Shown: piece by piece, positions 1 to 64,000 of the stretch
How positions within the stretch are numbered: position 1 is the first letter of the stretch
Layout: each line of letters opens with the position of its first letter
Source of the DNA: Gracilibacteraceae bacterium
Lineage (GTDB): Bacteria > Bacillota > Desulfitobacteriia > Desulfitobacteriales > Syntrophobotulaceae
NCBI GenBank assembly: GCA_031266805.1
Contig: JAISAH010000120.1
Location: forward strand, 1 to 64,000
Direction: 5' to 3'
Length of the DNA: 64,000 nucleotides
Translations under genes and position numbers: made by a program
Notes under the pieces: model-generated
What the model was told of the DNA's origin: nothing
The model's input: only the letters and a program-made list of their open reading frames with translations
Database searches by the model: none

Positions 1-128
1 TTATTCCGATTTTGCGGTATTACAACAGTTGCAGGCAAATACCAAAATGATGTGCAATTCCTCCCAGAGATTTACAATTCATGCGTTCCCATTTTACCAG
101 CTAAAAATATCTACACCCGTGAAGGCAC
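1..128. other. No gene recognised at the left edge
   Basis: I see no convincing coding region, RNA gene or repeat in positions 1-118 on either strand. The only open stretches are very short and lack a ribosome-binding site. Confidence 0.5.
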
Positions 129-236
129 ATGTTTGATTGCTTTGTGACATTTCTTCTTGCCATCGGAGCGGGCATAGTCAACCACTATCTCTGCAAATGG
201 CTGGATGGCAAGACAACCAAAGAGCGCCAGCCTTAG
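129..236 (+). CDS. Small hydrophobic protein, 35 aa (hypothetical)
   Basis: ATG at 129 opens a 35-codon frame ending in TAG at 234-236. The product has a hydrophobic stretch over residues 5-17 (roughly FVTFLLAIGAGIV) followed by a polar tail containing YLCKWLDGK and a charged C-terminus. This single-helix-plus-charged-tail layout resembles short hypothetical membrane peptides often seen in Firmicutes, and is compatible with a type I toxin-like peptide, but nothing here proves that. A strong hairpin follows 10 nt after the stop. The start region (from 119) recurs in altered form at 284-313 after the hairpin. No clear Shine-Dalgarno is visible, so expression is uncertain. Confidence 0.4.
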   Translation: MFDCFVTFLLAIGAGIVNHYLCKWLDGKTTKERQP

Positions 237-246
237 AACCGAAAAC

Positions 247-281
247 GGAAACCCCCCGGAGGCACAACTCCGGGGGTTTCC
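247..281. terminator. GC-rich hairpin after the 35-aa ORF
   Basis: The arms GGAAACCCCCCGGAG (247-261) and CTCCGGGGGTTTCC (268-281) pair almost perfectly around a short loop, with one extra C in the left arm. It lies directly downstream of the small ORF and could terminate transcription from either side, although no long T-tract follows on the plus strand. Confidence 0.5.
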
Positions 282-366
282 GTGTGAAAGCACATGCTTT
301 GTGACGCTTCTTGCACTCACATTGTAACCCGTACACACCCCGGATGTCAATATTATTTTTGAGATT

Positions 367-387
367 GGGTGTGCGACAAATTTGTAG
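367..387 (+). repeat. IS left inverted repeat
   Basis: This is the left terminal repeat of the ISKra4-type element. It begins GGGTGTGCGACAAATTTG and is perfectly complementary to 2176-2196. Confidence 0.93.
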
Positions 388-487
388 AAATGCGAGCGGG
401 CGAGGGGAAAGTGGTTGACAAAGTGGAATAATAGCAGCATAATATCATGGTATATGCACCATAATATTATGAAGGGCGGGGAAAATC

Positions 488-826
488 ATGTTGCGACTTG
501 CAGAAATCATGGCAAGGCGGTGCGAGATTGCTCAGGAAATCAGCGGGATCCAGAGCATGAGGAAAGGCGTCCTAAATGCCACATACAAAAAGGTAGCGCA
601 CAAAAATGGGGAAGTGGCTGTAAAAGGGCCGTATTACGTGCTGTCGCGAAAAGGCGCTGGGGGTAAAACGGTGTCCCAGTCAATTCCCGCCGCAGAGACC
701 CCCCGTGTGCAGCAAGAGGTGGACAATTACAAGCGATTCCGCAAATTGTCGGATGAATTTGTGGCGATATGCGAAAAAGTCTCCGTTTTCAACGGCGCCG
801 CTGAGGATGAGTGTAAAAAAAACTGA
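488..826 (+). CDS. IS ORF A: DUF6788-like accessory/N-terminal transposase protein
   Basis: The 112-aa product contains the pattern GPYYVLSRKGAGGKT followed by VDNYKRFRKLSDEF. That matches DUF6788-type proteins, which commonly precede ISKra4-family transposases. A purine-rich ribosome-binding site (GGGCGGGG) lies just before the ATG. The frame ends with codons AAA AAA AAC TGA. These form the slippery heptamer A AAA AAC at 817-823, and a -1 shift there moves ribosomes into the transposase frame, which is open from 817. ORF A is therefore probably made both alone and as the N-terminal part of a fused transposase. Confidence 0.8.
   Translation: MLRLAEIMARRCEIAQEISGIQSMRKGVLNATYKKVAHKNGEVAVKGPYYVLSRKGAGGKTVSQSIPAAETPRVQQEVDNYKRFRKLSDEFVAICEKVSVFNGAAEDECKKN
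815..823 (+). promoter_or_regulatory. Programmed -1 frameshift site (A AAA AAC)
   Basis: Eight A residues followed by C are read in ORF A as AAA AAA AAC, and a stop TGA follows at 824-826. Slipping back by one gives AAA AAA CTG and continues into the transposase frame, which has no stop between 817 and 2160. This heptamer is a well-known -1 slippery site in insertion sequences. Confidence 0.75.
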
Positions 827-2160
827 ATCTCCCGTTCGAATATGAATTGGAGATATGCCGATTTGCCGAAGGCGTGCGCAAGATGCTGGCAGAGGGCAAT
901 ATGCCGGACATGCGCTCTATTGAGGAAGGACTCCGTAAAGCGGCGCTTTCGGCGGCGAGCGCCGTACTCGTCCAATTGCTTGATAGTATACCGGAGACAG
1001 CGCCCACATGCCCGTGCTGCGGGAGGCCCATGCGGAATTTAGGGAAGAGGTCGAAAAAGATTGTGAGCCTGCTCGGCAACGGGGAGATTTCAAGGAATTA
1101 TTACGAATGCGAAAGCTGCCACAAATACGCTGCGCCGAAAGACGCCGTACTCGGCATTGAAGATACGATGTTCACACCCGGAGTTAGACGCGTCGCCGCA
1201 AAGTTGGGCAGCTGCGATTCATTTGAGTCCGGCAGCGCGACAATGGACGAATTATGCGGAATCGTCGTTTCAAGCAAGGATATCGAAAGGATCTCTGAAG
1301 CGATTGGGAATGAATTTGAGAACCGCAACAAGAAAGACATCCAATCTGCGCTTTCCGGCGAACTGCACGAGCCGCGCGCAGAGCGCGTCCCAACGATGTA
1401 CATTGAGTTCGATGGCACTGGCATACCTATGACAAAACGCGAGACTGAGGGCAGGCGCGGCAAACAGGAAGACGGCGCCTCAAAGACGCGCGAAGCCAAA
1501 GTAGGGTGCATCTTTACACAGACCGCCACCGACAGCGAGGGCAGCCCTGTCCGCGATAAGGGCAGCACTACGTATTTTGGCGCGATAGAAACTTCGGAGA
1601 ATTTCGGCGACCGGCTCTATAGCGAGGCCGTGAAGCGAGACGTCAGCAGCGCCGAAAAGGTCGTGATCATAGGCGACGGCGCAAGGTGGATATGGAATCT
1701 GGCAAATCTGCATTTCCCCGGCGCAATCGAAATCGTTGATTTATTTCATGCAAAAGAGCACATCTGGGAACTCGTCAAACAATTTGTGCGGGACGAAAAA
1801 TCACGTGCCCGTTATAAGAAAAAATGGTATACGTTGCTCGAAAAAGGCAATATCAGCGCCCTCACAAGAGAGTTTGCATCTCTTAAAGCAATAGGCGATG
1901 AGCAGAGAAAACAGATAGACAGGGAAATCGGCTATTTCAACGACAACGCCAACCGTATGCAATATGCAAAATTCAAAGCCGAAGGTCTGTTTGTCGGCAG
2001 CGGCGTTATTGAGGCCGCTTGCAAGAATGTCATCGGCAAGCGCCTCAAACAATCCGGTATGCACTGGTCCCTCAGAGGCGCCAATGACATCATCGCTCTC
2101 CGTTGTGCCGTTTTGTCCGGGCGTTTTGACGCTTCCTTTGACTCCCTTGCCGCCGCTTGA
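817..2160 (+). CDS. IS ORF B: ISKra4-family DDE transposase
   Basis: The frame is open from 817. A TTG at 847 could start a 437-aa protein, but entry by -1 frameshifting from ORF A is more likely. Counting from the TTG, a zinc ribbon (C55, C57/C58, then C88 and C91) is followed by the DDE catalytic core: D189 in EFDGTG, D277 in IGDGARW, the motif DLFHAKEHIW near 298-307, and E389 in GSGVIEAACK. This order is characteristic of ISKra4-type transposases. No stop or frame break interrupts the core, so the enzyme looks functional. It would act on the 21-bp ends of its own element. Confidence 0.9.
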   Translation, partial: KKLNLPFEYELEICRFAEGVRKMLAEGNMPDMRSIEEGLRKAALSAASAVLVQLLDSIPETAPTCPCCGRPMRNLGKRSKKIVSLLGNGEISRNYYECESCHKYAAPKDAVLGIEDTMFTPGVRRVAAKLGSCDSFESGSATMDELCGIVVSSKDIERISEAIGNEFENRNKKDIQSALSGELHEPRAERVPTMYIEFDGTGIPMTKRETEGRRGKQEDGASKTREAKVGCIFTQTATDSEGSPVRDKGSTTYFGAIETSENFGDRLYSEAVKRDVSSAEKVVIIGDGARWIWNLANLHFPGAIEIVDLFHAKEHIWELVKQFVRDEKSRARYKKKWYTLLEKGNISALTREFASLKAIGDEQRKQIDREIGYFNDNANRMQYAKFKAEGLFVGSGVIEAACKNVIGKRLKQSGMHWSLRGANDIIALRCAVLSGRFDASFDSLAAA

Positions 2161-2175
2161 CTTGTTGCTACCTAC

Positions 2176-2196
2176 CTACAAATTTGTCGCACACCC
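2176..2196 (-). repeat. IS right inverted repeat
   Basis: This is the right terminal repeat, an exact inverted copy of 367-387. The 9-bp target duplicate starts directly after it at 2197. Confidence 0.93.
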
Positions 2197-2295
2197 TTTG
2201 AGATTTTTTACATAATGCCCTCCTCCAGTTTGCCCAGCACCCGGCCGAGTTCCGCTCATGTCTCTCGCCGGAATCCAAACCCGCCGCTGTGCGGC

Positions 2296-2317
2296 GGAGC
2301 GTCGAGGACGCCGCTCC
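2296..2317. repeat. 22-nt hairpin repeat (copy 1)
   Basis: The arms GGAGCG and CGCTCC enclose TCGAGGACGC. The same unit at 28025-28046 has GGTGCG and CGCACC, so the third base pair changes from A-T to T-A with pairing kept. Both copies are followed by CCTACA and lie next to REP-like units. Confidence 0.65.
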
Positions 2318-2378
2318 CTACAAGGGGGGCTTTTGTGGGGCGCAACCCGTCTCGTCCGCCACACTTTTTCTCCCGTCC

Positions 2379-2406
2379 CGTCATTCCGGGCTTGTCCCGG
2401 AATCCA
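2379..2406. repeat. REP-like palindrome (CGTCATTCCGG...CCGGAATCC)
   Basis: The inverted arms CATTCCGGG and CCCGGAATCC surround CTTGT. This is one of several dispersed units of the same family in the window (8656-8739, 27978-28185, 34160-34313). Here it lies in a segment of about 120 bp, bounded by two CCGGAATCCAAA sequences, that is absent from repeat copy B. Confidence 0.7.
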
Positions 2407-2576
2407 AAAATTGTAAAGAGGCGGGGCGGGTTTGCAATAAACCCGCCCCGCGAAACCGGATCTTATGAGGGATGCAGAGGATACATAACTTTAGTTAACG
2501 ATCAGGGTTTCAGAATTCTGATGGATTTTGTCGCGATATTTTTGTTGGAGCCGAAACTCCTCACCGCGAACTGGAT
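2397..2576 (-). pseudogene. Duplicated C-terminal fragment of the surface-protein gene
   Basis: This 180-bp stretch aligns without gaps to 2687-2866, the 3' end of the downstream surface-protein gene with its terminator. On the minus strand the fragment reads FAVRSFGSNKNIATKSIRILKP and a TGA at 2502-2504, against FAVKGFGSDSNIATKSIRILKP in the real gene. There is no start codon and the frame fades upstream of the duplication junction. It is a remnant of tandem duplication rather than a gene. It keeps a perfect version of the terminator hairpin at 2421-2451. Confidence 0.85.
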
Positions 2577-2582
2577 GGATTA

Positions 2583-2698
2583 TAACCCGTACACACCCCG
2601 GATGTCAATATTATTTTTGAGATTTTTTACATAATGCCCTCCTCCAGTTTGCCCATCACCCGGCCGAGTTCCGCTCATGTCTCTCGCCGGAATCCAAA
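2583..2698 (-). repeat. Tandem repeat copy B (uninterrupted, empty IS site)
   Basis: This is the intact counterpart of copy A and contains the single IS target TTTGAGATT at 2616-2624. It lies immediately downstream (minus-strand sense) of the surface-protein gene and its terminator. Confidence 0.8.
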
Positions 2699-2710
2699 AA
2701 TTGTAAAAAG

Positions 2711-2741
2711 GCGGGGCAGGTTTGCAATAAACCCGCCCCGC
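2711..2741 (-). terminator. Rho-independent terminator of the surface-protein gene
   Basis: The arms GCGGGGCAGGTTT (2711-2723) and AAACCCGCCCCGC (2729-2741) form a stem with one mismatch. On the minus strand it is followed by CTTTTTACAATTTTT. It begins about 50 nt after the TGA stop of the surface-protein gene. Confidence 0.85.
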
Positions 2742-2791
2742 GAAACCGGATCTTATGAGGGATGCAGAGGATACATAACTTTGGTTAACGG

Positions 2792-5700
2792 TCAAGGTTT
2801 CAGAATTCTGATGGATTTCGTCGCGATATTGCTGTCCGAGCCGAAACCTTTCACCGCGAACTGGATCGTCTTGTTAGCCGTGAGACTTATGTTATCGACA
2901 TAGATCTCAATCTCAGCCGGGTCGTCGGTCGGCCATCCCCATCCCATGAAGGTTACGAAATCCATGCCCGCCGCGTTGGTGAGTATGCGGCCTACCTCCT
3001 GCCGAATCGTTCCGGCCGCGTTCTCGTAATAGAGTGCTACATAACTATCCCAGCCCCACAAGCTTATGACTTCAGCCCGCAGTACGCCGTCGCCCATCGT
3101 CTTGTCCGTGATGATATTGTCGAAACTGAGCAGTTCATCCAAAGTGTAAACACCGCCGCCCATTTCGTCGATATCCTCATACGTGACTGCCGTAATCTTG
3201 GCGGTCGTGTTCACGACGTTGATGTTTTGTGACTTCGTCGTCACGCTTTCGCTGCCGGGCTGTTTGATTTTAGCCTGCAGTTGGACGGATCCGGTTCGGA
3301 AGTTTTGATACTCATCCGGAATTTCCACGCTCACATTGATGATATCACTGTTAACTCCGCTGAAGACGATAGGCATGTCAGAATAAGCAGATCCATCCGT
3401 CGGCTGCTGAATAAAGCCCACGCGATCTGTACTCAAAGTGAAAGCACCGTTTGGTCTTGCGGCGCCTACGGCCATAGTACCGGTATTCGTGTCATTCCAG
3501 ACGCCGTTGTACTCCGCCACGGTGAAAGCGCCGAGAGCGTAACCATTACCCGTGTACTTCATCAAGCGCAGATGGATCGTTCTTTTTGCTGTCTCGAATA
3601 CGTTTTGGTCTACAGTGAAGTCCAGTGCGTCTGGGTCGGCGGCCGTAAACCTGGATTGAGCCGGGTCAAGGGTTCCGGTGGGGCCGACGTCCAAGTTTAT
3701 TTTGCCGATTTCCTTAAAAGTAGCCGCGCCGTCAAATTCATAGGCGTAAAAACTGAGTGCTTCGGTCGCGGCAACCAAGTTGGCAGACTGGATCCTCAGC
3801 AGCAATTCGCCCTTGGCGTTCATTGCTTCCGCATCGACAGCCGCTACAGGCGTGGGAACACCACTGACCGTCTTTTCGACTTGGAAGGTATAATTATCTA
3901 CAGAACGGCCATTCTTGTCATAGAAAATTTGATTCCATTGCGCGAACGGATCGCCGTATTGATCCGTGAATTTAACGCTCGTGTAATCGTACCCGCCTCC
4001 CGCGGCCAGTTTCAAGGCGCTGTCCGCCAATACGGCGCGCGCGGCGACGCGACCGGTGTCGTCAGCCGGATCAAGCACGGTGATCGTGAAAGATTCGGTC
4101 ACGGCGCCGGAAACGATTGTGATCGTGGCTTTGCCTTCACCGACCGCGCTGAACCACTTCGAGTACGCTCTTGTCGCATACGAACCTAGGCTTGTCGAAG
4201 TTAAGATGACATTAGCATTGTCGTCATTGACATCCACCACAAATGGATTGGAGGTTCTGAGTTTTATATTATTTGTGATGTTCACATCTTTGCCGCCGGC
4301 GATCGTGTCGGCCGTGACATTCCAGAAACCGGCGGATTCACCAAGAATCAGCGTGTTGCTCTCAAGGCCCTGACCCAACACAGGTTGACCGTACTCAATC
4401 AGATCAAGACGGTAACCGGAGATGGCGCTGGCCGCCGTCGCGCGCCCGTCAATCAAAGTCACGTCCACAGGATCAGATTCATCGATGATTGCGGACTTTT
4501 TGCTGATGGTGATCGTATAGTCGAGCGTATCGTCACCGCCATTATAAACGTCCATAAGATCGCCTTGATCAAGTTCTCCGGTATCCGATTCGGAAGAACC
4601 GCCAAACACGTCAAAAGCAGCCGTAAACAGTACGTCATAGCCGGCGGCGTCCAAGTCGGAGACGGTGACGCGCTGATTGCCGCCGTTGATCTTAATGCCG
4701 AGAGACTGACCTTCAGCGCGAACGTCAAAGAAGTCCTCGACGCCCTGCACCGAGGTCACCGTGGTGATGGTCTGAGTCGGCGCCTGCGTGACGATCACAG
4801 CCGCGTGCCCTGTGGCTGTGCCTTTCGTGAGCGCGACTGTGTAAACACCCTCCGTATAGGAAACGGTGGCGGTCGCGCCGTTGGCGGTCATCGCGCTGAC
4901 CCGCTCTTGCAGCCAATTGGTTTTAGCCGTCTGGCTGCTTTGGGCGGAACGGGGGATATAATACACACCGGCCTCCAGCAGCGCCTTATCAGCTTCCAAA
5001 TTAAACCAATCGTGGGCAGTCAGATATTTTGATGTGACAACAGAGTTGCCAGACCTCACGATTTTAGCTTGCAATTGACTGTAATTTGTATAGGATGGAT
5101 CTATTTCCACAGTGATGATATCACCAACAATAACGGCGTCCGGTCCAATACGCGCGTCACTCGCCGTCAACGTAAACGCTTCTTGGAAACCAAAATTCAT
5201 TGAAAGGTCTTGATTCCATCCTTCGTATTCCAAATCGGTGAAGGCGCCCAACGCGTAACCGTTGCTCGTGTACTTCATCAGGCGCAGGTCAGCCAGATAT
5301 TTTGTCTCCGCCGCGTTGAGGGAAGGAGCGCCGGCGACGGGAACAAATTTAGACTGACTGGGGTCGATTGTTCCGGTTGAGCCGATATCCAGCCGTATGG
5401 CGGTTAGTTTCCGGAGCGCAGCAGAGCCATCAAATTTATGACCGTAGAAATTGAGATGCTCAGTCATTGTCCGCACATTGTCAGAGTAAACTTTTACCCA
5501 CAGTTCCCCTTTGGCGTTCACCGCCGCCATATCGGCAGTCGCTATAGGCATATAGGCGCCGCCGACCCTCTTTACAACAGTAAACGGACCTCCGTCTACA
5601 GAAGAACTGTAATCATCCTTGTCATAGAAAACCTGATCCCACCGGGCGAATGGGTCGCCATACTGGTCGGTAAAGCGGACTCTGATATAGTCATAACCGC

Positions 5701-8122
5701 CGTTTACCGCCACTTTCAGGCTGCTTCTCTCCGGCGCGGCGTGCGCGGCGACGCGTCCTGGGTCGTCAGCCGCACTCAGCACCGTGATCGTGAAAGATTC
5801 ACTCCGGTCGCCGTGAGTTATGGTGACAGTGGCTGTGCCGGCGCCGACCGCCTTAATCCATTTACCGTAGTTTCTGGCGCCTGTATTGATTGCAACAGCG
5901 TTATTGACCGTCACTACTGACGGATTAGATGTGCTGAGGGTCACAGCGCCCGTGACATTCGTCCCGCCCTCCAGGTTTATGATATCCCAGAGACCGGCGG
6001 TCTCGCCCAAGATCAGGATATTGCTCGTCATACCCTGACTCAGGACAGGCTGACTATCTTCTATCAGATCCAGCCGGTAGGAAAGCTCCTGTGGAGGCTT
6101 TTCCGCGTCGCGGACTGTGATCACCGCGCTGCCCGCCGCCGCGCCGTTGGTCAGCGCCACGCTATAGACGCGGTCGCTGTAGGAAACTTCGGCCACCGTG
6201 CCGTGGGCGATCCGTTTCACCAATTCGCTCTGCAGCCAGGCAATCCTTGTCTCCGGCGTCGTCTGCGCGGAACGAGGGATCACATATTCCTCGGACTCGA
6301 TCAGTATTTTATCCGCCGCCAGACTGTAAGTGGCCGCGTCCGTGTCGGAGCGCTCAATTGCGACATCCACTGTATCACCGTCCACGGTCGCCACTTGGAA
6401 AATACTGCTAATATCGCTCAGAAATTCCTCCGCGTCGATGTTCGGATATTTGGCGAGGAAGGCGGCGACGAACTCGTCGTTCAAGGTGAGAGTGATGGAA
6501 GGCGCCTCGTTTGCCGGCGTCTCCACTATGATCTCCTCGGTTTCGGCGTTAGCGGCCAAAGTTATTTTCGCCTCGTTGACGGTTTGCAGTGTGGTGACAG
6601 GAGCGTCAAGGATCACGTTGTCCTTCGTCTCCACGGTCAATTGATCAATGCGGGGGGCGTCCGCCGCGGCCGATACGGTGGAGACGCTTTGCAGCACGAC
6701 CTTCGGCACGGCGGAGTTTCGGCCGCCTATATGCAGGCGCGGCGCGGTATCGGGCGCGTTGACATAGACAGTGCCTTGAAAAGCCATATTGTGGAAATTA
6801 ATGGAATGAGAGCCGCCGCCGTTGATATGAGTTTCGCCGGTGACGGTCAGGCCGGCCAACCCCGCGCTGCCGTTACCGACGCCGCTGGCCACGGTCAAAG
6901 TCTCATATTCGGCCGCTTTCAGCGTCGTGACAGACGAAACGCCAAAAAATTCCGCCGCGGCCGCTTTGGTCGCGTCGTCCGCGCCCGCGCCGATCAAATA
7001 CGCGCCGTCGCGCGTGACAGTCAGCGCACCGTCCGCTTCAGTATATCTGGCGGGCGCTCTGAGACCGCTGCCACCGCCCGTGACCGGCGGAACGACCGCC
7101 GCCGCGCCGACCGCGGAAACCAGATTTTGCAAAACAGCGGCGGAAGTCACAGCCGCGCCGCCGAGACCGACCACGCGCGTAAAGGCTTTTCCGGCCAGAA
7201 ATGTCTTCGCCGCCTCGGAAAGCGCGCCGTTATCCGTCAGGAAGAGCGGCGCTCCGGCGATATAGGCCGCCGCGGTCAGCGCGTCCACCAGATGGTTGTT
7301 CGCACCGTTGGCCACAAACAAGCCCTTGCTGTAATCCCAGCTCTCCTCAAACTGTTTCAGCACCGCCAGATTCGTCTCATAGCGCGTCGCCCCGCCCAGA
7401 CGCACCGCCCCGCCCAGACGCACCGCCCCGGGCAGCGAGGCCAGAAGACCGGCGCTGATCACGCCCGTGCCGCCCACGGCGTAAACCGCGCTGACATTAT
7501 GGGCGCTGATAAAAGCGGCGGCTGAATCCGGCAGAGCTTCCGCGCCCGTGAGCAAGATGGGCCAGCCGCTTGCCGCCGCGACGGAGGCGATGGAGAGGGC
7601 GTCCGCGCTGCCGTAAGCTGTGACGACGACGACAGTGCTCACCGTCGTTCGCTTGGCTATTTCGGCGGCGATGTTTGCCGCCGTGGCGAAACGGTCAGCC
7701 CCGCCCAGAGGCAAGGTCGCGGCGCCCAGAGCCCGCGCGGCTTCCTGCACCGGCGGAGTGATCACGCCGTCGCCGCCGGCCAAGTAGATGTTTTTCGCGC
7801 CCAAACGCTGGATCTCAGCGGCGGTGGCCGGAGTCAGCCGTCCGCTTTCCGTCAGCAAAATCGGCGCGTTCAGGAGTTTCGCCAGCGGCGCCGCCGTTAA
7901 GGCGTCCACCAAATTGGCGTCCGCGCCCCCGGCTAAAATAACGTTTTCCGCCGCCGTCCAACCGGCCCGGGAAATGCTGACCGCCGTTTCATAGCGGTTA
8001 TCGCCGGCCAGCCGCTCCGTCCCCACTTCGGCGGCGCTCAAGGCCTGCATGGGCTGCAAGAACAGCAGGAGCAGGCAGAAAATGAGTACCGCGCATGTCT
8101 TTTTCGATTTCGATCGCCTCAT
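2792..8122 (-). CDS. Secreted S-layer-like protein with three CWB2 cell wall-binding repeats
   Basis: The 1776-aa product starts with a basic region and a hydrophobic core (residues 10-23), with probable signal-peptide cleavage near ALSA-A at 30. Residues about 36-335 hold three CWB2 (PF04122-type) repeats, each with an R-x-G/Y-E-T start, a DALTAAPLA-like segment and an LGG(A)xVI end. Such triplets anchor clostridial surface proteins to anionic wall polymers. The rest is beta-rich. Two copies of a roughly 380-aa block begin at YRLDLIE...QPVL and contain Big-like SNPxVVxVN strands, DQYGDPFAxW and LRLMKYTxNGYALGAF. Two copies of an YxIPRSAQ...WLQ segment are also present. A good Shine-Dalgarno (AAGGAGGG) lies 11 nt before the ATG. 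The 3' end is partly duplicated downstream. Confidence 0.9.
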   Translation of the reverse strand: MRRSKSKKTCAVLIFCLLLLFLQPMQALSAAEVGTERLAGDNRYETAVSISRAGWTAAENVILAGGADANLVDALTAAPLAKLLNAPILLTESGRLTPATAAEIQRLGAKNIYLAGGDGVITPPVQEAARALGAATLPLGGADRFATAANIAAEIAKRTTVSTVVVVTAYGSADALSIASVAAASGWPILLTGAEALPDSAAAFISAHNVSAVYAVGGTGVISAGLLASLPGAVRLGGAVRLGGATRYETNLAVLKQFEESWDYSKGLFVANGANNHLVDALTAAAYIAGAPLFLTDNGALSEAAKTFLAGKAFTRVVGLGGAAVTSAAVLQNLVSAVGAAAVVPPVTGGGSGLRAPARYTEADGALTVTRDGAYLIGAGADDATKAAAAEFFGVSSVTTLKAAEYETLTVASGVGNGSAGLAGLTVTGETHINGGGSHSINFHNMAFQGTVYVNAPDTAPRLHIGGRNSAVPKVVLQSVSTVSAAADAPRIDQLTVETKDNVILDAPVTTLQTVNEAKITLAANAETEEIIVETPANEAPSITLTLNDEFVAAFLAKYPNIDAEEFLSDISSIFQVATVDGDTVDVAIERSDTDAATYSLAADKILIESEEYVIPRSAQTTPETRIAWLQSELVKRIAHGTVAEVSYSDRVYSVALTNGAAAGSAVITVRDAEKPPQELSYRLDLIEDSQPVLSQGMTSNILILGETAGLWDIINLEGGTNVTGAVTLSTSNPSVVTVNNAVAINTGARNYGKWIKAVGAGTATVTITHGDRSESFTITVLSAADDPGRVAAHAAPERSSLKVAVNGGYDYIRVRFTDQYGDPFARWDQVFYDKDDYSSSVDGGPFTVVKRVGGAYMPIATADMAAVNAKGELWVKVYSDNVRTMTEHLNFYGHKFDGSAALRKLTAIRLDIGSTGTIDPSQSKFVPVAGAPSLNAAETKYLADLRLMKYTSNGYALGAFTDLEYEGWNQDLSMNFGFQEAFTLTASDARIGPDAVIVGDIITVEIDPSYTNYSQLQAKIVRSGNSVVTSKYLTAHDWFNLEADKALLEAGVYYIPRSAQSSQTAKTNWLQERVSAMTANGATATVSYTEGVYTVALTKGTATGHAAVIVTQAPTQTITTVTSVQGVEDFFDVRAEGQSLGIKINGGNQRVTVSDLDAAGYDVLFTAAFDVFGGSSESDTGELDQGDLMDVYNGGDDTLDYTITISKKSAIIDESDPVDVTLIDGRATAASAISGYRLDLIEYGQPVLGQGLESNTLILGESAGFWNVTADTIAGGKDVNITNNIKLRTSNPFVVDVNDDNANVILTSTSLGSYATRAYSKWFSAVGEGKATITIVSGAVTESFTITVLDPADDTGRVAARAVLADSALKLAAGGGYDYTSVKFTDQYGDPFAQWNQIFYDKNGRSVDNYTFQVEKTVSGVPTPVAAVDAEAMNAKGELLLRIQSANLVAATEALSFYAYEFDGAATFKEIGKINLDVGPTGTLDPAQSRFTAADPDALDFTVDQNVFETAKRTIHLRLMKYTGNGYALGAFTVAEYNGVWNDTNTGTMAVGAARPNGAFTLSTDRVGFIQQPTDGSAYSDMPIVFSGVNSDIINVSVEIPDEYQNFRTGSVQLQAKIKQPGSESVTTKSQNINVVNTTAKITAVTYEDIDEMGGGVYTLDELLSFDNIITDKTMGDGVLRAEVISLWGWDSYVALYYENAAGTIRQEVGRILTNAAGMDFVTFMGWGWPTDDPAEIEIYVDNISLTANKTIQFAVKGFGSDSNIATKSIRILKP
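7388..7423. repeat. 18-bp tandem duplication inside the CWB2 region
   Basis: The 18-bp unit CGCCCCGCCCAGACGCAC occurs twice head to tail. In the protein it adds one extra GAVRLG hexapeptide at the end of the second CWB2 repeat (GAVRLGGAVRLGGATRYET). It is in frame and so does not disrupt the gene. Confidence 0.85.
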
Positions 8123-8214
8123 CTGTTTTGTTTCCCTCCTTGTTTTGATTCAATTCAAAGCTGCAGCGCGCGCTTTGACAGACAAGTCTCGCCTGGTAAG
8201 ATCATCCAGCCAAT

Positions 8215-8238
8215 GTAACATTTATACATAAGTGTTAC
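8215..8238. promoter_or_regulatory. 24-bp palindrome, candidate operator 1 of the surface-protein gene
   Basis: The outer arms GTAACA and TGTTAC enclose an AT-rich centre (TTTATACATAAG). The same sequence, inverted, occurs at 8360-8383. It lies 93 bp upstream of the surface-protein start, so a dimeric regulator could bind here. The regulator is unknown. Confidence 0.5.
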
Positions 8239-8359
8239 ATTCGCCGCCAAACCCTTGACAGACAAGGCTCACAGAATATCAAGCAACAGCGTCAGCGCCG
8301 TCGGAAAGCAAAAAAAGAGGGGGCGAGAAAGGCCAAAAACAGCGGATCTTCGCCGTTAT

Positions 8360-8383
8360 GTAACTTTTATGTATAAATGTTAC
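8360..8383. promoter_or_regulatory. 24-bp palindrome, candidate operator 2 of the surface-protein gene
   Basis: This is the inverted near-identical partner of 8215-8238 (arms GTAAC and GTTAC around TTTTATGTATAAAT). The 145-bp separation would allow looping between two bound regulator dimers. Confidence 0.5.
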
Positions 8384-8431
8384 CTTTCGCCCGATTTTCT
8401 CCAGTATATCATACATTGAGGCAAATTTGTG

Positions 8432-8460
8432 AATTATTATTGGACGCCTCTAAAAACTCA
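8432..8460. repeat. 29-nt dispersed repeat, copy 1
   Basis: The sequence, centred on CCTCTAAAAACTCA, matches 49131-49159 at 24 of 29 positions. Both copies lie in intergenic DNA. It may be the end of a small mobile repeat. Confidence 0.4.
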
Positions 8461-8488
8461 CTAAGTATTTGTTACAGTTCAGAGCCGT

Positions 8489-8739
8489 CATTGCGAGCGA
8501 AGCGAAGCAGTTCGGTTCCAACAGCTTATCTGCGCCGCTGTGCGGCTTGATTCGCTGGGAACCTGTTGCATGGCTCCTACCACAGTTCAACTGCGCTCTG
8601 CGAGCTTGTTTCACTGGGTAGGAGCGAAGCAATCCAGACCCGCGTTTACGCCCCAACTCCCGTCATTCCGGACTTGTTCCGGAATCCAAAGACAGGGAAC
8701 GGGGATGGATTCCGGCATAAAGCCGGAATGACGGCGGGA
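8489..8739. repeat. Composite intergenic repeat block
   Basis: The block starts with GTCATTGCGAGCGAAGCGAA, which is echoed by GGAGCGAAGCAATCC near 8621. It contains two large hairpins: GGTTCC 8514-8519 pairs with GGAACC 8558-8563, and GCTCCTACC 8573-8581 pairs with GGTAGGAGC 8617-8625. It ends in two opposed REP-like units at about 8656-8690 and 8706-8739 (CATTCCGG...CCGGAATCC). No protein is supported here, and short open frames across it are repeat artefacts. Confidence 0.65.
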
Positions 8740-8755
8740 GTGTCCATTAGAAATA

Positions 8756-10087
8756 TCAGTCTCCCAAAAGGCTGACGCTGCCGTCGTCCCCGCAAACGCT
8801 GACGACTCCCTGCGCGTCCACATAGACGCCGCTAAAACCATATTTTTCCAGCAAAACCTCGCTCTTTTCCCATCCTAAGATGAAGGTCACCGTGGATAAA
8901 ATATCCGCGTCCAGCGAGCGCGGGGCGATGATGGTGGACTGCCGGGCCGCTCCGGCCGGATAACCGGTGCGCGGGTCAAAAATGTGGTGATACCTGACGC
9001 CGTCCGCTTCAAAATAACGCTCATAATCTCCCGAACTGACTACCGCCTCGTCCGCGGCTTCCACCACGCCGATGATCTCGCCTTCCCGCCGGGGGTCGCG
9101 GATGCCCACGCGCCAGGGAGCGCCGTCCGGCTTGCTGCCGAGGGCGTACACATTGCCGCCGGCGTTGATCAGCGCGTGTTTTATACCGCGTTCTCTCAGC
9201 ACGTCCGCCGCCAAATCGGTGGCGTAACCTTTGGCGATGCCGCCCAGATCCAGCGACATGCTGGGTTCCATGAGCATGACGCTGCTCGCGCCCGGGTCAA
9301 AACTTATTTTCTCCGTCACCAAAAGCGGCAGCACCGCCTCTATTTCCGCCGTCGCCGGCGCCTCGACGCCGCCGGAACCGATCCCCCACAGATCGACCAG
9401 CGGCCCGATCCCGACCCGGAAGGTATCTTCAGAGTCTTCCGTGTAAGACAGGGCTTTGCTCAGCATGAGGCTGATATCCTCGCTTACCGTGACCGCCGCT
9501 TGACCGGCCGCGGCGTTGATCTTCTCCACCTCGCTCTCGCCCGCTCCCTGCTCGTTGCCGTAACGGGTGGCTAGGCGGTGCACTCGCTCAAACTCGGCAA
9601 ACGCGCCGTCCAGGGCCGCCCCCGCTTCCGCCTCCCCGGCGCTGTACACCGTGATGCTAATGATGGTGTCCAGCAAAAAACGCTGGTCGCTGAAGGCGAT
9701 AAGCGGCCCTGTTTTTTCTTCCGTGACGGAAATCACCACCTGTTGCGGCAAGCAGATGATAGGCTCGTAAACATGCTCCGCCCAGCCTTGTTTCATGCAG
9801 AGTTTGTCGGGGCATTGAGCGGAAAGCATCCGCACTTTGCCGTCACGCGCCTCCGCTACATATTCGCCGGCTGAACCGGTAAAACGGAGTTCCCCGTCCA
9901 AGGCGTCCAAATCGCCTTCATAGATAAGCTGTCCTTCCTGTTCGATGCGCAATACGCGGACAGACGGCTGAACCGGCGAGGCGCCGCTCGCGTCCCCGCC
10001 CCGTTCGCCGGCGGCCGAGCCGCAGCCGTTTATCAGCGAGAGGATCAGGGCGAAAATCAGGGCCGTTCTGGTTTTTCTCACCGCCAT
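8756..10087 (-). CDS. Lipoprotein fusion of NusG domain II and FAD:protein FMN transferase (ApbE)
   Basis: Residues 1-20 form a lipoprotein signal ending in LINGC, so the protein is probably anchored outside the membrane. Residues about 40-125 match NusG domain II, with the signature CPDKLCMKQGW and ICLPQQVVI. The rest is ApbE: LDTIISITVY, DLGGIAKGYATD, NAGGNVYALG and HHIFDPRTGYPA, the last contributing metal-binding residues. ApbE enzymes transfer FMN from FAD to threonines of target proteins. ATG at 10087 is chosen; GTG at 10096 is an alternative that overlaps the upstream gene. In many Firmicutes the two domains are separate neighbouring genes, so the fusion is notable. It ends the ECF operon. 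Confidence 0.9.
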   Translation of the reverse strand: MAVRKTRTALIFALILSLINGCGSAAGERGGDASGASPVQPSVRVLRIEQEGQLIYEGDLDALDGELRFTGSAGEYVAEARDGKVRMLSAQCPDKLCMKQGWAEHVYEPIICLPQQVVISVTEEKTGPLIAFSDQRFLLDTIISITVYSAGEAEAGAALDGAFAEFERVHRLATRYGNEQGAGESEVEKINAAAGQAAVTVSEDISLMLSKALSYTEDSEDTFRVGIGPLVDLWGIGSGGVEAPATAEIEAVLPLLVTEKISFDPGASSVMLMEPSMSLDLGGIAKGYATDLAADVLRERGIKHALINAGGNVYALGSKPDGAPWRVGIRDPRREGEIIGVVEAADEAVVSSGDYERYFEADGVRYHHIFDPRTGYPAGAARQSTIIAPRSLDADILSTVTFILGWEKSEVLLEKYGFSGVYVDAQGVVSVCGDDGSVSLLGD

Positions 10088-10614
10088 CCCCCCCACCGCC
10101 TGAGTTCAGGCAGCAGCGCCCGAACGCAGACGCCGATGATAAGGCCCGTGACGACGCCTGCCGCCGCCAGCGCCGGCAAATAGTAAAACACGCGCGCGCT
10201 GCCCAATATCAGCGCGGCCGTTCCCAATTGCCCCAGATTATGACAGACGGCGCCTATGACGCTGACGGCGGCCACCGGCAGACGGGGACAGGCGACGGCC
10301 AGCGGGTACATGACGGCGAAACTGAGCAGCGAGCCGGAGAGGCTGTACAGGAACACGGAAAAGGATCCGAAAATCCAGGCGGTCATCACGCATTTTAATA
10401 TGACCAAAGTCAGGGCCTGCCGGAATGACAACAGGTAAACGCCTGTCAAAATCACCAGATTGGCGAGACCGAGTTTTATGCCCGGCACGGTAAAACTCAG
10501 CGGAATAAAGCGTTCAAACCAGCTGAGCGCCGCGGCCAGGCAGACGAGCATGGCAATAAAGGCCAGCCCTCTGATTTTGAAATATTCGGGACTGTGGGTA
10601 TTATCATCACCCAT
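10078..10614 (-). CDS. Gx transporter family membrane protein (EetB-like, ECF S-component-like)
   Basis: The 178-aa product has five to six hydrophobic segments and the conserved run PGIKLGLANLVIL followed by FRQALTLVILK, typical of the Gx transporter family (often labelled heptaprenyl diphosphate synthase component I). Family knowledge links such proteins to ECF transporter S-components, and the Listeria extracellular-electron-transfer locus has an EetB of this kind. Here it sits between ecfT and the NusG_II-ApbE gene, overlapping the latter. Its likely role is membrane transport supporting flavin-dependent electron transfer. The exact substrate cannot be read from sequence. Confidence 0.8.
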   Translation of the reverse strand: MGDDNTHSPEYFKIRGLAFIAMLVCLAAALSWFERFIPLSFTVPGIKLGLANLVILTGVYLLSFRQALTLVILKCVMTAWIFGSFSVFLYSLSGSLLSFAVMYPLAVACPRLPVAAVSVIGAVCHNLGQLGTAALILGSARVFYYLPALAAAGVVTGLIIGVCVRALLPELRRWGGWR

Positions 10615-10652
10615 CGGTTGCGCGCACCTCCCGGTCGACGAGACTTGCTAAA

Positions 10653-11435
10653 TCAGGCGAAAAACATGAAAACCGTTGCGGCCAGCCCCAGGGCGAGCAG
10701 CAGAAAATCCGCCGCGCCCAGACGCAAAGGGTAAAGACCTGTGCGAGGGCCATCGCCGTAACAGCGGCTCATGAGCGCTACGCTCAAATGTTCCGCCCGT
10801 TCCGTCGCCCGGCGGAAAAGCGGTATGAAAAGCGTCGCCAGCGCCCGCGCTCTTTGCGGCGGCCCGCCTTCATCCCAGCGGGCGCCGCGGGAGATTTGCG
10901 CCTGCGTGATGCGCTCCGCTTCCTCAGTCATCAGCGGCAAAAACCGGAGAGCCAGAGCGAGCATAAGGGCGACGTCGCCGGGATCAAGCCCCAGGCGGCG
11001 CAGCGGCGCGAGCATGGCCGCCAGACCTTCCATAAGACGGATAGGCGTCGTGGTGTAAGTGAGTAAAGAAGAACCGGCGAGAAAAAATATGATCCGCGCC
11101 GCCCAAATCAGACCGGTGAGCAGCCCTTCCCGTGAAACACTCAGACTGCCCGCGCGCCATAAGGTTTGGCCGGGCAGCGTCAAGGCCGCGATGCCGATCA
11201 TGAACAGCAAAAAACCCGTAAAACCGCCGAGCCCGCGCAGCATTTTCCCCGGCGGCAATCCGGCCAGCGCCGCAAGGATGAGAGGCCAGGCCGCCAGCAC
11301 CGCGTAAGCGGCCGGTGTTCGCGCTCCGGTCAAAGCGATGAGATACAGCAGCGTCAATGTCACCTTGACGCGCGGGTCGAGACGGTGGATGAGGGAATTG
11401 CCGGGCAGGTACTGCCCCAACGTAATATTAAACAT
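10653..11435 (-). CDS. ecfT: Energy-coupling factor transporter transmembrane protein EcfT
   Basis: The protein starts at MFNITLGQYLPGNSLIHRLDPRVK, the usual EcfT N-terminus. The longer upstream reading overlaps the preceding ATPase gene and adds atypical sequence, so I chose 11435, four bases after the ecfA stop. Several membrane helices are followed by the cytoplasmic coupling region with SRGARWDEGG and, near the end, LMSRCYGDG, both resembling the conserved Ala-Arg-Gly coupling motifs. EcfT joins the two ATPases to an S-component. About 260 aa is normal length. Confidence 0.9.
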   Translation of the reverse strand: MFNITLGQYLPGNSLIHRLDPRVKVTLTLLYLIALTGARTPAAYAVLAAWPLILAALAGLPPGKMLRGLGGFTGFLLFMIGIAALTLPGQTLWRAGSLSVSREGLLTGLIWAARIIFFLAGSSLLTYTTTPIRLMEGLAAMLAPLRRLGLDPGDVALMLALALRFLPLMTEEAERITQAQISRGARWDEGGPPQRARALATLFIPLFRRATERAEHLSVALMSRCYGDGPRTGLYPLRLGAADFLLLALGLAATVFMFFA

Positions 11436-11439
11436 TTTT

Positions 11440-12288
11440 TCACAGTTCCTTATCGGGCGCAAATAAGGCGGAAAGATGCGCCGCCATTCCATCCACGGTC
11501 GGGATGTCCTGCCGGACCGGAACGCCCCGCGCGGCCAGCCCCTGAGCGAGCCGAGTCATGACCGGCGGCGGCAGCCCGGTCTCCGCTTGCAGGAGCGCTT
11601 GCGGCAAACGGCCTGTCAGGGCGGTTTTTTCCGTCCGTAATACCAGCAGACGCTCCGCCAGCGGCGCGGCTTCCTCTATATCATGAGTGACAATGATCAG
11701 CGCCCGCTCCGCTCCGTCCCGCCATTCCCGCAGCCGGACCAGCAAACGCCGGCTGGTCAAAGGATCCAGGCCGGCCAGCGGCTCGTCCAAAGCCAGCACG
11801 GAGGGACGCGCGGCGATGATCCCCGCCAGCGCCGCCCGCCGCTTTTCCCCGCCGGAAAGCGTCTGGGGAGACCGGGGCAAGACCTCCGGCGGCAAATCCG
11901 CCATCAGCCGAGCTTCCTCCACGCGCTCCGCCGTCTCCTCCTCGTTCAAGCCCTGGCGGCGCGGAGCGAACGCTATATCTTCCCCTACGGTAGGCGCGAA
12001 CAGCTGCTGTTCCGGGAATTGGAGCGCCAGACCCACTGCCGCGCGGGCGGCCCGCAAAGCTTTCTTATCCCGGTTTATATCCGCGCCCCGCAGCAGCACC
12101 CGGCCGGCGGTGGGACGCAGCAAGCCGTTCAGGTGGCGGAGCAAAGTCGATTTACCGGCGCCGGGTACGCCGGCGACCAGCCATGTTTCCCCGGCCCGGA
12201 TCTCCAGGTTCAGATCCCGCAGGGCCGGCGTGCCGTCGGGATAAACGTAACTCAGGTTTTCCAGACAAAGCAGCGTCTCAGAAGCCAT
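11440..12288 (-). CDS. ecfA2: Energy-coupling factor ABC ATPase (EcfA, second subunit)
   Basis: The 282-aa ABC ATPase has Walker A GVPGAGKST, Q-loop LQFPEQQLF, signature LSGGEKRRAALAG, Walker B VLALDEPLAGLD and switch histidine ITHD-type VTHD. The LQFPEQQLF form of the Q-loop is characteristic of ECF ATPases. It overlaps the preceding ATPase by 11 nt and is followed closely by ecfT, so the three form one translational unit. Which of the two ATPases corresponds to EcfA1 or EcfA2 is assigned only by gene order. Confidence 0.9.
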   Translation of the reverse strand: MASETLLCLENLSYVYPDGTPALRDLNLEIRAGETWLVAGVPGAGKSTLLRHLNGLLRPTAGRVLLRGADINRDKKALRAARAAVGLALQFPEQQLFAPTVGEDIAFAPRRQGLNEEETAERVEEARLMADLPPEVLPRSPQTLSGGEKRRAALAGIIAARPSVLALDEPLAGLDPLTSRRLLVRLREWRDGAERALIIVTHDIEEAAPLAERLLVLRTEKTALTGRLPQALLQAETGLPPPVMTRLAQGLAARGVPVRQDIPTVDGMAAHLSALFAPDKEL

Positions 12289-13132
12289 GATCTTCCTTGC
12301 GCTCCCGCCGCGCCCACAGCGCGGCCAGAGCGCCGGCGCAGGATTCAGGCGACAGCGCCGGCCGCTCAGGGGCTAGGCAGCCCGCCGCGGCCAGTTTTTG
12401 CAGCAATATGCCGCAGGGGGGCGGCAATATCCCGTAGCCGGCTATATCCGGGCGGCTCAGTATCTCCGCCGGGGCGCCGTCCAGGGCAATAGCCCCGCCG
12501 CGCAGCACTACCAGCCGCTCCGCCCGCAGAGCTTCTTCCGCGCGGTGAGTGCACCAGAACACCGTCAGGTTTTTCCGCCGCCGCAGCGCGCAAACCATAT
12601 CCAGTATTTCGTCCCGGCCAGCCGGATCCAGCATGGCGGTGGCTTCGTCCAGCACTAAGGCCTTCGGTCTCAGCGCCAGAGCGCCGGCCAGAGCCAGTTT
12701 TTGTTTTTGCCCGCCAGAAAGCCGCCCGACGTCTTTGAAGCGCAGAGATTCCAGCCCCGTCAATCGCAGCGCCTCATCCGTTCTCTCCCGCACCTCGGTC
12801 GCGGGGAGTCCCAGATTGCCGGGCCCGAAAGCCACGTCTTCCTCCACGGTCGTAGCGACGATCTGGTCGTCCGGGTTTTGGCTGACCAGACTCACCCGGC
12901 GCCGGATCAGCGCTCTGTTTTCCGCCGCCGCGGTCGACAGGCCGTCGATGAGTATTTCGCCCGCCTGCGGCAGCAGTATCGCGTTCAGCAATTTCGCCCA
13001 GGTGGACTTGCCGGAGGCGCTCGCGCCCATGAGCGCCGTGAAACTGCCGGCCGGAGCGCTGAAAGTCAGGCCGCGCAAAGCCGGCGGCCTGTCGGCGCCA
13101 TATGAAAAAACCACGTCATTCAGCGCAAACAT
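12278..13132 (-). CDS. ecfA1: Energy-coupling factor ABC ATPase (EcfA, first subunit)
   Basis: The 284-aa ABC ATPase has Walker A GASASGKST, Q-loop VSQNPDDQIVA, signature LSGGQKQKLALAG, Walker B ALVLDEATAMLD and the switch region WCTHRAEEA. The residues NPDDQ in the Q-loop are typical of the first ECF ATPase. It is the first gene of the operon ecfA1-ecfA2-ecfT-Gx-ApbE. No classic S-component such as RibU is adjacent, which leaves the Gx protein or a distant S-component as partner. Confidence 0.9.
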   Translation of the reverse strand: MFALNDVVFSYGADRPPALRGLTFSAPAGSFTALMGASASGKSTWAKLLNAILLPQAGEILIDGLSTAAAENRALIRRRVSLVSQNPDDQIVATTVEEDVAFGPGNLGLPATEVRERTDEALRLTGLESLRFKDVGRLSGGQKQKLALAGALALRPKALVLDEATAMLDPAGRDEILDMVCALRRRKNLTVFWCTHRAEEALRAERLVVLRGGAIALDGAPAEILSRPDIAGYGILPPPCGILLQKLAAAGCLAPERPALSPESCAGALAALWARRERKEDHGF

Positions 13133-13160
13133 GCCGCTCGCCCCGCTTATCCCGCAAAAT

Positions 13161-13176
13161 ATTAGCCTGAGCTAAT
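13161..13176. promoter_or_regulatory. Palindrome in front of the ECF/ApbE operon
   Basis: ATTAGC-CTGA-GCTAAT is a perfect 6-bp inverted repeat 29 bp upstream of the first ECF ATPase start. Its placement fits an operator. It loosely resembles TTAG-type iron-regulator sites, but that assignment is a guess. Confidence 0.4.
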
Positions 13177-13225
13177 CACTTGATTCTACCATTCCGCCCG
13201 CCGTTTGTCAACAAGTTTAATCATA

Positions 13226-14425
13226 TTACCGCAGCAGCCAGTCTATCAAATTAACATGTTTTATGCCTTCGTGATCCCCGGTAATGGAATCAAGCGTCAA
13301 AAGGTATTTAGGGTAATTGTCGCCGACCTTCATGAGCGGGGCGAGTTCACGTTCTTTGACCGCCTCGTCGAGGACGGACATAGATACCTGATAATATTCT
13401 TTTTTGTTTTGCCGCGCCGCAACGAAATCGATCTCCCGCTCATCAAGCTTGCCGATGTTTACACGATAGCCGCGGCGGAGCAATTCCAAGTACACAATGT
13501 TCTCGATCTGATGACCGACATCGGAATTTGACGAGGAAAGCAAATGATTGCGCAAGCCTGTATCCACGATATAGTACTTGCCGAGAGTTTTGAGAAGGTT
13601 TTTCCCTCTGATATTATACCGCTCCACGCTGTAAAATAAAAAACTGTCAGCCAGAGCTTTGACATATTTATCAACCGTTTTTTGCGTGATTTTCCTGCCG
13701 GAGTTATTGATATAGCCTGTGATATTGGCGGTTGAAACAGTGCTGCCTGCATTGCCGCAAAGATATTTAACTATATTTTTCAGCAGCCCGACGTCGCTCA
13801 CTCCCTTACGGGCGACAACGTCTTTAACGATGATGGTGCTGTAAATGCCCTCCAGATATTGGTCGAAAAGTCCCGTGTCGCCGCCGAGCTGTGTAACGAC
13901 AACGGGAAAACCGCCCATGTTCAGATAATCCATAAACGCCTGGTTTTTATCTTTATTTTCGCCGGCGGCGTAAAACTCCGCAAATGAAAACGGCAGCAGC
14001 TTGATCTCTACATAACGGCCCGAAAGCAAAGTGGCGATCTCCCCCGACAGCAAATCGGCATTGGAGCCGGTTATATAAACATCCGTGTTTTTCTTGATAT
14101 ATATGCTGTCGACCGCTTTTTCAAACTCCGCGCACCGCCCCGCCTCATCAATGAAGATGTAGGTCGTCTTCTCTTTTTGCAGTTTGGAGAGCAAAAATTC
14201 GTGCAGGGCTTTGTAGTTATGCAAAGCCTCCATAGCCACGTCTTCCAGGTTGATATGGACGATTTGGCTTTCATCGACGCCTTGAGTTTTCAGGTATTCG
14301 ATATACAAGTCGAATAAGGTCGACTTGCCGCAGCGCCTCACGCCTGTTACGACCTTGATCACATCGACATCGCGGAATTTGATCAGGTTTGCCAAAAAAC
14401 GCGGGCGCGGAATCAGTTTGTCCAT
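13226..14425 (-). CDS. AAA-family ATPase with DUF4143 domain
   Basis: The product has an N-terminal AAA_14-type P-loop (GVRRCGKSTLF, about residues 30-41), Walker B FIDEAGRC, and a sensor segment YITGSNADLLSGEIAT. The C-terminal DUF4143 region includes KTLGKYYIVDTGLRN and LDEREIDFVAARQNK, which resembles a PD-(D/E)XK-like fold. ATG at 14425 has a strong GGAGGTGG site, so it is preferred over the GTG three codons upstream. Proteins of this kind are common as single genes in anaerobes and of unknown role. It stands alone, with AT-richer flanks than its neighbours. Confidence 0.85.
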   Translation of the reverse strand: MDKLIPRPRFLANLIKFRDVDVIKVVTGVRRCGKSTLFDLYIEYLKTQGVDESQIVHINLEDVAMEALHNYKALHEFLLSKLQKEKTTYIFIDEAGRCAEFEKAVDSIYIKKNTDVYITGSNADLLSGEIATLLSGRYVEIKLLPFSFAEFYAAGENKDKNQAFMDYLNMGGFPVVVTQLGGDTGLFDQYLEGIYSTIIVKDVVARKGVSDVGLLKNIVKYLCGNAGSTVSTANITGYINNSGRKITQKTVDKYVKALADSFLFYSVERYNIRGKNLLKTLGKYYIVDTGLRNHLLSSSNSDVGHQIENIVYLELLRRGYRVNIGKLDEREIDFVAARQNKKEYYQVSMSVLDEAVKERELAPLMKVGDNYPKYLLTLDSITGDHEGIKHVNLIDWLLR

Positions 14426-14528
14426 TAAAACCACCTCCCTCTTAGACAGGATAACAGAAAGTCCAGAAAAAATAAAGTTATTTTCCGCACGGAAAATAAC
14501 TTCGTTAAAATGTTTAGAGACGCCCCTC

Positions 14529-15473
14529 TCAAATGATCGCGGCGGACGGGACCCCCACCCGCTCCAGCACTTGCCCGACGGCTTGTTCCTGAGAGACGAA
14601 GCTGCTCTTGCCTTTCGGCGACAAAATAAGGCGGTGGGCGATCACGACCGTCGCGACCTCTCTCACATCATCGGGGATAACATAATCGCGCATATTGATG
14701 TAAGCCATAGCTTTGGCGGCGCGCTGCAGGGCCAGAGCCCCGCGCGGACTCACTCCCAGGCGGATATTCTCGTCATGGCGCGTGGCGTTGACGATCTCCC
14801 AGATGTATTCCTTGATAAGCTGATTGGCCTTCACATTTTGCGTTTCTTGCTGCATCCGCGCAATATCCGCGGGACCTAGAACTTCGTTCAGATCGTTCAA
14901 CGGGTTATCGCCCTCTATCTCACTCAGGATCTGCATCTCTTTTTCCTTGTTGGGATAGCCCATGACAATTCGCATCAGAAAACGATCCATCTGCGCTTCC
15001 GGCAGGTGATAAGTACCGTAAGTCTCGACCGGGTTTTGGGTGGCGAGCACCATAAAAGGGCGGGGCAGGAGGATGGTGCCGCCTTCCACGCTGATTTGCC
15101 GTTCTTCCATCACTTCCAGCAAACCGGACTGCGCTTTGGGGGAAGCGCGGTTGATCTCGTCCGCGAGGAAAAAATTGCAATAAACAGGCCCCTTTTGGTA
15201 AACAAGTTTTTTGCTCTCCGGATGGATCATCGAATATCCCACAATATCCGCCGGCATGAGGTCGGGCGTCATCTGCACCCGGTGAAAAACCCCGCTCACC
15301 GAGCGGGACAGCGCGGACACCAGCTGAGTTTTGCCGACGCCGGGCACGTCTTCTATCAATATGTGACCGCCGGCCAGCAATGCCGCCACCGCGCGCAGAA
15401 TGACCTGGCGCTTCCCGATGATAGCTTTTTCTATGTTTTCCACCAGAGCGATGATTTCCCGCTGCGCTTGCAT
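14529..15473 (-). CDS. MoxR-family AAA ATPase
   Basis: The 314-aa product has the full MoxR pattern: GGHILIEDVPGVGKTQLV (Walker A), FFLADEINRASPKAQSGLLEVMEE (Walker B), VLATQNPVE (sensor 1), LPEAQMDRF and a C-terminal lid with GVSPRGALALQRAAKA. MoxR ATPases act as chaperone-like activators and are normally followed by a DUF58 and other vWA-type genes. Here the next minus-strand gene is the unrelated AAA/DUF4143 protein, so this copy is an orphan. Confidence 0.9.
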   Translation of the reverse strand: MQAQREIIALVENIEKAIIGKRQVILRAVAALLAGGHILIEDVPGVGKTQLVSALSRSVSGVFHRVQMTPDLMPADIVGYSMIHPESKKLVYQKGPVYCNFFLADEINRASPKAQSGLLEVMEERQISVEGGTILLPRPFMVLATQNPVETYGTYHLPEAQMDRFLMRIVMGYPNKEKEMQILSEIEGDNPLNDLNEVLGPADIARMQQETQNVKANQLIKEYIWEIVNATRHDENIRLGVSPRGALALQRAAKAMAYINMRDYVIPDDVREVATVVIAHRLILSPKGKSSFVSQEQAVGQVLERVGVPSAAII

Positions 15474-15590
15474 AAAATAAAAGCCGTCCTTTCTCCGTCT
15501 CCCTCGCTCTCCGCCGCCGTAAAACGAGCTGTCCTACATCGTTTCGTAAGAGATCCATTCGTCATTGGTTTCGCCGCAGGAACCGCCTGC

Positions 15591-16628
15591 TCAATCGGCG
15601 GCGGCTTTACGCAAACGGTTCATGAACGCCGCCCCCAACCCGGTTTCTTCGGCGGCCTGCACGAGGATCAGGCCGGCGCCCTGTTCGTCCGCCAGGCGCA
15701 GTCCGGCGAAAAGGCGCGCCGCCCCCTGGGCCGGCAGGCGCGCGCTGCCGAGGGAGTATATCACGGGGATTCGCGCGCGCAGCGCGGCGTCCACCCCGGC
15801 GCGCGTGTCGACCGAGGCCAGGAGGGCGACCCGCTCGCCGGGCTGGAGGCCGCGCAATCGCTCCGCGATCTGCCGGCCCGGATCAGCCGGGTCAAGCGGC
15901 ACTACGCGCCCCGCGGGCGCGTAGTGCCGGTATTTCATGCCCGGCGCTTTCGGCCCCGCGCCGGCGGCGCTCTCCCCCGCCGTCCGAACTGGTCGGCCCA
16001 GCGCCGCCGCCAGATCTTCCGCCGTCACGGCGCCGGGCCGCAAAATGACCGGCCCGGCCGCCGTAATATCCAGCACCGTCGATTCCAGACCGATCGGGCA
16101 GGAGCCGCCGTCCAAAATGAGCGGAACGCGCCCCCGCAGATCCTGCCATACATGGGCGGCGGCGGTCGGGCTGGGCTTCCCCGACAGATTCGCGCTCGGC
16201 GCGGCCAGCGGCAGCGCGGCGGCCCGGATCAAAGCCAGAGCTAGCGGATGGGCCGGCATCCTCACCCCGACCGTATCCAGCCCGCCGGTCACTTCCGGCG
16301 GCACCGCCCGCCGCCGGGGCAAAACGAGAGTCAGCGGCCCCGGCCAGAATTTGGCCGCCAGCAGCCGGGCTTCCGGCGGCCAGGCGGCGCAAACGGTTTC
16401 GGCCTGCGCCATATCCGCGATATGCACGATGAGCGGGTTGTCGGCCGGCCGGCCTTTAGCGGCGAATATCCGGCGGCAAGCCGCAGCGTCCAAGGCGTTC
16501 GCCCCCAACCCGTAGACTGTTTCGGTGGGGAACGCCACTAGGCCGCCGCCGCGCAGCAGCGCGGCGGCGGTCTGGATCGCGCCGCCCGGCCCCTCGTTTT
16601 CCTGCCAATGCAAGCAGGTTGTTTCCAT
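15591..16628 (-). CDS. sua5: L-threonylcarbamoyladenylate synthase (Sua5/YwlC)
   Basis: The 345-aa protein has the Sua5-YciO-YrdC domain in residues 15-210, with PTETVYGLGANA, KGRPADNPLIVHI, GPLTLVL, RMPAHPLA and PSANLSGKPSPT, and the Sua5 C-terminal domain after that (SPGMKYRHYAP-like APGMKYRHYAPAG). It makes threonylcarbamoyl-AMP from threonine, bicarbonate and ATP, the first step of t6A at position 37 of ANN-reading tRNAs. The upstream gene ends only 3 nt before this start and encodes TcdA, which acts on the t6A product. Confidence 0.95.
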   Translation of the reverse strand: METTCLHWQENEGPGGAIQTAAALLRGGGLVAFPTETVYGLGANALDAAACRRIFAAKGRPADNPLIVHIADMAQAETVCAAWPPEARLLAAKFWPGPLTLVLPRRRAVPPEVTGGLDTVGVRMPAHPLALALIRAAALPLAAPSANLSGKPSPTAAAHVWQDLRGRVPLILDGGSCPIGLESTVLDITAAGPVILRPGAVTAEDLAAALGRPVRTAGESAAGAGPKAPGMKYRHYAPAGRVVPLDPADPGRQIAERLRGLQPGERVALLASVDTRAGVDAALRARIPVIYSLGSARLPAQGAARLFAGLRLADEQGAGLILVQAAEETGLGAAFMNRLRKAAAD

Positions 16629-16631
16629 AAT

Positions 16632-17402
16632 TTACCTCTGACTGATCAGATCCTTGACTACTTCCCCGGCCAAAATCAATCCCGCCACCGGGGGGACAAA
16701 AGCGTTGCTGGCCGGTATTTGCCGGCGCTCCAGGCAATGACGGGCGGCGCCGGGCGGGCAGACGCAGCCGGAGCGGCAGCTGGGAGCCATATCTTCCAGC
16801 GGCGCCGTGGGTTTTTCCGTAGAATAAACGACCTTCAAAGCCGGCACGCCGAGACGGCGCAGCTGCCGGCGCATGACGCGGGCCAGCGGGCAGACGCTGG
16901 TCTCGTAAATATCCGCCACGGTAAAAGCCGTCGCGTCCAATTTATTTGCCGCGCCCATCGAACTGATGATCGGCGTCCCCGCGGCCTGAGCCCGGCAAAC
17001 CAGTTCCAGCTTGGCCGTGACCGTGTCCACCGCGTCCACGATATAGTCATAACAGGTCAGATCCACGCCGGCGGCGGTTTCCGGGCCGTAAAACACATGC
17101 CGGGCCTCCACGGCGGCCTCCGGGTTGATCTCCAGCACGCGGGCTTTCATCACGTCCGTCTTATACCGGCCCACCGTGGCGTGAGTGGCGATGATCTGCC
17201 GGTTGATATTGGTCAGACAAACCGTATCGTCGTCAAAGAGCGCGAGAGCGCCGACGCCGCTGCGGCAAAGCGCCTCGACGCAGTAGCCGCCTACGCCGCC
17301 GATCCCGAACACCGCCACCCGCGCAGCCCGGAGACGGGCCAGGCCGGCTCGCCCGAATTGCAGGGCGGTGCGGGAAAATTGGTCAAGTTGTTCCGCGGCC
17401 AT
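16632..17402 (-). CDS. tcdA: tRNA threonylcarbamoyladenosine dehydratase (TcdA/CsdL-like)
   Basis: The 256-aa ThiF/E1-like protein has the nucleotide-binding loop VFGIGGVGGYCVEAL (residues 30-44), the DDDTVCLTNINRQI strand, KTDVM, YDYIVDAVDTV and a cysteine-bearing C-terminal segment (CRSGCVCPPG). TcdA cyclises t6A to ct6A using ATP. It overlaps the glycosyltransferase gene by 20 nt and is translationally coupled to sua5. This puts the first and last enzymes of the ct6A pathway in one operon. Confidence 0.9.
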   Translation of the reverse strand: MAAEQLDQFSRTALQFGRAGLARLRAARVAVFGIGGVGGYCVEALCRSGVGALALFDDDTVCLTNINRQIIATHATVGRYKTDVMKARVLEINPEAAVEARHVFYGPETAAGVDLTCYDYIVDAVDTVTAKLELVCRAQAAGTPIISSMGAANKLDATAFTVADIYETSVCPLARVMRRQLRRLGVPALKVVYSTEKPTAPLEDMAPSCRSGCVCPPGAARHCLERRQIPASNAFVPPVAGLILAGEVVKDLISQR

Positions 17403-18114
17403 AATATTCTCTCATCACCCGCCAGACAAAGAGGGGCAGCACCCACTGACGCCGGAAACGTCCCGGTTCGCGGATCAGGCGGTACAGCCACTCGCATCCG
17501 GCCCGCTGGATCCAAAGCGGCGCCCGTTTTTTGCGCCCGGCCAGCACGTCAAAAGCGCCGCCGACCCCGATGGACACGGCGGCCAGATCCATATGCGCGT
17601 CCAGCCAGATTTCCTGTCGCGGCGCTCCGAGACCGGCCAGCAAAACCTGAGGACGGAAGGCGCGGATCCGCTCCGTGAGCGCTTCCTCCTCCTCCGGCGT
17701 AAAATATCCGTGCGCGTATGCGAAAATAAGACCGGGATAAAGCTCACCTTGGCGCTCCGCCGCCTCGGCGGCCACGCCAGGCCGGCCGCCGAGCAAAAAA
17801 ACGCGCCAGCCCATGCCGCCGCCCAGCTGAAACAAAGCCTGAACGAGATCGATGCCCGTCACCCGTTCCCGCAAGGGCTGCCCCAGCCGGCGCGCCGCCC
17901 ACAGCACCCCTACCCCGTCCGCCGTCACCAGATCCGCCCCCGCCACCGCGGCCCGGAGCCCGGTTTCCGACGCCGCGCGGCAGATTATCTCCGGGTTGGC
18001 CGTGACCACGCGCAGACGTTTGCCGTTCAGCACGGCTTCCCGCGCCGCCGCCGCCGTTTCCGCCAGACTGACGTCGTGTACCGGCACGTTCAGGATAGAG
18101 ACACGCTTTTTCAT
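17383..18114 (-). CDS. WecG/TagA/CpsF family glycosyltransferase
   Basis: ATG at 18114 gives a protein beginning MKKRVSILNVPVHDVSLAET. The upstream extension overlaps mbl and lacks family similarity. Typical GT26 motifs are VTANPEII, LVTADGVGVLW, RVTGIDLV, FLLGGRPGVAAEAA and LLAGLGAPRQEIWLDAH. Members transfer N-acetylmannosamine-type sugars to lipid-linked acceptors for wall teichoic acid or polysaccharide linkage. Location after murA and mbl fits an envelope function. Confidence 0.9.
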   Translation of the reverse strand: MKKRVSILNVPVHDVSLAETAAAAREAVLNGKRLRVVTANPEIICRAASETGLRAAVAGADLVTADGVGVLWAARRLGQPLRERVTGIDLVQALFQLGGGMGWRVFLLGGRPGVAAEAAERQGELYPGLIFAYAHGYFTPEEEEALTERIRAFRPQVLLAGLGAPRQEIWLDAHMDLAAVSIGVGGAFDVLAGRKKRAPLWIQRAGCEWLYRLIREPGRFRRQWVLPLFVWRVMREYYGRGTT

Positions 18115-18121
18115 CGTTTTT

Positions 18122-19102
18122 TCATCGGCCCAGCAATTTTCCCGTGCCGCGCGCCACACAGGAAATGGGATCTTCCGCCAGAAAAACGGCCAGATCCGTT
18201 TCCTGACTCAGCCGTTCCGGCAGGCCGTGGATCAGCGACCCGCCCCCGGTCAGCACGACTCCCTTGTTCAGGATATCCACCGCCAACTCCGGCGGCGTGC
18301 GTTCCAGCACGTCTCTGACGCCGGAAATGATAACGTCCAGGATCTCCTCTATCGCTTTATAAGCGGAGCGGGAGTTCATGGACACGACTTTGGGCAGTCC
18401 GGAAATGAGATCCCGGCCCTTCACGTCTACTTCGCCGCTGTCGGGGCATCCCTGGGGCAAAGCGGAACCGATGCGTATTTTGATGCTCTCCGCCATGCGC
18501 TCCCCGATCAGCAGATTGTGTTCGGCGCGAATATAGCGCATGATGGCCTCGTCCATTTTGTCGCCGCCGACCCGGATGCTTTTTTTACAGACGATGCCGC
18601 CCAGACTGAGTACGGCGATGTCCGTCGTCCCGCCGCCGATATCCACGACCAGACTGCCCTGCGGTCCCATAATGTCCAGCCCGGCCCCGAGAGCGGCCGC
18701 GTAAGGCTCCTCCACCACGACTACGTCGCCGGCGCCGGCTTTGTAGGCGGCCTGCTTGACGGCCCGTTCCTCCACCTCGGTCACGCCGGATGGGATGCAG
18801 ACCACGACCTTGTTTTTGATAAAAGGCCACGTTTTTACGCCGACCCGTTTCAGAAAATACTTCAGCATGATTTCCGTCGTGGCGTAATCCGCGATCACTC
18901 CGTCCCGCATCGGCCGGATGGCCAAAATGTGGCCCGGCGCTTTGCCTATCATCTCGCGCGCTTCCTGGCCCACCGCGATACGCCGTTTTGTGTGTTTCTC
19001 GATTGCCACCACCGACGGTTCGCTCAGCACAACACCCTGGCCCCTGACATAAACCAGCACGCTGGCTGTGCCAAGGTCGATGCCTATCTCGGAAGCAAAC
19101 AT
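18122..19102 (-). CDS. mbl: MreB-like actin homologue Mbl
   Basis: The 326-aa protein has the actin-fold phosphate loops GIDLGTASVLVYV (residues 7-19) and VVDIGGGTTDIAVLSLGG, the adenosine motif VVLTGGGSLIHGLPE, and the family signature VVCIPSGVTEVEERA. It is slightly shorter than typical MreB/Mbl. It forms membrane-bound filaments that organise elongasome synthesis. The gene overlaps the murA 3' end by 19 nt, an arrangement common in Firmicutes (murA-spoIID/mbl region). Confidence 0.92.
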   Translation of the reverse strand: MFASEIGIDLGTASVLVYVRGQGVVLSEPSVVAIEKHTKRRIAVGQEAREMIGKAPGHILAIRPMRDGVIADYATTEIMLKYFLKRVGVKTWPFIKNKVVVCIPSGVTEVEERAVKQAAYKAGAGDVVVVEEPYAAALGAGLDIMGPQGSLVVDIGGGTTDIAVLSLGGIVCKKSIRVGGDKMDEAIMRYIRAEHNLLIGERMAESIKIRIGSALPQGCPDSGEVDVKGRDLISGLPKVVSMNSRSAYKAIEEILDVIISGVRDVLERTPPELAVDILNKGVVLTGGGSLIHGLPERLSQETDLAVFLAEDPISCVARGTGKLLGR

Positions 19103-20409
19103 AATTTATTACCTCTTTCAGCCGCGCCGGGCGCGGGGATATCGTTTTCCGGCTGCGCTGCGGCCGGGACGCGTCTGATGTCCGCGCCCAGTCCCCGCAG
19201 CTTCGCTTCCATGCCTTCATAACCGCGGTCGATATGATAGATATTCCTGATTTCCGAGACGCCCTCCGCGGTCAGCGCCGCCAGCACCAGCGCCGCGCCC
19301 GCCCGCAGGTCGCTGGCCGTCACGGTGGCGGCGCTCAGATTTTCCTGTCCGCGCAGGATGGCGCTGCGCCCGTCGACGCGAATATCCGCTCCCATGCGGC
19401 GCAATTCCTCCACATGCATGAAGCGGTTTTCAAAAACGGTTTCCGTTATGACCGACGTTCCCTGCGCCCGCGTCAGCAAAGCCAGAGCCGGCGCCTGCAG
19501 ATCGGTCGGAAAACCAGGATGGGTCTGGGTTTTGATATCGACGGCTCGTAAACGGCCCTCGCCCCACACCCGGATGCCGTCGTCTTTTTCACAAAAAGAG
19601 ACGCCCATCTCTTGCAGCTTGGCCAGCAGCGGGCGCAAATGGGCCGGGATGACGTTGCGCACGAGGACGTCCCCCCCGCAGGCCGCCGCCATCAGGATAA
19701 AACTGCCCGCCTCGATGCGGTCGGGAATGATGCTGTGCGTCGCGCCGCGCAAAGAGCTGACGCCCTGGATCTGGACGACGTTCGTGCCGGCGCCGCGTAT
19801 CCGGCCGCCCATTTCATTGAGAAAATTCGCCAGATCCACGATCTCCGGTTCCTGGGCCGCGTTTTCCAGCACGGTGGTCCCTTCGGCGCAAACAGCCGCC
19901 ATCATGATATTTTCCGTGGCGCCGACGCTGGGAAAATCCAAATAGATCCGCGCGCCGCGCAAGCGTTCGGCTCTGGCGTCCAAAAACCCGTGATCCATGC
20001 TGATCCGCGCCCCCAGGGCTTCCAGCCCTTTCAAATGCCAGTTGATGGGGCGGGAGCCGATGGCGCAGCCTCCGGGGGGCGGAATGCGGATATACCCGGC
20101 CCGCCGCAGGATGGGACCCATAATGACGATGGAAGCCCGCATTTTGGTGATGAGGTCGTAGGGAGCTTCGGCGCTCGGCACGGCCGGCGCCTGGATGCGC
20201 AAAACGCTCCCGGTCCTGGTAATCCGCGCTCCCATGGTTTCCAGCACGCGGCGCATCGTCGTCACATCCAGCAGATCCGGAACGTCTTCCAAGACGACTT
20301 CGTCGCTCGTCAGCATAGCGGCGGCCATAATCGGCAGCACGGCGTTTTTCGCTCCGCTCACGTCCACGCTGCCTTCCAAGGCGCGCCCGCCGGTCAGGAT
20401 AAATTTCAA
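19084..20409 (-). CDS. murA: UDP-N-acetylglucosamine 1-carboxyvinyltransferase MurA
   Basis: This is the 441-aa EPSP-synthase-fold enzyme that adds enolpyruvate to UDP-GlcNAc, the first committed step of peptidoglycan synthesis. KN at 21-22 (SGAKNAVLPI) and the active-site cysteine C115 in PPGGCAIGSR are present, so the enzyme should be fosfomycin-sensitive in principle. D305-type segment HPGFPTDLQAP is also present. The last 25 residues form a Pro/Ala-rich tail beyond the usual end, overlapping mbl. Confidence 0.95.
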   Translation of the reverse strand: MKFILTGGRALEGSVDVSGAKNAVLPIMAAAMLTSDEVVLEDVPDLLDVTTMRRVLETMGARITRTGSVLRIQAPAVPSAEAPYDLITKMRASIVIMGPILRRAGYIRIPPPGGCAIGSRPINWHLKGLEALGARISMDHGFLDARAERLRGARIYLDFPSVGATENIMMAAVCAEGTTVLENAAQEPEIVDLANFLNEMGGRIRGAGTNVVQIQGVSSLRGATHSIIPDRIEAGSFILMAAACGGDVLVRNVIPAHLRPLLAKLQEMGVSFCEKDDGIRVWGEGRLRAVDIKTQTHPGFPTDLQAPALALLTRAQGTSVITETVFENRFMHVEELRRMGADIRVDGRSAILRGQENLSAATVTASDLRAGAALVLAALTAEGVSEIRNIYHIDRGYEGMEAKLRGLGADIRRVPAAAQPENDIPAPGAAERGNKLCLLPR

Positions 20410-20547
20410 TATATGTCAACTCCGTTTTCTCGCCTGCTGAACCAGGCCGCCTGAGCCGCCTGATCTCCTAAACAATATTGTTTCGCCGCGGCAGCGGTAT
20501 TTCCTGCCGCCCGGCGGATTTTTGCCATAGCGTTTCGGGCGGGAATA

Positions 20548-20556
20548 TGCTATAAT
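20548..20556 (+). promoter_or_regulatory. Extended -10 promoter of the aldolase gene
   Basis: TGC-TATAAT (20548-20556) is a consensus extended -10 element, 28 bp before the start codon. No good -35 box lies at 17 bp, which is usual for TGn-type promoters. Confidence 0.65.
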
Positions 20557-20584
20557 CGGAAAAAACAGCGGAACGGAGACTGAT

Positions 20585-21199
20585 ATGCCTTACAGTGAGA
20601 CGAACGGTCTGAAACGGACTATCGTGGAGATAGGGCGGCGTCTTTATGCCCGGGGTTTGATCGCGGCTTACGACGGCAATATTTCCTGCCGCGCCGGCGC
20701 GAACGGCGGCACTGTTTTTTGGATCACGCCGTCCGGCGTCAGTAAAGGTTTTTTGACGGAAGATATGTTGATCGGTCTGGACGAAAACGGACGCGTCACG
20801 GAGGGAGAAGGACGCCCTTCTTCAGAATCCGGCCTGCATTTGCGCATATACCGGGAAAATCCCGCCGCGCGAGCCATTGTCCACGCTCACCCGCCGGCGG
20901 CTACGGCTCTGGCCTGCATGGGCCGCTCTCTGGAACGCCCGGTCCTGCCCGAAGTTCTTTTGACGCTGGGGCCTGTTCCTCTCGCCCCTTATGCCGCCCC
21001 CGGCTCGCCCGGCGTAGCCGAAAGCGCCGCCCCATACGCCGGAACGCACAACGGAGTGCTCTTGGCGAATCACGGCGCCGTGACCTGGGCCGGCGACTTA
21101 TGGCAATCATACTATTACATGGAAAAACTGGAACATTTTGCCGATATCATGCTCCGGATCAGCGCCGCGGGCGGCCAAGCCAGGGAAATACTGCCTTAG
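20585..21199 (+). CDS. Class II aldolase/adducin family protein (L-fuculose-phosphate aldolase-like)
   Basis: The 204-aa protein shows the AraD/FucA order: AYDGNISCR (phosphate-binding), TPSGVSKGFL, SSESGLHLRIY with the catalytic glutamate, HAHPPAATAL with two zinc-ligand histidines, and NHGAVTWA with the third. It would cleave or epimerise a phosphorylated sugar. The precise substrate cannot be deduced. It is monocistronic and convergent with the Na/Pi transporter, whose stop lies 12 bp downstream. Confidence 0.9.
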   Translation: MPYSETNGLKRTIVEIGRRLYARGLIAAYDGNISCRAGANGGTVFWITPSGVSKGFLTEDMLIGLDENGRVTEGEGRPSSESGLHLRIYRENPAARAIVHAHPPAATALACMGRSLERPVLPEVLLTLGPVPLAPYAAPGSPGVAESAAPYAGTHNGVLLANHGAVTWAGDLWQSYYYMEKLEHFADIMLRISAAGGQAREILP

Positions 21200-21216
21200 G
21201 GAAGCACTGATTAATT
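21199..21216 (+). repeat. Solo copy of the inverted-repeat element end
   Basis: GGGAAGCACTGATTAATT is identical to the left end of the element at 25288. It covers the gap between two convergent genes: its first G is the last base of the aldolase stop and its TTA forms the transporter stop codon. Confidence 0.75.
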
Positions 21217-22884
21217 TTCATCGGTCGGCGTGCCGCCCAGCACATACCCCGCCAAATTGACCGCGTGGTCGCCGATCCGCTCCAGATTGCTGAGGATATC
21301 CAGATAAACCGCGCCAGAATTGCCGTTGCATGTTCTGGCGTTCACGCGGGCGATATGCGCCTTGCGCAGCTCTTTTTCCATTTCGTCTATGATATCGTCT
21401 TTAATGACGATTTCGCGCGCCAGTGCCTTGTCCTCGGTTTCCAGCACCGTCAATGACAAACTGTAGATTTCCTGCACGAGGGCGCTCATCTCCTCCAGTC
21501 TCTCCCGCGCCATATCCGTAAAATCCAGGTCATGCTGATAGGCATACTCTGTCAGTTCTAATATTTTCTGACTGCGGTCACTCACGCGCTCAATATCATT
21601 GATGGATTGCTGGATCAGATGACTGTGCGCGGATGTGACCGTCGTAAGTGATTTCCCGAGTACCGCCCGGCTGACATAATCGTCTATCTCCCTTTGCAGC
21701 CGGTCGACAAGCACCTCGCATTTCATGAGCTTTTTTTTATGTTCATCCTGAGGGCGAAAGAAGTAATCGATCGCGATTTGCAGCGATTCTCCGGCGACAG
21801 AGCCCATATGCAGGACTTCCCGCTTTGCGTTGGCCAAAGCCACCGGCAGATTTTCCAATAAACGCGGCTCCAGGAATTTGGCTTCGGCCAGATCCTCGTC
21901 TTTGGACTTAATCAGTCTCGTCACGATAGCGGTCAAAACCGGGACAAAAGGCGCCAAAATAAGAGTGTTCAGGATATTGAATACGCCATGGACCTGCGCG
22001 ATCTGCATTCGCGCGTTCATCGTCTCCCATGAACCGTCCAGCCCCGGCAGCAGATAAAGCAGGTTGGTCGCGTGCTCTACTATAAAGAGAAAAATACCAC
22101 TCAGAAACAGCGGCAAGAAAATCAGCGTGCCGATGACGTTAAAAAGACAATGCGTAAGCGCCGCGCGCCGCGCGTTGACTCCGGCCCCGATCCCGGCTAA
22201 CAGTGCCGTGACCGTCGTGCCGATATTTATGCCAAAAAGTATCGGCACCGCCTGATAGATATTTACGACCCCTTCGTCAGCCAAACCTTGCAGTATGCCG
22301 GTGGTCGCGGAACTGCTCTGCACGATGCCGGTAAAAACCGCGCCGATCAGCACTCCCAAAATCGGAACATTCTGCACGCTCGCCATCACGTCCGAAAACA
22401 TGGCCGCTTCCCGCAGCGGACTCATCCCGGCGCTCATGACTTGCATCCCATAAAACAGAAGGCCAAAACCGAAGACGGTCTGGCCCACATTTATGATTTT
22501 ATCCTTTTTCACAAAGAAAATTGTTATCGCCCCTATCGCGACAAACAAAAGGGAAATTTCCTGCAGATTTATGCCGATAAGATAGGCCGTGACCGTCGTG
22601 CCGATATTGGCGCCCATGATGACGCCTATCGCCTGTTTCAGCGAGAGAAAACCGGCGTTGACCAAACCTACCGTCAGAACAGTCGTGCCGCTGCTGCTCT
22701 GGATCAAAGCCGTGACTAACGTTCCGGACAGTATCCCCCGCCATAAAGAGCCGGTGCCCTGTTCTAGGATGACCCGCATGCGATCGCCGGCGAATGATTG
22801 CAAGCCTTCCGCCATAGCGTTGATGCCAAACAAAAACAATCCCAGACCGCCAAAAAATGAGAACAGGATTTCCATTATGCTCAT
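21211..22884 (-). CDS. Na/Pi cotransporter family protein with PhoU-like C-terminal domain
   Basis: The 557-aa protein begins with LFLFGINAMAEGLQ and has two inverted Na/Pi repeats marked by the QSSSGTTVL and QSSSATTGIL motifs (the QSSS sodium/phosphate signatures). Each repeat is followed by a GxNIGTTVTA segment, and about eight membrane helices occur in residues 1-330. Residues 345-557 form a helical PhoU-like domain (ERVSDRSQKI, NLERIGDHAVNLAGYVL). NptA/YjbB-type proteins move phosphate with sodium. The final stop lies within a repeat end. Confidence 0.93.
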   Translation of the reverse strand: MSIMEILFSFFGGLGLFLFGINAMAEGLQSFAGDRMRVILEQGTGSLWRGILSGTLVTALIQSSSGTTVLTVGLVNAGFLSLKQAIGVIMGANIGTTVTAYLIGINLQEISLLFVAIGAITIFFVKKDKIINVGQTVFGFGLLFYGMQVMSAGMSPLREAAMFSDVMASVQNVPILGVLIGAVFTGIVQSSSATTGILQGLADEGVVNIYQAVPILFGINIGTTVTALLAGIGAGVNARRAALTHCLFNVIGTLIFLPLFLSGIFLFIVEHATNLLYLLPGLDGSWETMNARMQIAQVHGVFNILNTLILAPFVPVLTAIVTRLIKSKDEDLAEAKFLEPRLLENLPVALANAKREVLHMGSVAGESLQIAIDYFFRPQDEHKKKLMKCEVLVDRLQREIDDYVSRAVLGKSLTTVTSAHSHLIQQSINDIERVSDRSQKILELTEYAYQHDLDFTDMARERLEEMSALVQEIYSLSLTVLETEDKALAREIVIKDDIIDEMEKELRKAHIARVNARTCNGNSGAVYLDILSNLERIGDHAVNLAGYVLGGTPTDEN

Positions 22885-22953
22885 TGCCGCGCTTCGCTCC
22901 CTTTAAGAAGTATTTTATGCGCTTTGTCAAAAAACAAACATCAAATAAACATC

Positions 22954-22994
22954 AAAAAAATGGAAAAGGCTCTCGGCTAAACGCTGAAAGCCTT
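22954..22994 (-). terminator. Rho-independent terminator of the tRNA operon
   Basis: On the minus strand AAGGCTTTC (ending 22994) pairs with GAGAGCCTT (to 22966), followed by TTCCATTTTTTT. It sits just after tRNA-Arg, the last tRNA gene. Confidence 0.8.
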
Positions 22995-23002
22995 GATTTG
23001 TC

Positions 23003-23079
<77 letters not shown>

Positions 23080-23084
23080 GATTA

Positions 23085-23159
23085 TGGAGCGGGTGACGAG
23101 ATTCGAACTCGCGACTTTCACCTTGGCAAGGTGACACTCTACCACTGAGTTACACCCGC
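23085..23159 (-). tRNA. tRNA-Gly(GCC), CCA encoded
   Basis: The acceptor GCGGGTG pairs with CACCCGC, then T and CCA. The anticodon loop TTGCCAA displays GCC. The T-loop GTTCGAATC is present. Confidence 0.95.
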
Positions 23160-23164
23160 ATATT

Positions 23165-23240
23165 TGGTAGGCCATCGGAGGCTCGAACTCCGGACACCCT
23201 GATTAAGAGTCAGGTGCTCTACCAACTGAGCTAATGGCCC
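23165..23240 (-). tRNA. tRNA-Lys(CTT), CCA encoded
   Basis: The acceptor GGGCCAT pairs with ATGGCCT (one G-U), then A and CCA. The anticodon arm CCTGA-CTCTTAA-TCAGG displays CTT. Confidence 0.94.
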
Positions 23241-23272
23241 GCGACGTCCGCCAAGCAACGTCAAGGGAAAAA

Positions 23273-23348
23273 TGGTGAGCCATCCGCGACTCGAACGCGG
23301 GACACCCTGATTAAAAGTCAGGTGCTCTACCAACTGAGCTAATGGCTC
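23273..23348 (-). tRNA. tRNA-Lys(TTT), CCA encoded
   Basis: The acceptor GAGCCAT pairs with ATGGCTC, then A and CCA. The anticodon arm CCTGA-CTTTTAA-TCAGG displays TTT. It is nearly identical to the neighbouring Lys(CTT) gene, which suggests tandem duplication. Confidence 0.95.
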
Positions 23349-23349
23349 A

Positions 23350-23424
23350 TGGCTGGGGTGGCTGGATTCGAACCAACGGATGCCAGAGTCAAAGTCTGGT
23401 GACTTACCACTTGTCTACACCCCA
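23350..23424 (-). tRNA. tRNA-Gln(TTG), CCA encoded
   Basis: The acceptor TGGGGTG pairs with CACCCCA, then G and CCA. The anticodon arm CCAGA-CTTTGAC-TCTGG displays TTG. It is separated from the next gene by a single base. Confidence 0.95.
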
Positions 23425-23515
23425 ACAAGTTTCCGCGCCCCTCCACACTCATCATCTCACAATTGAGGACAGCGAGTCATTGTCCAGCCGAATCCTGTAC
23501 AACAATGCTCAAAAC

Positions 23516-23590
23516 TGGTGACCCGTACGGGACTCGAACCCGTGTTCCCGCCGTGAAAGGGCGATGTCTTAACCGCTTGACCAACGGGCC
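23516..23590 (-). tRNA. tRNA-Glu(TTC), CCA encoded
   Basis: The acceptor GGCCCGT pairs with ACGGGTC (one G-U), then A and CCA. The anticodon arm TCGCC-CTTTCAC-GGCGG displays TTC. It is the first gene of the six-gene operon. Confidence 0.95.
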
Positions 23591-23608
23591 AGTTCAAAGA
23601 CATTTGTT

Positions 23609-23637
23609 ATCTTATCAAAATACAACAACGTTGTCAA
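23609..23637 (-). promoter_or_regulatory. SigA-type promoter of the tRNA operon
   Basis: On the minus strand TTGACA (23632-23637) is followed after 17 bp by TAAGAT (23609-23614), placing the start about 10 nt before tRNA-Glu. The consensus -35 and optimal spacing suit a strong stable-RNA promoter. Confidence 0.8.
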
Positions 23638-23646
23638 GGCCTATTT

Positions 23647-24348
23647 TTATTTCAAATATTCTATTATTTCTTTTATTGTTTCTTCGCTCTTATATATATT
23701 TGAATGGGTAGTGTTTTTTATCTTCTTTATCTGGCAATTTTTTATCAATTCTGCCATTTTCAATAAATGTTCCTCTTTTATCATGTCGTTTTCTGCGTAT
23801 AATATATACACGTTCGCTCTTATTTCTTTTAGTTCCTCGTCGGTTATCCCGATATCCTTTAACATTAATTCCCATCTCATGATGGTTTTTCGCATGGGAA
23901 GACGCAGTTTCTCCATAAATAAAAACAGCTTATGCATTCTGCGTAAAAATTTCAATGTTTTACTGGCCGTTCCGTCCACCAGATAATTTGGCGATAACGC
24001 TATTATGTTTTCGAATATTTCCGGGTTTTTCCTGGCTAAAAACAAACAGATATTTCCGCCGTCGCTAAATCCTATCACATAAGTCTTATTTATCCCCAAT
24101 TTTTTACAAAAATTTATCGCGTCGTCGCTGTACTGATTTATAGAGTATTCACTGTCTTCGGAGACGCTTTGCCCGTGTCCCCGGCTGTCAAGAGCAAATG
24201 TATGAAAATTCTCAAAATATTTCAATTGATGTTCTTGGAAAATGCTTTTATTTTCAGAGTTACCGTGCAGTAACAACAAGTTATGCCCTGCCCCATGTTC
24301 AGAGTAGGCTATTTTTATATTATCCAGTTCTAAATATTTCGTTTCCAC
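23647..24348 (-). CDS. Alpha/beta hydrolase family protein
   Basis: The 233-aa product has the alpha/beta-hydrolase order: oxyanion segment LLLLHGNSENK, FALDSRGHGQS, nucleophile elbow GFSDGG (serine about 104), an acid candidate in LYAENDMIK and a histidine in TTHSNIY near the end. It belongs to the esterase/BioH-like superfamily and the substrate is unknown. The gene is strikingly AT-rich with Lys/Ile/Asn-heavy codon use compared with the GC-rich surroundings. Together with its position beside a tRNA operon, this suggests horizontal acquisition. Confidence 0.85.
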   Translation of the reverse strand: METKYLELDNIKIAYSEHGAGHNLLLLHGNSENKSIFQEHQLKYFENFHTFALDSRGHGQSVSEDSEYSINQYSDDAINFCKKLGINKTYVIGFSDGGNICLFLARKNPEIFENIIALSPNYLVDGTASKTLKFLRRMHKLFLFMEKLRLPMRKTIMRWELMLKDIGITDEELKEIRANVYILYAENDMIKEEHLLKMAELIKNCQIKKIKNTTHSNIYKSEETIKEIIEYLK

Positions 24349-24385
24349 TTTGCTTCTCCATAGATCCCGGCGTCAGCTGATCACT

Positions 24386-25234
24386 TTATTTCCAAACAGC
24401 CCCTTCATATTTGTTGAAATCAACATCAATATCAAGATTTTCAGCCCAGCGGTAGATAAAAGCCGAACCCACATTGATATGGTGAAGCGTCGGATCGCCG
24501 CCTTCATGATCAAGGAACACGAGCTGCGGTTCGCCGTGCTTGTTCTTTTTATCCGGATGAAAAAACCAGCAGTCGGAATAATCCCAAATACAGCCTGTTA
24601 AGTCGCAGATGCTTTTTATGCCGTATTCGGCAAGATCGTCGTCTTGCAACCCGATATTGTCCACATATATTTCACTGCAAAGATCAAACATATAATCTTC
24701 CCAATGTATATGATTATGTTTTCGCAAGATCGCCTGAAACGTTTTAGGATATTCAGGGTTTATCCCGGCCAAAGGCGCGTAAGCGATTATTTCGTTATCG
24801 CCGTCAAAAATCATAACCAATGAATCGTCTTCTATCTTGACGTCGGTGCATTTATTCATGATTTGCCGCAGCAAATCAAGCAGCGTTTCCTCTTGTTCCG
24901 GCGTATCGGCAAGATACTTGAAATGCTCTGTCAAGGCTTGCGATCTGTCTGCGGCGTTGACGATTTTTTCCCACTCCTCAAGATATGAATCATCAGCAAA
25001 GTCCGCGTCCTTATCGCCAGATTCCTCACCTTGTTGCACATAGCCTTTTTTCGTCTTTTCGGCAATCAGCTTATCGGCTTCTTTCTGGCAAGCCGTCTCG
25101 TCGGCAAAGGACTTTTCCTTGGTTTGACCCGCTGCGCCAACCTTGCCAAATGTAACGGTGAAGCAATTACCTGCGGTTTCAATACTCCAAAATTTGTTTG
25201 ATTTTTCATCACTGTAAACAAATGTTTGCTTCAT
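24386..25234 (-). CDS. WGR-domain protein of unknown function
   Basis: Residues about 1-75 read as a WGR domain: FVYSDEKSNKFWSIE, then VTFGKVGAAGQTKEKSF and DETACQKEADKLIAEKTKKGY. The WGR module is thought to bind nucleic acid in PARP-like and MolR-like proteins. The remaining 200 residues are acidic and aromatic-rich (WDYSDCWFFHPDKK, FLDHEGGDP), with no domain I can name. The segment is reminiscent of SMI1/KNR4-type immunity proteins, which is only a suggestion. A good Shine-Dalgarno (AGAGG) precedes the ATG. It shares the lower GC of the neighbouring hydrolase. Confidence 0.75.
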   Translation of the reverse strand: MKQTFVYSDEKSNKFWSIETAGNCFTVTFGKVGAAGQTKEKSFADETACQKEADKLIAEKTKKGYVQQGEESGDKDADFADDSYLEEWEKIVNAADRSQALTEHFKYLADTPEQEETLLDLLRQIMNKCTDVKIEDDSLVMIFDGDNEIIAYAPLAGINPEYPKTFQAILRKHNHIHWEDYMFDLCSEIYVDNIGLQDDDLAEYGIKSICDLTGCIWDYSDCWFFHPDKKNKHGEPQLVFLDHEGGDPTLHHINVGSAFIYRWAENLDIDVDFNKYEGAVWK

Positions 25235-25268
25235 TGATAAACCTCTTTTATTTTACTTTAGTTTTCAA

Positions 25269-25462
25269 GCAGGCCGCGCCCCTATTAGGGAAGCACTGAT
25301 TAATTACTGTCACGGCTGTCGCCGGTCTTTTTTCCGTCAGGCTTCGTTGGTAGAACCCGCAAATACATCCAGTATTAGCGGAACCTGCCGCCTTGCCTGA
25401 CGAAAAAAATCCTCGCCGGCAACCGCAACAAAATTAATCAGTACTTCCCTGGGCGCGGCCTG
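25269..25462. repeat. Long inverted-repeat (MITE-like) element
   Basis: The terminal repeats GGGAAGCACTGATTAATT (25288-25305) and its inverted copy at 25432-25449 (one mismatch) enclose 126 bp. That interior is itself an imperfect palindrome (CGGCTGTCGCCGG...TTTTTTCCGTCAGGC opposite GCCTGACGAAAAAAAT...CGCCGGCAACCG). An outer pair, CAGGCCGCGCCC (25269-25280) and GGGCGCGGCCTG (25451-25462), extends the symmetry. There is no ORF. It lies just after the khpA stop. It looks like a non-autonomous mobile repeat or a large hairpin. A solo end occurs at 21199 and an interior-like fragment at 41901. Confidence 0.8.
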
Positions 25463-25486
25463 CTCTCGCGCGTACGCGGCCGTTAT

Positions 25487-25714
25487 TCAGTCGATATCCA
25501 TGATCACCTTGCGGCCGTCTTTTACGGCGGCCGCTTTGAGGACGGTGCGTATGGCGTTGGCTATACGGCCTTGTTTGCCTATGATCTTGCCTATTTCTTC
25601 CTCGGCGACTGTCAGTTTGATATGGATGGTTTTTTCAGTCGTTGTTTCTTCCGCTGTCACTTGATCCGGATTGTCCACCAGGGCTTTCGCCAGAATTTCG
25701 ACCACTTCTTTCAC
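25487..25714 (-). CDS. khpA: KH-domain RNA-binding protein KhpA (YlqC)
   Basis: GTG at 25714 gives a 75-aa protein VKEVVEILAKALVDNPDQV..., the standard KhpA length, with the GAGGTG ribosome-binding site overlapping the rpsP stop. A longer reading into rpsP is not credible. The KH motif GKIIGKQGRIANAIR is complete. KhpA, with KhpB, binds RNA and affects cell elongation in Gram-positive bacteria. It is the last gene of ylxM-ffh-rpsP-khpA. The usual next genes (rimM, trmD, rplS) are missing, replaced by the inverted-repeat element. Confidence 0.9.
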   Translation of the reverse strand: MKEVVEILAKALVDNPDQVTAEETTTEKTIHIKLTVAEEEIGKIIGKQGRIANAIRTVLKAAAVKDGRKVIMDID

Positions 25715-25724
25715 AGACGTCACC

Positions 25725-26036
25725 TCATTCGCTGGCAGAGACTTCAGGCAATAACTCGTCTGAAGGTTTCTCATCGCTCTTTCCCCGGAATTTTTGCATA
25801 ACTCCGGCTTGCCTAAACAAAGACTTCACGGTGTCGGACGGCTGCGCCCCTTCTTTCAGCCAATGCAGAGCGCGAGTTTCGTCAATTTTTACCTGCTGCG
25901 GGTCCCGCGTCGGATCATAATAGCCGATTTCCTCTATGGGTTTGCCGTCGCGCCGCCCGGCTGAATCGCATACCACCAGACGGTAAAAAGGGTTTTTCTT
26001 CGCTCCCATCCGCCGCATACGGATTTTTGTCGCCAA
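25725..26036 (-). CDS. rpsP: 30S ribosomal protein S16
   Basis: The protein starts [25 protein letters not shown], followed by [13 protein letters not shown]-like [16 protein letters not shown] and [24 protein letters not shown], all standard S16 blocks. The 103-aa length includes a somewhat extended acidic C-terminal tail. It is located between ffh and khpA as in other Firmicutes. Confidence 0.97.
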
Positions 26037-26063
26037 AACACATCACCTCCTTCCCATAGGAAT

Positions 26064-27497
26064 TCACTTTTTCTTCTTCTTTTTGCGCTTCTTATGTTCG
26101 GACTCTTTGCCGGCGTTCATGCTGAACGGGCGCGTGTAGCCTGATTCCGGGACCAGCTCTTCCAACTGCTGCCGCGGCATGTTCTTGACTGCTTTGCCGG
26201 CTCCCTGGGCGCTGTTGAACTGCTTCATCATCTTCTTGGTTTCTTCGTATTGCTTGAGCAGGCGGCCCACGTCCTGCACCGACGAGCCGCTGCCGCGCGC
26301 GATACGCTTTTTGCGCGAATCTTTGATGATGGACGGTTTGCGTCTTTCTTCCGCCGTCATGGAAGAAATCATCGCTTCCACTTTAGTTATCTGGTTTTCG
26401 TCTATCTGCACGTCCTTCATCTGCCGGCCGACGCCCGGGATCATCTCCAGCAGAGAGGAAAGCGGCCCCATTTTGCGCAGCTGACGCACCTGAGCGACAA
26501 AATCGTCCAGCGTGAGTTCGGAGCGAAGGATTTTTTCCTCCATATCCTGCAGCTGTTTTTCGTCAAAGGCTTCCTGCGCTTTTTCTATCAGCGTCGTCAC
26601 GTCGCCCATGCCTAAAATGCGAGACACCATGCGCTGGGGGTAAAAAACTTCAATGGCGTCCATTTTTTCGCCTATACCGGCGAATTTGATCGGGCAGCCG
26701 GTGACCGCTTTGATGGAAAGCGCCGCTCCGCCGCGCGTATCGCTGTCCAGTTTGGAGAGGATAACTCCGGTCAGCTCCAATTGAGCGTGGAATGATGCCG
26801 CGACGTTCACGGCGTCCTGCCCGGTCATCGCGTCCGCGACCAGCAGGATCTCCTGCGGCGGGGCGCATTCCTTGATAGCGGCCAGTTCCGCCATGAGTTC
26901 CTCGTTGATATGCAGGCGGCCGGCAGTATCGATGATGACGACGTCATTGCCGTGCTGGCGGGAGTGCAGGGCGGCGGCGCGGGCAATATCCACCGGATCG
27001 CTCTGTTCCTGACTGAAAACAGGCACGCCGATTTGTTCGCCCAGCACTTCCAGCTGCCGGACGGCGGCGGGGCGGTAGACGTCGCAGGCGACCAAGATAG
27101 GGCGCTTACCCTGCTTTTTCATCATCAGCGCCAGTTTAGCGGCATGCGTCGTTTTGCCGGCGCCCTGCAAACCGACGAGCATGAACACGGTAGGCGGACG
27201 GGAGGCGAAAATCAGTTTGCTTTCCGTTTGGCCGAGCAGATTGACCAATTCGTCCTGCACTATTTTAACGACATGCTGGCCGGGCGTGAGTGATTCGAGG
27301 ACTTCCGCGCCCACGGCCCGTTCTTTCATCGTGGCGATGAGATTTTTTACCACTTGAAAACTCACGTCCGCTTCCAGCAGGGCGACGCGCACTTCCCGCA
27401 TAGCTTCGCTGACGTCGGCCTCCGTCAGCCGCCCCTTGCTCCGCAGCCGCTTGAAAGTCGCCTGTAATTTCTCTCCTAATCCTTCAAAAAGAGCCAC
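26064..27497 (-). CDS. ffh: Signal recognition particle protein Ffh
   Basis: The 477-aa SRP54-type GTPase has an N domain (residues 1-95), a G domain with P-loop LQGAGKTTHAAKLA, DVYRPAAVRQLEVLGEQ, DTAGRLHINEELMAEL and TKLD-type SKLDSDTRGGAALS, and a methionine-rich M domain with GPLSSLLEMIPG and RKKRIARGSGSSVQDVGRLLKQY. The tail ends in a Lys run. It binds 4.5S RNA and signal sequences to deliver nascent membrane proteins. Its start lies 4 nt after the ylxM stop, so the two are translationally coupled. Confidence 0.97.
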   Translation of the reverse strand: MALFEGLGEKLQATFKRLRSKGRLTEADVSEAMREVRVALLEADVSFQVVKNLIATMKERAVGAEVLESLTPGQHVVKIVQDELVNLLGQTESKLIFASRPPTVFMLVGLQGAGKTTHAAKLALMMKKQGKRPILVACDVYRPAAVRQLEVLGEQIGVPVFSQEQSDPVDIARAAALHSRQHGNDVVIIDTAGRLHINEELMAELAAIKECAPPQEILLVADAMTGQDAVNVAASFHAQLELTGVILSKLDSDTRGGAALSIKAVTGCPIKFAGIGEKMDAIEVFYPQRMVSRILGMGDVTTLIEKAQEAFDEKQLQDMEEKILRSELTLDDFVAQVRQLRKMGPLSSLLEMIPGVGRQMKDVQIDENQITKVEAMISSMTAEERRKPSIIKDSRKKRIARGSGSSVQDVGRLLKQYEETKKMMKQFNSAQGAGKAVKNMPRQQLEELVPESGYTRPFSMNAGKESEHKKRKKKKKK

Positions 27498-27501
27498 CGC
27501 G

Positions 27502-27864
27502 TCACCTCATTATATCAGCCAAAATGTCCTCTACGCCGGCCTGCGCGCGTTTATGCCTCATCCAGGCGGCCTCGGCCGCGAAATCCTCCGCGGCGGCTTC
27601 GCCAAGCAAGGCCAGCAAATCAAGGAGTTTTTCTTTTTCCGCGGCAAAACGGGCCACCAGACCCAGCTGCTCCTCATAAAGGCGCAGCCGCCGCTCCGTT
27701 CGGCGCAGCAAGTCGTGAACAGCCTGCCGGCTCATGTTTTCCTGCGCGGCGATCTCCGGCGGGGATAGATCCTCCTCGTAATGCGATTTCCAGACGTCCT
27801 GCTGGCGGCGCGTCAGGAGCGAACCGTAGAAATCAAAGAGATAGGCCAAGCGGGCGATTTTCAT
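27502..27864 (-). CDS. ylxM: YlxM-family DNA-binding protein (SRP-operon HTH protein)
   Basis: The 120-aa protein has the UPF0122 layout: LFDFYGSLLTRRQQDVWKSHYEEDLSPPEIAAQENMSRQAVHDLLRRTE, a sigma-region-4-like helix-turn-helix. YlxM is the usual upstream partner of ffh and modulates SRP function. The promoter and a palindrome lie immediately upstream. Confidence 0.93.
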   Translation of the reverse strand: MKIARLAYLFDFYGSLLTRRQQDVWKSHYEEDLSPPEIAAQENMSRQAVHDLLRRTERRLRLYEEQLGLVARFAAEKEKLLDLLALLGEAAAEDFAAEAAWMRHKRAQAGVEDILADIMR

Positions 27865-27901
27865 GCGCGGACTCCGTCAGTGCTTCGGCGCGTTCAAAGT
27901 T

Positions 27902-27923
27902 CGTAAAGTAATTTTACTTTACG
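27902..27923. promoter_or_regulatory. Palindrome overlapping the SRP-operon transcription start
   Basis: CGTAAAGTA-ATTT-TACTTTACG is a perfect 9-bp inverted repeat directly downstream of the -10 box of the ylxM promoter. Its position would let a dimeric repressor block transcription initiation. Alternatively it forms a hairpin at the mRNA 5' end. Confidence 0.55.
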
Positions 27924-27926
27924 ACA

Positions 27927-27955
27927 AGTATACAATATCCTTCAAGCCTTGTCAA
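27927..27955 (-). promoter_or_regulatory. SigA-type promoter of ylxM-ffh-rpsP-khpA
   Basis: On the minus strand TTGACA (27950-27955) and TATACT (27927-27932) are separated by 17 bp. Confidence 0.8.
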
Positions 27956-27961
27956 GGGAAG

Positions 27962-27976
27962 GCGACAAATTTGTAG
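27962..27976. repeat. 15-bp match to the ISKra4 element end
   Basis: GCGACAAATTTGTAG is identical to the inner 15 bp of the IS terminal repeat at 373-387. It borders the REP array that follows. No transposase is nearby. Confidence 0.5.
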
Positions 27977-27977
27977 G

Positions 27978-28185
27978 GCCCGTCATTCCGGCTTTATGCC
28001 GGAATCCATGCCTCAGGGTCAGGCGGTGCGTCGAGGACGCCGCACCCTACACCGGGAACATTCCGGCTTTATGCCGGAATCTCCTTCATGAAACATGGAT
28101 TCTGGGACAAGCCCAGAATGACGGGAGGATGTGGATTCCGGGGAAGATCGGAGAAGCAGGACGGACAAGCCCGGAATGACAGGCC
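27978..28185. repeat. REP-like repeat array with 22-nt hairpin copy 2
   Basis: CATTCCGGCTTTATGCCGGAATC units occur at about 27982-28006 and 28058-28081. Inverted variants with ATTCTGGG...CCCAGAAT (28099-28119) and ATTCCGG...CCGGAATG (28134-28180) follow. Between the first two lies GGTGCG...CGCACC (28025-28046), the compensatory-change partner of 2296-2317. There is no protein-coding content in 27956-28197. Confidence 0.7.
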
Positions 28186-28197
28186 TGCAAACTTGCG

Positions 28198-28767
28198 TTA
28201 TACGATCCAGCTTATTTTGCTCATGTCCGGCTCGTGAGGCTTGCCGCCGGGGTTTTCGGCATAGCCCAGCAGCACGGCGATGCCGATTTCATAGCCCGCG
28301 GGGAAACCGAGCCGGGCATGGAATTCCGCTTTCTTGTCTCCGGCGAAGGCAAAGGCGGCGAGTCCGCAAATCAGGCTGTTTATACCCAGCGCGGCCGCGG
28401 AAAGCGCGATGTTCTGGGCGACGATTCCGCAATCGAAAAGCTCGGCGCCGGCCGGTTCGGCTTTAGCGATCGGCACGACCATCATGCAGGGAGCGTTGTA
28501 GTAGAGTTTACCGCCGCGGGACATAATGTGCTCATAGAGTCCTTTATTGGGATGGGCCGCGAGGTTTTTCATCCCTTCCGCTTCCAATTCGGCGAGCAGA
28601 TCCTTGTTCTTCAGCACTATTACCCGCCAGAGCTGGCGGTTCATACCGCTGGGCGCCGCGACGGCGGCCTGAGCGATGGTGTTCAGATGCTCGTCCGGCG
28701 GGGTTTGGCCGCTGAAAGCGCGGCAGGAAAAACGAGTGCTGATCGCTTCGATCGTATCCAAAATCAT
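28198..28767 (-). CDS. Nitroreductase family protein
   Basis: The 189-aa product has the flavin-binding nitroreductase pattern: an N-terminal STRFSCRAF, AAPSGMNRQLWRVIVL, an ACMMVVPIAK strand, and GIVAQNIALSAAALGINSLICGLAA. These FMN enzymes use NAD(P)H to reduce nitro compounds, quinones or flavins. It is a single gene with its own promoter, downstream of a two-component system on the same strand. A regulatory link is possible but unproven. Confidence 0.92.
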   Translation of the reverse strand: MILDTIEAISTRFSCRAFSGQTPPDEHLNTIAQAAVAAPSGMNRQLWRVIVLKNKDLLAELEAEGMKNLAAHPNKGLYEHIMSRGGKLYYNAPCMMVVPIAKAEPAGAELFDCGIVAQNIALSAAALGINSLICGLAAFAFAGDKKAEFHARLGFPAGYEIGIAVLLGYAENPGGKPHEPDMSKISWIV

Positions 28768-28824
28768 GATGCTTTCTCCTCGTATGACGAATTTGAGTAT
28801 TTGGATGCCCCAATAAACAATATT

Positions 28825-28853
28825 ATATTAACATTATTCAAACAGAATGACAA
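28825..28853 (-). promoter_or_regulatory. Probable SigA promoter of the nitroreductase gene
   Basis: On the minus strand TTGTCA (28848-28853) is followed after 17 bp by TAATAT (28825-28830). A second TATAAT-like sequence overlaps a few bases downstream. Confidence 0.5.
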
Positions 28854-28864
28854 CGCCTATTTTG

Positions 28865-31192
28865 TTACGCCACCTCATCCTCCGCCGGCGCGTCCTGACC
28901 GGGGTCGCCGGGCCAAGCGGCGAGAATGAGCGTCGCTTTGAACAGATCGCCGTCCACGCTCACCTGGCAGCAGCCGTTTTGCAACTTGGCGAGATCCTGG
29001 GCAATAGCCAGACCCAGCCCGCTGCCTTCCGTCGTTCTCGATTCGTCGCCGCGCTGAAAACGCTCCATCAGTTCGTCCGCCGGCATATTGAGGGGCGCCC
29101 GGGAAATATTCTTCATTTCCATTATGGTTTCGCGCCGGCCGGATTCCCGCTCCGTGACGTCGATATACACCCGCGAACCCTCAAAGGCGTATTTTTGCAC
29201 ATTGCTCATGAGATTTTCCACGATCCGCCAGAGAAGCTGTCCGTCGGCGTTGACCCAGTATTTTTCCTCTTTGGCCTTGAGTATCACCTCCAGGCGCGCC
29301 GCGGCGAAACCGGCGTCCATCTCCCCCAGACCCTGCCTGATCAAAGACAATAGATCCACGCGGGCGAAACGCACGGGAATCGCGCCGCTGGAAGCTTTGG
29401 CGGCGTCGAACAGGTCCTCGGTGAGTTTTTGCAGGCGCCGGCTTTTCTGCTCCAGCACGCCGAGATATTCGGGCGCGGCGGGACTCGTAAGCCCCTCGCG
29501 CCTGAGCAGGTCGACATAGGTGATGATGGAAGTCAGCGGCGTTTTGAGGTCGTGCGAAACATTAGATATCAGATCTGTTTTCAGCCTTTGGTTTTTCAAC
29601 TCGTTTTGGATAGCGATGCCGGAAGCGCCGGCGATTTCATTGACGCCGCGGGCCAGTTCGTCAAACTCGCTGTGCGCGTCCTCCGGCACGGGGATCCGCC
29701 AGGAAAAATTGCCGCGCCGCGCTTCTTCCACCCCTTTTTTCACCGCGGCGTATTTTTTCAGCCACCTGGGCGCGAATACCAGCGTGAGTACCAGCATTAC
29801 GGGCGCGAGGACTACGGTGGCGGATAAGAGGATCAGGGCCAGGGCTAGGGCGACCAGTTTGGTCATCGGGTTTTGCCGGTCAAAAACCTGGTGCAGGCCT
29901 CGGTAGATCCGGCAGCATATTTGCCAAATAATTCCGCAAATTATCCAGATAATGGTATTTCGAAAGAACAAACCGGCTTTCAGGTTGCGGACACAGGAGA
30001 GCACAAACCAAAGGCCCGCGGCCGCGAGCGCCGCCACCGGCAGAGCCAGTAAAACGATATCCGCCCAACTCCCGAAAGAACCCCATTCGTAGGTCGTGTT
30101 CCCCATCACAGCCGTAACCAGGACGTAGTATCCGCCGACCAAAGCGAGGATCACCACGGCGATTTGAATTTCGGTGAATACGCGGTCAAAGGGATGCGTA
30201 AGCGCTTTGGCCCCGTCTTTGCGTCCCGTGACCGCGAGCAGATATATCAGCGCGGCCAGGGCCAGCAGGCAGCCGCCGACGATGATCGGGGTCAGAACTT
30301 GCAGCTGTGATTTAACGCGGCCAAATATCGCGGCCCGGTCGGCGATATAGGAATCGTCAAAGGCAAGGCAGATGGTGAACGCGGCGGCCGGACCCTCGGC
30401 CGAATCGTCGTAGAACGCGGCCGGACCCTCGTAGAAGGCGGAATCCGTGAACAAACTGTTTTCCAGCTCCGCGGCGATATGCCTGTACCGGGCGGACGGC
30501 GAGGGAGATTGCGTCAGGCCGCCGTCGTCCTCGTAGATCAACCATGCCGCTTTGCTGCGGAAAGCGGTCATATCCACGGAACCGCCCTCCTCTATGCTTT
30601 GATTCGTCAGGATATGCTCGCCGTCGCTTATATAAAAATCAAACCCCTTTATCTGTTCCAACTGCCTGACGTACTGCCTGAAATCTCTGAGCTGCTGCCG
30701 GACGACGGTCTGTCTGATCCTTTCTTCGTTCTGGGCGGCAAATTCCGCCAGCGCGACGTCATGATCATACTCCGAGACAAGCGCCGGTCTGGGCGGCTGA
30801 TCAAGCGCGGACGCGGGTTCATCAGGCAGCAGGAAATCCCCGGATTCCCGGTAACGCCATATTTCATTCTCAAATAAATTGCGCGCGGCGTCTTCAAACT
30901 CACGGGTGTAAACCGCCCCGCCCGCCTCTATATACTCCTCGTTTCTGTAATGATTGAACTCGCGGGCCAGCCGGTCCGCCCTGAGCGCGAGATCAAGTTG
31001 CAGTGCCTGGCTTTCCTCATAACTTCGGTCAATAAAGAAATTGCGCAAATCGCCGTAGCGCAGATCGCCGTAGTCGATTTTCAGCGCGCTCACCAAGGCG
31101 AGAGCCGAGGCGGTGAAAAACAGCACGCAGAGGAAAAAAGCGATAACGCGTGTACTGAACCGATCACTTGATTTTTTCGATTTTATATCCAA
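28865..31192 (-). CDS. Sensor histidine kinase, multi-pass, large extracytoplasmic region
   Basis: The 775-aa protein has an N-terminal helix (about 13-35), an acidic Glu/Tyr-rich extracytoplasmic region to about 300, then a run of five or more helices (300-490). A HAMP-like linker follows, then HisKA with the phospho-acceptor histidine in SNVSHDLKTPLTSI and an HATPase with N-box LMSNVQKYA and GSGLGLAIAQDL. The multi-helix module before the kinase core is larger than in simple sensors. It overlaps the response-regulator gene by 29 nt, so the two are coupled. The input signal is unknown. Confidence 0.92.
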   Translation of the reverse strand: MDIKSKKSSDRFSTRVIAFFLCVLFFTASALALVSALKIDYGDLRYGDLRNFFIDRSYEESQALQLDLALRADRLAREFNHYRNEEYIEAGGAVYTREFEDAARNLFENEIWRYRESGDFLLPDEPASALDQPPRPALVSEYDHDVALAEFAAQNEERIRQTVVRQQLRDFRQYVRQLEQIKGFDFYISDGEHILTNQSIEEGGSVDMTAFRSKAAWLIYEDDGGLTQSPSPSARYRHIAAELENSLFTDSAFYEGPAAFYDDSAEGPAAAFTICLAFDDSYIADRAAIFGRVKSQLQVLTPIIVGGCLLALAALIYLLAVTGRKDGAKALTHPFDRVFTEIQIAVVILALVGGYYVLVTAVMGNTTYEWGSFGSWADIVLLALPVAALAAAGLWFVLSCVRNLKAGLFFRNTIIWIICGIIWQICCRIYRGLHQVFDRQNPMTKLVALALALILLSATVVLAPVMLVLTLVFAPRWLKKYAAVKKGVEEARRGNFSWRIPVPEDAHSEFDELARGVNEIAGASGIAIQNELKNQRLKTDLISNVSHDLKTPLTSIITYVDLLRREGLTSPAAPEYLGVLEQKSRRLQKLTEDLFDAAKASSGAIPVRFARVDLLSLIRQGLGEMDAGFAAARLEVILKAKEEKYWVNADGQLLWRIVENLMSNVQKYAFEGSRVYIDVTERESGRRETIMEMKNISRAPLNMPADELMERFQRGDESRTTEGSGLGLAIAQDLAKLQNGCCQVSVDGDLFKATLILAAWPGDPGQDAPAEDEVA

Positions 31193-31856
31193 TTCCCCAC
31201 ACCACCTTCAAATATTTCGGATTTTTGGGATCGAACTCGATCTTTTCCCGTATCCGCCTGATATGCACCGCCACCGTATTTTCCGGGCTGTAAGCCGGTT
31301 CGTTCCACACCCGCTCATAAATCTGTTCTATGGAAAAGACCTTGCCGGCGTTTTCCGTCAAAAATTTGAGGATACCGTATTCTATCGGCGTTACCGCCAC
31401 CTGCTCCCCGTCGAGCGTGACGTTTTTCGCCTCGTCGTCGACCGTCAGACCGCCGCTGCTGAATACCCCGCTTTTAGCGGGAGCAATGCTGCCGAGATCC
31501 GTGTACCGGCGCAGCTGCGACTTGACCCGCGCCATGAGTTCCAGCGGGTTGAAAGGCTTGGTCACATAGTCGTCCGCACCCGCGTTCAGCCCCGTGATCT
31601 TGTCGTGATCCTCGGATTTCGCCGACAGGATTATGATCGGGATGTTCCTGTCTTCCCGGATCTTCATGGTCGCCCTCATGCCGTCCAGGCGCGGCATCAT
31701 CACATCCATGATGATGAGGTGGATATCCTCGCGCTCCACCGCGCCCAGCGCTTCCAGCCCGTCGGCGGCGAGAAACACCCCGTAGCCTTCGCTTTTCAGG
31801 TAGACTTCAACAGCGCCCGCTATATCAGCATCGTCGTCGCAAATCAGCACATTCAT
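31164..31856 (-). CDS. OmpR/PhoB-family response regulator
   Basis: ATG at 31856 with GGAG eight bases upstream gives MNVLICDDDADIAGAVEVYL. The receiver domain has D7-D9, D51 (IIMDVMMP) as phosphorylation site, and K in LSAKSEDHDK. The C-terminal winged helix includes VTPIEYGILKFLTENAGKVFS and YSPENTVAVHIRRIREKIE, typical of the OmpR family. It works with the overlapping histidine kinase. Confidence 0.95.
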   Translation of the reverse strand: MNVLICDDDADIAGAVEVYLKSEGYGVFLAADGLEALGAVEREDIHLIIMDVMMPRLDGMRATMKIREDRNIPIIILSAKSEDHDKITGLNAGADDYVTKPFNPLELMARVKSQLRRYTDLGSIAPAKSGVFSSGGLTVDDEAKNVTLDGEQVAVTPIEYGILKFLTENAGKVFSIEQIYERVWNEPAYSPENTVAVHIRRIREKIEFDPKNPKYLKVVWGIGYKIEKIK

Positions 31857-31914
31857 AGATAGAACTCCATTCCCATATTGTTGCTGCAACACTATTATTA
31901 TAATATATTTATTA

Positions 31915-31945
31915 TCTTACGAAAAGACCGGTCTGTTTCTTACGA
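31915..31945. promoter_or_regulatory. Direct repeats and palindrome upstream of the two-component operon
   Basis: TCTTACGA occurs at 31915-31922 and 31938-31945 (23-bp period, about two helical turns), with the palindrome AGACCGGTCT (31925-31934) between them. On the minus strand a TATAAT-like box lies downstream, towards the start codon. Direct repeats are the usual OmpR-type binding form, so autoregulation is plausible. Confidence 0.4.
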
Positions 31946-31963
31946 TTTTATTAAAACCGGCGA

Positions 31964-32878
31964 GTGTGCGGCTTGACTATTGCGGTATACGCGCTACAAT
32001 ATAACATATGCAACATCTATACAGCCGTCAATTCCGCTATGGTGGAGGCGTATTGGGACATTGGGCGGCAAATTGAAGAAAGCATCGGGGACCGGGCCGA
32101 ATACGGAAAGCGATTGTTGCAATATCTTTCAATCGGCTTGACGGAGGAATTTGGGAAAGGCTTTACAGTTGCCAATCTGCGAAACATGCGGCAATTCTAC
32201 CATTTATTCCCAAATCGCTACGCACTGCGTAGCGATTTGAGTTGGACTCACTATCGTCTGTTAATGCGAATAGACGATAGCAACCGCCGCGATTTTTATC
32301 TCCGCGAGAGCGTTGAATCTGCGTGGACGGCGCGGCAATTAGAGCGTCAGATCAATTCGTTCTTTTACGAACGGTTGCTTGCCACACAAAAAAGCGGGCG
32401 TGAGAGCGTAAAAAACGAAATTCAAACACTCGAACCTAAAACCGCCCCTGACTATGTCCTCAAAGACCCGTACATTTTAGAATTCTCATTCGTGGCGCAG
32501 CAAAAACGGATTACTACCGAAAGCGGAGAGCACTACTACATTGATCTCACATTTTACAATTTTATCCTGAAATGTTTTGTCGTCATTGACCTTAAGACAG
32601 GAAAGCTGAGCTACCAGGATATTGGGCAAATTGATTTTTATGTTCGCTTGTTCGACGACAAGATAAAGCAAGCGGACGACAATCCAACAATTGGCATTGT
32701 TCTGTGCGCCGACGGGGATGAAACGATTGCAAAATACTCCGTGCTTGCCGATAAAGAGAATCTATTCGCCTCGAAATACAAACTCTACCTGCCCACGGAG
32801 GAGGAATTGAAGCGCGAACTGGAGCGCGAACAGGAGATTATTGAACGTCGGCAACTGCTTGACGGGGCGACGAAATAA
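31964..32878 (+). pseudogene. DUF1016 (YhcG-type) PD-(D/E)XK nuclease, probably inactive
   Basis: The frame shows the DUF1016 N-terminal domain (AVNSAMVEAYWDIGRQI, SWTHYRLLMRID, SAWTARQLERQI) and the nuclease part (YYIDLTFYN, CFVVIDLKTGKL, NPTIGIVLC, FASKYKLYLPTEEELKRELE). Between VLKDPYILEF and SFVAQQKRI the helix normally found there (pattern ESDLEQALI...LLELG), which carries the conserved catalytic glutamate, is absent. This is an in-frame loss of about 33 residues at an ATTC microhomology. The N-terminus is also non-typical for the first 20 residues, and the only start is a GTG. The gene remains open but probably encodes a non-catalytic protein. Its base composition differs from the neighbours. 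Confidence 0.7.
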
Positions 32879-32889
32879 TGCCAATCCAA

Positions 32890-33315
32890 TCACCCGCGTC
32901 CGCGGCTGCCGTCGCAATCACGGCAATAGCCGTATATTTCTATGTTATGTCCCGTCACGCGAAAATCCGTTTCCGCTATGTTCGGAATGAAATTTTCCAT
33001 CGGGCAGTTATCCACCGATATTATCCGGCGGCAAATCACGCAGACCGCGTAATGCTTATGGCGGAAGCTGTTCAGTTCGTACAGGACTCTCTCGCTCCCC
33101 GCTACCTCCGCCTTGGTCACGACATCTTTTTTCTCCATATATTCCAAAATTCTGTATATGGTGGACAGGGAAATTTCCCGCCCCGCCGCCGCCGCGCCCG
33201 CAAACAGATCCGCGGCGCTGAGGGGGGCTTCCGCTTGCTCCAGGAGCGTCAGCACCGTTTGCCTTTGCCGGGTTTTTTTCACCCCGGCCGGCCAGTCACG
33301 CGTCTTCGTTTTCAT
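32890..33315 (-). CDS. zur: Fur-family regulator, probably Zur
   Basis: The 141-aa Fur-fold protein has the DNA-binding helix region LSAADLFAGAAAAGREISLSTIYRILEYMEKKDVV, HKHYAVCVICRRII with the regulatory His and first Cys pair, and a C-terminal CRDC pair for the structural zinc. Its place as last gene of znuA-znuC-znuB, overlapping znuB by 20 nt, points to the zinc regulator rather than Fur or PerR. Confidence 0.88.
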   Translation of the reverse strand: MKTKTRDWPAGVKKTRQRQTVLTLLEQAEAPLSAADLFAGAAAAGREISLSTIYRILEYMEKKDVVTKAEVAGSERVLYELNSFRHKHYAVCVICRRIISVDNCPMENFIPNIAETDFRVTGHNIEIYGYCRDCDGSRGRG

Positions 33316-34138
33316 AAGGCCTCCTTTGCCGTTCGCTCAGTTTTTCCCAGATCCTTTTGCCGCCGATGATCACCACCAGACAGAGTACGCCGGCCAGGAC
33401 TATCGTCGCCCCCGGCTTCAGGCGGGCGTAATAGGAAAACGCCAGTCCGAACAGGGTAAAAACGACGGCGAAGGCGACAGAGAAAACGACCGTTTGTTTG
33501 TAACTCCGGGATAACTGCATGGCGCAGGCCACGGGCACCACCATCATGGACGAGACGATCAGCGCCCCCACCGCGCGCGCCGCGACAGATACCGTGACCG
33601 CAGTCAGGAGCGTAAAAATAAAATTGACCGCCCCGACCGGAACGCCGGCGATACGCGCCGCCCGTTCGTCCAGCGCGATGAAAAACAGCTCTTTGTACAA
33701 CAAAACAAAAGCGATTAGCACCGCCGCGCTGACAAAAATCACCAAATACATCTCGAAATTACTGATGGCCACGATACTGCCGAACAGAAAACTGTTGAAA
33801 TTGGCCCCGCCGCGCACAAAACCCGACAGGACGCCGGCCAGCCCTATGCCCGCCGACATGACGACGGCGATAGACATCTCGGAATAGCGGGGGATCTTTT
33901 TGCGGACGGCCTCAATGGCCAGCGCGGCGGCCATACAGGCGGCGCCGGCCCCGAGGATAGGGTTGACGCCCATGATGAGCCCGGCGGCGACGCCGGCCAG
34001 CGACGAGTGGGAAAGCGCGTCCCCGATCATGGAAAGCCGCTTGAGCACCACAATAACGCCGACACAGGGTATGATCACCGCCAAAAGCACCCCGACGATC
34101 AAAGCGCGCCGCATAAAATCATATTGCAAAACAGCCAT
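33296..34138 (-). CDS. znuB: Zinc ABC transporter permease ZnuB
   Basis: The ABC-3 family permease starts at MAVLQYDFMRRALIVGVLLAVIIP. GGGAG precedes two adjacent ATGs (34141 and 34138), and the second has better spacing. An open frame continues to 34228 but consists of REP-like repeat sequence, so it should not be translated. About eight helices and conserved GDALSHSSLAGVAAG and SSMMVVPVACAMQL segments are present. It works with ZnuA and ZnuC for high-affinity zinc (possibly manganese) import. Confidence 0.92.
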   Translation of the reverse strand: MAVLQYDFMRRALIVGVLLAVIIPCVGVIVVLKRLSMIGDALSHSSLAGVAAGLIMGVNPILGAGAACMAAALAIEAVRKKIPRYSEMSIAVVMSAGIGLAGVLSGFVRGGANFNSFLFGSIVAISNFEMYLVIFVSAAVLIAFVLLYKELFFIALDERAARIAGVPVGAVNFIFTLLTAVTVSVAARAVGALIVSSMMVVPVACAMQLSRSYKQTVVFSVAFAVVFTLFGLAFSYYARLKPGATIVLAGVLCLVVIIGGKRIWEKLSERQRRPYENEDA

Positions 34139-34159
34139 CATCCGTCTCCCGCTTCCCCA

Positions 34160-34313
34160 TTCTCCCGTCATCCCAGATTCATTCCAGAATCCACTCATCA
34201 TTCCCGCTTTATGCCGGAATCCACTCACCTTCTCCCGTCATTCCGGCTTTATGCCGGAATCCATCCTTGCCCCACTGCTCTTTTGGATTCCGGGACGAGC
34301 CCGGAATGACGGA
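34160..34313. repeat. REP-like repeat cluster inside the znu operon
   Basis: Three direct units (CATTCC...GGAATCC) at about 34165-34192, 34199-34222 and 34233-34262 and one inverted unit (GGATTCCGGGACGAGCCCGGAATGAC, 34285-34310) fill the space between znuC and znuB. They could form stable RNA hairpins in the polycistronic mRNA. Confidence 0.75.
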
Positions 34314-34327
34314 GAAAAGTGAACTCG

Positions 34328-35068
34328 TCAGGAAATAAGCTCCAAGACTGGCGCCGGATGCTTGTGCTTATGCCGCAGTTCCTCATCCAGCTGGGCTTTG
34401 TCCAGTTCCAACAGCGACCCGTTTTCCAGGCACAAGACCCGCGAAACATGCGCCGCCGCCCGCTCCGTGTCATGGGTCGCCATCATGACGGTGAGTCCGG
34501 TTTCCCGGTTCAGACGGGTCAGCAGAGCGAACAGCGCCGCCGCCGCCGCCTCGTCCACCCCGGTCGTCGGTTCGTCCAGCAGCAGAAACTCCGGTTCCGC
34601 CACCAGCACCTGGGCCAGCATGACCCGCTGGCGCTGACCGCCGGAGAGACGGCTAATCAATCTTTTGGAATATTTTCCCATATCGACCAAACGCAGGGCC
34701 TCTCGCACCCGCGCCTTGTGCTTTGGGCGGGGAAACCGCAACAGGCCTATGCTGGCAAACAGATTAGCCATCACTATTTCTTCAGCGGTGGCGGGAAAAT
34801 TCTCGCCGGCGGTCGGCGCGCTTTGCGGCAGGAACCCGACTTTGGGCCAGTCGCGAAAACGCCGGGCCTCACAGCCAAACAGCCGGATACTGCCCGCGGC
34901 CGGGGCCAGCTCCCCGAGCATCAGCCGGAGCAGCGTGCTTTTGCCGGCCCCGTTTGCCCCGATCACCGCGGCAAAATCGCCCGGGGCCAGGGAAAAATCG
35001 ACGCGGGAAAAAACCGGTTCGTCCCCGTAACGAAAACCGAGGTTTTCGGCTTGAACGACGGCGGTCAT
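34328..35068 (-). CDS. znuC: Zinc ABC transporter ATP-binding protein ZnuC
   Basis: The 246-aa ATPase has Walker A GANGAGKSTLLRLML, Q-loop FLPQSAP, signature LSGGQRQRVMLAQ, Walker B FLLLDEPTTGVD and switch MATHD. The start is 4 nt after the znuA stop, so translation is coupled. Confidence 0.94.
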   Translation of the reverse strand: MTAVVQAENLGFRYGDEPVFSRVDFSLAPGDFAAVIGANGAGKSTLLRLMLGELAPAAGSIRLFGCEARRFRDWPKVGFLPQSAPTAGENFPATAEEIVMANLFASIGLLRFPRPKHKARVREALRLVDMGKYSKRLISRLSGGQRQRVMLAQVLVAEPEFLLLDEPTTGVDEAAAAALFALLTRLNRETGLTVMMATHDTERAAAHVSRVLCLENGSLLELDKAQLDEELRHKHKHPAPVLELIS

Positions 35069-35072
35069 CCGC

Positions 35073-36056
35073 TTATCGCAGCGCGGCCGTCAAGGCGATT
35101 AGGTTTTGCCGCATGACGGAAAAATAATCGGCCCCGGCCGCCGTTTCCTCATCGCTCAGCCCCTCCAGCGGATTCAGCGCGTCCGTGCGGGCGCCGATGG
35201 CTTCCGCGATGGTTTCCGCCACTTTCGGGCTGACTAATTCCTCGAAAAAGATGACTTCCACATCGCGCTCTTTCGCGAATTCGATGATTTCCGCCATCCG
35301 CGCCGGATCCGGCTCCGAATCGGCGGACAACCCCTCGATCGGAATTTGCGTCAGTCCGTAGGCCGCGCACAGATAGCCGAAAGCCTGATGGGCCACGACG
35401 ACATCTTTACGGGGCAAAGGGCTGAGCGTTTCCTGAAACTCGCGGTCCAAAGCATCCAGCTCCGCGGCGTATCTGCTGTAGTTCGCCTCGTAATAATCCC
35501 TGTTGGCCGGATCGGCGGCGGCAAAACCTTCCTTGATGTTTTCCATCTCCAGTTTGGCGCCCTGCGGACTCAGCCAGACATGGGGGTCATATTCTCCTTC
35601 TCCTTCATGCTCCCCGCCTTCATCCTCGCCGTCCTCCAGCGCTCCTTCCAGCAAAACCGCTCCCCGCGCGGCCTCCACGACGACAAGCCCCTCATTTCCC
35701 AGCGCCGCCAGCGCGCTGTCCGCCCAATGCTCCATGCCCGCCCCGTTGTAAATGAAAAGATCCGCTTCCTCCAAACCGGCTATATCGGCGGCCGCCGGTT
35801 CCCAGTCATGCGGCTCTATCCCGGCCGGGACCATGTTGACGACTTCCGCCTTGTCTCCGCCGATTTTCAGGGCAAAATCATACATCGGGTAAAAGCTGGC
35901 GCAAACGCTTATTTTCGCTTGCGGCTCGGCTGATTGCGACTCGTTTTCATTTGTGCCTCCCGCCTGTGGATCGGCCGGGGCCGGAGCCGCCGAGCATCCC
36001 GCCAGCAAAACCAGCGCTGCGCAAAGAGTAAGTACGACGCGGAATCTTTTTTTCAT
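35073..36056 (-). CDS. znuA: Zinc ABC transporter substrate-binding lipoprotein ZnuA
   Basis: AGGAGG lies seven bases before the second of two adjacent ATGs (36056); the first, at 36059, is also possible. The signal peptide ends in the lipobox LLAGC. The SBP_bac_9 fold shows FYPMYDFALKIGGDKAEV, GIEPHDWEP, an acidic/His stretch between residues about 150 and 162 (GEHEGEGEYDPHVWLSP) and HQAFGYLCAAYGL, giving the three metal-binding histidines plus the usual flexible charged loop of zinc binders. It is the first gene of the operon. Confidence 0.94.
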   Translation of the reverse strand: MKKRFRVVLTLCAALVLLAGCSAAPAPADPQAGGTNENESQSAEPQAKISVCASFYPMYDFALKIGGDKAEVVNMVPAGIEPHDWEPAAADIAGLEEADLFIYNGAGMEHWADSALAALGNEGLVVVEAARGAVLLEGALEDGEDEGGEHEGEGEYDPHVWLSPQGAKLEMENIKEGFAAADPANRDYYEANYSRYAAELDALDREFQETLSPLPRKDVVVAHQAFGYLCAAYGLTQIPIEGLSADSEPDPARMAEIIEFAKERDVEVIFFEELVSPKVAETIAEAIGARTDALNPLEGLSDEETAAGADYFSVMRQNLIALTAALR

Positions 36057-36089
36057 CATTTTTCCTCCTGATGATCCCAATATTAAACG

Positions 36090-36107
36090 CGTATCATTCG
36101 CATTACG
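36090..36107. promoter_or_regulatory. Candidate Zur box upstream of znuA
   Basis: CGTATCATTCGCATTACG has CGTA/TACG ends and an AT-rich interior resembling the CGTAAT-type half-sites of Gram-positive Zur operators, 34 bp before znuA. The symmetry is imperfect. Confidence 0.35.
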
Positions 36108-36148
36108 CTCAGTGTATAAAATAATCGCCCGCTTGTCAAGTCAAAATC

Positions 36149-36177
36149 GGTCAAAAAATATTTGACCTTTATTGACC
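36149..36177. promoter_or_regulatory. CtsR operator of clpP (three heptads)
   Basis: On the minus strand GGTCAAT-AAA-GGTCAAA (36161-36177) is the tandem heptad bound by CtsR. A third, oppositely oriented GGTCAAA lies at 36149-36155. The tandem site overlaps the -35 box of clpP, which fits repression relieved by heat or proteotoxic stress. No ctsR gene is in this window. Confidence 0.8.
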
Positions 36178-36190
36178 TTTGCTGTATAAT
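36162..36190 (+). promoter_or_regulatory. SigA promoter of clpP
   Basis: TTGACC (36162-36167) and TATAAT (36185-36190) are separated by 17 bp. A leader of about 105 nt precedes the start codon. Confidence 0.85.
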
Positions 36191-36302
36191 CATTAAAAAG
36201 ACCCCAGTGCCTGTAACCTCCAAGCTTGTCAGTAAGCGGCGAGAATTTTTTCCGTCAGACAAGGCGGAGGAAGAAGGCACTAGAAAAACGGAGGATACTG
36301 CC

Positions 36303-36902
36303 ATGAGTTACCTGGTTCCAATGGTCGTCGAACAGACAAATCGCGGCGAGCGCTCTTACGACATCTACTCGCGCCTGCTGAAAGACCGCATCATATTTCT
36401 TGGCGGCTCCATTTCGGACGACGTCGCCAATCTCATCGTCGCTCAACTGCTCTTCCTGGAATCGGAAGATCCGGAAAAAGACATCGCGCTGTACATCAAC
36501 AGCCCCGGCGGCAGCATTTCCGCCGGCATGGCCATTTACGACACCATGCAGCACGTCCGCCCCGACATCCAAACCATCTGCGTCGGCAGCGCGGCCAGCA
36601 TGGGCGCTTTCCTGCTCGCGGCCGGCGCCCGCGGCAAACGGACGGCGCTGCCCAACTCGGAGATCCTGATCCATCAGCCCCTCATCGGCGGGGGCGGTCT
36701 GTCCGGTCAGGCGACAGAGATAGAGATCCACACGCGGCAGTTGCTGAAAATCAAGGAAAAAATGAACCGCATCCTCGCGGAACGCACAGGGCAGCCCTTG
36801 GAGCGCGTCACGCAGGACACTGACCGCGACCACTACATGACCGCGGAAGAAGCAAAAGATTACGGTATCGTGGATCAGGTGATGGAAAAAAAAGTTAAAT
36901 GA
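36303..36902 (+). CDS. clpP: ATP-dependent Clp protease proteolytic subunit ClpP
   Basis: ATG at 36303 with CGGAGG upstream gives the 199-aa protein [20 protein letters not shown]. Upstream in-frame sequence to 36162 covers the promoter and cannot be coding. The catalytic triad is S99 (GSAASMG), H124 (LIHQP) and D172 (QDTDRD). It is a serine protease subunit working with ClpX/ClpC. It is monocistronic, followed by a terminator. Confidence 0.97.
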
Positions 36903-36910
36903 AGAAGTCT

Positions 36911-36932
36911 ACGCCCTCCGGGGCGTTTTTTT
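36911..36932 (+). terminator. Rho-independent terminator after clpP
   Basis: ACGCCC-TCCG-GGGCGT followed by seven T residues. Confidence 0.9.
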
Positions 36933-36937
36933 ATATA

Positions 36938-37783
36938 TCAGTGCAGCGGGTGTTCGGCGACCCGCCCGGCATAATACTCGTACAGCGGCACCAGCAAGGA
37001 GTCATATTCTTTTTTCGCGCGTATCCAGTAAGAAATCAATTGTTTGATATTGCCGACCCGGTAATAGTTCGGCAGATCGTTCAGGATGAAAGCGCTGATG
37101 TCTCCCACGCAGCGCTCGCATTGACAGGTGGGGGAACTGTCGGCCATATCTTTGATGATAGTCGCCACGACTCGCTCCATCACGTTTTCAATGAAGATCT
37201 CTTCGCGGGGGGGCGGCGCGTCCGGCTTGTGCCAGGGCGCGTTTTTCACCACGGCGCAGGCTAAAAGCATGGCGCTGGTGATTTCGGCAAAGTTTTTCTT
37301 GTAGTAAAAATCTTCCAGCGCCAGGGCCGGAGAAAAAACAGACACATATTTGGAGTTGATTTTGTTCAGTGTGATGGCGGCCGCTTCCATGCGGCAGCGC
37401 GCGCAGTGGCAGATGCCATAGTCGCGCAGCGTATCGCCGACGTGCTCCATGACGATATTATACATCAGGTTGACGGGTTGGCGGTAGTTTTCCGTAAAAT
37501 CGCGCTGAACATTACTTGCGGGCGTCAGGGGGACGCGATTGTCCGTATCGTGAGGCAGATTCAAGCGGCGAGGCGGCGGAGCGGGACTCGCCGGCGGCGC
37601 CGCCGGTTTGGGCGCGGCTGCCGGCTGCGGGGCGGCCGCCGGTTGCGGCGGTTGCGGAACAACAATTTCGGGCGGATCCGTTTTCACGGCTTCCGGCGCC
37701 GCGCCGGCCTCGCTGCCGCCGGTCGGGATGATTTTTTCAAAAAGCCGCTCACTTTTTAAAGCTGATTTTTTCTTGCCTGCCAT
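36938..37783 (-). CDS. Double ComFB-domain protein
   Basis: ATG at 37783 has GAGG six bases upstream, giving about 281 aa. Residues 1-90 are basic, then Pro/Ala-rich and probably disordered. Two ComFB-like domains follow. The first (about 95-180) has MYNIVMEHVGDTLRDYGICHCARCRMEAAAITLN. The second (about 190-275) has IENVMERVVATIIKDMADSSPTCQCERCVGDISAFILNDLPNYY. Both keep the CxCxxC-type cysteine cluster and the LNxLPPxY-like strand. ComFB proteins are linked to late competence operons and have been reported as c-di-GMP receptors in cyanobacteria. It is the last gene of the chemotaxis supra-operon, 59 nt after parA. Confidence 0.85.
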   Translation of the reverse strand: MAGKKKSALKSERLFEKIIPTGGSEAGAAPEAVKTDPPEIVVPQPPQPAAAPQPAAAPKPAAPPASPAPPPRRLNLPHDTDNRVPLTPASNVQRDFTENYRQPVNLMYNIVMEHVGDTLRDYGICHCARCRMEAAAITLNKINSKYVSVFSPALALEDFYYKKNFAEITSAMLLACAVVKNAPWHKPDAPPPREEIFIENVMERVVATIIKDMADSSPTCQCERCVGDISAFILNDLPNYYRVGNIKQLISYWIRAKKEYDSLLVPLYEYYAGRVAEHPLH

Positions 37784-37842
37784 AGTATACCTCTTTTCGT
37801 ACCCAGTTATTTCCAAAAAAATCAATTAATTTGTCCAAAGCC

Positions 37843-38604
37843 CTATAATCCTCTCTCTATTAATTCCTGTACCAGTTTTTTATAATCACGCACCGCGTTG
37901 TTGCGCGGCATATATTTGAACATATTGACCTGCATGGACTGCGCTTCCGCGATGACCACGCTCGCGCGGACAGCGGCGTTCAGCAGGGGGAGGTTCAGCT
38001 CGTCGGCGATCATCTGAGCCGTGGCGCGGATTTCCCGGCTCAGAACAGTGCGGGCGTTATAGCGCGTGAGAACGATGCCGAGCATCCGCAGGGCGGGGTT
38101 GCTGTATTCACGCACGCGAACCACCGTATCGTTCAGGCGGGCCAGCCCCTGGAGACTGAAGATGTCGGCCAGAATCGGGACGAGCAGCCCGTCCGCCGCC
38201 GTGAAAGCGTTGATCGTCAGCACGCTCAAAGCCGGCGGCGTGTCGACGATGATATAATCATAGACGGAGCGCACTTCACTTAAAGCGTTGCGCAGGATAA
38301 ACTCCCAATTATTCTGCGCGGCGTCGATCTGGACGCTGCTCAACATTATGTTGCCGGCTATGACGTCGGCCAGCGGAGTTTTCTGGATCGCCTCGCCGGC
38401 GCCGCATTCTTTCGCCAGCACGTGATAGGCGGCGCGAACGTTTTCCGTCGCCGCTCCGAGGCTGAAACTCAAATTACCTTGCGGGTCAAGGTCGACAGCC
38501 AGAACTTTATTCCGGCCGCGCTTGAGACCCAAAGCCAAGGCGTTGGCCGTGGTGGTTTTTCCCACGCCGCCTTTTTGGTTAGCGACCGCGATCACGATGC
38601 CCAT
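37843..38604 (-). CDS. ParA/Soj-family ATPase without an adjacent ParB
   Basis: The 253-aa protein has the deviant Walker A QKGGVGKTTTANALA (residues 10-24), LAVDLDPQGNLSFSLG, IIVDTPPALSVLT (Walker B) and a C-terminal helix region with REIRATAQMIADEL and RASVVIAEAQSMQ. This is a full-length ParA of the Soj type. No parB or parS-like gene is near. It follows the FtsA-like gene and closes a chemotaxis gene string, which recalls ParA homologues (ParC, PpfA) that position chemosensory arrays in other phyla. Confidence 0.92.
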   Translation of the reverse strand: MGIVIAVANQKGGVGKTTTANALALGLKRGRNKVLAVDLDPQGNLSFSLGAATENVRAAYHVLAKECGAGEAIQKTPLADVIAGNIMLSSVQIDAAQNNWEFILRNALSEVRSVYDYIIVDTPPALSVLTINAFTAADGLLVPILADIFSLQGLARLNDTVVRVREYSNPALRMLGIVLTRYNARTVLSREIRATAQMIADELNLPLLNAAVRASVVIAEAQSMQVNMFKYMPRNNAVRDYKKLVQELIERGL

Positions 38605-38643
38605 GCCAGTGTCCTCCTGATACAGACTGCCAAATCCGGTTTT

Positions 38644-40623
38644 TTACTCAATAATAACGGCGTCTCCCGATTTCAACTCGGCGCTGAAAGGCGCTTCCCG
38701 ACCGTTCAGCCGGCAGCGCAGCCCCAGCGCCCGTCTTTCCAATATGTCTTTTTCCACATAGTTGAACAAATCCAGCAGAAGATACGCGCTCCCGTCCGCT
38801 TTCGGCGTCAGGCGAACAGCCTTGTCATTCAGCTCCAGCAGGATCGTCTCGCGCCGCCCTTCCGCTTCCCGCGCGGGGTCAAACGAGGTCAGCAGATCGC
38901 CCGGGTTCAGCAGATCGCCGGCCGCGGCCGGAACACCGTTCAGCCAGTAGGATTCCTGCTGCGGGTCCAGATGGATCAACTGCGCGAAATCCCCGAACCT
39001 GAGTATCTCCACCGTGCGGACCTCGTCCCCGTCGGCTATTTCATCGTTCTCGCGGGCGAACTGCCCGTTCCGCAAAACCCATACGCCGGCGTAGTATTCC
39101 CGCTCATCGACCATGACCATAAAACGGCGATAGGCCGGCGCCGCTTCTTTCACGCTCCGCCGGGCGTCCACGCCGCTCACCGCCGGGATGAAACCGATCT
39201 CATCCCCTTCGCTCACCTGAGCGTCCAGAGAAGCCGCCTCCCCGTTCAGCCTGATTTGCGCGGGCCGCGCCAGTTCGCCGCTTATAGTCGTCAGGCGCCC
39301 GTCCATGTAAAAACGCAGCGGCTTTCCCATATGGCCGACTAATTGCTCATACTTGTAATACCCGCTTAAAATGAGGATGTCCGAGACTTTGACGCCCTCG
39401 TAGCTGTACTGCCGGATTTTTTTCCCGTTCACCGTGACCGTCCCAAAGGAATGGCCGCCCTCTTGCAAAGCCGTCCAGGCTATGCCTAGCGGCGTGATAT
39501 ACTCCGGACTTTCCAGTCCCGCCGACTCGGGAGTCCCGTGCAGCACCCGCTGGATATGCGTGGCGCCGCCTACGGCGACTCGGTGTTCGTCCATACCGAG
39601 TTTTTGGGCGAACGCGGCAGTCAGCTCCGGGTATTGACTGCCGCCGCCCACAAGGAAAAGCGCGGTAGGCGCGGTTTCGTTGATAGCCAGTATTTTTTCC
39701 GTCACCTCGCTCACGAGCAGATCAACAGCGGAGCGGGCCGCGGCCATTATCTCCGTGTTCGGCGCCGTCTGAGTCAGGCCCAGGATATCGACGAATACCA
39801 CTTCTTCGCGTTCGGTCAAGTTTTGTTTTATTTTTTCCGCCGTGGTAAAATCAACCAGCATAGCCTGCATAATAGCCTCGGTGATCTCGTCGCCGGCCAC
39901 CGTGACCATATCGTAGCCGATGACGGCGCCGGCGCGGGAAACCGCGATATCCGAGGTGCCGGCTCCTATGTCCACGAGCGCCAGATTCAACATGCGCAGC
40001 TCCGGCGGTATCACGACGTTCATGGCCGCGATCGGCTCCAGCGTCAGACTGCCGACTTCCAGACCGCTGCCGTCCATAGCGGCGTACAGACCTTCCACGA
40101 CTATTTTAGGCAAAAAAGCTGTTATCAAAGTCATCTCAAACTCTGCGCCTTTGTGCCCGGCCGCGGTGCTTAACTCATAGCCGTCCAGCACTTGGCGGCT
40201 GACGGTATGGCCGACGCAGTAAAAAGCGGCGCGTTCGCCGCTTTCCTTGTTCAGCTCCGCCTGAGCCAGCGCTACCGCTTCCATTTCCAAGTTGCGCAGC
40301 ATCTCGGTCGTGAGTACCTCGCCCTCGCCCAGCAGACGGCGCAAAGTCACCATCCGCGTGCGCAAAGCCCGCCCGGCGGCGGCGATCGCCACATCAGGCA
40401 GTTTTATGTTCAGCTTTTGTTCTAAAGAGGTCTTAACCTTGCCGACACAGGCGCTGACATGGGCGATATCGTCCACTTGCCCGTCTATCATCGCCCGTTT
40501 GCCGTGTTCTATGATCTCCGCGCCCAAAAGCCGCATTTTTCCGTCCGCCAAATGGCAGACCAAACCGATAACGGTACGGGTCCCGATGTCGAGAGCGAAT
40601 ACCGCGCGTTCCGCCGAATCCAT
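38644..40623 (-). CDS. FtsA-like actin-fold protein with beta-grasp-like C-terminal tail
   Basis: The 659-aa product has FtsA/PilM-type actin-fold motifs in residues 1-400: ALDIGTRTVIGLV (phosphate 1), an FtsA-type inserted subdomain region (VAIAAAGRALRT), ALVDIGAGTSDIAVSRAG (phosphate 2) and LFLVGGGSQYPELTAAFAQKL (adenosine). The 240-residue tail is not FtsA-like. It contains repeated 60-80-residue modules with an LNG turn and a final GD-x-(V/I) strand (LNGEAASLDAQVSEGDEIGF, LNGVPAAAGDLLNPGDLL, LNGREAPFSAELKSGDAVII), like ThiS/TGS-type beta-grasp folds. No C-terminal FtsA membrane helix is seen. It lies between the HDOD gene and parA. Confidence 0.8.
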   Translation of the reverse strand: MDSAERAVFALDIGTRTVIGLVCHLADGKMRLLGAEIIEHGKRAMIDGQVDDIAHVSACVGKVKTSLEQKLNIKLPDVAIAAAGRALRTRMVTLRRLLGEGEVLTTEMLRNLEMEAVALAQAELNKESGERAAFYCVGHTVSRQVLDGYELSTAAGHKGAEFEMTLITAFLPKIVVEGLYAAMDGSGLEVGSLTLEPIAAMNVVIPPELRMLNLALVDIGAGTSDIAVSRAGAVIGYDMVTVAGDEITEAIMQAMLVDFTTAEKIKQNLTEREEVVFVDILGLTQTAPNTEIMAAARSAVDLLVSEVTEKILAINETAPTALFLVGGGSQYPELTAAFAQKLGMDEHRVAVGGATHIQRVLHGTPESAGLESPEYITPLGIAWTALQEGGHSFGTVTVNGKKIRQYSYEGVKVSDILILSGYYKYEQLVGHMGKPLRFYMDGRLTTISGELARPAQIRLNGEAASLDAQVSEGDEIGFIPAVSGVDARRSVKEAAPAYRRFMVMVDEREYYAGVWVLRNGQFARENDEIADGDEVRTVEILRFGDFAQLIHLDPQQESYWLNGVPAAAGDLLNPGDLLTSFDPAREAEGRRETILLELNDKAVRLTPKADGSAYLLLDLFNYVEKDILERRALGLRCRLNGREAPFSAELKSGDAVIIE

Positions 40624-40641
40624 TTTTCCCTCCCCGAAATA

Positions 40642-41886
40642 TCAATTGGCGGGACTCATCAGGTCTCCCCAAGTTTGGGACACGTTTTTCACACATTGCA
40701 GATAGGATTCGATGACCGATTCCTCCGGCAGACCGAGTTCCGCGGCCAAGCTCGTCACTTCCCGCCAATCAGCCTGCTCGTGCGCCAAGATCAAACGATA
40801 GAGCAGTCCCATCGAGCCCTTCTTCTCCAGCAGCGCCTCGTTGACCTCGTCGCTCAGCGGCAGTTCCGCCAGAATGGTCGCGAGGTTGTTTTCCAGCAGC
40901 TGGTCCAGCACCGAAAACATGCCGACCAGATAACAATCCGCGTGCTTTTGCTGTAATTTCGCTATCTGCATGGCCAAAGTCTGCGCTATCTCGCCTCGCT
41001 GAAAAGCCAGCCGGATCAAAACGTCGGAACCCGCGCGGCTGGTCGCGCCAAAGCTCAAAAGATATACCCAGTCCAGCAGCTGGCGCATCCCGACGATGAC
41101 CACCGCCTGCTTGATATTGGCGATGCGCGTCCGCAAGGCGAAATAAGCGGAGTTCACCAGACGGAGCAATTGATAGCTCATGGTCACGTCGCTGGTTATA
41201 ATGGACGCTATTTCATCCACATTAGGCTCCGGCAACACGAGCTGGCTCATGAGCCGCAGGAAATTTATCTGATTATGCTCAATTTTCTTGCCTTCAACGG
41301 CCACGGGTTCGGCAAAGAAATGGCCTTGCACCTGATGAAATCCGAAAGAGCGCGCCCGCTCAAAATCCGCCTGCGTGTTCACGTTCGTGGCCATCAGCTT
41401 TTTGTTCAGGCCGAGACAAACGCGCACGATATGGGTCAGAGACGTTTCCGTTGTTTTTTCAATGTCCAGGCTGATGATATCGACGAGATCCAACAGATTG
41501 AAATACCGCTGGGCGAACATGAAATCATTGAAAACAAAGGAATAGCCGTCTTCACGTAATTTATACAATTCCTGCAGCAAAGGCGTATTTACCGAGGCGC
41601 TGTCGTCGATCTGGATGACAAGTTTATCTTTGTGAAATAATTTGCTGACATTTTCCCGGATCAACTGACTCGTAAACGTCAGATACAGTGGCATATCATC
41701 TGTAAAAAGCTGGGAGTCAGCGGACGAGAAAATCTCCCCGATCACTTTCGCCGCGCTCTCGCTGGAAACAGGCTCGTCATTCAGCATCGGGCCGTCACTG
41801 TCACTGTACATCAGGGCGTAAGCGCAGATCTTCTCCGTCTCCACACTGATAATCGGCTGTCTGACTATTGAAGCAGGCACGTCCAT
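40642..41886 (-). CDS. YuxH-type protein with degenerate EAL and HDOD domains
   Basis: ATG at 41886, next to AAGGAGG, gives 414 aa beginning MDVPASIVRQPIISVETEKIC. Longer readings run into the preceding gene's 3' end. Residues 1-200 have the EAL fold, but the EAL signature is replaced by YALM, and the other metal ligands (for example IKLD and DDFG/EGVE motifs) are not recognisable. It is therefore probably not a c-di-GMP phosphodiesterase. Residues 205-400 form an HDOD domain (ITSDVTMSYQLLRLVNSAYFALRTRIANIKQAVVIVG). Such proteins act as signalling adaptors. It is the second of the non-che genes in the che operon. Confidence 0.87.
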   Translation of the reverse strand: MDVPASIVRQPIISVETEKICAYALMYSDSDGPMLNDEPVSSESAAKVIGEIFSSADSQLFTDDMPLYLTFTSQLIRENVSKLFHKDKLVIQIDDSASVNTPLLQELYKLREDGYSFVFNDFMFAQRYFNLLDLVDIISLDIEKTTETSLTHIVRVCLGLNKKLMATNVNTQADFERARSFGFHQVQGHFFAEPVAVEGKKIEHNQINFLRLMSQLVLPEPNVDEIASIITSDVTMSYQLLRLVNSAYFALRTRIANIKQAVVIVGMRQLLDWVYLLSFGATSRAGSDVLIRLAFQRGEIAQTLAMQIAKLQQKHADCYLVGMFSVLDQLLENNLATILAELPLSDEVNEALLEKKGSMGLLYRLILAHEQADWREVTSLAAELGLPEESVIESYLQCVKNVSQTWGDLMSPAN

Positions 41887-41900
41887 TCCCTCCTTGGTCT

Positions 41901-41930
41901 TGTCACGGCTGACGCCGGTTTTTTTTCCTA
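41901..41930. repeat. Fragment resembling the inverted-repeat element interior
   Basis: TGTCACGGCTGACGCCGG followed by eight T matches 25309-25338 of the long inverted-repeat element at about 26 of 30 positions. It lies between two genes of the che operon and overlaps the stop of the upstream one. Confidence 0.45.
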
Positions 41931-43568
41931 ATGAGCGGAGCCTTCTTCCGGCGAGGCTTCCCCGGATTCCGGCGTCACAGCGGTCACGGGCGTCACATTT
42001 TCCACCGGTCCAAAAATCGTCCCCGTCAGCACGCAAAGCAATTGCTCGTTGTCGGTCAGCAGATTCGAAAGCTGCCAGTCTCGCCCGACCCTGTCCATAT
42101 GGACCGACACTACCGCTGTTTTTTTGTCCGGCGCGGCAGCCAGTTCCCGTTCGATCAACGCGATCATGGACTGTTCCAGTTCTTCGCTGGTGGACTGCTG
42201 CGTCACAAACGGGCCGTAATTCTCCCGCCAGTATTTACTGGGGATTTGTTCCATGACGGATGCCAGATCATAATATTGAAAACTGACGCTGACCGCGGCG
42301 GTGCGGCCTTCGATCTCGGCGCCCGCTACCGAATAGGAAAAGTCGCCTAATTTGGCGATGAGCGCCTCTTTGGCCGGAGCGTAAGCCTCCCGCGTAAATA
42401 TCCGCTCAAAAACAGGCCCTTGAAAAAACTCCGGCTGCGTAATAGCCGTCATGCCGAATACTTTTTGCTGCGTCAGCCATAAATCAACCGCCGGCTCCGG
42501 CGGCGAAACTTCAAGAAAAATCTTGTAGGCCGCGAACCCGCCTCCAGCCAAAAGCCCCAGCGCCACAACGCCGATGATGAGAATCAGGAGTTTGCCGGCA
42601 AGGAATCCTTCACTCACTTTGACTCCCTGCGCCCGCGCCGCCTGACGCCGCTCTATTTCCGCTATCTGCCGCCGCGCCTTGTCCGAACGTTTTTGCTCCT
42701 TGCGTTCCCGCGCTTCCTGACGGGCTCGCTCTTTGCGTTCTTTTTCCTGTTCTCCCCATATAGGGTCTTTTTTTTGCCGGCTGTTGTTTTCTTTTTCTTC
42801 CCGCTTTTTCGCGGCGGCTTCTTTTTTTCTGTCTCGTTCCGCTTTCTTCTGTTCCGCCGAACGCGCTTTCTGCTCCTCCTTTTTTTGCTTGGCTTCTGCT
42901 TTATTCTGCGCCTTGGCGGCTTTCTCCTGCAATTTGTTCTCGTTTTCCAGCCGTTTCCGCTCTAATTGCTCCTCGCGCCACTGAGGATCCAGCTTTTGCC
43001 GCCGTTTTTCCTCCCGTTCCTGCAGTTTTTGCTTTTTTTGCTCGTCCCTGCGCTCCCGCTCCTTCTCCCGCCGCATGGCCGCCATCTGTTCCTTGGCCGT
43101 TTTTTTCTGCCGCGCCTGCTCTTTCGCTTTTGCTTTAAGTTCGTCCTGTTCCCGCCGCCATTCCGGATCCAGACGCATCTCTTTCTGCAGCAATTTCGTT
43201 TTGCGGCGCTGCTCGGCCGTCGCTTTTTTGCGCAGCGCCGCCAGCGCTTTATTGTTTTTGCTCAGCAGCTTGCGTTTTTGCCTGTCCAGTTTGCCCAAAA
43301 CCTTCTCGGCCTTGCGCTCGACGACAAAAGGCGGATCTTTCATGTTCATGGACAGCTTGCGCACAGCCTGCTTTTTTTTCATTTCAATGCTGTTGAGCGC
43401 GACTTTCTGTTTCATCTCGATGCCGCGCCGCTTCATTTCTTCTCTGCGCCTGGCGGCCGCTTCCATCTGCCTGTCCTGCTGTTCGCGCCTTTTTTTCATT
43501 TGTTCCGCCGTCGCGTCCCGAATAGCCTGGGCTTCGGCGCTGACAACCGCGTTTTTTCTTGCCGCCAT
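41928..43568 (-). CDS. Highly charged coiled-coil, single-pass membrane protein (unknown)
   Basis: I do not recognise this 546-aa protein. Residues 1-320 are almost entirely Lys/Arg/Glu/Gln/Ala and should form long helices or a coiled coil, with no signal peptide. Within it, the motif DPxW(R/G)xxQ recurs at 134, 194 and 268 (DPEWRREQ, DPQWREEQ, DPIWGEQE), spaced 60 and 74 residues apart, with a weaker DPPF at 78. A single hydrophobic helix spans about 326-350. A 190-residue C-terminal domain would lie outside, with a Thr/Glu-rich end. The start is 11 nt after the cheW stop, so it is firmly in the che operon. It could tether the array to the membrane or bind nucleic acid; both are guesses. Confidence 0.8.
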   Translation of the reverse strand: MAARKNAVVSAEAQAIRDATAEQMKKRREQQDRQMEAAARRREEMKRRGIEMKQKVALNSIEMKKKQAVRKLSMNMKDPPFVVERKAEKVLGKLDRQKRKLLSKNNKALAALRKKATAEQRRKTKLLQKEMRLDPEWRREQDELKAKAKEQARQKKTAKEQMAAMRREKERERRDEQKKQKLQEREEKRRQKLDPQWREEQLERKRLENENKLQEKAAKAQNKAEAKQKKEEQKARSAEQKKAERDRKKEAAAKKREEKENNSRQKKDPIWGEQEKERKERARQEARERKEQKRSDKARRQIAEIERRQAARAQGVKVSEGFLAGKLLILIIGVVALGLLAGGGFAAYKIFLEVSPPEPAVDLWLTQQKVFGMTAITQPEFFQGPVFERIFTREAYAPAKEALIAKLGDFSYSVAGAEIEGRTAAVSVSFQYYDLASVMEQIPSKYWRENYGPFVTQQSTSEELEQSMIALIERELAAAPDKKTAVVSVHMDRVGRDWQLSNLLTDNEQLLCVLTGTIFGPVENVTPVTAVTPESGEASPEEGSAH

Positions 43569-43579
43569 GCGTCAATTCC

Positions 43580-44080
43580 TCACATCTGTGATACGTCTAA
43601 AGCCGCTACTTCTTCCTCGTTCAGCAAACGCTGACTGTCCAGCAAAAGAATCATTTTACCCAGCCGTTTGCCTACTCCGATGATAAACCGATGGGCGTAA
43701 GAGCCGGTCAATCTCGGCGCCGGTTCCACATCGCCCTGATCGATATCCACCACTTCCTGCACTTCGTCCACGATAAAACCGATATCCAGTTCATTGATAT
43801 TCGTGATGATGATGCAGGTGCGGCTGTCATAGGGTTTTTCCGGCATATGGAAACGAAGCCGCACATCGACGACCGGGATGATCCGGCCGCGCAGATTGAT
43901 GATCCCTTTGGCGTAGCCCGAAAACTGGGGCACCTGGGCTATCGGGCATAAACTGATTATCTCCACGACATCGCTGATAGAAATGCCAAAAGACTGCTCG
44001 TCGATCGCAAATGTTAAATATTGATTGAGAGCGACCACTGTTTCCTGTTCCTGCAGTTCCGCCTGCTGTAGCCAATCCAT
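43580..44080 (-). CDS. cheW: Chemotaxis coupling protein CheW (second copy)
   Basis: ATG at 44080 with AAGGAGG upstream gives 166 aa (MDWLQQAELQEQETVVALNQ). The CheW core contains YLTFAIDEQSFGISISDVVEII, VPQFSGYAKGIINLRGRIIPVVDVRLRF and IGFIVDEVQEVVDI. CheW links CheA to receptors. It is distinct in sequence from the first cheW at 46115. Confidence 0.94.
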   Translation of the reverse strand: MDWLQQAELQEQETVVALNQYLTFAIDEQSFGISISDVVEIISLCPIAQVPQFSGYAKGIINLRGRIIPVVDVRLRFHMPEKPYDSRTCIIITNINELDIGFIVDEVQEVVDIDQGDVEPAPRLTGSYAHRFIIGVGKRLGKMILLLDSQRLLNEEEVAALDVSQM

Positions 44081-44108
44081 CCCTTTTCCTCCTTCACCGT
44101 ATGACGCC

Positions 44109-44138
44109 GCCGCCCGGCGTGTTCGCTCGCCGGGCGGC
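44109..44138. promoter_or_regulatory. Hairpin between cheB and the second cheW
   Basis: GCCGCCCGGCG (44109-44119) and CGCCGGGCGGC (44128-44138) form an 11-bp perfect stem with an 8-nt loop and no T-tract. It could tune mRNA processing or stability within the operon rather than end it. Confidence 0.5.
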
Positions 44139-44141
44139 GCG

Positions 44142-45239
44142 CTACTGCCGGCGGCGCAAATACTGCAGCACTTCGCTGGCAATGAGGTCCAGTCCTGTTT
44201 CCTTGCAGACGGCGCCTTTTTTGAAAGCCACCATCGGCATGCCGTACACAACACAACTGTCCTTATCCTGGCCTAACGTGTAAGCGCCGGCCTTGCGCAG
44301 CAAAAGCAGCCCGTCGGCGCCGTCCCCGCCCATGCCGGTCATGATTACGCCGACCGCGTCGCTTTTGGCGACCCGCGCCACGGAAGTAAACAGATAGTCC
44401 ACGGAAGGGCAATGCCCGCTCACTTTCTCTCCGGCGGCCACCTTGACCGCGTAGCCGAAAGGAGCTGTTTCCAAGCCCATCTGGAAGCCGCCGGGCGCTA
44501 TCAGGATACACCCCGTCATCACCGGATCGTGATTTTCCGCTTCCTTGACCCGCATAGCGCAGATCTTATCCAGCCTTTCCGCGAACATCCGGGTAAATCC
44601 GGCCGGCATATGCTGGGTGACGACGATACCGGGCGTGTCGGCCGGAAAACGCCGCAGCACCTCGGCCAGAGCGTCCGTTCCTCCGGTCGAGGCGCCGAAA
44701 GCCAGTATGGTTTTGGCCGAACTCTTAGCGGCCGGGGCGGGGCGCAGTGCGGCAAGGGGCGCGGGCGCCGCCGGAGCCGGAGCAGGAACCGGAGCGGGAG
44801 CCGCCGCTCCGTCGGAAGCGGCGGCGCGGCGGCCGAACCGGAGATGGGCTACCGACGCGATCTGGATCTTTGCCGACAAGTCGGCAAAGAACGTGTCCAG
44901 GGCTTCCTTCCCGCCTTTGGGTTTGGGGACAAAATCCACGGCGCCGGCCGCCAGGATGTCGAAAACCCGCGCGTCCAGAGAACTGACCATCACCACGGGC
45001 AAAGGTTTGGCGCTCATGAGTTTTTTCAAAAAATCAATGCCGTTCATGCCGGGCATTTCCACATCAAGCGTCAGCACATCCGGCCTGAGCTCGCGGATCT
45101 TGTTTTCCGCGTCCTGGGCGTCCGCCGCCGTCCCCACCACCTCGATTCGGTCGTCCTGCCTCAGCCCGTTTGTGAGGACGCCGCGAAAAAAGTGAGAATC
45201 GTCAACTATCAGGACGCGTATTTTCTTTTTGACCACCAT
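44142..45239 (-). CDS. cheB: Protein-glutamate methylesterase CheB
   Basis: The 365-aa protein has a receiver domain with D59 (LTLDVEMPGMNG), a Pro/Ala linker near residues 148-172, and the methylesterase domain with Ser in GASTGG, His in VVTQHMPAGF and Asp in MTGMGGDGADG. It removes methyl groups from chemoreceptors and may deamidate glutamines. Confidence 0.96.
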   Translation of the reverse strand: MVVKKKIRVLIVDDSHFFRGVLTNGLRQDDRIEVVGTAADAQDAENKIRELRPDVLTLDVEMPGMNGIDFLKKLMSAKPLPVVMVSSLDARVFDILAAGAVDFVPKPKGGKEALDTFFADLSAKIQIASVAHLRFGRRAAASDGAAAPAPVPAPAPAAPAPLAALRPAPAAKSSAKTILAFGASTGGTDALAEVLRRFPADTPGIVVTQHMPAGFTRMFAERLDKICAMRVKEAENHDPVMTGCILIAPGGFQMGLETAPFGYAVKVAAGEKVSGHCPSVDYLFTSVARVAKSDAVGVIMTGMGGDGADGLLLLRKAGAYTLGQDKDSCVVYGMPMVAFKKGAVCKETGLDLIASEVLQYLRRRQ

Positions 45240-45260
45240 ATCTGCACCTCGTTTCCGCGG

Positions 45261-46082
45261 CTAACGCGAAGGTTTGCGATAAACGGCCGGTTGGATGAAC
45301 TGGAACGGCGTGGCGTCTCTGGTTATGGTTTCCGAGTGGCCGATAAAAAGGTAGCCGCCCGGTTCCAGCCGTTCGTAATATTTATTCACCAACTGCTTGC
45401 GGGTTTCCTGATCAAAATAAATCATCACATTGCGGCAGAAAATGAGATTGAACAAGTAGGGAAAATGGAAATCATCCATCAGGTTCAGCACTTTGAACTC
45501 CACATTCTGGCGAATGGCCGGCACGACCTGATACTCGTCCTTCTTATTTTCAGCCGGTTTAAAATATTTCACCCGCCAGTTAAGGGGGATATCCTTCAGC
45601 AAATCGGCTTTATACGTCGCTTCTTTCGCCCCGGTCAGCACGGATTGCGAAATATCGGTCGCCAGCACCGGCGTGCGCCAGAGCGATTTTTTCACGCCGA
45701 AATAATCGTTTATCGTCATCAAAGTGGTATAAGCTTCCGCCCCCAGTGAACAGCCGGCGCTCCATATCCGGTAAATCTTGCGCGTGTTTGTTTTTTCCTG
45801 TTCCGGTAAAATTTTATCTTTCAGATACTCAAAATGTTTCGGTTCCCGCATGAAAAACGTCAGGTTCGTCGTGATTTTATTTAAAAACGTCGTTATTTCT
45901 TCACCACTGGTATCTTTGCGCAATAAAAGAATATAGTCTGAGAAAGTTTTGCAGCCTTTAGCCTGCAAAGTCGAGTTCAGACGCCCTTCTATCAGCACGC
46001 GCTTACTTTCCAGATTGATACCGTATCTGGTTTTGACGTAAGTGTACATTTCTTTGAATTCTTTATCCGTCAGTTTAATCAT
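45261..46082 (-). CDS. cheR: Chemotaxis protein methyltransferase CheR
   Basis: ATG at 46082 with TGGAG upstream gives 273 aa starting MIKLTDKEFKEMYTYVKTRYG. The N-terminal helical domain is followed by the SAM-binding domain (RIWSAGCSLGAEAYT, VLATDISQSVL, FNLIFCRNVMIYFD, GGYLFIGHSETI). It methylates receptor glutamates. Confidence 0.96.
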   Translation of the reverse strand: MIKLTDKEFKEMYTYVKTRYGINLESKRVLIEGRLNSTLQAKGCKTFSDYILLLRKDTSGEEITTFLNKITTNLTFFMREPKHFEYLKDKILPEQEKTNTRKIYRIWSAGCSLGAEAYTTLMTINDYFGVKKSLWRTPVLATDISQSVLTGAKEATYKADLLKDIPLNWRVKYFKPAENKKDEYQVVPAIRQNVEFKVLNLMDDFHFPYLFNLIFCRNVMIYFDQETRKQLVNKYYERLEPGGYLFIGHSETITRDATPFQFIQPAVYRKPSR

Positions 46083-46114
46083 TTTTTCTCCATCGGCGCC
46101 AAAAATCGGGGACG

Positions 46115-46582
46115 TCAACCGTCGCGCAATATACGCCGGCAATCAAGCAGGAGCCTGACCTTGCCTTTGTCCTGGGCCACGCCTTTCATAAAATTGCCGG
46201 AATAATCATTCGCCGCGCCGGGCGGCGCCGATATATTGTCGTCGGCAATATCCACCACTTCGTCTATCGAGTCCACCACCAGCCCCACCACGTCCTCATC
46301 CACTTCCACGACTACGATGCATGTTTTGGCGTCATATTCCCGGAGCGCTTTTCGAAAACGGAGACGCATGTCGATGATCGGAATGACCTTGCCGCGCAGA
46401 TTCATGATACCGATGATATAGGGGGGAATTTTCGGCACCCGCGTCATGTTCTGCACGCCAATGATCTCCAGGATATATTCTATATCCAGGCCGAAGCATT
46501 GTTCATCCAGTAAAAATGTCAGATATTTACCGCGCAGAGTGTTTTCGGTTTCCTGGATTTCCTGAGCCACAATTTCATTCAT
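46115..46582 (-). CDS. cheW: Chemotaxis coupling protein CheW (first copy)
   Basis: ATG at 46582 with GAGG seven bases upstream gives 155 aa. Core motifs are YLTFLLDEQCFGLDIEYILEII, VPKIPPYIIGIMNLRGKVIPIIDMRLRF and VGLVVDSIDEVVDI. It sits directly after cheA. Confidence 0.95.
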   Translation of the reverse strand: MNEIVAQEIQETENTLRGKYLTFLLDEQCFGLDIEYILEIIGVQNMTRVPKIPPYIIGIMNLRGKVIPIIDMRLRFRKALREYDAKTCIVVVEVDEDVVGLVVDSIDEVVDIADDNISAPPGAANDYSGNFMKGVAQDKGKVRLLLDCRRILRDG

Positions 46583-46626
46583 CTGAATTCCTCTTTCCGC
46601 TGGTTGGAGATCCGCAGGCAATAGCT

Positions 46627-48975
46627 TTAATGGAGCAGGCTCGACATTTCCAGTATCAGGCTGATGCTGCCGTCGCCGAGGATCGTGCAGCCCACAATGC
46701 CGTCGTCCCGCAGATCATACGAAGAAAGGTAGGACGGCAGGGGTTTTACGACCACCTGATACTGGCCGAGCAGTTCGTCGGCGAAAACACAGGCCGCGCT
46801 GCCGCCGGCCTCGACGAGGATCAGAATGCCCTCCTCGATATCCGTCACCTCAGTCTCCATATCCAACGCTTCATACAAGCGGATGATCGGATAGCATTCG
46901 TTACGGATCAGCACCATCTGCGTGCCGTTCGCGTCCTCTATGATATTCTGCGCTGTGCATTTAAACGTCTGGTTGATGACATTTATGGGGATAGTCAGGA
47001 TGGACTTTCCGACAGCCACTTTCATCGCGTCAATGATGGCCAGCGTGAGCGGTATTTTGAATATGGACGCCATGCCGAGGCCTTTCCGGCTCTCGATCGT
47101 CACTGTGCCGCCGATTTTTTCGATGTTTTTCTTCACCACGTCCATTCCGACGCCGCGGCCGGAAAATTCCGTCACTTCACTTTTGGTGGAAAACCCCGGC
47201 AACAGGAGCAGGAGGAACGCTTCTTTCTCCGAGTATTCGGCAGGGCTTTTGGTCAAGAGGCCTTTCTCCGCCGCCTTGTTCAGCAATACTTCGCGGTCCA
47301 GACCTTTGCCGTCGTCTTGGACGGTGATGAGGATCTCCCCGGCGGAATTCTGCGCCGACAAAACGATCTTGCCTTTTTCCGGCTTGCCGCCCGCCAGACG
47401 GTCCGCCCGGCTTTCAATGCCGTGATCCATCGAATTGCGCACAAGATGCATGAGCGGATCGGCGATGCTGTCCACGATCGTTTTATCTACTTCGGTTTCC
47501 TCGCCGACGAGGATGAGTTCCACGTCTTTATCCAGTTTTTTATTCATATCGCGCACTATACGGAACATTTTCTGAAACGCTCCGGACACGGAAACCATGC
47601 GCAGCGACATGGAAATATCCTGCAATTCCCCCGTCAACTTGCGGAGCTGGCGGGCCGATTTGGTAAAATTTTCCAATTCAAGGTCTTGCAGATCCGGGCT
47701 GGAGGTGACCATCGACTCTGTGATGACAATTTCCCCCACCAGCTCCATCAGCGCGTCTAGCTTATTCAGGCTTACGCTGATCAGGTTCTGTTTGACCACC
47801 CGGCCGCTTTCCGGAGCAGGTGCCGGGGAAACCGCCGGTTGCGGCTTCACGGCCACAGCCGCCGCCGGCCCGGATTGTTCCTCTTTCGCTATAGAGACCG
47901 GCACTGGCGCCGCCGGCGCCTCGTCCGCGGCTGTCTCCTCCCAGTTTTCCGTCGCGTAAGACTTCACATGCAGACCTTGCTCCACGACGCCGAGGACGTC
48001 GCCGACCCGCCCGTCGTCGCTCACGATCAGGAGAAAACCCTCATGGATGACCTGCTGCGTCGCTTCTTCGTTATTGATAAGCTGTTCCGGGACGGAACGA
48101 ATGTCCGGATAAACTTCCAGCACCTGATTCAAAAGCTGAAAAGCCCGCATGTTTTCCATACCGCAGCCGTCTTCAAAAAAGACGCGGATGGCGCTCGCTT
48201 CTTTTTTGCGCGCCAGCTTATATTCACGCCCGCCCGCGGTAAAAGAAGCTATATTCAGCGAGTTGTTCAGCAGATCCGTCACTTTGCCCACATCAGCGGC
48301 ATCTTCTAAAACAACGCGAAATCCGCGCGTGATGATCTCCTGGACAGCCGCTTCGCTGTTTTCCAGTCTTTCCGGCACAGAGACGCATTGTACGCCGATT
48401 TCCCGCATTTTGTTCAAAATAATCATGGCGCGGACGTTTTCCATTTGGCAGCCTTCATCAAAACGAACCAGCACCTCACGGGAATCATCCGTCGTCGCCG
48501 CCGGCGGTTCGGCGGCTGACGGCGAGGGGATGCTGCGGCCAGGCGGAGGCGGAGGCGCCGGGGTTTCGCCTTTCAGCACGCCGAGAAAATTCAGGATGCG
48601 TTCTTCCAGAAAAGCGATGTCCGAGTTCAGCGGTTCCCCGTTTTCCACTTTCTCGATTTCTTCTTTCAAAAAATCGTTGGCCTGAAAGACCAGGTTGCAC
48701 AAATCCTCGTTCATTTCCCGGTCAACGCCGTTATTCCGGATATAGGAAAAGAGGTCCTCGACCTTATGGGCGACTTTCGCTATTTCATTAAATTCCATCA
48801 TGGCGGAAGATCCTTTGATCGTGTGCATGATGCGGAAAATAGAGTTGATTTCCTCTTCGCTGAACTCGTTGCTCTTTTCAGCGCCGAGCAAGATCTGATC
48901 TAATTGCTCCAGCAGGGAATTTGTTTCATACAGGTACATTTCCGCCATGGAATCATTGATGGTAATATCTGCCAT
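46627..48975 (-). CDS. cheA: Chemotaxis histidine kinase CheA with duplicated P2-like domain
   Basis: The 782-aa kinase has an HPt/P1 with phospho-acceptor H51 in RIMHTIKGSSAMM, two P2-like domains in tandem (about 165-255 and 265-350, both with the pattern F(D/E)xGCxMENxRAxxxLNxxxE...SVPExLxNxE), and P3 dimerisation from about 395 (SVSLNKLDALMELVGEIVITESM). P4 ATPase follows (LVRNSMDHGIESR, VQDDGKGLD, FSGRGVGMDVVKKNI), then a CheW-like P5. It autophosphorylates and passes phosphate to CheY and CheB. It is first in the operon. Confidence 0.96.
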   Translation of the reverse strand: MADITINDSMAEMYLYETNSLLEQLDQILLGAEKSNEFSEEEINSIFRIMHTIKGSSAMMEFNEIAKVAHKVEDLFSYIRNNGVDREMNEDLCNLVFQANDFLKEEIEKVENGEPLNSDIAFLEERILNFLGVLKGETPAPPPPPGRSIPSPSAAEPPAATTDDSREVLVRFDEGCQMENVRAMIILNKMREIGVQCVSVPERLENSEAAVQEIITRGFRVVLEDAADVGKVTDLLNNSLNIASFTAGGREYKLARKKEASAIRVFFEDGCGMENMRAFQLLNQVLEVYPDIRSVPEQLINNEEATQQVIHEGFLLIVSDDGRVGDVLGVVEQGLHVKSYATENWEETAADEAPAAPVPVSIAKEEQSGPAAAVAVKPQPAVSPAPAPESGRVVKQNLISVSLNKLDALMELVGEIVITESMVTSSPDLQDLELENFTKSARQLRKLTGELQDISMSLRMVSVSGAFQKMFRIVRDMNKKLDKDVELILVGEETEVDKTIVDSIADPLMHLVRNSMDHGIESRADRLAGGKPEKGKIVLSAQNSAGEILITVQDDGKGLDREVLLNKAAEKGLLTKSPAEYSEKEAFLLLLLPGFSTKSEVTEFSGRGVGMDVVKKNIEKIGGTVTIESRKGLGMASIFKIPLTLAIIDAMKVAVGKSILTIPINVINQTFKCTAQNIIEDANGTQMVLIRNECYPIIRLYEALDMETEVTDIEEGILILVEAGGSAACVFADELLGQYQVVVKPLPSYLSSYDLRDDGIVGCTILGDGSISLILEMSSLLH

Positions 48976-49199
48976 TATTCATCACCCGCATCTCATAAAA
49001 ATACTATCAGCTTTGCGCCTGTTCAGCGATGGCCACTCGTACTCGCATACTATATTAATTATTTCGTCCCTCAAACAAAAAAATGAAGGAAATATATACC
49101 ATTTAATAAAATTCTCCGCTGTTTATCCGAAATAATTAGTGGATACCTCTAAATACTCAGAGTGTCCAGCAGGTAAGCAAATGCCGATCGGAGTAAACG
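48976..49199. other. Divergent intergenic region between cheA and the ylqG-like gene
   Basis: On the minus strand TTGTTT, an 18-bp spacer and TATAGT (around 49050-49080) is a weak SigA-like candidate for the che operon. On the plus side GGAG six bases before ATG 49200 is a ribosome-binding site. A 29-nt dispersed repeat occurs at 49131-49159. I find no convincing SigD promoter. Confidence 0.35.
49131..49159. repeat. 29-nt dispersed repeat, copy 2
   Basis: It matches 8432-8460 at 24 of 29 positions, with the core CCTCTAAA-ACTCA in common. Confidence 0.4.
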
Positions 49200-50612
49200 A
49201 TGCCTGATCAACTGTCAATTCCCTCTTTGCCGGCCGCCAGAGATCCCGTGACCAGAGTGGACGGCCCGCTTGGCTCGCAAGGACCGAACCAATCCCCGAA
49301 TATCGCCGATACCGCGCGCGTTATTCGTCCGTCCGACCGGGAAACGCTCCAGCAAAAACGGCCTGACGCCCCTCTGGAATTTAATTTTCGCTCCCTGAGC
49401 GCCCGCACCCTTCGGCTACTGTCCGATTCGGAGACCGCTACGCAGGCTTTGCGGCGCATATTATTCAGCCCGGAAGCGGCGCAATTGCTGAAAGCCGGCT
49501 CGGCGGAGAGCGCTATGCTCATGCAGTTTTTGGAGTCTTTTTTTCTGCCGCCGGAAGAGTTGGGGGCTTACCTCAAAGCGAATATGGAGAACCTCTCGGT
49601 TTTCCGCGGGGAGTTTTTCGATGTCCTGCGCCAGATTTTAGCGCAAAACAGCCATTCTCCCCAAATCCAGGACGCTCTGGCGAATTTTCTCAAAGGTCTG
49701 GAGCTTTTCCAGCACCGGCAGAACTCCGCCGCGCTCGTCATGCACAACTTAACGAATATTTTACCGCATCTGTCCGCCGACGGACAGGAGGTCATCCGTT
49801 CCGCCCTGCTGGCGCTGGGCCGCTCGCTGGCCGACGAGAGCGCCGTCAGCGGAGCGATGAAAGACGTCATGCTGGTCCTCCGGAACGCGGCCGGCCTGCA
49901 TAAAGACTCGCCCCTGCGCAATATGGTCATGCAGGCCATGCATAACCTGACGCGGCTGGAAGGCGGCGGTCAAACCGACCTTCTGCGGCTGTACAACACT
50001 TTCAGCGCCACGGTCCAGCAATTCGGCCGCCTCAGCCCGGAGCAGAAGGAGTTCTTGCAGGAAGCCCTGCTGGCCAAACTGCATGCCGCCGCCGGCAGCG
50101 CGGCGACCGAACAGGTTTTTTCCGCCCTGGACAAGGGCCTGGCCGCGGACAACCCGCTGCCGATCCAACTCGCCTCCAGTCACACCCTGTCAGCCATACT
50201 CCTGAATAACAGTATTCTTTTGCCGCTGGTCTACATGTTCATTCCCTTAAAACTCGGCGACACCTTCCTTTTCTCTGAGTTATGGGGCCAAGTGGAAAAC
50301 GGGAGCGAGAGCGGCGGGAGCGAGGCGGCCGAACGCGGCGCGCGCCTGTTTTTCACATTGCAGAGCTCTGTTTTTGGCTATTTCCAAGGCACGCTGCAGA
50401 CGAAAGGCCCGTCGCTCTCTGTCGAGCTTGAAGCGCCGGAATCAGCCATGGAGGCGATGGCCGGCCTGGAGGACTATCTGGCGCCCCTTACCGGCGCCTA
50501 TGGATATGAATTGCGCACTGTCTCCGTCACCCCTCTCGCGCGGCAGAAAAAAATCTTTGACGTTTTCGACCCCCGCATACTGAAGGAGGCTTATCTGAAT
50601 GTCCGGGTTTAA
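49200..50612 (+). CDS. YlqG-like flagellar-associated protein (possible FliK-like C-terminus)
   Basis: The 470-aa, largely helical protein is rich in Leu/Ala/Gln. Residues 330-470 (ILLPLVYMFIPLKLGD, ARLFFTLQSSVFGYFQGTLQTKGPSLSVELE) show the alternating strands seen in hook-length-control C-terminal domains. It overlaps by 14 nt a small FlhB-like protein, the same pairing as ylqG-ylqH of Bacillus subtilis. A role in flagellar export or hook control is inferred from this pair. The only plus-strand genes in the flagellar region are this pair. Confidence 0.65.
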   Translation: MPDQLSIPSLPAARDPVTRVDGPLGSQGPNQSPNIADTARVIRPSDRETLQQKRPDAPLEFNFRSLSARTLRLLSDSETATQALRRILFSPEAAQLLKAGSAESAMLMQFLESFFLPPEELGAYLKANMENLSVFRGEFFDVLRQILAQNSHSPQIQDALANFLKGLELFQHRQNSAALVMHNLTNILPHLSADGQEVIRSALLALGRSLADESAVSGAMKDVMLVLRNAAGLHKDSPLRNMVMQAMHNLTRLEGGGQTDLLRLYNTFSATVQQFGRLSPEQKEFLQEALLAKLHAAAGSAATEQVFSALDKGLAADNPLPIQLASSHTLSAILLNNSILLPLVYMFIPLKLGDTFLFSELWGQVENGSESGGSEAAERGARLFFTLQSSVFGYFQGTLQTKGPSLSVELEAPESAMEAMAGLEDYLAPLTGAYGYELRTVSVTPLARQKKIFDVFDPRILKEAYLNVRV

Positions 50613-50886
50613 GTCGCGTCTGGAACAGCAAATGGCTATCGCTTTGAAGTACAATCCCGACAAGGACAACGCCCCTGTAGTCGTGGCGGCCGGCAGCGGT
50701 TTTCTGGCCCAAAAGATCATCGAGATCGCCAATAAAAACAATGTGCCGGTTTATCAGGACAATTCCGCCGCTTCCATGCTTTCAGCTTTTGACGTCGGGA
50801 TGGAAGTGCCGCCCGAACTCTATCAGGTGATCGCCGACATATACGTCTATATCCTCAAAGCGGGTTACGAGCTTCATATGTCGTAA
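50599..50886 (+). CDS. FlhB-like small protein (FlhX/YlqH, EscU/YscU family)
   Basis: The 95-aa protein corresponds to the cytoplasmic C-terminal domain of FlhB: ALKYNPDKDNAPVVVAAGSGFLAQKIIEIANKNNVPVYQD and AFDVGMEVPPELYQVIADIYVYI. It has no membrane helices and no NPTH cleavage motif, as expected for an already free FlhB-C homologue. Such proteins can substitute for the cleaved C-terminal part of FlhB. Confidence 0.9.
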   Translation: MSGFKSRLEQQMAIALKYNPDKDNAPVVVAAGSGFLAQKIIEIANKNNVPVYQDNSAASMLSAFDVGMEVPPELYQVIADIYVYILKAGYELHMS

Positions 50887-51353
50887 ATCTTGTTGAACGC
50901 CGTTTTTATCTGCAGGACGCCGGTTTCAACATTGAAAAATATCGACCGGCCGAAATCCTTGCCGGTATCTTCCGCGAAAATACGGATCTTTTCCGCCTGC
51001 AGCGCCGACTTGACCGATTCGACGTTGCGCTGGCCGATATTGCCTAAGGCGCTGTCCGTCTTGCCGACGTTGAACATTTGAGCGCCGCCGGCGATCTTGG
51101 CCCTAAGGCGCAGGCGGTGGGCGCCCAACCGTTCCAGTTTCTGCACGAGCAGCGGTATTGCGGAGTCGGCGAATTTCATCAGGTTATCATTATTGTTCCG
51201 TTTGGGCAGCAAGATATGAGACAGGCCTCCGACATGAGCGATATTGTCAAAAAGACATATGCCGACGCAGGAACCCAGCGCGTAAGTCGCCACAACGGCC
51301 GGCGCTTTCGCCGCCGCCAAATCTGAAATTCCCACAATAATCGCTTTTTCCAT
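50874..51353 (-). CDS. cheD: Chemoreceptor glutamine deamidase CheD
   Basis: The 159-aa protein keeps the catalytic cysteine in LGSCVGICLF and histidine in GGLSHILLP. KIAGGAQMF and IGQRNVESVKSAL are also conserved. CheD deamidates receptor glutamines and binds CheC. Its ATG overlaps the cheC stop (TGATG), so the two are coupled. Its 3' end overlaps the convergent FlhB-like gene by 13 nt. Confidence 0.95.
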   Translation of the reverse strand: MEKAIIVGISDLAAAKAPAVVATYALGSCVGICLFDNIAHVGGLSHILLPKRNNNDNLMKFADSAIPLLVQKLERLGAHRLRLRAKIAGGAQMFNVGKTDSALGNIGQRNVESVKSALQAEKIRIFAEDTGKDFGRSIFFNVETGVLQIKTAFNKIYDI

Positions 51354-51973
51354 CAGGCCACGCCCAATCTTCCCATCAGCAAAGCCAGCGACGCCTCTTC
51401 CAGGATCAAAATCAATTTGGTCTTTATATCGGCTTTGTCCTCCCGGCCGGTGAAAGCCCCTTCGATCAGCAAAACCTCGTCCCCGATATCGCCGTATTTT
51501 ATCGCCGGCACGCTCAAAATCGCTCCGACCATATCCACGCAGATCGCCGGCACGGATATGCTTATTCTCAGATCCGTGAGCGAAGCTATGGCGTTCAGGT
51601 AAGAAGCGGACAAAATATTGCCTATCTCCTGGATCACGGACAGATCCATTTCGCTCAAGGCGCTGAAATCACGGGTTTCCGCGCCGAGTAAAGCGTTAAA
51701 CACCTCGTGGGTGAATTCTTGCTGCAGGAGAAACATCATCGTTCCGCGCAAATCGTCCGTGACGTCGATCATAATGCCGACGATGAGGTTTTCCACTCCG
51801 CCCAGCGCCTCGGCCAAATCGCCGTAACGCATCATATCCACCTTAGGCACAGTCATGTCGATGGTCTTCCCGATCATCTGCGCCAGCGACGAAGCCGCGT
51901 TGCCGGAACCGATATTGCCTATTTCCTTCAAAACGTCCAACTGAATGTCATTAAATTTTCCATATTCTATCAT
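51353..51973 (-). CDS. cheC: CheY-P phosphatase CheC
   Basis: The 206-aa protein has the two pseudo-symmetric active-site helices of CheC: LKEIGNIGSGNAASSLAQM near 15-33 and IQEIGNILSASYLNAIASL near 115-133, each with the E..N pair. CheC dephosphorylates CheY-P and is stimulated by CheD. Confidence 0.95.
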   Translation of the reverse strand: MIEYGKFNDIQLDVLKEIGNIGSGNAASSLAQMIGKTIDMTVPKVDMMRYGDLAEALGGVENLIVGIMIDVTDDLRGTMMFLLQQEFTHEVFNALLGAETRDFSALSEMDLSVIQEIGNILSASYLNAIASLTDLRISISVPAICVDMVGAILSVPAIKYGDIGDEVLLIEGAFTGREDKADIKTKLILILEEASLALLMGRLGVA

Positions 51974-52018
51974 GATGACCGGCTCCTCTAAATAGCCCGC
52001 GTCAACCGCGGTCCTGTA

Positions 52019-52747
52019 TTAATTCCTGAGTGAGTTGAGCTGCTGTTCCATTTCATCGCTGAGGGACACCAACCGGGCGCTCATCTGGAAAGCCCTCTGC
52101 GTCTCGATCACCCGCGCCATCTCCGTCGCGACGTCCACATTGGAGCGTTCCAGATATCCCTGCCGCAAGTCAGGCGCGGGCGCGATTTCGGCCTGCCGCG
52201 AATCCTCCGTCGCCGCGTAGAGATTATTCCCTATTTTCATCAGCCCGTAAGGATTGGCAAAACGGTAAACGCCGACGCGCAGCTGCTCCTGCCCCGGCGA
52301 CGCCGGCCAATCATCGGCAAAACGGATCGGCTCGCCCGCGCTGTTGAGCACAAGAGCGCCGGCCGCCGTCGTCAGGTAAAACCCATCCGGGTGCAAAGAT
52401 TTGCGGAAACTGCCGTCCCGCGTGTAAGACGTCTCGCCGCTCACCGGGTCGCGCACCGCGAAAAAACCCTCGCCGGTCAGCGCGAAATCCAGCTCGCGCT
52501 CGCTTTGCGCCATCGCCCCCTGAGCGAAACTGACCGCCACCTGCACGGGCCGGACGCCGGCGCCGGCCCGCGCCCGGTCTTCCTCGCCTTCCGCCCTGTT
52601 CATATTGCCGTACAGCAGATCGGCAAAACCCATCGCTTCGCTCTTGTAACCGGAAGTGTTCACATTGCTCAGGTTGTTGGCAATGACGCTCATGGCCTGT
52701 TCCTGAGCCAGCACCCCGCTGCGCGCGTTATAAAAAGAACTGATCAT
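52019..52747 (-). CDS. flgG: Flagellar hook-basal body protein, FlgG/FlhP-like
   Basis: The 242-aa rod protein has the N-terminal Flg_bb_rod motif SVIANNLSNVNTSGYKSEAM, FALTGEGFFAVRDP and the C-terminal SNVDVATEMARVIETQRAFQMSARLVSLSDEM. It is the second of two adjacent rod-type genes. FlgG is assigned by analogy with flhO-flhP order. Confidence 0.88.
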   Translation of the reverse strand: MISSFYNARSGVLAQEQAMSVIANNLSNVNTSGYKSEAMGFADLLYGNMNRAEGEEDRARAGAGVRPVQVAVSFAQGAMAQSERELDFALTGEGFFAVRDPVSGETSYTRDGSFRKSLHPDGFYLTTAAGALVLNSAGEPIRFADDWPASPGQEQLRVGVYRFANPYGLMKIGNNLYAATEDSRQAEIAPAPDLRQGYLERSNVDVATEMARVIETQRAFQMSARLVSLSDEMEQQLNSLRN

Positions 52748-52772
52748 GGCCGTACCCTCCTCTCTCGCTTTC

Positions 52773-53519
52773 CTAAACCGGCCGGCCGATTTCGCTCACG
52801 GTCTGGCCGGTCGTTTCGTCTATCATTTTCATGATGCGCGAATAAGTCTGAAATTCCCGCGCGCTGACGATGGCCAGCGACATCTCTTTGGTCATGTTCG
52901 TGTTAGACTGTTCCAGTGATTGCCAGACGACGGACTGGGCAAACTGCGGAGCGGCGTCTTCCGGCGCGATGAAAAACCCGTCGTCCGCCTTGACGAGCGC
53001 CGTGAGATCCTCGGTGGAAAACAAGCCTATCTGCGCCGCCAATTGCCCGTTTTCGTAGAGGCCGCCTTCGCTGTCGGCTGTGAATCCGGTCCCGTTAAGC
53101 CGGATCGGCGCGCCGCCTGTGTCGAGGATATTGCCGCCGCGGGCGTGGACCAGATTGCCGTCCACATCGAGGGCAAACTCCCCGTTTCGCGTCCACAGCA
53201 CGCTGCCGTCCTCTCGCTCCACGGCGAAAAACCCGTCGCCGCGCACGGCGAAATCCAGCGCCCGCTCCGTCGGCAGGAACCCACCCTGCGTGAAATCCGT
53301 ATAGGTTTCCTCCACCCGCCGCCCGAACACCGCCTGCCCCACCGAGCCGGAATCAGCCATCGCCAGCCGGGTCAGCAGTTTGGTCGCGAAAGTCGTATCC
53401 AGCGGCACGTCCCGCTTAAAGCCGGCGGTTTGCGTATTGACCATATTGTTGGCCAAAACGCTCAGGTTCTTGTTTTCGGTGATAGCCCCCGCCGTCGCGG
53501 TAAAATAACTGCGGATCAT
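52773..53519 (-). CDS. flgF: Flagellar hook-basal body protein, FlgF/FlhO-like
   Basis: The 248-aa protein has LSVLANNMVNTQTAGFKRDV, FAVRGDGFFAVEREDG and C-terminal LEQSNTNMTKEMSLAIVSAREFQTYSRIM. It starts 4 nt inside the sigD stop region, indicating coupling to the sigma factor gene. Confidence 0.88.
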   Translation of the reverse strand: MIRSYFTATAGAITENKNLSVLANNMVNTQTAGFKRDVPLDTTFATKLLTRLAMADSGSVGQAVFGRRVEETYTDFTQGGFLPTERALDFAVRGDGFFAVEREDGSVLWTRNGEFALDVDGNLVHARGGNILDTGGAPIRLNGTGFTADSEGGLYENGQLAAQIGLFSTEDLTALVKADDGFFIAPEDAAPQFAQSVVWQSLEQSNTNMTKEMSLAIVSAREFQTYSRIMKMIDETTGQTVSEIGRPV

Positions 53520-54310
53520 GCTTCTCCCTCCCCATATAAATAACTTTGCAGTTTTTTCTTCATTTTTTTCAAGGCGCCGTTATGCATCTGGCAAATTCTG
53601 GAAGGCGACACGCCGAGAATATAGGCAATGTCCTTTTTTTTCAACTCTTCATAATAATGCAAAGTCATAACCAATTTCTCCCTCTCGGTCAGCTCGTCCA
53701 GCGATTCGGTGATCACGGCGCGCAGTTCTTTTTCTTCCACGGAAAACCCGGGCTGCTGCTCCGCGTTTTGGGCCACGTTTTCCCGAAAACCCTTCGTGCC
53801 GTATAGTCCCACGTCCACCAGTTCCTCGTAGGAGAGCAGATGAAACATATGCTCCTCGCCGATGATTTTTTCCACCGCCGGCACGTCCATGTTCAGATGG
53901 GCGGCGATTTCCTCCGTCGTGGGCATCCGCCCCAATTGGGCGCTCAAGACGTCCGTCGCGCCGCTGAGAAGCACCGCTTCTTTTTTCAGCCGCTTGGTCA
54001 CCCAGTCCTGATTGCGGACAAAATCGATGATGGCGCCGCGCACGCGGATGGAAGCGTATGATTTGAACTGGCTTTTTTTCTCCGGATCATAGTTTTCAAT
54101 GGCCTCCAGCAAAACGACAAAACCCTGGTTGATCATGTCCTCCATTTCCGCGAAGTTTTTGTAGGTGCCGCGCATCTGGTAGGCGTAAAGCCGGACGATA
54201 TACATATATTCCAGCGCCAGCTCGTTGCGCAGCTCCATATCCCGCGTCCGCCAGTATTCTTCCCATACGGCCTGTTCCGCTTCCCGGCCCGGCGAGGCGT
54301 TACTGAGCAT
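53516..54310 (-). CDS. sigD: Flagellar sigma factor SigD/FliA
   Basis: ATG at 54310 (AAAGGCGG eight bases before it) is preferred to GTG at 54319. Sigma regions are visible: region 2 (EYMYIVRLYAYQM, MEDMINQGFVVLLEAIENYDP, FKSYASIRVRGAIIDFVRNQDWV), region 3 (PTTEEIAAHLNM) and region 4 (LTEREKLVMTLHYYEELKKKDIAYILGVSPSRICQMHNGAL). It directs transcription of late flagellar and chemotaxis genes. The gene follows flhA with almost no gap. Confidence 0.95.
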   Translation of the reverse strand: MLSNASPGREAEQAVWEEYWRTRDMELRNELALEYMYIVRLYAYQMRGTYKNFAEMEDMINQGFVVLLEAIENYDPEKKSQFKSYASIRVRGAIIDFVRNQDWVTKRLKKEAVLLSGATDVLSAQLGRMPTTEEIAAHLNMDVPAVEKIIGEEHMFHLLSYEELVDVGLYGTKGFRENVAQNAEQQPGFSVEEKELRAVITESLDELTEREKLVMTLHYYEELKKKDIAYILGVSPSRICQMHNGALKKMKKKLQSYLYGEGEA

Positions 54311-54315
54311 CACCG

Positions 54316-56415
54316 TCACCGCCTTTCACCCGCCGCGCCCGGCTGAGACCCGCCCGCGAGGGTCAGGGCGCCGATCGACTGTATCTGCACGGTGCTGTCG
54401 ATTTCGTTAAATGAAAGGACGGCGACGCTGGGGCAGAATTGCTCCGTTATGCGGTGAAAATACATGCGGACGCCCGGCGAGGTGACGACGATCGGCGTGG
54501 CGATAACGTCTTTTAAGCGGTTCATATGCTCCATCAGATTATGCACGATCGCCTGGATGCTTTCCGGCGGGATGGATAAATAAGTCGAATGTTCGCTCTG
54601 TTTGACGCCGGCGATGATCAGGTTTTCGATCTCCGCGTCCAGAGTCAGCACCCGGATCAGCCCGTGTTCGGCGTAACGGCGGGTGATGGTGCGTTTCAGC
54701 CGCTGGCGCACGTACTCGGTCAGGAGATCAACGTCGCGCACAGTGCCGGCGTAGTCCGCCACGGTCTCAAGGATGGTCTCCACATCCCGGATGGGGATCC
54801 CCTCCCGCAGAAGATTGGAGAGCATCTTCTGCAGATTGCCGTAACTCAGGAGCGACGGCGTCACTTCATCCACGAGCGGAGCGTTATATTGCCGGACGTT
54901 ATCGAGCAGGCTCAGAAGATCCTGGCGGCTGAACAGTTCGGCCGAGTGAGCTTTGATCACTTCGGACAGATGCGTGACCATGACGGAAAGAGAATCAATG
55001 ACCGTATAACCGTAAATCTCCGCCAGTTCTCTCTTATCGGGGGTGATCCAGCGGCTCGGTATGCCATAAGCCGGCTCGATCGTCTCTATCCCGTCCACCT
55101 CCTGCTCCAGATTGCCCGGATCCAGCGCCAGATAATAATCCACGAGGATCTCTCCCCGCGCCACTTCCTCTCCTTTCAGCTTGATCACATACTGATTGGG
55201 ATTGAGCTGCCCGTTGTCCCGCAGACGCACGGCCGGCACGACCATGCCCATATCGAGAGCGAACTGCCGGCGAAACAGTACGACCCGGTCGATGAATCCG
55301 CCGCTTTTTTCTTCCACCAGCGGGATCAGGCTGTAGCCGAATTCCATCTCTATCGTCTCCACCGGCAAAATAGAGTAAATATTGTCAATATTGCGATAAA
55401 ACTCCGTCTCGCTGACTTCCGGACGCGCGTCCGCCGGCGCCCCGGCCAGCGCCGGCTGCAGGCGGGTCTGGTCGCGTAAAAGGCGAACGCCGAAGAAGAT
55501 ATAGACAGCGGCCAGAAGGATAAGCTGCGGCTTGGGCATCCCGGGCACGAGACAAAAACAGACCAGGACGCCGCCGGCGATCAGCAAAGCCGTCGGCTGA
55601 GAGAGAAACTGCCTGCCCGCCTCCATGCTCAGGTCGCCTTCGGAAGCGGCCCGCGTCACTACCATGGCCGTGGAGATGGAAATGACCAGAGCCGGGATCT
55701 GCGAGACCAGGCCGTCGCCGACGGTGGCGATGGAGTAGATCTGCACGACCTCGCCGAACGTTCCCCCGCCCTGCACCATGCCGATGATGATCCCGCCGAC
55801 CAGATTGATGACGGCGATGATGATAGAGGCGATGGCGTCCCCTTTCACCAGCTTCGTCGCGCCGTCCATCGCGCCGTAAAAATCGGATTCGCGCTGGATT
55901 TTTTCGCGCCGGCCTCTGGCTTCCGTCTCGTTGATGAGACCGGAATTCAAATCGGCGTCGATAGCCATCTGTTTGCCGGGCATGGCGTCCAAAGTGAAGC
56001 GGGCCGCCACTTCCGCGATGCGCTCCGCCCCTTTGGTGATGACGAGATACTGGACGATGATGATGATGGTGAAAATCACGAGTCCCACCACGATGTTGCC
56101 GCGCAGCACGAATTCCCCGAAAGTCTTGATCACCTGACCGGCCTGCCCGCTTTCGGTGAGGATGAGGCGGGTGGAGGAAATATTCAGCGCGATGCGCAAG
56201 AGGGTGGTCACGAGCAGGACGGAAGGGAAAATCGAAAATTCCAGCGGACCCCGAATATACATGGTCATGAGCAAAATGACGACGGAAATCGATATGCTGA
56301 AAATGAACATGAGGTCGAGGAGAAAGGTCGGCAGCGGCACAATGATGAGCGCGATAATCGCTATCACGAACACGGCGATCAGATTATTGCCCAGAAAATT
56401 CAGAAACCATCTCAT
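54316..56415 (-). CDS. flhA: Flagellar export gate protein FlhA
   Basis: The 699-aa protein has eight N-terminal helices (to about 320), the FHIPEP signature region with [31 protein letters not shown], and the cytoplasmic domain with [31 protein letters not shown] and [26 protein letters not shown]. It forms the export gate ring. It overlaps flhB (ATGA). FlhF and FlhG genes, usually next, are missing. Confidence 0.97.
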   Translation of the reverse strand: [699 protein letters not shown]

Positions 56416-57479
56416 TGCGCGATTTTCCCCCGATTAAGGCGATAGAGCCAGGCGAATACTTCCGCGGCCGCCTGATAATACTCGGGCAATATCTCCTGCC
56501 CGAGTTCCACATGCCGGTAAATGCCGCGGGCGAGCGGCGGGTTTTCCACAAAGGGGATCCCGCAGGACTCGGCGATCTCATTTATTTTCAGCGCCACAAA
56601 ATCCTGGCCTTTCGCCAAGAGGACCGGCGCGGAGTTTTCGGTTTCATTGTAACGGAGCGCCACGGAAAAATGGGCGGGGTTACGGATGACCACGTCCGCT
56701 TTCGTCACATCCTGCATCATGCGGGCCCGGCTGATTTTCAGCTGCTCCTGCCGGCGATGGGACTTGATGAGCGGATCCCCTTCCAACTGCTTGTACTCCT
56801 GTTTCACTTCATGCTTGGTCATGCGCAGTCTCTTTTCAAAATCCCAGCGCTGATAACGGTAATCCAGAAAAGCGATGGCGGCGAAAACCAGGCCGATCTT
56901 CCACACGAGAGAAAACACTCTGTCCCCAGCGTACGCGAGGACGGCGACCACTTCCATGTCAAAAAGCCGGGGCAGATCGTAAAAAGTCTGGCTGATGCTC
57001 ATGTAGACCAAGACGCCGATGACGACGATCTTCAAAAGGTTTTTGACCAGTTCGACGAGTGAGCGCAGAGAAAACATGCGTTTCAGCCCGTTGATCGGGT
57101 TGAGGTTGGAAAATTTGAATTTGAGTTTTTCCGTGGTAAAAAGCATCCGGGTCTGAAACATCGATACCGCCACGTTGACAAACACCGCCGTCAGGAGCAA
57201 AGGCATGACGATGAACAGCATCCCGGCGATCCAGCCGCGCATGAGCCCGGTCGCGTCGCTCACCCCCAAATCAGTGATTTGGGCGCCGGCCTGAAAGAAG
57301 TAAGAAAAATTCAGGGCGATGCGTTCGTACATATACGAGATCAGCAGATAAAAAGCGAAGAAAATGACGAAAATGAATATCGCGGTCGTCACGTCCCTGC
57401 TCTGCAGCACATTGCCTTTCTGACGCTCGTCCCGCCTTTTCTTAGCTGTAGCCTGTTCGGTTTTTTCTTCTTCCGCCAA
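56412..57479 (-). CDS. flhB: Flagellar export switch protein FlhB
   Basis: The 355-aa protein has the start EEEKTEQATAKKRRDERQKGNV, four membrane helices, and the cytoplasmic switch domain. The autocleavage motif reads NPAH (VIRNPAHFSVALRY) instead of the usual NPTH. The cleaving Asn-Pro pair and the His are kept, so self-cleavage is still expected. Confidence 0.96.
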   Translation of the reverse strand: MAEEEKTEQATAKKRRDERQKGNVLQSRDVTTAIFIFVIFFAFYLLISYMYERIALNFSYFFQAGAQITDLGVSDATGLMRGWIAGMLFIVMPLLLTAVFVNVAVSMFQTRMLFTTEKLKFKFSNLNPINGLKRMFSLRSLVELVKNLLKIVVIGVLVYMSISQTFYDLPRLFDMEVVAVLAYAGDRVFSLVWKIGLVFAAIAFLDYRYQRWDFEKRLRMTKHEVKQEYKQLEGDPLIKSHRRQEQLKISRARMMQDVTKADVVIRNPAHFSVALRYNETENSAPVLLAKGQDFVALKINEIAESCGIPFVENPPLARGIYRHVELGQEILPEYYQAAAEVFAWLYRLNRGKIAQ

Positions 57480-57512
57480 TTCCTCACCACCTTTACAGCT
57501 TTTTCCAGTTTA

Positions 57513-58283
57513 TTACACCTGAAACATCCCCAGCACGCCGTCCAGATTCCGCAGCATCATGACGAGAACCTCATCCAAAAATCCGCTGTAACTCGGCGTC
57601 AGCACGAATATGACGATATAGCCGACGATCATTTTCATCTCGATATTCAGGACGAAAACGTTGATTTGCGGGATGGCCTTCATGATGATGCCGATCGCCA
57701 CTTCCGTCATAAGATGAATGACGATGAGCGGGAGAGCCATCTTGGCCGCCAGCGTGAGAATAGACCCGAAGAAGGTCACGGCGTACAGCGGCAACTCAGC
57801 GCTGAAAGTCCAGACCCCGACCGGCACGGCCCGGAAGGAGGAAATCACGATCTGCAAAAAAGTCAGATGCGCGTTGGATATGAAAAACAGGAGCAGAAAC
57901 ATCGCGTTGAACACGCTGCCAACGATCGGCATATTGACGTTGCTCGCCGGGTCGTACATCTTGGCCATCGCTATCCCCATCTGCAGATCCACCAACTCGC
58001 CGGCCAGCATCAGCAAAGACATGACCGCGTTGATAAAATAACCGAGCGTAAAGCCGATCAGGAACTCGCGCCCCAGAGCCAGAGCGACGGACACCCACGT
58101 CATGTAGGCCATCCGCGGCACGGGCAGCGCTGTCGCCGCCAGAACGGTGAGAACGACGACGAGACCGGCGCGGAACATAGCCGGGATATTGACGCGGCCG
58201 AATATGCTGTTGAACAGCACCATCCCCGAAAGACGGGCCATGATGAAAATCCAGAAGAGGAGTTCGTCCAGCGTCACTTCCAT
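57513..58283 (-). CDS. fliR: Flagellar export protein FliR
   Basis: The 256-aa membrane protein has about six helices with typical FliR segments FNSIFGRVNIPAMFRAGL, GREFLIGFTLGYFINAVMSLLMLAGELVDLQMGIAMAKMYDP and PQINVFVLNIEMKMIVGYIVI. It is part of the FliPQR core. Confidence 0.95.
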   Translation of the reverse strand: MEVTLDELLFWIFIMARLSGMVLFNSIFGRVNIPAMFRAGLVVVLTVLAATALPVPRMAYMTWVSVALALGREFLIGFTLGYFINAVMSLLMLAGELVDLQMGIAMAKMYDPASNVNMPIVGSVFNAMFLLLFFISNAHLTFLQIVISSFRAVPVGVWTFSAELPLYAVTFFGSILTLAAKMALPLIVIHLMTEVAIGIIMKAIPQINVFVLNIEMKMIVGYIVIFVLTPSYSGFLDEVLVMMLRNLDGVLGMFQV

Positions 58284-58286
58284 GCA

Positions 58287-58559
58287 TCATACCGAAAGGA
58301 TCATCAGGGCGAAGACCCGCCGGGTAAACTCCATCAGGGTCTGCAGCATCCAAGAGCCGAAAATCATGAGCGCGGCGGTGATGACCAGCAGTTTCGGCAC
58401 GAAGGTCAGCGTCTGTTCGTTGATCTGCGTAGCCGACTGAAAAATGGAAATAATGAGTCCGACCATCAGGCTCAGACCCAGAAGCGGCAGCACCAGTTTC
58501 AGCGCCGTGAATATCGCGTCCTGCATGAGAGCGCTCAAATCGATTATTTCCGAACCCAT
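58287..58559 (-). CDS. fliQ: Flagellar export protein FliQ
   Basis: The 90-aa protein has two membrane helices and the motif MVGLIISIFQSATQINEQTLTFVPKLL, the FliQ signature. It ends 3 nt before fliR. Confidence 0.96.
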   Translation of the reverse strand: MGSEIIDLSALMQDAIFTALKLVLPLLGLSLMVGLIISIFQSATQINEQTLTFVPKLLVITAALMIFGSWMLQTLMEFTRRVFALMILSV

Positions 58560-58577
58560 AATAACCTCCCTTCCCCG

Positions 58578-59231
58578 TCAGTGAAAACTGCGCACCAGCG
58601 TGTCCACGGTCAGCGCCCAGCCATCCACCAGCACGAACAGCAGTAACTTAAACGGCATGGAAATCATCACCGGCGGCAGCATGATCATACCCATCGACAT
58701 CAGCGTGCTGGCCACCACCATATCAATGACGATGAACGGCAGATAGATGAGAAACCCCATGATGAAAGCCTGCCGCAGCTCGCTGGTCATAAAAGAGGGC
58801 ACCACGACCGTCATGCTCAGGTCGAGCGGGTTTTCCGGCATTTCCGCCTCCGCGAAACCGAGGAAGATATTCAGATCGCTGGGCTTGGTCTGCCGCAGCA
58901 TGAACTCTTTCAGCGGCAGCTGCATATTCGTGACCGCCGTTTCCCCGTCTATCTCTCCCGCCTCATAAGGCAGATAGGCGTCGGTGTATATGGCGCCGAC
59001 CACCGGCTGCATGATAAACAGACTGAGAAAAAGCGCGATGCCGACCAGCACCTGATTGGGCGGCGATTGCTGCATCCCAAGCGCGTTGCGCAGAAACGAA
59101 AGTACGATGATGATGCGCGTGAAACTCGTCATCATGACGATTATAGACGGCAGCAGCGTTACCACGGAAAGAAGGAACAGTATTTCCAGCGTATTGGTCT
59201 GGCCGCTCAAGAGGCCCTCCAGATCAACCAT
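58578..59231 (-). CDS. fliP: Flagellar export protein FliP
   Basis: The 217-aa protein has TLLPSIIVMMTSFTRIIIVLSFLRNALGMQQSPPNQVLVGIALFLSLFIMQPV, LGFAEAEMPENPLDLSMTVVVPSFMTSELRQAFIMGFLIYLPFIVIDMVVASTLMSMGM, strongly FliP. The N-terminal signal peptide of many FliP proteins is missing, so this is a short form. It overlaps fliO by 8 nt. Confidence 0.96.
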   Translation of the reverse strand: MVDLEGLLSGQTNTLEILFLLSVVTLLPSIIVMMTSFTRIIIVLSFLRNALGMQQSPPNQVLVGIALFLSLFIMQPVVGAIYTDAYLPYEAGEIDGETAVTNMQLPLKEFMLRQTKPSDLNIFLGFAEAEMPENPLDLSMTVVVPSFMTSELRQAFIMGFLIYLPFIVIDMVVASTLMSMGMIMLPPVMISMPFKLLLFVLVDGWALTVDTLVRSFH

Positions 59232-59604
59232 CGGTTTTGCCGCTTTCTTTCCCGGCCGGCCCGCGCCGGATCAATCCGCGCCAAATCGCCGCGAACGGCA
59301 ATTCCGGCTGCTCCGTCTCCGCCGCCGCAAAATCATCCGTCCATGTTTCCAGGACCGAGACGTTTTCGCCCACCCCGAGAAAAAACACTTTTCCGCTCAC
59401 CGCGACCAGGAGCAAATATTTGTCCTTGCCCGCCGGCGCCCGATCAAGTATTTTTATCTGACCGCCGCTGACAAAACCGCTTTTGCCGGACAAACGCCGC
59501 GTCAGAGCGTAAGTGAGAAATATGGCTCCGATCACGACCGCCAGGGCCACTAAAACTGTAAAAACCTGGGCCAGGATCAGGCCGCCTTCCCCCACGTCCA
59601 ACAC
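59224..59604 (-). CDS. fliO: Flagellar biosynthesis protein FliO
   Basis: The 126-aa protein has one membrane helix (about 12-32) followed by a basic region and a small beta-rich part (IKILDRAPAGKDKYLLLVAVSGKVFFLGVGENVSVLE), matching FliO. FliO assists FliP assembly. Position between cheY and fliP supports the call. Confidence 0.88.
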   Translation of the reverse strand: MLDVGEGGLILAQVFTVLVALAVVIGAIFLTYALTRRLSGKSGFVSGGQIKILDRAPAGKDKYLLLVAVSGKVFFLGVGENVSVLETWTDDFAAAETEQPELPFAAIWRGLIRRGPAGKESGKTDG

Positions 59605-59610
59605 ACCTCG

Positions 59611-59973
59611 CTACTTCAGCAAATCGCGCACGGTTTTCAGTATCCGGTCAGCCTTGAACGGCTTCACAATAAAATCACGCGCGCCCAGTTTGATCGCCTC
59701 CACCACCATCGCTTCCTGACCCATGGCGGAACACATGACGATCAGGGCCTCCGGATGTTTGCTCTTGATTTCCTTCAGCGCCTCCAGCCCGTCCTTGTTC
59801 GGCATCGTTATATCCATGATGGTCAGATCCGGCTTGCTGGCCTCGTACTGCTGCACGGCCTGCTCTCCGTCCGCCGCTTCCACGATGTCGCCCAGGCCGT
59901 CTTTAGTCAGCGTATCTTTGATCATCATGCGCATGAACGCCGCGTCGTCAACTACCATTATTTTTTTTGCCAT
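59611..59973 (-). CDS. cheY: Chemotaxis response regulator CheY
   Basis: The 120-aa single receiver domain has acid pocket D9/D10, phosphorylation site D54 (LTIMDITMPNKDG), Thr/Ser-position in MCSAMGQEAMV and K in FIVKPFKAD. Phospho-CheY binds the FliM/FliY switch, whose genes lie just upstream. Confidence 0.96.
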   Translation of the reverse strand: MAKKIMVVDDAAFMRMMIKDTLTKDGLGDIVEAADGEQAVQQYEASKPDLTIMDITMPNKDGLEALKEIKSKHPEALIVMCSAMGQEAMVVEAIKLGARDFIVKPFKADRILKTVRDLLK

Positions 59974-59991
59974 TTCTTCAACACCCCAATA

Positions 59992-61206
59992 TTATAAATT
60001 CAAAAGGTCTTGCCGTTTTAAGATTTCAGTTATCCTGACCCCGAAATTATCCCCTATCACTACCACATCCCCTTTGGCTATCGGCTGCCCGTTCACGATG
60101 ATGTCCACCTGCGCTCCGGCCTGCTTATCCAGCTCCAATACGGTCCCCTGCGTGAACTCCAGTATTTCCTTGACCTTGCGCACAGCCTTCCCGATCTCCA
60201 CCGTGACTTCCAGCGGCACCGAACGGAGCAGATCCAGATTTTCCGGCACGTCGGAGGCGGCGAAACCCGGTTCGTCGTCAAAATTCTGCAGCTGCACCGG
60301 TCTGGCCTGGCTGTACTCGCCCGCGCCCTGGATCACCCGGTTGGGCGCGGCTTGATACTGCGGTCCGCTCTGATACTGCGGCGCCGCGCTCTGATACGGC
60401 GGCGGGCTTTGATAGGCCGGCGGCGCGGCGGCCGGCGGCATTCCGTAAGTTTCCGGCGGCGGACTCTGATAAACCTGCTGCGCCGGCGCCGGCGGCGGAG
60501 CCTGCCGAGGAACGGCGGGCGGCGCCTGCTCCCGCGGAGCTTGCGGCGGCGCCTCTCCCCGCGGCTGGACCTGCGGCGGCGGCGCCTCTTCCTGCGACGC
60601 TTCCTCCACGCTGCCGAACAGGATCCCCAGCATCTCTCTGACGAGCTGTTCCGTCATCACGCAGAGGAATTTGCTCTCCATGACGCCTTCCACGTCCAGC
60701 AGAAAAGACACGGTGATCACTTCTTCGTCCGGCAGGCTGCTCGGCATGATGGTGTGTCCCCGCTCCACCGTCACCGGCACCGGAGTGGATATATTGATGG
60801 TCCGCCCAAAAAAATCGGAAAGCGCCGTAGCGGATGAACCCATCATCTGGTTCATCACTTCGCAGATCACGCTCGTACTCATCTCATCCATCGGCGCGTC
60901 CGGCGTCTGCCCCATCATCCCCGCCGTCATGATATTGACTATGGCGTTGACGTCTTCCAGTTTAAGCACCAGAATATTATTGCCGCTGATACCTTCCACA
61001 TAAGTTATCGCCACGCCCACGGCCGGTTCAAACTCATCAATGATTATATTCCCCGCTAAAGCCTGTTCCACCTGGGGCGTCGTAATAGTGACCTTCTTCT
61101 CCAGCATCGTCGAGATGGCGGTAGCTGCCGAACCCATGCTAATATTCATTATTTCCCCGATGGCGTCTACGTCCATGGCTGAAAAAAGTTTAGTATCCGG
61201 TTCCAT
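59992..61206 (-). CDS. fliY: Flagellar motor switch phosphatase FliY
   Basis: ATG at 61206 overlaps the fliM stop (TGATG). The preceding GTG is less likely. Residues 1-195 form a CheC-like domain with two active-site helices (IGEIMNISMGSAATAI, ICEVMNQMMGSSATAL), each with E..N, so CheY-P phosphatase activity is expected. Residues about 205-305 form a Pro/Gln/Tyr-rich linker with repeated YQSxPPxY-type units. The C-terminal 85 residues are a SpoA/FliN domain (LRSVPLEVTVEIGKAVRKVKEILEF). The linker is unusually long and repetitive. Confidence 0.95.
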   Translation of the reverse strand: MEPDTKLFSAMDVDAIGEIMNISMGSAATAISTMLEKKVTITTPQVEQALAGNIIIDEFEPAVGVAITYVEGISGNNILVLKLEDVNAIVNIMTAGMMGQTPDAPMDEMSTSVICEVMNQMMGSSATALSDFFGRTINISTPVPVTVERGHTIMPSSLPDEEVITVSFLLDVEGVMESKFLCVMTEQLVREMLGILFGSVEEASQEEAPPPQVQPRGEAPPQAPREQAPPAVPRQAPPPAPAQQVYQSPPPETYGMPPAAAPPAYQSPPPYQSAAPQYQSGPQYQAAPNRVIQGAGEYSQARPVQLQNFDDEPGFAASDVPENLDLLRSVPLEVTVEIGKAVRKVKEILEFTQGTVLELDKQAGAQVDIIVNGQPIAKGDVVVIGDNFGVRITEILKRQDLLNL

Positions 61207-62204
61207 CACAGCTTCCCTCTCTTTTCATAGTAATCCAATATTTTAACAGCTTTTCGCTGTTTTCTCACTCCCAGCGCGCCGTAGAACCATGGTTTTTTCC
61301 CCTCCATCAGAACGACCGGAGAACTGACGCTTTTGTCCAGTTCTATCACGTCCCCCACTCGCAGATGCAGTATATCGGCAAAATGGATCCGCGCCTCGCC
61401 TAGGACGGCCGTCAGCTCCAGAGAGCCCTCCTCCACCGACTTGAAAATGCTCTTGGCCCCGAGTTCGTCAGCCTGATCCCGGCGCGGCTCCCTGATCTCG
61501 CGCTCGCCCATCGCTTTGAGCAGTTCCGCCAGACTGGCCCCGGACATGCAGATGTTCATCAACCCCTCGATATGCTGCATCTTTATGTTGACGACGATGA
61601 TGAGTACCGTTTCGTCCGCGTTCATGGACTGACCCAGCCGGGCGTTCGTATCTATCTTTTTCAGGGCCGGCTCAATGACAAAATAACTGGCCCAGGGCGC
61701 CTTGAGCATCGGCCCCATCTGCGTGAGCAGGTTCTCCAGAATAGTCAGTTCTATTTCCGTGTAGTCCCGCATATAGTTATATCCTTCGCCGCTCCCCCCC
61801 AACATGCGGTCAATGATGGAAAACGAGACCGTTTTCGACAATTCCACGAGCAGCAGCTGGTCCTCAATTTGTTCGTCTTCCGGATAATTGACGTTGAAAT
61901 TACCGATGAGAACGGAATCCGCCAGCGCGTTGCTGTATTCGTAATACTTCTGTTCTTCTATCTGCAAAACCTCGGCCTCACAGTATACGCGCAGCACCCC
62001 GGACAGATAGGAAGCGAAGCGGCGGGAAAAATTTTGGTAAATACTGTCAATAATTTTCAACTGTTCGCGGGTGAATCGCTTGGGGCTGCGAAAATCGTAC
62101 TCCTTGATCCTTTTCTTGCTGTCTTCTTCCCCCACCGAAGCGTCGCCGGAACTCAAATTCTTGAGCAGTTCATCTATCTGACTTTGTGACAAAATTTCCG
62201 CCAT
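61206..62204 (-). CDS. fliM: Flagellar motor switch protein FliM
   Basis: The 332-aa protein has the N-terminal CheY-binding peptide LSQSQIDELLKNL, the middle CheC-like domain (FRSPKRFTREQLKIID, GSGEGYNYMRDYTEIE) and a C-terminal SpoA domain with VLGEARIHFADILHLRVGDVIELD. It is a C-ring component. Confidence 0.96.
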   Translation of the reverse strand: MAEILSQSQIDELLKNLSSGDASVGEEDSKKRIKEYDFRSPKRFTREQLKIIDSIYQNFSRRFASYLSGVLRVYCEAEVLQIEEQKYYEYSNALADSVLIGNFNVNYPEDEQIEDQLLLVELSKTVSFSIIDRMLGGSGEGYNYMRDYTEIELTILENLLTQMGPMLKAPWASYFVIEPALKKIDTNARLGQSMNADETVLIIVVNIKMQHIEGLMNICMSGASLAELLKAMGEREIREPRRDQADELGAKSIFKSVEEGSLELTAVLGEARIHFADILHLRVGDVIELDKSVSSPVVLMEGKKPWFYGALGVRKQRKAVKILDYYEKRGKL

Positions 62205-62255
62205 CCGTTATCCTCGCCCCCTTTCCGCACGGCGGCAGCCGTAAGTCACCGCGCT

Positions 62256-62441
62256 CTAACCAATAGTGATCCGCCGGCGGAAGTCGATTACCCGCTGCAC
62301 AACGGCGCGCGGCGACTCCTTCACGGCTATTTTTTTGCCGGTGGTGAGCGCGATAACCGTATCCGGCGACTGTTCCACTGTTTCGATCAGATCGCAATTC
62401 AGAATAAATTCGTCGTCATTCAGCTTGGTCAGCGTAATCAC
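62256..62441 (-). CDS. flbD: FlbD/SwrD-family flagellar protein
   Basis: The 61-aa product has the complete FlbD pattern MITLTKLNDDEFILNCDLIETVEQSPDTVIALTTGKKIAVKE. SwrD/FlbD enhances motor power in Bacillus. FliL and motor genes usually follow it, but here only 51 nt separate it from fliM. Confidence 0.92.
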   Translation of the reverse strand: MITLTKLNDDEFILNCDLIETVEQSPDTVIALTTGKKIAVKESPRAVVQRVIDFRRRITIG

Positions 62442-62471
62442 TTCACACCCGGCCTTTCCGCAATACCTGTT

Positions 62472-63437
62472 TTATCGTTTTAGATTTACAACTTCTTCCA
62501 GCATGCCGTCCACCACGTTGATGATCCGGGCGTTGGCCTGAAAACCCCGCTGCGTCATGATCATATCGGCGAACTCCTGAGAAATATCCGTGCCGGACAT
62601 CTCCAGACCGCCGGTCCGGAGGCTGCCCATATTATTGGTCCCCGTCTGATAGTACAGCGGTTCGCCCGTATTGCCGGAAGTCGTGTAATAGCTGTTGCCC
62701 ACCATCTCCAGCCCTGCCGGGTTCGGCACCTGGGCCAGAGCGATCGCCATAAACCCGTCAGTCGCGGGGGTCGTGCCGCTGATCGCCACAATATCGCCGG
62801 TGTCGGTAAAAGCATAAGTGATGCCGTCCGCGCCGACCGCGCTCACGACGCCGTCCGAGCCGATCTTGATATTGTTCAGCGGCATGGCGGGATTACCATT
62901 CAGCGTCGCATAATCTATACGAATCGGCCGCAGCTCGGCATGCGTAAACGAGTTGTTGGCGCCGCTGCCGCCGCTGCCGGCGCTCGGAGTCGGAATACCG
63001 CAGACGAGTTGCCCGGTGATATCGACGAGCCAGCCCGCTTCGTCGAACTCAAACATGCCGACGCGCGAGTAATAGACCTGCCCTATATCCGTGGTGGAAC
63101 CGGCCTGCAAAGAGCCGACGATAAAATAGCCCGTCCCGTTGATATAGCAGTCGCTGCCGATATTAGTCGTCGCGTAGCCGGTATTGGCGTGGTTGGTGTC
63201 GACGCTGGCCACGGCGGCGCCGTAGCCGACCTGATAGGGGTTGATGCCGCCCAGACCGCCGGCCGCCGCGTTGGAGCCGCCGCCGGCGCTGATATTCTGG
63301 TAGAAAACGTCACGGAAAGTGGCCCGGCTGGTTTTATAGCCGTAAGTGTTCACATTGGCGATGTTATTGGCGATGACATCCATCTTGGTCTGGTGAGCCT
63401 TCAGTCCGGAAACCGAAGTATATAACGCCCTTGACAT
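62472..63437 (-). CDS. flgE: Flagellar hook protein FlgE-like
   Basis: The 321-aa protein has the N-terminal MDVIANNIANVNTYGYKTSRATFRDVFYQNI, the middle FlgE-type DxxGWLVDITGQLV and NPAGLEMVGNSYY segments, and the C-terminal SGTDISQEFADMIMTQRGFQANARIINVVDGMLEEVVNLKR. It is shorter than many hook proteins. The gene lies between flgD and flbD as usual. Confidence 0.93.
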   Translation of the reverse strand: MSRALYTSVSGLKAHQTKMDVIANNIANVNTYGYKTSRATFRDVFYQNISAGGGSNAAAGGLGGINPYQVGYGAAVASVDTNHANTGYATTNIGSDCYINGTGYFIVGSLQAGSTTDIGQVYYSRVGMFEFDEAGWLVDITGQLVCGIPTPSAGSGGSGANNSFTHAELRPIRIDYATLNGNPAMPLNNIKIGSDGVVSAVGADGITYAFTDTGDIVAISGTTPATDGFMAIALAQVPNPAGLEMVGNSYYTTSGNTGEPLYYQTGTNNMGSLRTGGLEMSGTDISQEFADMIMTQRGFQANARIINVVDGMLEEVVNLKR

Positions 63438-63465
63438 TTGATTTTACCTCACTTTCATCCGCCGC

Positions 63466-63921
63466 TCACGGCGCGGTTGTTTCTTCTTCCGGCTCCGGTT
63501 CCGGCGCCATACCGGAAGCGAAAACCTCCATGATTTGTTCCACGCCGTAAGCTTTGCCGTCCACATAGACCTGCGGCGCTCCGTTATAGAGGACCACTTT
63601 TTCCACGGCGCCCCTGGTGTTCACGAGCTGGCCGCTCGCGTCAAAATCGCTGACGATGACGTCTTTGCCCATAAAACCGAAAGCGTAAGAAGTCATGGTC
63701 ATCGCGTTCATCTGATCCATAGCCTGGATCAAAGCCATTTGCGCCATCTGGTTCAAAAACTGGGTATCGTCTACCGGATTCATCATATCCTGATTTTGCA
63801 ATTGCGTCGCAAAAAGATAATAAAAATCATCCAGATCGAATGAACCCGTTGTTCCGGTATTCTGGGCCCGCGCGTTTGAAGCGCTTACGCTGTCAAGATC
63901 TACGGCGGTCGTAAACTCCAT
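63466..63921 (-). CDS. flgD: Flagellar hook capping protein FlgD (short form)
   Basis: ATG at 63921 is preceded by GGAGGTGGAG, while an upstream TTG overlaps fliK. The N-terminal FlgD domain has DDFYYLFATQLQNQDMMNPVDDTQFLNQMAQMALIQAM, and a short beta segment follows (VIVSDFDASGQLVNTRGAVEKVVLYNGAPQVYVDGKAY). The Ig-like C-terminal domain of long FlgD proteins is absent, ending instead in a Pro/Glu/Thr tail. Confidence 0.92.
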   Translation of the reverse strand: MEFTTAVDLDSVSASNARAQNTGTTGSFDLDDFYYLFATQLQNQDMMNPVDDTQFLNQMAQMALIQAMDQMNAMTMTSYAFGFMGKDVIVSDFDASGQLVNTRGAVEKVVLYNGAPQVYVDGKAYGVEQIMEVFASGMAPEPEPEEETTAP

Positions 63922-63935
63922 TGGCTCCACCTCCG

Positions 63936-64000
63936 TCAAATACTGTAATCCAAGGCTCCGGCGGCCAGAACTTCTTCCGCGTCCGCTTCGTCGTCCGCTG
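63936..64000 (-). CDS. fliK: Flagellar hook-length control protein FliK, 3' end (partial)
   Basis: The minus-strand frame entering from the right edge reads ADDEAD AEEVLAAGALDYSI and stops at 63936-63938. An acidic tail ending in LDYxI/V is usual for FliK, and its position before flgD is the standard Firmicutes order. Only about 20 residues are inside the window. Confidence 0.55.
   Translation of the reverse strand, partial: ADDEADAEEVLAAGALDYSI

Follow-up and report, generated by a model that had tools for sequence, protein, structure and literature searches.

A lipoprotein-like NusG_II/EetA-ApbE fusion encoded in a predicted ECF-type FAD-export and flavinylation operon

In the closest described system, that of Listeria, the ECF-type transporter EetB-FmnA-EcfAA' is reported to export FAD for ApbE; EetB binds FAD, and EetB and FmnA are both needed for flavinylation of PplA (PMC9973259). 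The same report finds eetB co-located with eetA in 3,328 genomes and with apbE in 2,169, records EetA-EetB fusions in 14 genomes, describes extracellular electron transfer (EET) as unchanged upon deletion of eetA, and sets targeted delivery of the cofactor to ApbE as future work. A second described relative is organohalide respiration, where covalent FMN has been reported on PceC, a homologue of RdhC (PMC5928378). Here, we analyze a related locus in a stretch of 64,000 nucleotides from a Gracilibacteraceae bacterium (hereafter, the window), whose genome is a 152-contig draft that is 95% complete. The FAD-export function published for EetB (PMC9973259) went unused in an earlier note on this DNA.

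The locus is a five-gene operon on the minus strand in the order ecfA, ecfA', ecfT, eetB, and eetA-apbE, and an open reading frame (ORF) check bore out the coordinates of all five genes. A strong promoter-like site (13183..13211, minus strand) lies just before ecfA1 and reads TTGACA-17-TAGAAT, i.e., it matches 11 of 12 consensus positions with a 17-nt spacer and a TG ahead of the -10 element, which makes it a candidate by consensus match only. The first two genes, ecfA1 (12278..13132, minus strand) and ecfA2 (11440..12288, minus strand), encode ABC ATPases that score above the Pfam cut-off and whose top-scoring models are ECF ATPases, at values below the equivalog cut-offs (ECF_ATPase_1, the best NCBIfam model for ecfA1, 265.3 bits against 315; ECF_ATPase_2 for ecfA2, 243.6 bits against 330). 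In the ecfA1 product, we take GASASGKST to be the Walker A motif, LSGGQ the signature, and VLDEAT the Walker B motif. The third gene, ecfT (10653..11492, minus strand), encodes a transmembrane coupling subunit of the CbiQ/EcfT family (PF02361, 143.9 bits, above cut-off), to which we ascribe a putative FmnA-like role. It is followed by eetB (10078..10614, minus strand; Hpre_diP_synt_I/EetB, PF07456, 131.7 bits, above cut-off), encoding an ECF-S-like subunit with six helices, and the operon closes with the fused gene (8756..10096, minus strand), which overlaps eetB by 19 bases. An S subunit, an ECF-T protein, and two ECF ATPases, all the parts of an ECF-type exporter, are thus encoded in one operon, and the Pfam matches support the order given in the earlier note, with EetB-like and EcfT/EcfA genes preceding the fused one.

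Comparing the EetB sequence with solved structures gave nothing but noise. Its structure model (pLDDT 91.5) found TmRibU as the best structural match (Z 15.1, rmsd 2.9 over 163 residues), and the 20 best VIA-align rows were all ECF S or substrate-binding subunits, with TmRibU first. According to the model, EetB has the ECF-S fold. Genome-wide profile searches placed the only PF07456 protein and the only NusG_II domain of the genome in the window. Because EetB-FmnA-EcfAA' has been published as exporting FAD for ApbE, we read the operon, by analogy, as a FAD-export and flavinylation module and not a vitamin importer; on the same analogy, we infer that the EetB and ECF proteins of the window bind FAD and transport it outward.

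The fused gene is a single ORF of 446 amino acids that encodes a NusG_II/EetA domain (residues 47-127; 9716..9958, minus strand; PF07009, 75.2 bits) and then an ApbE FMN-transferase domain (residues 142-419; 8840..9673, minus strand; PF02424, 272.6 bits), both above the Pfam cut-off. Its N terminus is a signal-like region with a candidate lipidated Cys25 (10022..10096, minus strand), such that NusG_II follows the putative lipid anchor and precedes the transferase domain. The lipobox reads INGC, with an atypical Asn, but a lipoprotein reading is nonetheless reasonable from the sequences, since the proteins of two genus mates read LLSAC and FSGC. Separate EetA proteins open with a hydrophobic helix, as read by eye; in the fused protein, a lipoprotein-like signal takes the place of this N-terminal membrane helix. 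Judged from its sequence, the domain is EetA-like, whereas the whole protein differs from a plain EetA. In the structure model of the whole chain (pLDDT 86.6), the linker (residues 24-39) has low confidence, and a pTM of 0.75 is not enough to fix how the two domains are placed relative to each other.

We know of no function for EetA. The domain in the fused protein matches the DUF1312 structures 4esn (TMt 0.79), 3ld7, and 4obi, and carries conserved cysteines (Cys95-x4-Cys100...Cys115-x-Pro). These three cysteines were kept in 38 of 39 NusG_II segments, the lone exception being cut by a contig end. For the fold, we used alignment A4, although nine of its rows have the final NusG_II residues in the wrong place; A1 jumbled separate domains, and A5 was poorer than A4 at the NusG_II start. 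For the ApbE domain, the closest solved structure was Listeria FmnB (7esa; Foldseek E 1.3e-32, TMt 0.88). Alignment with 7esa showed identity at 9 of 9 catalytic and ligand positions checked (the Asp-Ser-His and FAD/Mg residues, with roles as given in PMC8906456): FmnB D184, K190, N216, S257, E261, R262, H273, D301, and S304 correspond to D283, K289, N315, S355, E359, R360, H371, D398, and S401 of the fused protein. A second ApbE of the genome has no signal and lies on another contig.

The same EetA-ApbE fusion was found in a second, independent assembly of the genus (L024, the same contig as L127, 63,631 bases) at 70-74% protein identity, and in a third genus genome (L128), the protein opens in the same way, with a lipoprotein-like signal and NusG_II, before the contig breaks off. 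L024 was the only fusion among 80 related loci. A phylum sample of 398 genomes was searched with profile A2, built from two fused proteins, and among the matches listed, only that of the window itself spanned both domains. Within what was searched, the fused architecture is confined to this genus. Two genus mates (G016 and G017, 86-88% complete) had FMN_bind proteins, with no NusG_II or ApbE found. Some candidates for a wider spread were rejected: locus matches covering 43-445, 5-408, and 51-434 seemed full-length, but their frames consisted of apbE plus a separate eetA gene; a 324-aa frame in G313 was a long, overlapping one that encodes only NusG_II; and a 390-aa frame in G357 was an EetB-NusG_II protein. 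In 24 of the 80 loci, NusG_II was encoded on the strand of apbE and no more than 1.2 kb away from it. Two EetB-NusG_II fusions were also found (L057 and L125). EetA is therefore found fused to either neighbor in the proposed chain. In the ApbE tree, the window domain grouped with that of L024 (support 100/100) and not with the ApbE of other genera in the family (L130, L132, L135, L136). The next neighbors were Rnf-type Pelotomaculum and relatives, and since this grouping is weak (91/84), we claim no origin for the window ApbE.

Taken as a whole, these data are best explained by a self-contained flavinylation module that includes an EetA docking step, a reading that we consider probable. EcfA, EcfA', and EcfT, with EetB as S subunit, would carry cytosolic FAD across the membrane to its outer face. 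There, the lipid-anchored EetA-ApbE would split FAD and attach FMN to exported FMN_bind proteins, at the Ser/Thr of their [S/T]GA[S/T] sites. These steps follow from the parts and are very likely. NusG_II, in turn, might be a docking adaptor and keep the transferase beside the exporter, such that FAD would be handed over and not lost; we propose this role tentatively, at somewhat below even chances. It is suggested by the EetA-ApbE fusion, the new point of this work, which together with the known EetB-EetA fusions links exporter, EetA, and ApbE in one chain. The view of the earlier note that NusG_II and FMN transfer are linked through the fusion is upheld in this form. Slightly more doubtful is a reading in which EetA is the hand-over subunit of ECF-type FAD export, bringing EetB and ApbE together for FAD to be passed on without release, and in which this adaptor and the transferase merged into one lipoprotein within the genus. 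If true, it would account for eetA accompanying eetB in thousands of genomes and for free extracellular flavin staying unchanged upon eetB loss in Listeria.

Points that speak against the proposed module are the atypical lipobox of the window protein, the location of the client genes on other contigs, and the FMN_bind proteins of G016 and G017, where neither NusG_II nor ApbE was found. Deletion of eetA had no effect on EET in Listeria, and an adaptor role is therefore not general or not essential. The same result (PMC9973259) favors a fusion without functional coupling, where NusG_II would be a passenger or a spacer lifting the transferase toward wall proteins, with an original role unrelated to ApbE. 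The position of the domain, where a spacer would lie, and the restriction of the fusion to one genus in the searches made are consistent with this possibility. However, NusG_II has kept its fold and its three cysteines, and the very widespread synteny of eetA, eetB, and apbE is not explained by a mere spacer, such that we regard this alternative as rather unlikely.

The genome contains eight FMN_bind ORFs with 10 domains. Seven of these ORFs have SGAT/TGAT sites and encode products that look exported: two RdhC, a one-domain PplA-like lipoprotein on contig C108, and four giant wall-binding or surface-type proteins. The eighth is apparently cytosolic and adjoins its own signal-less ApbE. The genes of the exported set all lie on other contigs, none inside the operon, and from their sequences, these proteins are likely clients of the fused ApbE. 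The concern of the earlier note that a flavinylated extracytoplasmic target might not exist is not borne out. Both rdhC genes, whose products combine FMN_bind and an SGAT site with two CX3CP motifs, adjoin rdhA (on C81 and C113; TIGR02486, 190.7 and 254.4 bits, cut-off 160.35). A search for RdhA by PF13486 had given no match and was uninformative, as the controls were silent too; TIGR02486 then matched both rdhC neighbors. Such pairs also occur in G018 (2), G019 (2), and G016 (1), which makes four of the five genus genomes searched, the present one included. Together with the FMN reported on PceC (PMC5928378), they would fit a module for organohalide respiration alone, which matures RdhC while the surface proteins are incidental. 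Yet, the four giant proteins and the lipoprotein carry SGAT/TGAT sites as well, and a single ApbE outside the membrane would need to serve all of them, which makes so narrow a purpose unlikely.

The presence of EetA, EetB, an FmnB-like ApbE, an ECF module, exported FMN acceptors, and the PplA-like protein, as well as of surface FMN_bind proteins (one here and one in a genus mate with a NEAT domain), could also point to EET of the Listeria type, in which Ndh2 oxidizes cytosolic NADH and electrons pass through demethylmenaquinone to flavinylated lipoproteins, the reductants of ferric iron. Listeria PplA is a lipoprotein with two FMN_bind domains. In some loci (e.g., L032, L035, and L045), apbE-eetA-eetB has an Ndh2-like gene as its neighbor, but with the L032 protein as query, no Ndh2 ortholog was found in the 95%-complete genome, in which a gene could have been missed (best match 29% identity, E 7e-4). 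The Rnf/Nqr core (RnfD family, PF03116) likewise had no match there, while four control genomes matched. Listeria-type EET is thus not supported for this locus and is quite improbable. Of the "EET-like" label in the earlier note, the parts list stands and the pathway is not supported; of the proteins it proposed to look for, a PplA-like lipoprotein was found and Ndh2 was not. The proposed clients tie the module to RdhC subunits and large surface flavoproteins, not to the Listeria ferric pathway.

A plain ECF importer of a vitamin or cobalt (the importer possibility raised in the earlier note), with apbE as an unrelated neighbor, would agree with the CbiQ-like annotation of EcfT and the cobalt/ECF types of the ATPases, but it is very improbable: the S subunit is PF07456 and not CbiM, the cobalt-specific CbiQ model TIGR02454 scored 91.1 bits on the ecfT product (below its cut-off of 111.8), the Listeria homologue, EetB, is reported to bind FAD and to be required for export (PMC9973259), and the transferase gene overlaps eetB within the operon. 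An assembly or frameshift artefact, conceivable in a draft of many contigs, is refuted by the recurrence of the fusion in the second assembly, and the contig-cut third genome is consistent with a true fusion, leaving this explanation a negligible chance.

The natural EetA-ApbE and EetB-EetA fusions give EetA a concrete, testable role, namely, coupling FAD export to protein flavinylation, and the operon, which encodes all ECF parts and the transferase in compact form, is a convenient unit for reconstitution. Compared to EetB-FmnA-EcfA-EcfA' and FmnB of Listeria monocytogenes, the window shares the ECF-S-like EetB, the ECF-T protein, the two ATPases, an ApbE-type FMN transferase (predicted to be extracytosolic in the window), and the presence of EetA. 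Whereas EetA and FmnB are separate proteins in Listeria, and its ATPases are shared with flavin import, the window has EetA fused to ApbE and all four ECF parts with the transferase in one operon; and the Ndh2, PplA, and demethylmenaquinone genes that belong to the Listeria EET system contrast with a genome where Ndh2 was not found. The likeness to the RdhA-RdhC (PceA-PceC) system lies in rdhA standing beside an FMN_bind rdhC, although here, the pairs are proposed clients outside the operon. Unfused apbE-eetA-ecf-eetB loci, e.g., in Desulfotruncus arcticus DSM 17038 (L055) and in G007 of the same family (L135), hold the same domain set in ~5 kb, but with separate apbE and eetA genes, apbE first, and with the ecf genes and eetB in other orders and strands. 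In the single-chain EetA-EetB proteins (L057, L125), EetA is likewise fused to a neighbor in the flavin-export chain, whereas its partner there is the exporter S subunit and not the transferase.

Five genes, delimited by gene calls and domain profiles, run head to tail on the minus strand from position 13132 to 8756, in the order ECF ATPase (ecfA1), ECF ATPase (ecfA2), ECF-T (ecfT), EetB (PF07456) and a lipoprotein-like chain (8756-10096, minus strand) that joins EetA (NusG_II) to ApbE. The earlier note had described such a fusion after EetB, EcfT and EcfA genes, and this observation was right: The same operon with the same fusion recurred in a genus mate, Gracilibacteraceae bacterium isolate Nc350_bin127 (L024, the same locus as G018:C2 and L127; 63,631-base contig), with 70% identity between the two fused proteins over the alignment. 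Overlaps of between a few and some tens of bases join ecfA1 to ecfA2, ecfA2 to ecfT and eetB to the fusion gene, and a consensus match upstream of ecfA1 gave a strong promoter-like site, past which lies an AAA_14/DUF4143 gene (13226-14434). Downstream, a 1776-aa protein without FMN_bind (2792-8122, minus strand) carries three N-terminal CWB2 repeats, and this part is akin to that of the FMN-bearing giants discussed below. In L024 no such CWB2 gene adjoins the operon; UvrD- and LigA-like ORFs, identified from N-terminal sequence only, stand there instead.

The structure model of EetB (pLDDT 91.5) matched ECF S-subunits, best of all TmRibU (Z 15.1, rmsd 2.9, 163 residues), with Z values down to 11.3 for other S-subunits versus at most 9.6 for unrelated membrane proteins; Foldseek alone ranked the same proteins first, but at E values of at least 0.03. 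In the fused protein (446 aa; model pLDDT 86.6, pTM 0.75), NusG_II (47-127) lies between a lipoprotein-like signal and, after a short link, the catalytic ApbE domain (142-419). Separate EetA proteins have an N-terminal membrane helix, which the fusion lacks. In structure searches Listeria FmnB came out nearest to the ApbE part (TMt 0.88), and the DUF1312 proteins 4esn, 3ld7 and 4obi nearest to the NusG_II part (TMt 0.71-0.79). The FmnB triad Asp301-Ser257-His273, together with six more residues that PMC8906456 names, aligned to identical residues in the window's ApbE domain, with numbering mapped by counting along the alignment.

The fusion is apparently restricted to the genus. NusG_II occurs in 15 of 25 genomes of the family, and among its 21 matches only those in the window's genome (449-aa frame), G018 (580) and the contig-cut G019 (220) are long, the remaining 18 lying in frames of 27-161 aa. 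G019, another genus mate, has the operon, the lipoprotein-like start and NusG_II, with the contig ending right after. ApbE and NusG_II were not found in the genus mates G016 and G017 (86-88% complete); FMN_bind proteins are present there, so either these genomes are incomplete or the module has been lost. Across 398 genomes of the phylum, NusG_II was matched in 235 and the fused-protein profile in 266; among the matches listed (to about E 1e-60), only the window's own protein spanned both domains. We also inspected the best 80 of 531 relatives, picked by similarity to the fused protein and hence not a random sample: NusG_II was present in 28 loci, EetB in 34 and both in 25, the fusion recurred once (L024), and an EetB-NusG_II chain occurred once (L057). 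In 24 of these 80 loci apbE has a same-strand NusG_II ORF no more than 1.2 kb away; apbE comes first in 23 of the 24 (the exception is L078), whereas NusG_II comes first in the fusion. In L125 (452-2110, plus strand; genome G357), G321, G199 and G144, ApbE lies in frames of 523-612 aa whose N-terminal extensions are unexplained and could hold other fused domains.

Candidate clients with flavinylation motifs are present in the window's genome, where a profile search found 10 FMN_bind domains in 8 ORFs. Contigs C81 and C113 each encode a membrane protein with FMN_bind, two Fer4_5 domains, CX3CP motifs and SGAT sites, adjoining RdhA (TIGR02486, 190.7 and 254.4 bits, cut-off 160.35; rdhA-rdhC at L018:1284-4414 and L019:5024-8855, respectively). 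Such pairs occur also in G016, G018 and G019, which may make respiration with reductive dehalogenases a trait of the genus. A 144-aa frame on C108, which starts like a lipoprotein and contains FMN_bind and TGATIS, is conserved in G017 and G018; a pattern search found no [S/T]GA[S/T] site in the G018 copy. Four giants of ~1,700-2,000 aa (C140, C38, C93 and C102) begin with signal-like sequences and carry FMN_bind as well as SGAT/TGAT sites; three of them have CWB2. The fourth, contig-cut on C93 (1-5065; L016:2-5065, minus strand), has two FMN_bind, NEAT (heme/iron) and FIVAR domains, as does a giant surface protein on G018:C191 (L158:2-7165, minus strand), which also carries CWB2. Wall proteins with multiple flavinylation are already known from PMC8238504; no paper was found combining NEAT domain, FMN-binding and flavinylated. 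On C151 (L014:4745-8799), a signal-less ApbE adjoins an apparently cytosolic flavocytochrome-c-like protein (two FMN_bind, FAD_binding_2, no signal seen), judging from sequence a putative second, internal flavinylation pair. Set against the apparently exported FMN_bind proteins, this signal-less pair suggests that inner and outer flavinylation systems are separate, the window operon seemingly being the outer one. The EET-like interpretation in the earlier note was half right: The EetA, EetB, ECF and ApbE parts held, but Listeria-type EET was not supported, since neither Ndh2 nor Rnf was found in a search of this genome.

The present analysis shows the parts, their folds, the catalytic residues and motif-bearing candidate clients, whereas transport direction and substrate, enzyme activity and client use are inferred. 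In Listeria, PMC9973259 describes EetB and FmnA as essential to flavin export for PplA flavinylation, and FAD as pulled down with EetB. By analogy, the ECF-EetB complex would probably export FAD, and the anchored ApbE domain would transfer FMN. We propose one extra step, in which EetA would act as a dock between EetB and ApbE, based on eetA-eetB-apbE synteny, EetB-EetA fusions and, in one genus, the EetA-ApbE fusion. Against such a dock speaks the Listeria eetA deletion, described in the same paper as without phenotype.

EetB-NusG_II chains adjoin Rnf and ApbE genes in L057 (6902-8032, plus strand; ecfT and two ecfA genes also nearby) and L125 (2114-3283, plus strand). These two are possibly among the 14 EetB-EetA fusions given in PMC9973259, which also lists EetB fused with ECF-T or ECF-A. 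Other papers report ApbE-DUF2271 (PMC8238504) and, in trypanosomatids, ApbE fused with fumarate reductase (PMC12052999). The EetA-ApbE fusion did not appear in term searches of PMC9973259, PMC8238504, PMC11334425 and PMC12052999, whose supplementary tables may list it; no paper was found that joins NusG domain II with ApbE, or that treats extracellular electron transfer together with ApbE, NusG and flavinylation. The system is of a known kind, an ECF FAD exporter with ApbE; its arrangement is new and offers a testable role for EetA.

Follow-up and report, generated by a model that had tools for sequence, protein, structure and literature searches.

An FtsA-like protein, a ParA ATPase and a double-ComFB protein encoded in the chemotaxis operon of a Gracilibacteraceae bacterium

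In the window, the 64,000-nucleotide stretch of Gracilibacteraceae DNA that was analyzed, a chemotaxis operon of ten minus-strand genes (48975 to 36938) encodes a membrane coiled-coil protein (coil), an EAL/HDOD protein, an FtsA-like protein (FtsAL), a ParA ATPase and a protein with two ComFB domains (ComFB2) together with CheA, CheR, CheB and two CheW proteins. This module is linked to chemotaxis, and FtsAL is linked to it throughout the phylum by its distribution and gene neighbourhood; for the module as a whole, we infer a role in positioning of arrays or in coupling to division. To our knowledge, little is known about array placement and inheritance in Gram-positive and related anaerobes.

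Layout of the operon

The gene order, 5' to 3', is cheA-cheW-cheR-cheB-cheW-coil-EAL/HDOD-ftsA-like-parA-comFB2, and the operon adjoins a large flagellar locus (Table 1). The open reading frames bore out the ten minus-strand genes of the preliminary description, and Pfam assigned nine of them, including the FtsA fold of the actin-fold protein and the two ComFB domains that had been named there; the coil was the sole exception. Gene starts were refined by ribosome-binding sites, and the intergenic gaps from cheA to comFB2 were 44, 32, 21, 61, 11, 41, 18, 39 and 59 nt. The range of 4-61 nt given earlier was right at its upper end, but the lower end is 11 nt with these starts, the value of 4 having come from longer ORF starts. 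A consensus scan found no hairpin-plus-T site in the gaps and weak ones inside genes, on the coding strand, in agreement with the claim that no such terminator precedes the end of the operon. A clear hairpin at 36911-36926, beyond comFB2, has its T-run on the plus strand, and we take it as most likely the terminator for clpP, which converges on the operon. That the ten genes form a single transcription unit is supported less directly.

Table 1. Genes of the chemotaxis operon and flagellar context in the window
Feature	Position	Strand	Description
cheA	46627..48975	-	782 aa; Hpt, two P2 domains, dimerisation, ATPase and CheW-like domain (Pfam)
cheW1	46115..46582	-	155 aa; Pfam; start set by ribosome-binding site
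cheR	45261..46082	-	273 aa; Pfam; start set by ribosome-binding site
cheB	44142..45239	-	365 aa; Pfam and NCBIfam
cheW2	43580..44080	-	166 aa; Pfam; start set by ribosome-binding site
coil	41928..43568	-	546 aa; no Pfam or NCBIfam family
EAL/HDOD protein	40642..41886	-	414 aa; HDOD and weak EAL (Pfam)
ftsA-like gene (FtsAL)	38644..40623	-	659 aa; predicted actin-fold ATPase with beta-grasp (ThiS-like) C-terminal part
parA	37843..38604	-	253 aa; Soj-type; ParA/AAA_31 (Pfam)
comFB2	36938..37783	-	281 aa; basic N-terminal peptide, Pro/Ala linker, two ComFB domains
flhA with fliA directly behind it (context)	53516..56415	-	flhF and flhG missing at that position

FtsAL and chemotaxis across the phylum

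FtsAL was present in 87 of the 150 genomes of the phylum that were sampled. It was found in 86 of 124 CheA-positive genomes versus 1 of 26 CheA-negative genomes (P = 2e-10, with each genome counted singly); 38 CheA-positive genomes lacked it, and the single genome with FtsAL and without CheA was G098. The link held both among sporulators, scored by SpoIVA (80/117 vs 1/12), and among non-sporulators (6/7 vs 0/14). The idea that FtsAL tracks sporulation was rejected, as SpoIVA had no effect among CheA-positive genomes (P = 0.44). The neighbourhood of FtsAL was also analyzed. Outside the genus, che genes were located near FtsAL at 20 of 89 loci, in nine families, in comparison with none of 40 control stretches. 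At 14 of these 20 loci a same-strand cheR lay at most 1.3 kb upstream, FtsAL often directly following a lone cheR, and che operons adjoin FtsAL in L066, L068 and L073. These data are best explained if most motile species of the phylum use FtsAL as a chemotaxis-associated protein. No description of FtsA-like proteins tied to chemotaxis was found in the open-licence literature.

Another explanation, unlikely in our estimate, is that ParA, ComFB2, FtsAL and the coil position flagella or the site of division instead of arrays, having replaced FlhF, FlhG and MinD, and are expressed together with the che genes for co-regulation only. None of the five genomes of the genus contained FlhF, which all other family members searched possess, and in the window fliA comes immediately after flhA. 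No match to an FlhG-like or MinD-like gene was obtained in the genus, adjacency of FlhG to flhF being judged from coordinates, and the absence of FlhG and MinD is supported less directly. FtsAL also resembles the division protein FtsA, and its loci in families f18 and f63 have a gene for a flagellar rod or hook protein at 0.9-1.6 kb on the upstream side. However, che genes, mainly cheR, were neighbours of FtsAL more often than flagellar genes were, many FtsAL-bearing genomes of the order also carry FlhF, and loss of FlhF need not demand a replacement.

Pfam assigned an FtsA fold to FtsAL and a ThiS-like character to its tail. The motifs DIGTR, DIGAGTSDIA and GGGS were invariant or near-invariant in 13 orthologues, and the C-terminus contained a beta-grasp-like stretch in which an amphipathic membrane helix was not evident. 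In comparison with the NCBIfam models, FtsAL scored below the cut-off of both the curated FtsA model TIGR01174 (64.8 bits; cut-off 175.85) and the PilM model (53.2 bits; cut-off 133). The best match among solved structures was FtsA (3e-21), with PilM next. Protein identity was 74-80% across the genus genomes and at most 39-41% to orthologues in the order. FtsAL is best explained as a distinct branch beside FtsA and PilM, with a predicted actin-fold ATPase core. An AlphaFold2 model of FtsAL, based on five close sequences, had a mean pLDDT of 39.8 and was discarded as too poor.

CheA, the coil and EAL/HDOD proteins, ParA and ComFB2

The operon CheA was the only CheA found in the genome of the window (G000, single match). 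Its identity to CheA proteins from accessory clusters in relatives (L050, L052, L053) was 46-48%, compared with 30-34% for flagellar CheA (L064, L066), and it is of the accessory type. Since the operon adjoins the flagellar locus and contains the only CheA in the genome, this CheA has to serve the flagella. Apart from the CheW-like domain of CheA itself, Pfam found CheW domains only in the two plain CheW proteins; there was no ParP-like protein, and none of the ten genes contained an MCP domain.

The coil had been described as a membrane coiled-coil protein. Its N-terminal part of about 313 residues forms a K/R/E-rich helical rod (net charge +48 over the first 318 residues), followed by one transmembrane segment near 322-350. 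The C-terminal half, with a domain of about 190 aa, has no confident model. Block means of the model were about 58-88 up to residue 310 and below 50 over most of the remainder, so the model was usable only for the N-terminal helix. DP motifs in the coil are spaced at regular steps, and outside this genus the protein gave no more than two marginal matches, both C-terminal. The HDOD domain and a weak EAL domain of the putative EAL-like/HDOD adaptor were recovered by Pfam, but the EAL motif is lost (YAL for EAL, and NDFMFA for DDFGTG, as read from the sequence). Because this signature is degenerate, the protein is predicted not to be a phosphodiesterase.

ParA contains a deviant Walker A motif, KGGVGKTT, and matched Soj structures over residues 2-251. 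The preliminary description had called it a ParA without ParB. No parB adjoins parA in the operon, but ComFB2, with a ParB-like basic N-terminus, is a candidate partner. This N-terminus, MAGKKKSALKSERLFEKIIP, has a net charge of +4 in 22 residues and is kept, together with the Pro/Ala linker, in four genomes; a solo ComFB protein elsewhere in the same genome has neither the basic peptide nor the linker. Basic N-terminal peptides are shared by proteins that activate ParA, including TlpT, the partner of PpfA (PMC7993993). The basic peptide of ComFB2 is a short motif, which counts against the partner reading. The ComFB domain scored 81.3 bits (Pfam cut-off 25) in two stretches, the CxCxxC motif was present, and the protein matched structures 4wai and 8hja. 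ComFB, another member of this family and a receptor for c-di-AMP, binds c-di-GMP as well and controls pili in cyanobacteria (PMC12313861).

These features could also belong to a pilus-linked or surface chemosensory system, in which FtsAL would act as PilM does at a complex of the pilus or envelope, ComFB2 would be a sensor for c-di-AMP or c-di-GMP, and the balance between motility and attachment would be set by the EAL/HDOD protein. The match of FtsAL to PilM as well as to FtsA, the accessory type of the CheA, the pilus control by cyanobacterial ComFB, and the reported effect of CdgJ on Vibrio pili and motility (PMC4624765) agree with such a system. However, we consider it improbable, as the sole CheA of the genome, with a large flagellar locus alongside, must serve flagella, and casual inspection of the surroundings of FtsAL loci showed no pilus genes.

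Conservation in the genus and a proposed mechanism

The gene order was kept, as far as the contigs reach, in three metagenome-assembled genomes of the genus (L034, L035, L036), and the parA-comFB2 pair was kept in L049. The pN/pS values of orthologous pairs of operon genes were mostly 0.02-0.28, which indicates purifying selection; the value of 0.66 in the cheW1 row for L035 reflects a match to the paralogous cheW2, because the L035 contig contains no cheW1. The arrangement exceeds chance. A lack of any association between the five genes and che genes among relatives had been named as a refutation; this fails, since the set is a constant feature of the genus and FtsAL goes with chemotaxis across the phylum. 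Beyond this genus of uncultured Gracilibacteraceae, none of the genomes searched contained all five genes. Relatives of ParA, ComFB2, the coil and the EAL/HDOD protein were not seen near FtsAL loci outside the genus, and therefore their link to chemotaxis rests on one genus.

Elsewhere in the same family, FtsAL sits between pfkA and lgt, away from che genes. The tree speaks against a simple move of this family copy into the che operon by the genus (AU P = 7e-5), although the branch of the genus is long (1.48 changes per column), a condition that makes such tests less safe. A shared operon without shared mechanism, with five housekeeping or mobile genes kept by drift behind the che promoter, would fit the limitation of the complete set to one genus, the assembly from different sources that a foreign FtsAL implies, and a ParA closest to that of L062, which has a small downstream partner-like gene, but it has little probability, since order and reading frames are kept under purifying selection at 74-80% FtsAL identity and FtsAL at least, given its independent link to chemotaxis in other genomes, is unlikely to have been placed there by chance.

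We give an even chance to the explanation that ParA on the nucleoid moves or spaces a cargo marked by ComFB2 and, with FtsAL and the membrane coil, places the chemosensory apparatus. The following partners, cargo, positioning and messenger control are what we infer. The operon would yield the only CheA-based chemosensory core of the cell plus a spatial-organisation module. ParA, as an ATP dimer, would bind the nucleoid, and ComFB2 on the cargo would trigger ATP hydrolysis by ParA through its basic N-terminal peptide, so that the cargo would follow the ParA gradient or be spaced by it. The two ComFB domains may tune this ParA step via c-di-AMP or c-di-GMP. The cargo would most likely be the CheA/CheW array with FtsAL; the coil would anchor it to the envelope, the presumably inactive EAL/HDOD protein might be an adaptor, and the module may stand in for the missing FlhF, FlhG and MinD. 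A more specific proposal, possible but doubtful, is that FtsAL is a dedicated part of arrays or of the adaptation machinery and is here connected to a ParA that a cyclic-dinucleotide receptor activates, array placement being set by the messenger. If the ParA-activator-like peptide of ComFB2 does act in this way, it would couple second-messenger state to intracellular positioning. FtsAL, a common and uncharacterised gene, is singled out as chemotaxis-linked, and is a candidate cytoskeletal protein that could be deleted in a cultured anaerobe.

The ParA array systems compared here come from Vibrio and Rhodobacter. As in the Vibrio ParC/ParP/HubP system, a ParA-family ATPase is encoded with che genes, an extra CheW-like protein and a large membrane anchor. 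However, the partner candidate here has ComFB domains and no CheW-like domain, and the operon includes an FtsA-like protein and has no ParP-like protein among its ten genes. With PpfA/TlpT of Rhodobacter sphaeroides, which segregates cytoplasmic clusters, the operon shares a ParA in a che operon and, as a candidate, a partner with a basic N-terminus that acts on nucleoid-bound ParA; TlpT is a soluble chemoreceptor, whereas the operon here contains no receptor and ComFB2 takes the place of the partner. In PomX/PomY/PomZ and McdA/McdB, too, a ParA/MinD ATPase has an activator whose cargo domain, itself unrelated, bears a basic peptide at its N-terminus, but here the cargo domain is another one and the context is chemosensory. 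ComFB2 has the ComFB domain and CxCxxC motif of the ComFB/CdgR receptors, and differs from them in having two such domains in one protein, preceded by the basic peptide and the Pro/Ala linker. FtsAL appears to share the actin-fold ATPase core of FtsA and PilM, but falls below both NCBIfam cut-offs and carries a long beta-grasp tail.

Layout and conservation of the chemotaxis operon

The window lies in an 86.8-kb contig of a metagenome assembly (3.4 Mb, 95% complete), and the nearest named relatives of its source were MAGs labelled Gracilibacteraceae bacterium. The preliminary description of a che operon extended by five non-canonical genes was correct. The intergenic gaps were 44, 32, 21, 61, 11, 41, 18, 39, and 59 nt when gene starts were picked by ribosome-binding sites. 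A consensus scan of the coding strand found no terminator-like sites in these gaps, its matches all being intragenic, and the row would be read as a single transcript. Flagellar genes precede the operon. Its CheA, the sole CheA detected in the window's genome, showed 46-48% identity to the accessory-cluster CheA of relatives but 30-34% to their flagellar CheA.

Features of the window discussed in the text
Feature	Position	Strand	Remarks
Ten-gene row	48975 to 36938	minus	CheA, CheW1, CheR, CheB, CheW2, coil, EAL/HDOD, FtsAL, ParA, double-ComFB
CheA	46627-48975	minus	tandem pair of P2 domains
Coil (membrane coiled-coil protein)	41928-43568	minus
FtsAL	38644-40623	minus	FtsA-like actin-fold protein with beta-grasp (ThiS-like) tail
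ParA	37843-38604	minus
ComFB2 (double-ComFB protein)	36938-37783	minus	gene next after parA
Hairpin	36911-36926		most simply the terminator of convergent clpP
Two genes between cheA and cheD	49200-50886	plus	one FliK-like by position; the other matches a short FlhB C-terminal-like protein of locus L053
flhA, fliA	53516-56415		directly abutting, without flhF/flhG, which adjoin each other in relatives
Secreted protein, 1776 aa	2792-8122		start like cell-wall-binding repeat proteins; partial relative in locus L048
Fur-like regulator, ABC permease, ATPase, metal-binding lipoprotein	32890-36080		resembles an importer of zinc or manganese

The ten-gene order recurred in loci L034, L035, and L036, to the extent of their contigs, with FtsAL 97%, 79%, and 74% identical to the window copy, respectively; in the L036 genome the parA-comFB2 pair lay on a separate contig (L049). 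Pairwise pN/pS of orthologues was mostly 0.02-0.28 (0.39 for the coil fragment in L037), and these low values indicate that the comparable operon genes are under purifying selection. A search of 56 further genomes from the order did not find the set. The coil was genus-restricted except for two marginal matches (E = 4e-4 and 5e-4) in its C-terminal part, and the double ComFB protein occurred in the genus only, most relatives having one solo ComFB. Beyond the genus, homologues of the EAL/HDOD protein were distant only, and the nearest ParA showed 42% identity.

FtsAL and chemotaxis genes

FtsAL was present as a single copy in nearly every genome of the order. The exceptions were two genomes of genus g17 (G035 and G055), in which FtsAL, CheA, and ComFB were all missing; from this joint absence, ComFB may follow motility too. 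We analyzed an even draw of 150 genomes from the phylum, in which CheA was scored as PF02895 and six CheA-negative genomes were identified from numbers absent in the CheA list. Full-length FtsAL was detected in 87 genomes, not counting two weak matches resembling canonical FtsA, and CheA in 124. The data showed that FtsAL was present in 86 of 124 CheA-positive genomes versus 1 of 26 CheA-negative genomes (Fisher p = 2.3e-10; n = 150), although this and the other FtsAL-CheA p-values overstate the evidence because of kinship among the sampled genomes. The FtsAL genomes covered 48 families and the CheA-less genomes 21. Genomes with and without CheA occurred together in families f28 and f30, and in each of these families the genome without CheA also lacked FtsAL.

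Sporulation as the cause of this link was ruled out, since the link persisted in SpoIVA-positive genomes (FtsAL in 80/117 with CheA versus 1/12 without; p = 7e-5) and in SpoIVA-negative genomes (6/7 versus 0/14; p = 1e-4). Among CheA-positive genomes, SpoIVA status was without effect on FtsAL (p = 0.44). A search of the window's genome did not detect SpoIVA, which 129 of the 150 phylum genomes carry; the lineage is therefore probably non-sporulating.

The neighbourhood of FtsAL was also investigated at 89 loci beyond the genus, with 40 stretches as controls, most of them taken from the same genomes. The 89 loci included 20 (nine families) with a che gene near FtsAL, versus none among the controls (p = 4e-4), and 14 of these 20 had a same-strand cheR at most 1.3 kb upstream. 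L066 and L068, both from family f3 of the same order, had a che operon convergent with FtsAL, and L073 carried cheA, cheW, and cheB on the strand of FtsAL. Mapped onto the FtsAL tree, linkage to che genes required seven changes when this genus was counted, and the link was thus not inherited as a single block. Members of the family to which the window belongs have pfkA or lgt beside FtsAL. Five loci of relatives (L054, L055, L057, L070, and L072) had a conserved row of a DNA-polymerase-delta-like ATPase gene, pfkA, ftsAL, and often lgt. In L080, L081, L093, L099, and L101 (families f18 and f63), FtsAL had a flagellar FlgE/FlgG-like gene upstream, at a distance of 0.9-1.6 kb, and an MreB-like gene adjoined FtsAL in the first two. 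Grouping of the genus FtsAL with the family's copies was disfavoured (AU p = 7e-5); the tree suggests replacement of the family copy by horizontal transfer, with a long branch leaving doubt. The weight of the finding comes from FtsAL, for which the open-licence literature searched yielded no account of a role in chemotaxis.

A candidate placement module

Most likely, the chemosensory core is co-expressed with its own placement module. The earlier reading of the five genes as an array-positioning or division-coupling module is plausible rather than proven. Gene order and the FtsAL link were observed, and every physical interaction among the module proteins is putative. ParA would sit on the nucleoid, ComFB2 would be a ParA activator located on the cargo, presumably the array, and FtsAL would be an actin-fold ATPase associated with the array; the coil could be a tether to the membrane, with the EAL/HDOD protein acting as an adaptor.

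The strongest rival is that the module places flagella or the division site. Certain spatial regulators were missing from the genus. FlhF was absent in all five genomes of the genus, a single weak match in G004 being discounted as it scores like an SRP GTPase, and was present in every other searched family member. Relatives carry a PF10609 match of about 290-340 aa beside FlhF and, at another position, a MinD-like match of 267-285 aa. Judged by length, score, and coordinates, none of the five genomes showed either class, and the genus may thus lack MinD as well.

About 310 residues of the coil form a basic helical rod; the protein also has one TM segment and, at the C-terminus, an unassigned domain. 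DP motifs were observed in the rod at residues 78, 134, 194, and 268 (spacing roughly 56-74), three of them DPxW, coinciding with breaks in the predicted helix. In FrzCD, a nucleoid-binding basic tail is reported to recruit signalling complexes (PMC5716589). The EAL domain of the EAL/HDOD protein has lost its catalytic signature. The c-di-AMP receptor ComFB binds c-di-GMP too (PMC12313861), and a second messenger may control the module.

ParA resembles Soj, and its deviant Walker A motif is intact. The N-terminus of ComFB2, MAGKKKSALKSERLFEKIIP, was kept in four genomes and was the most basic among the ten operon proteins; a variable linker rich in Pro and Ala connects it to the two ComFB domains, and solo ComFB is without this extension. 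A short basic N-terminal peptide on unrelated cargo domains is the common trait of ParA/MinD ATPase activators, including ParB, PomX, McdB, and TlpT, the last having been proposed to activate PpfA, a ParA of chemotaxis (PMC7993993).
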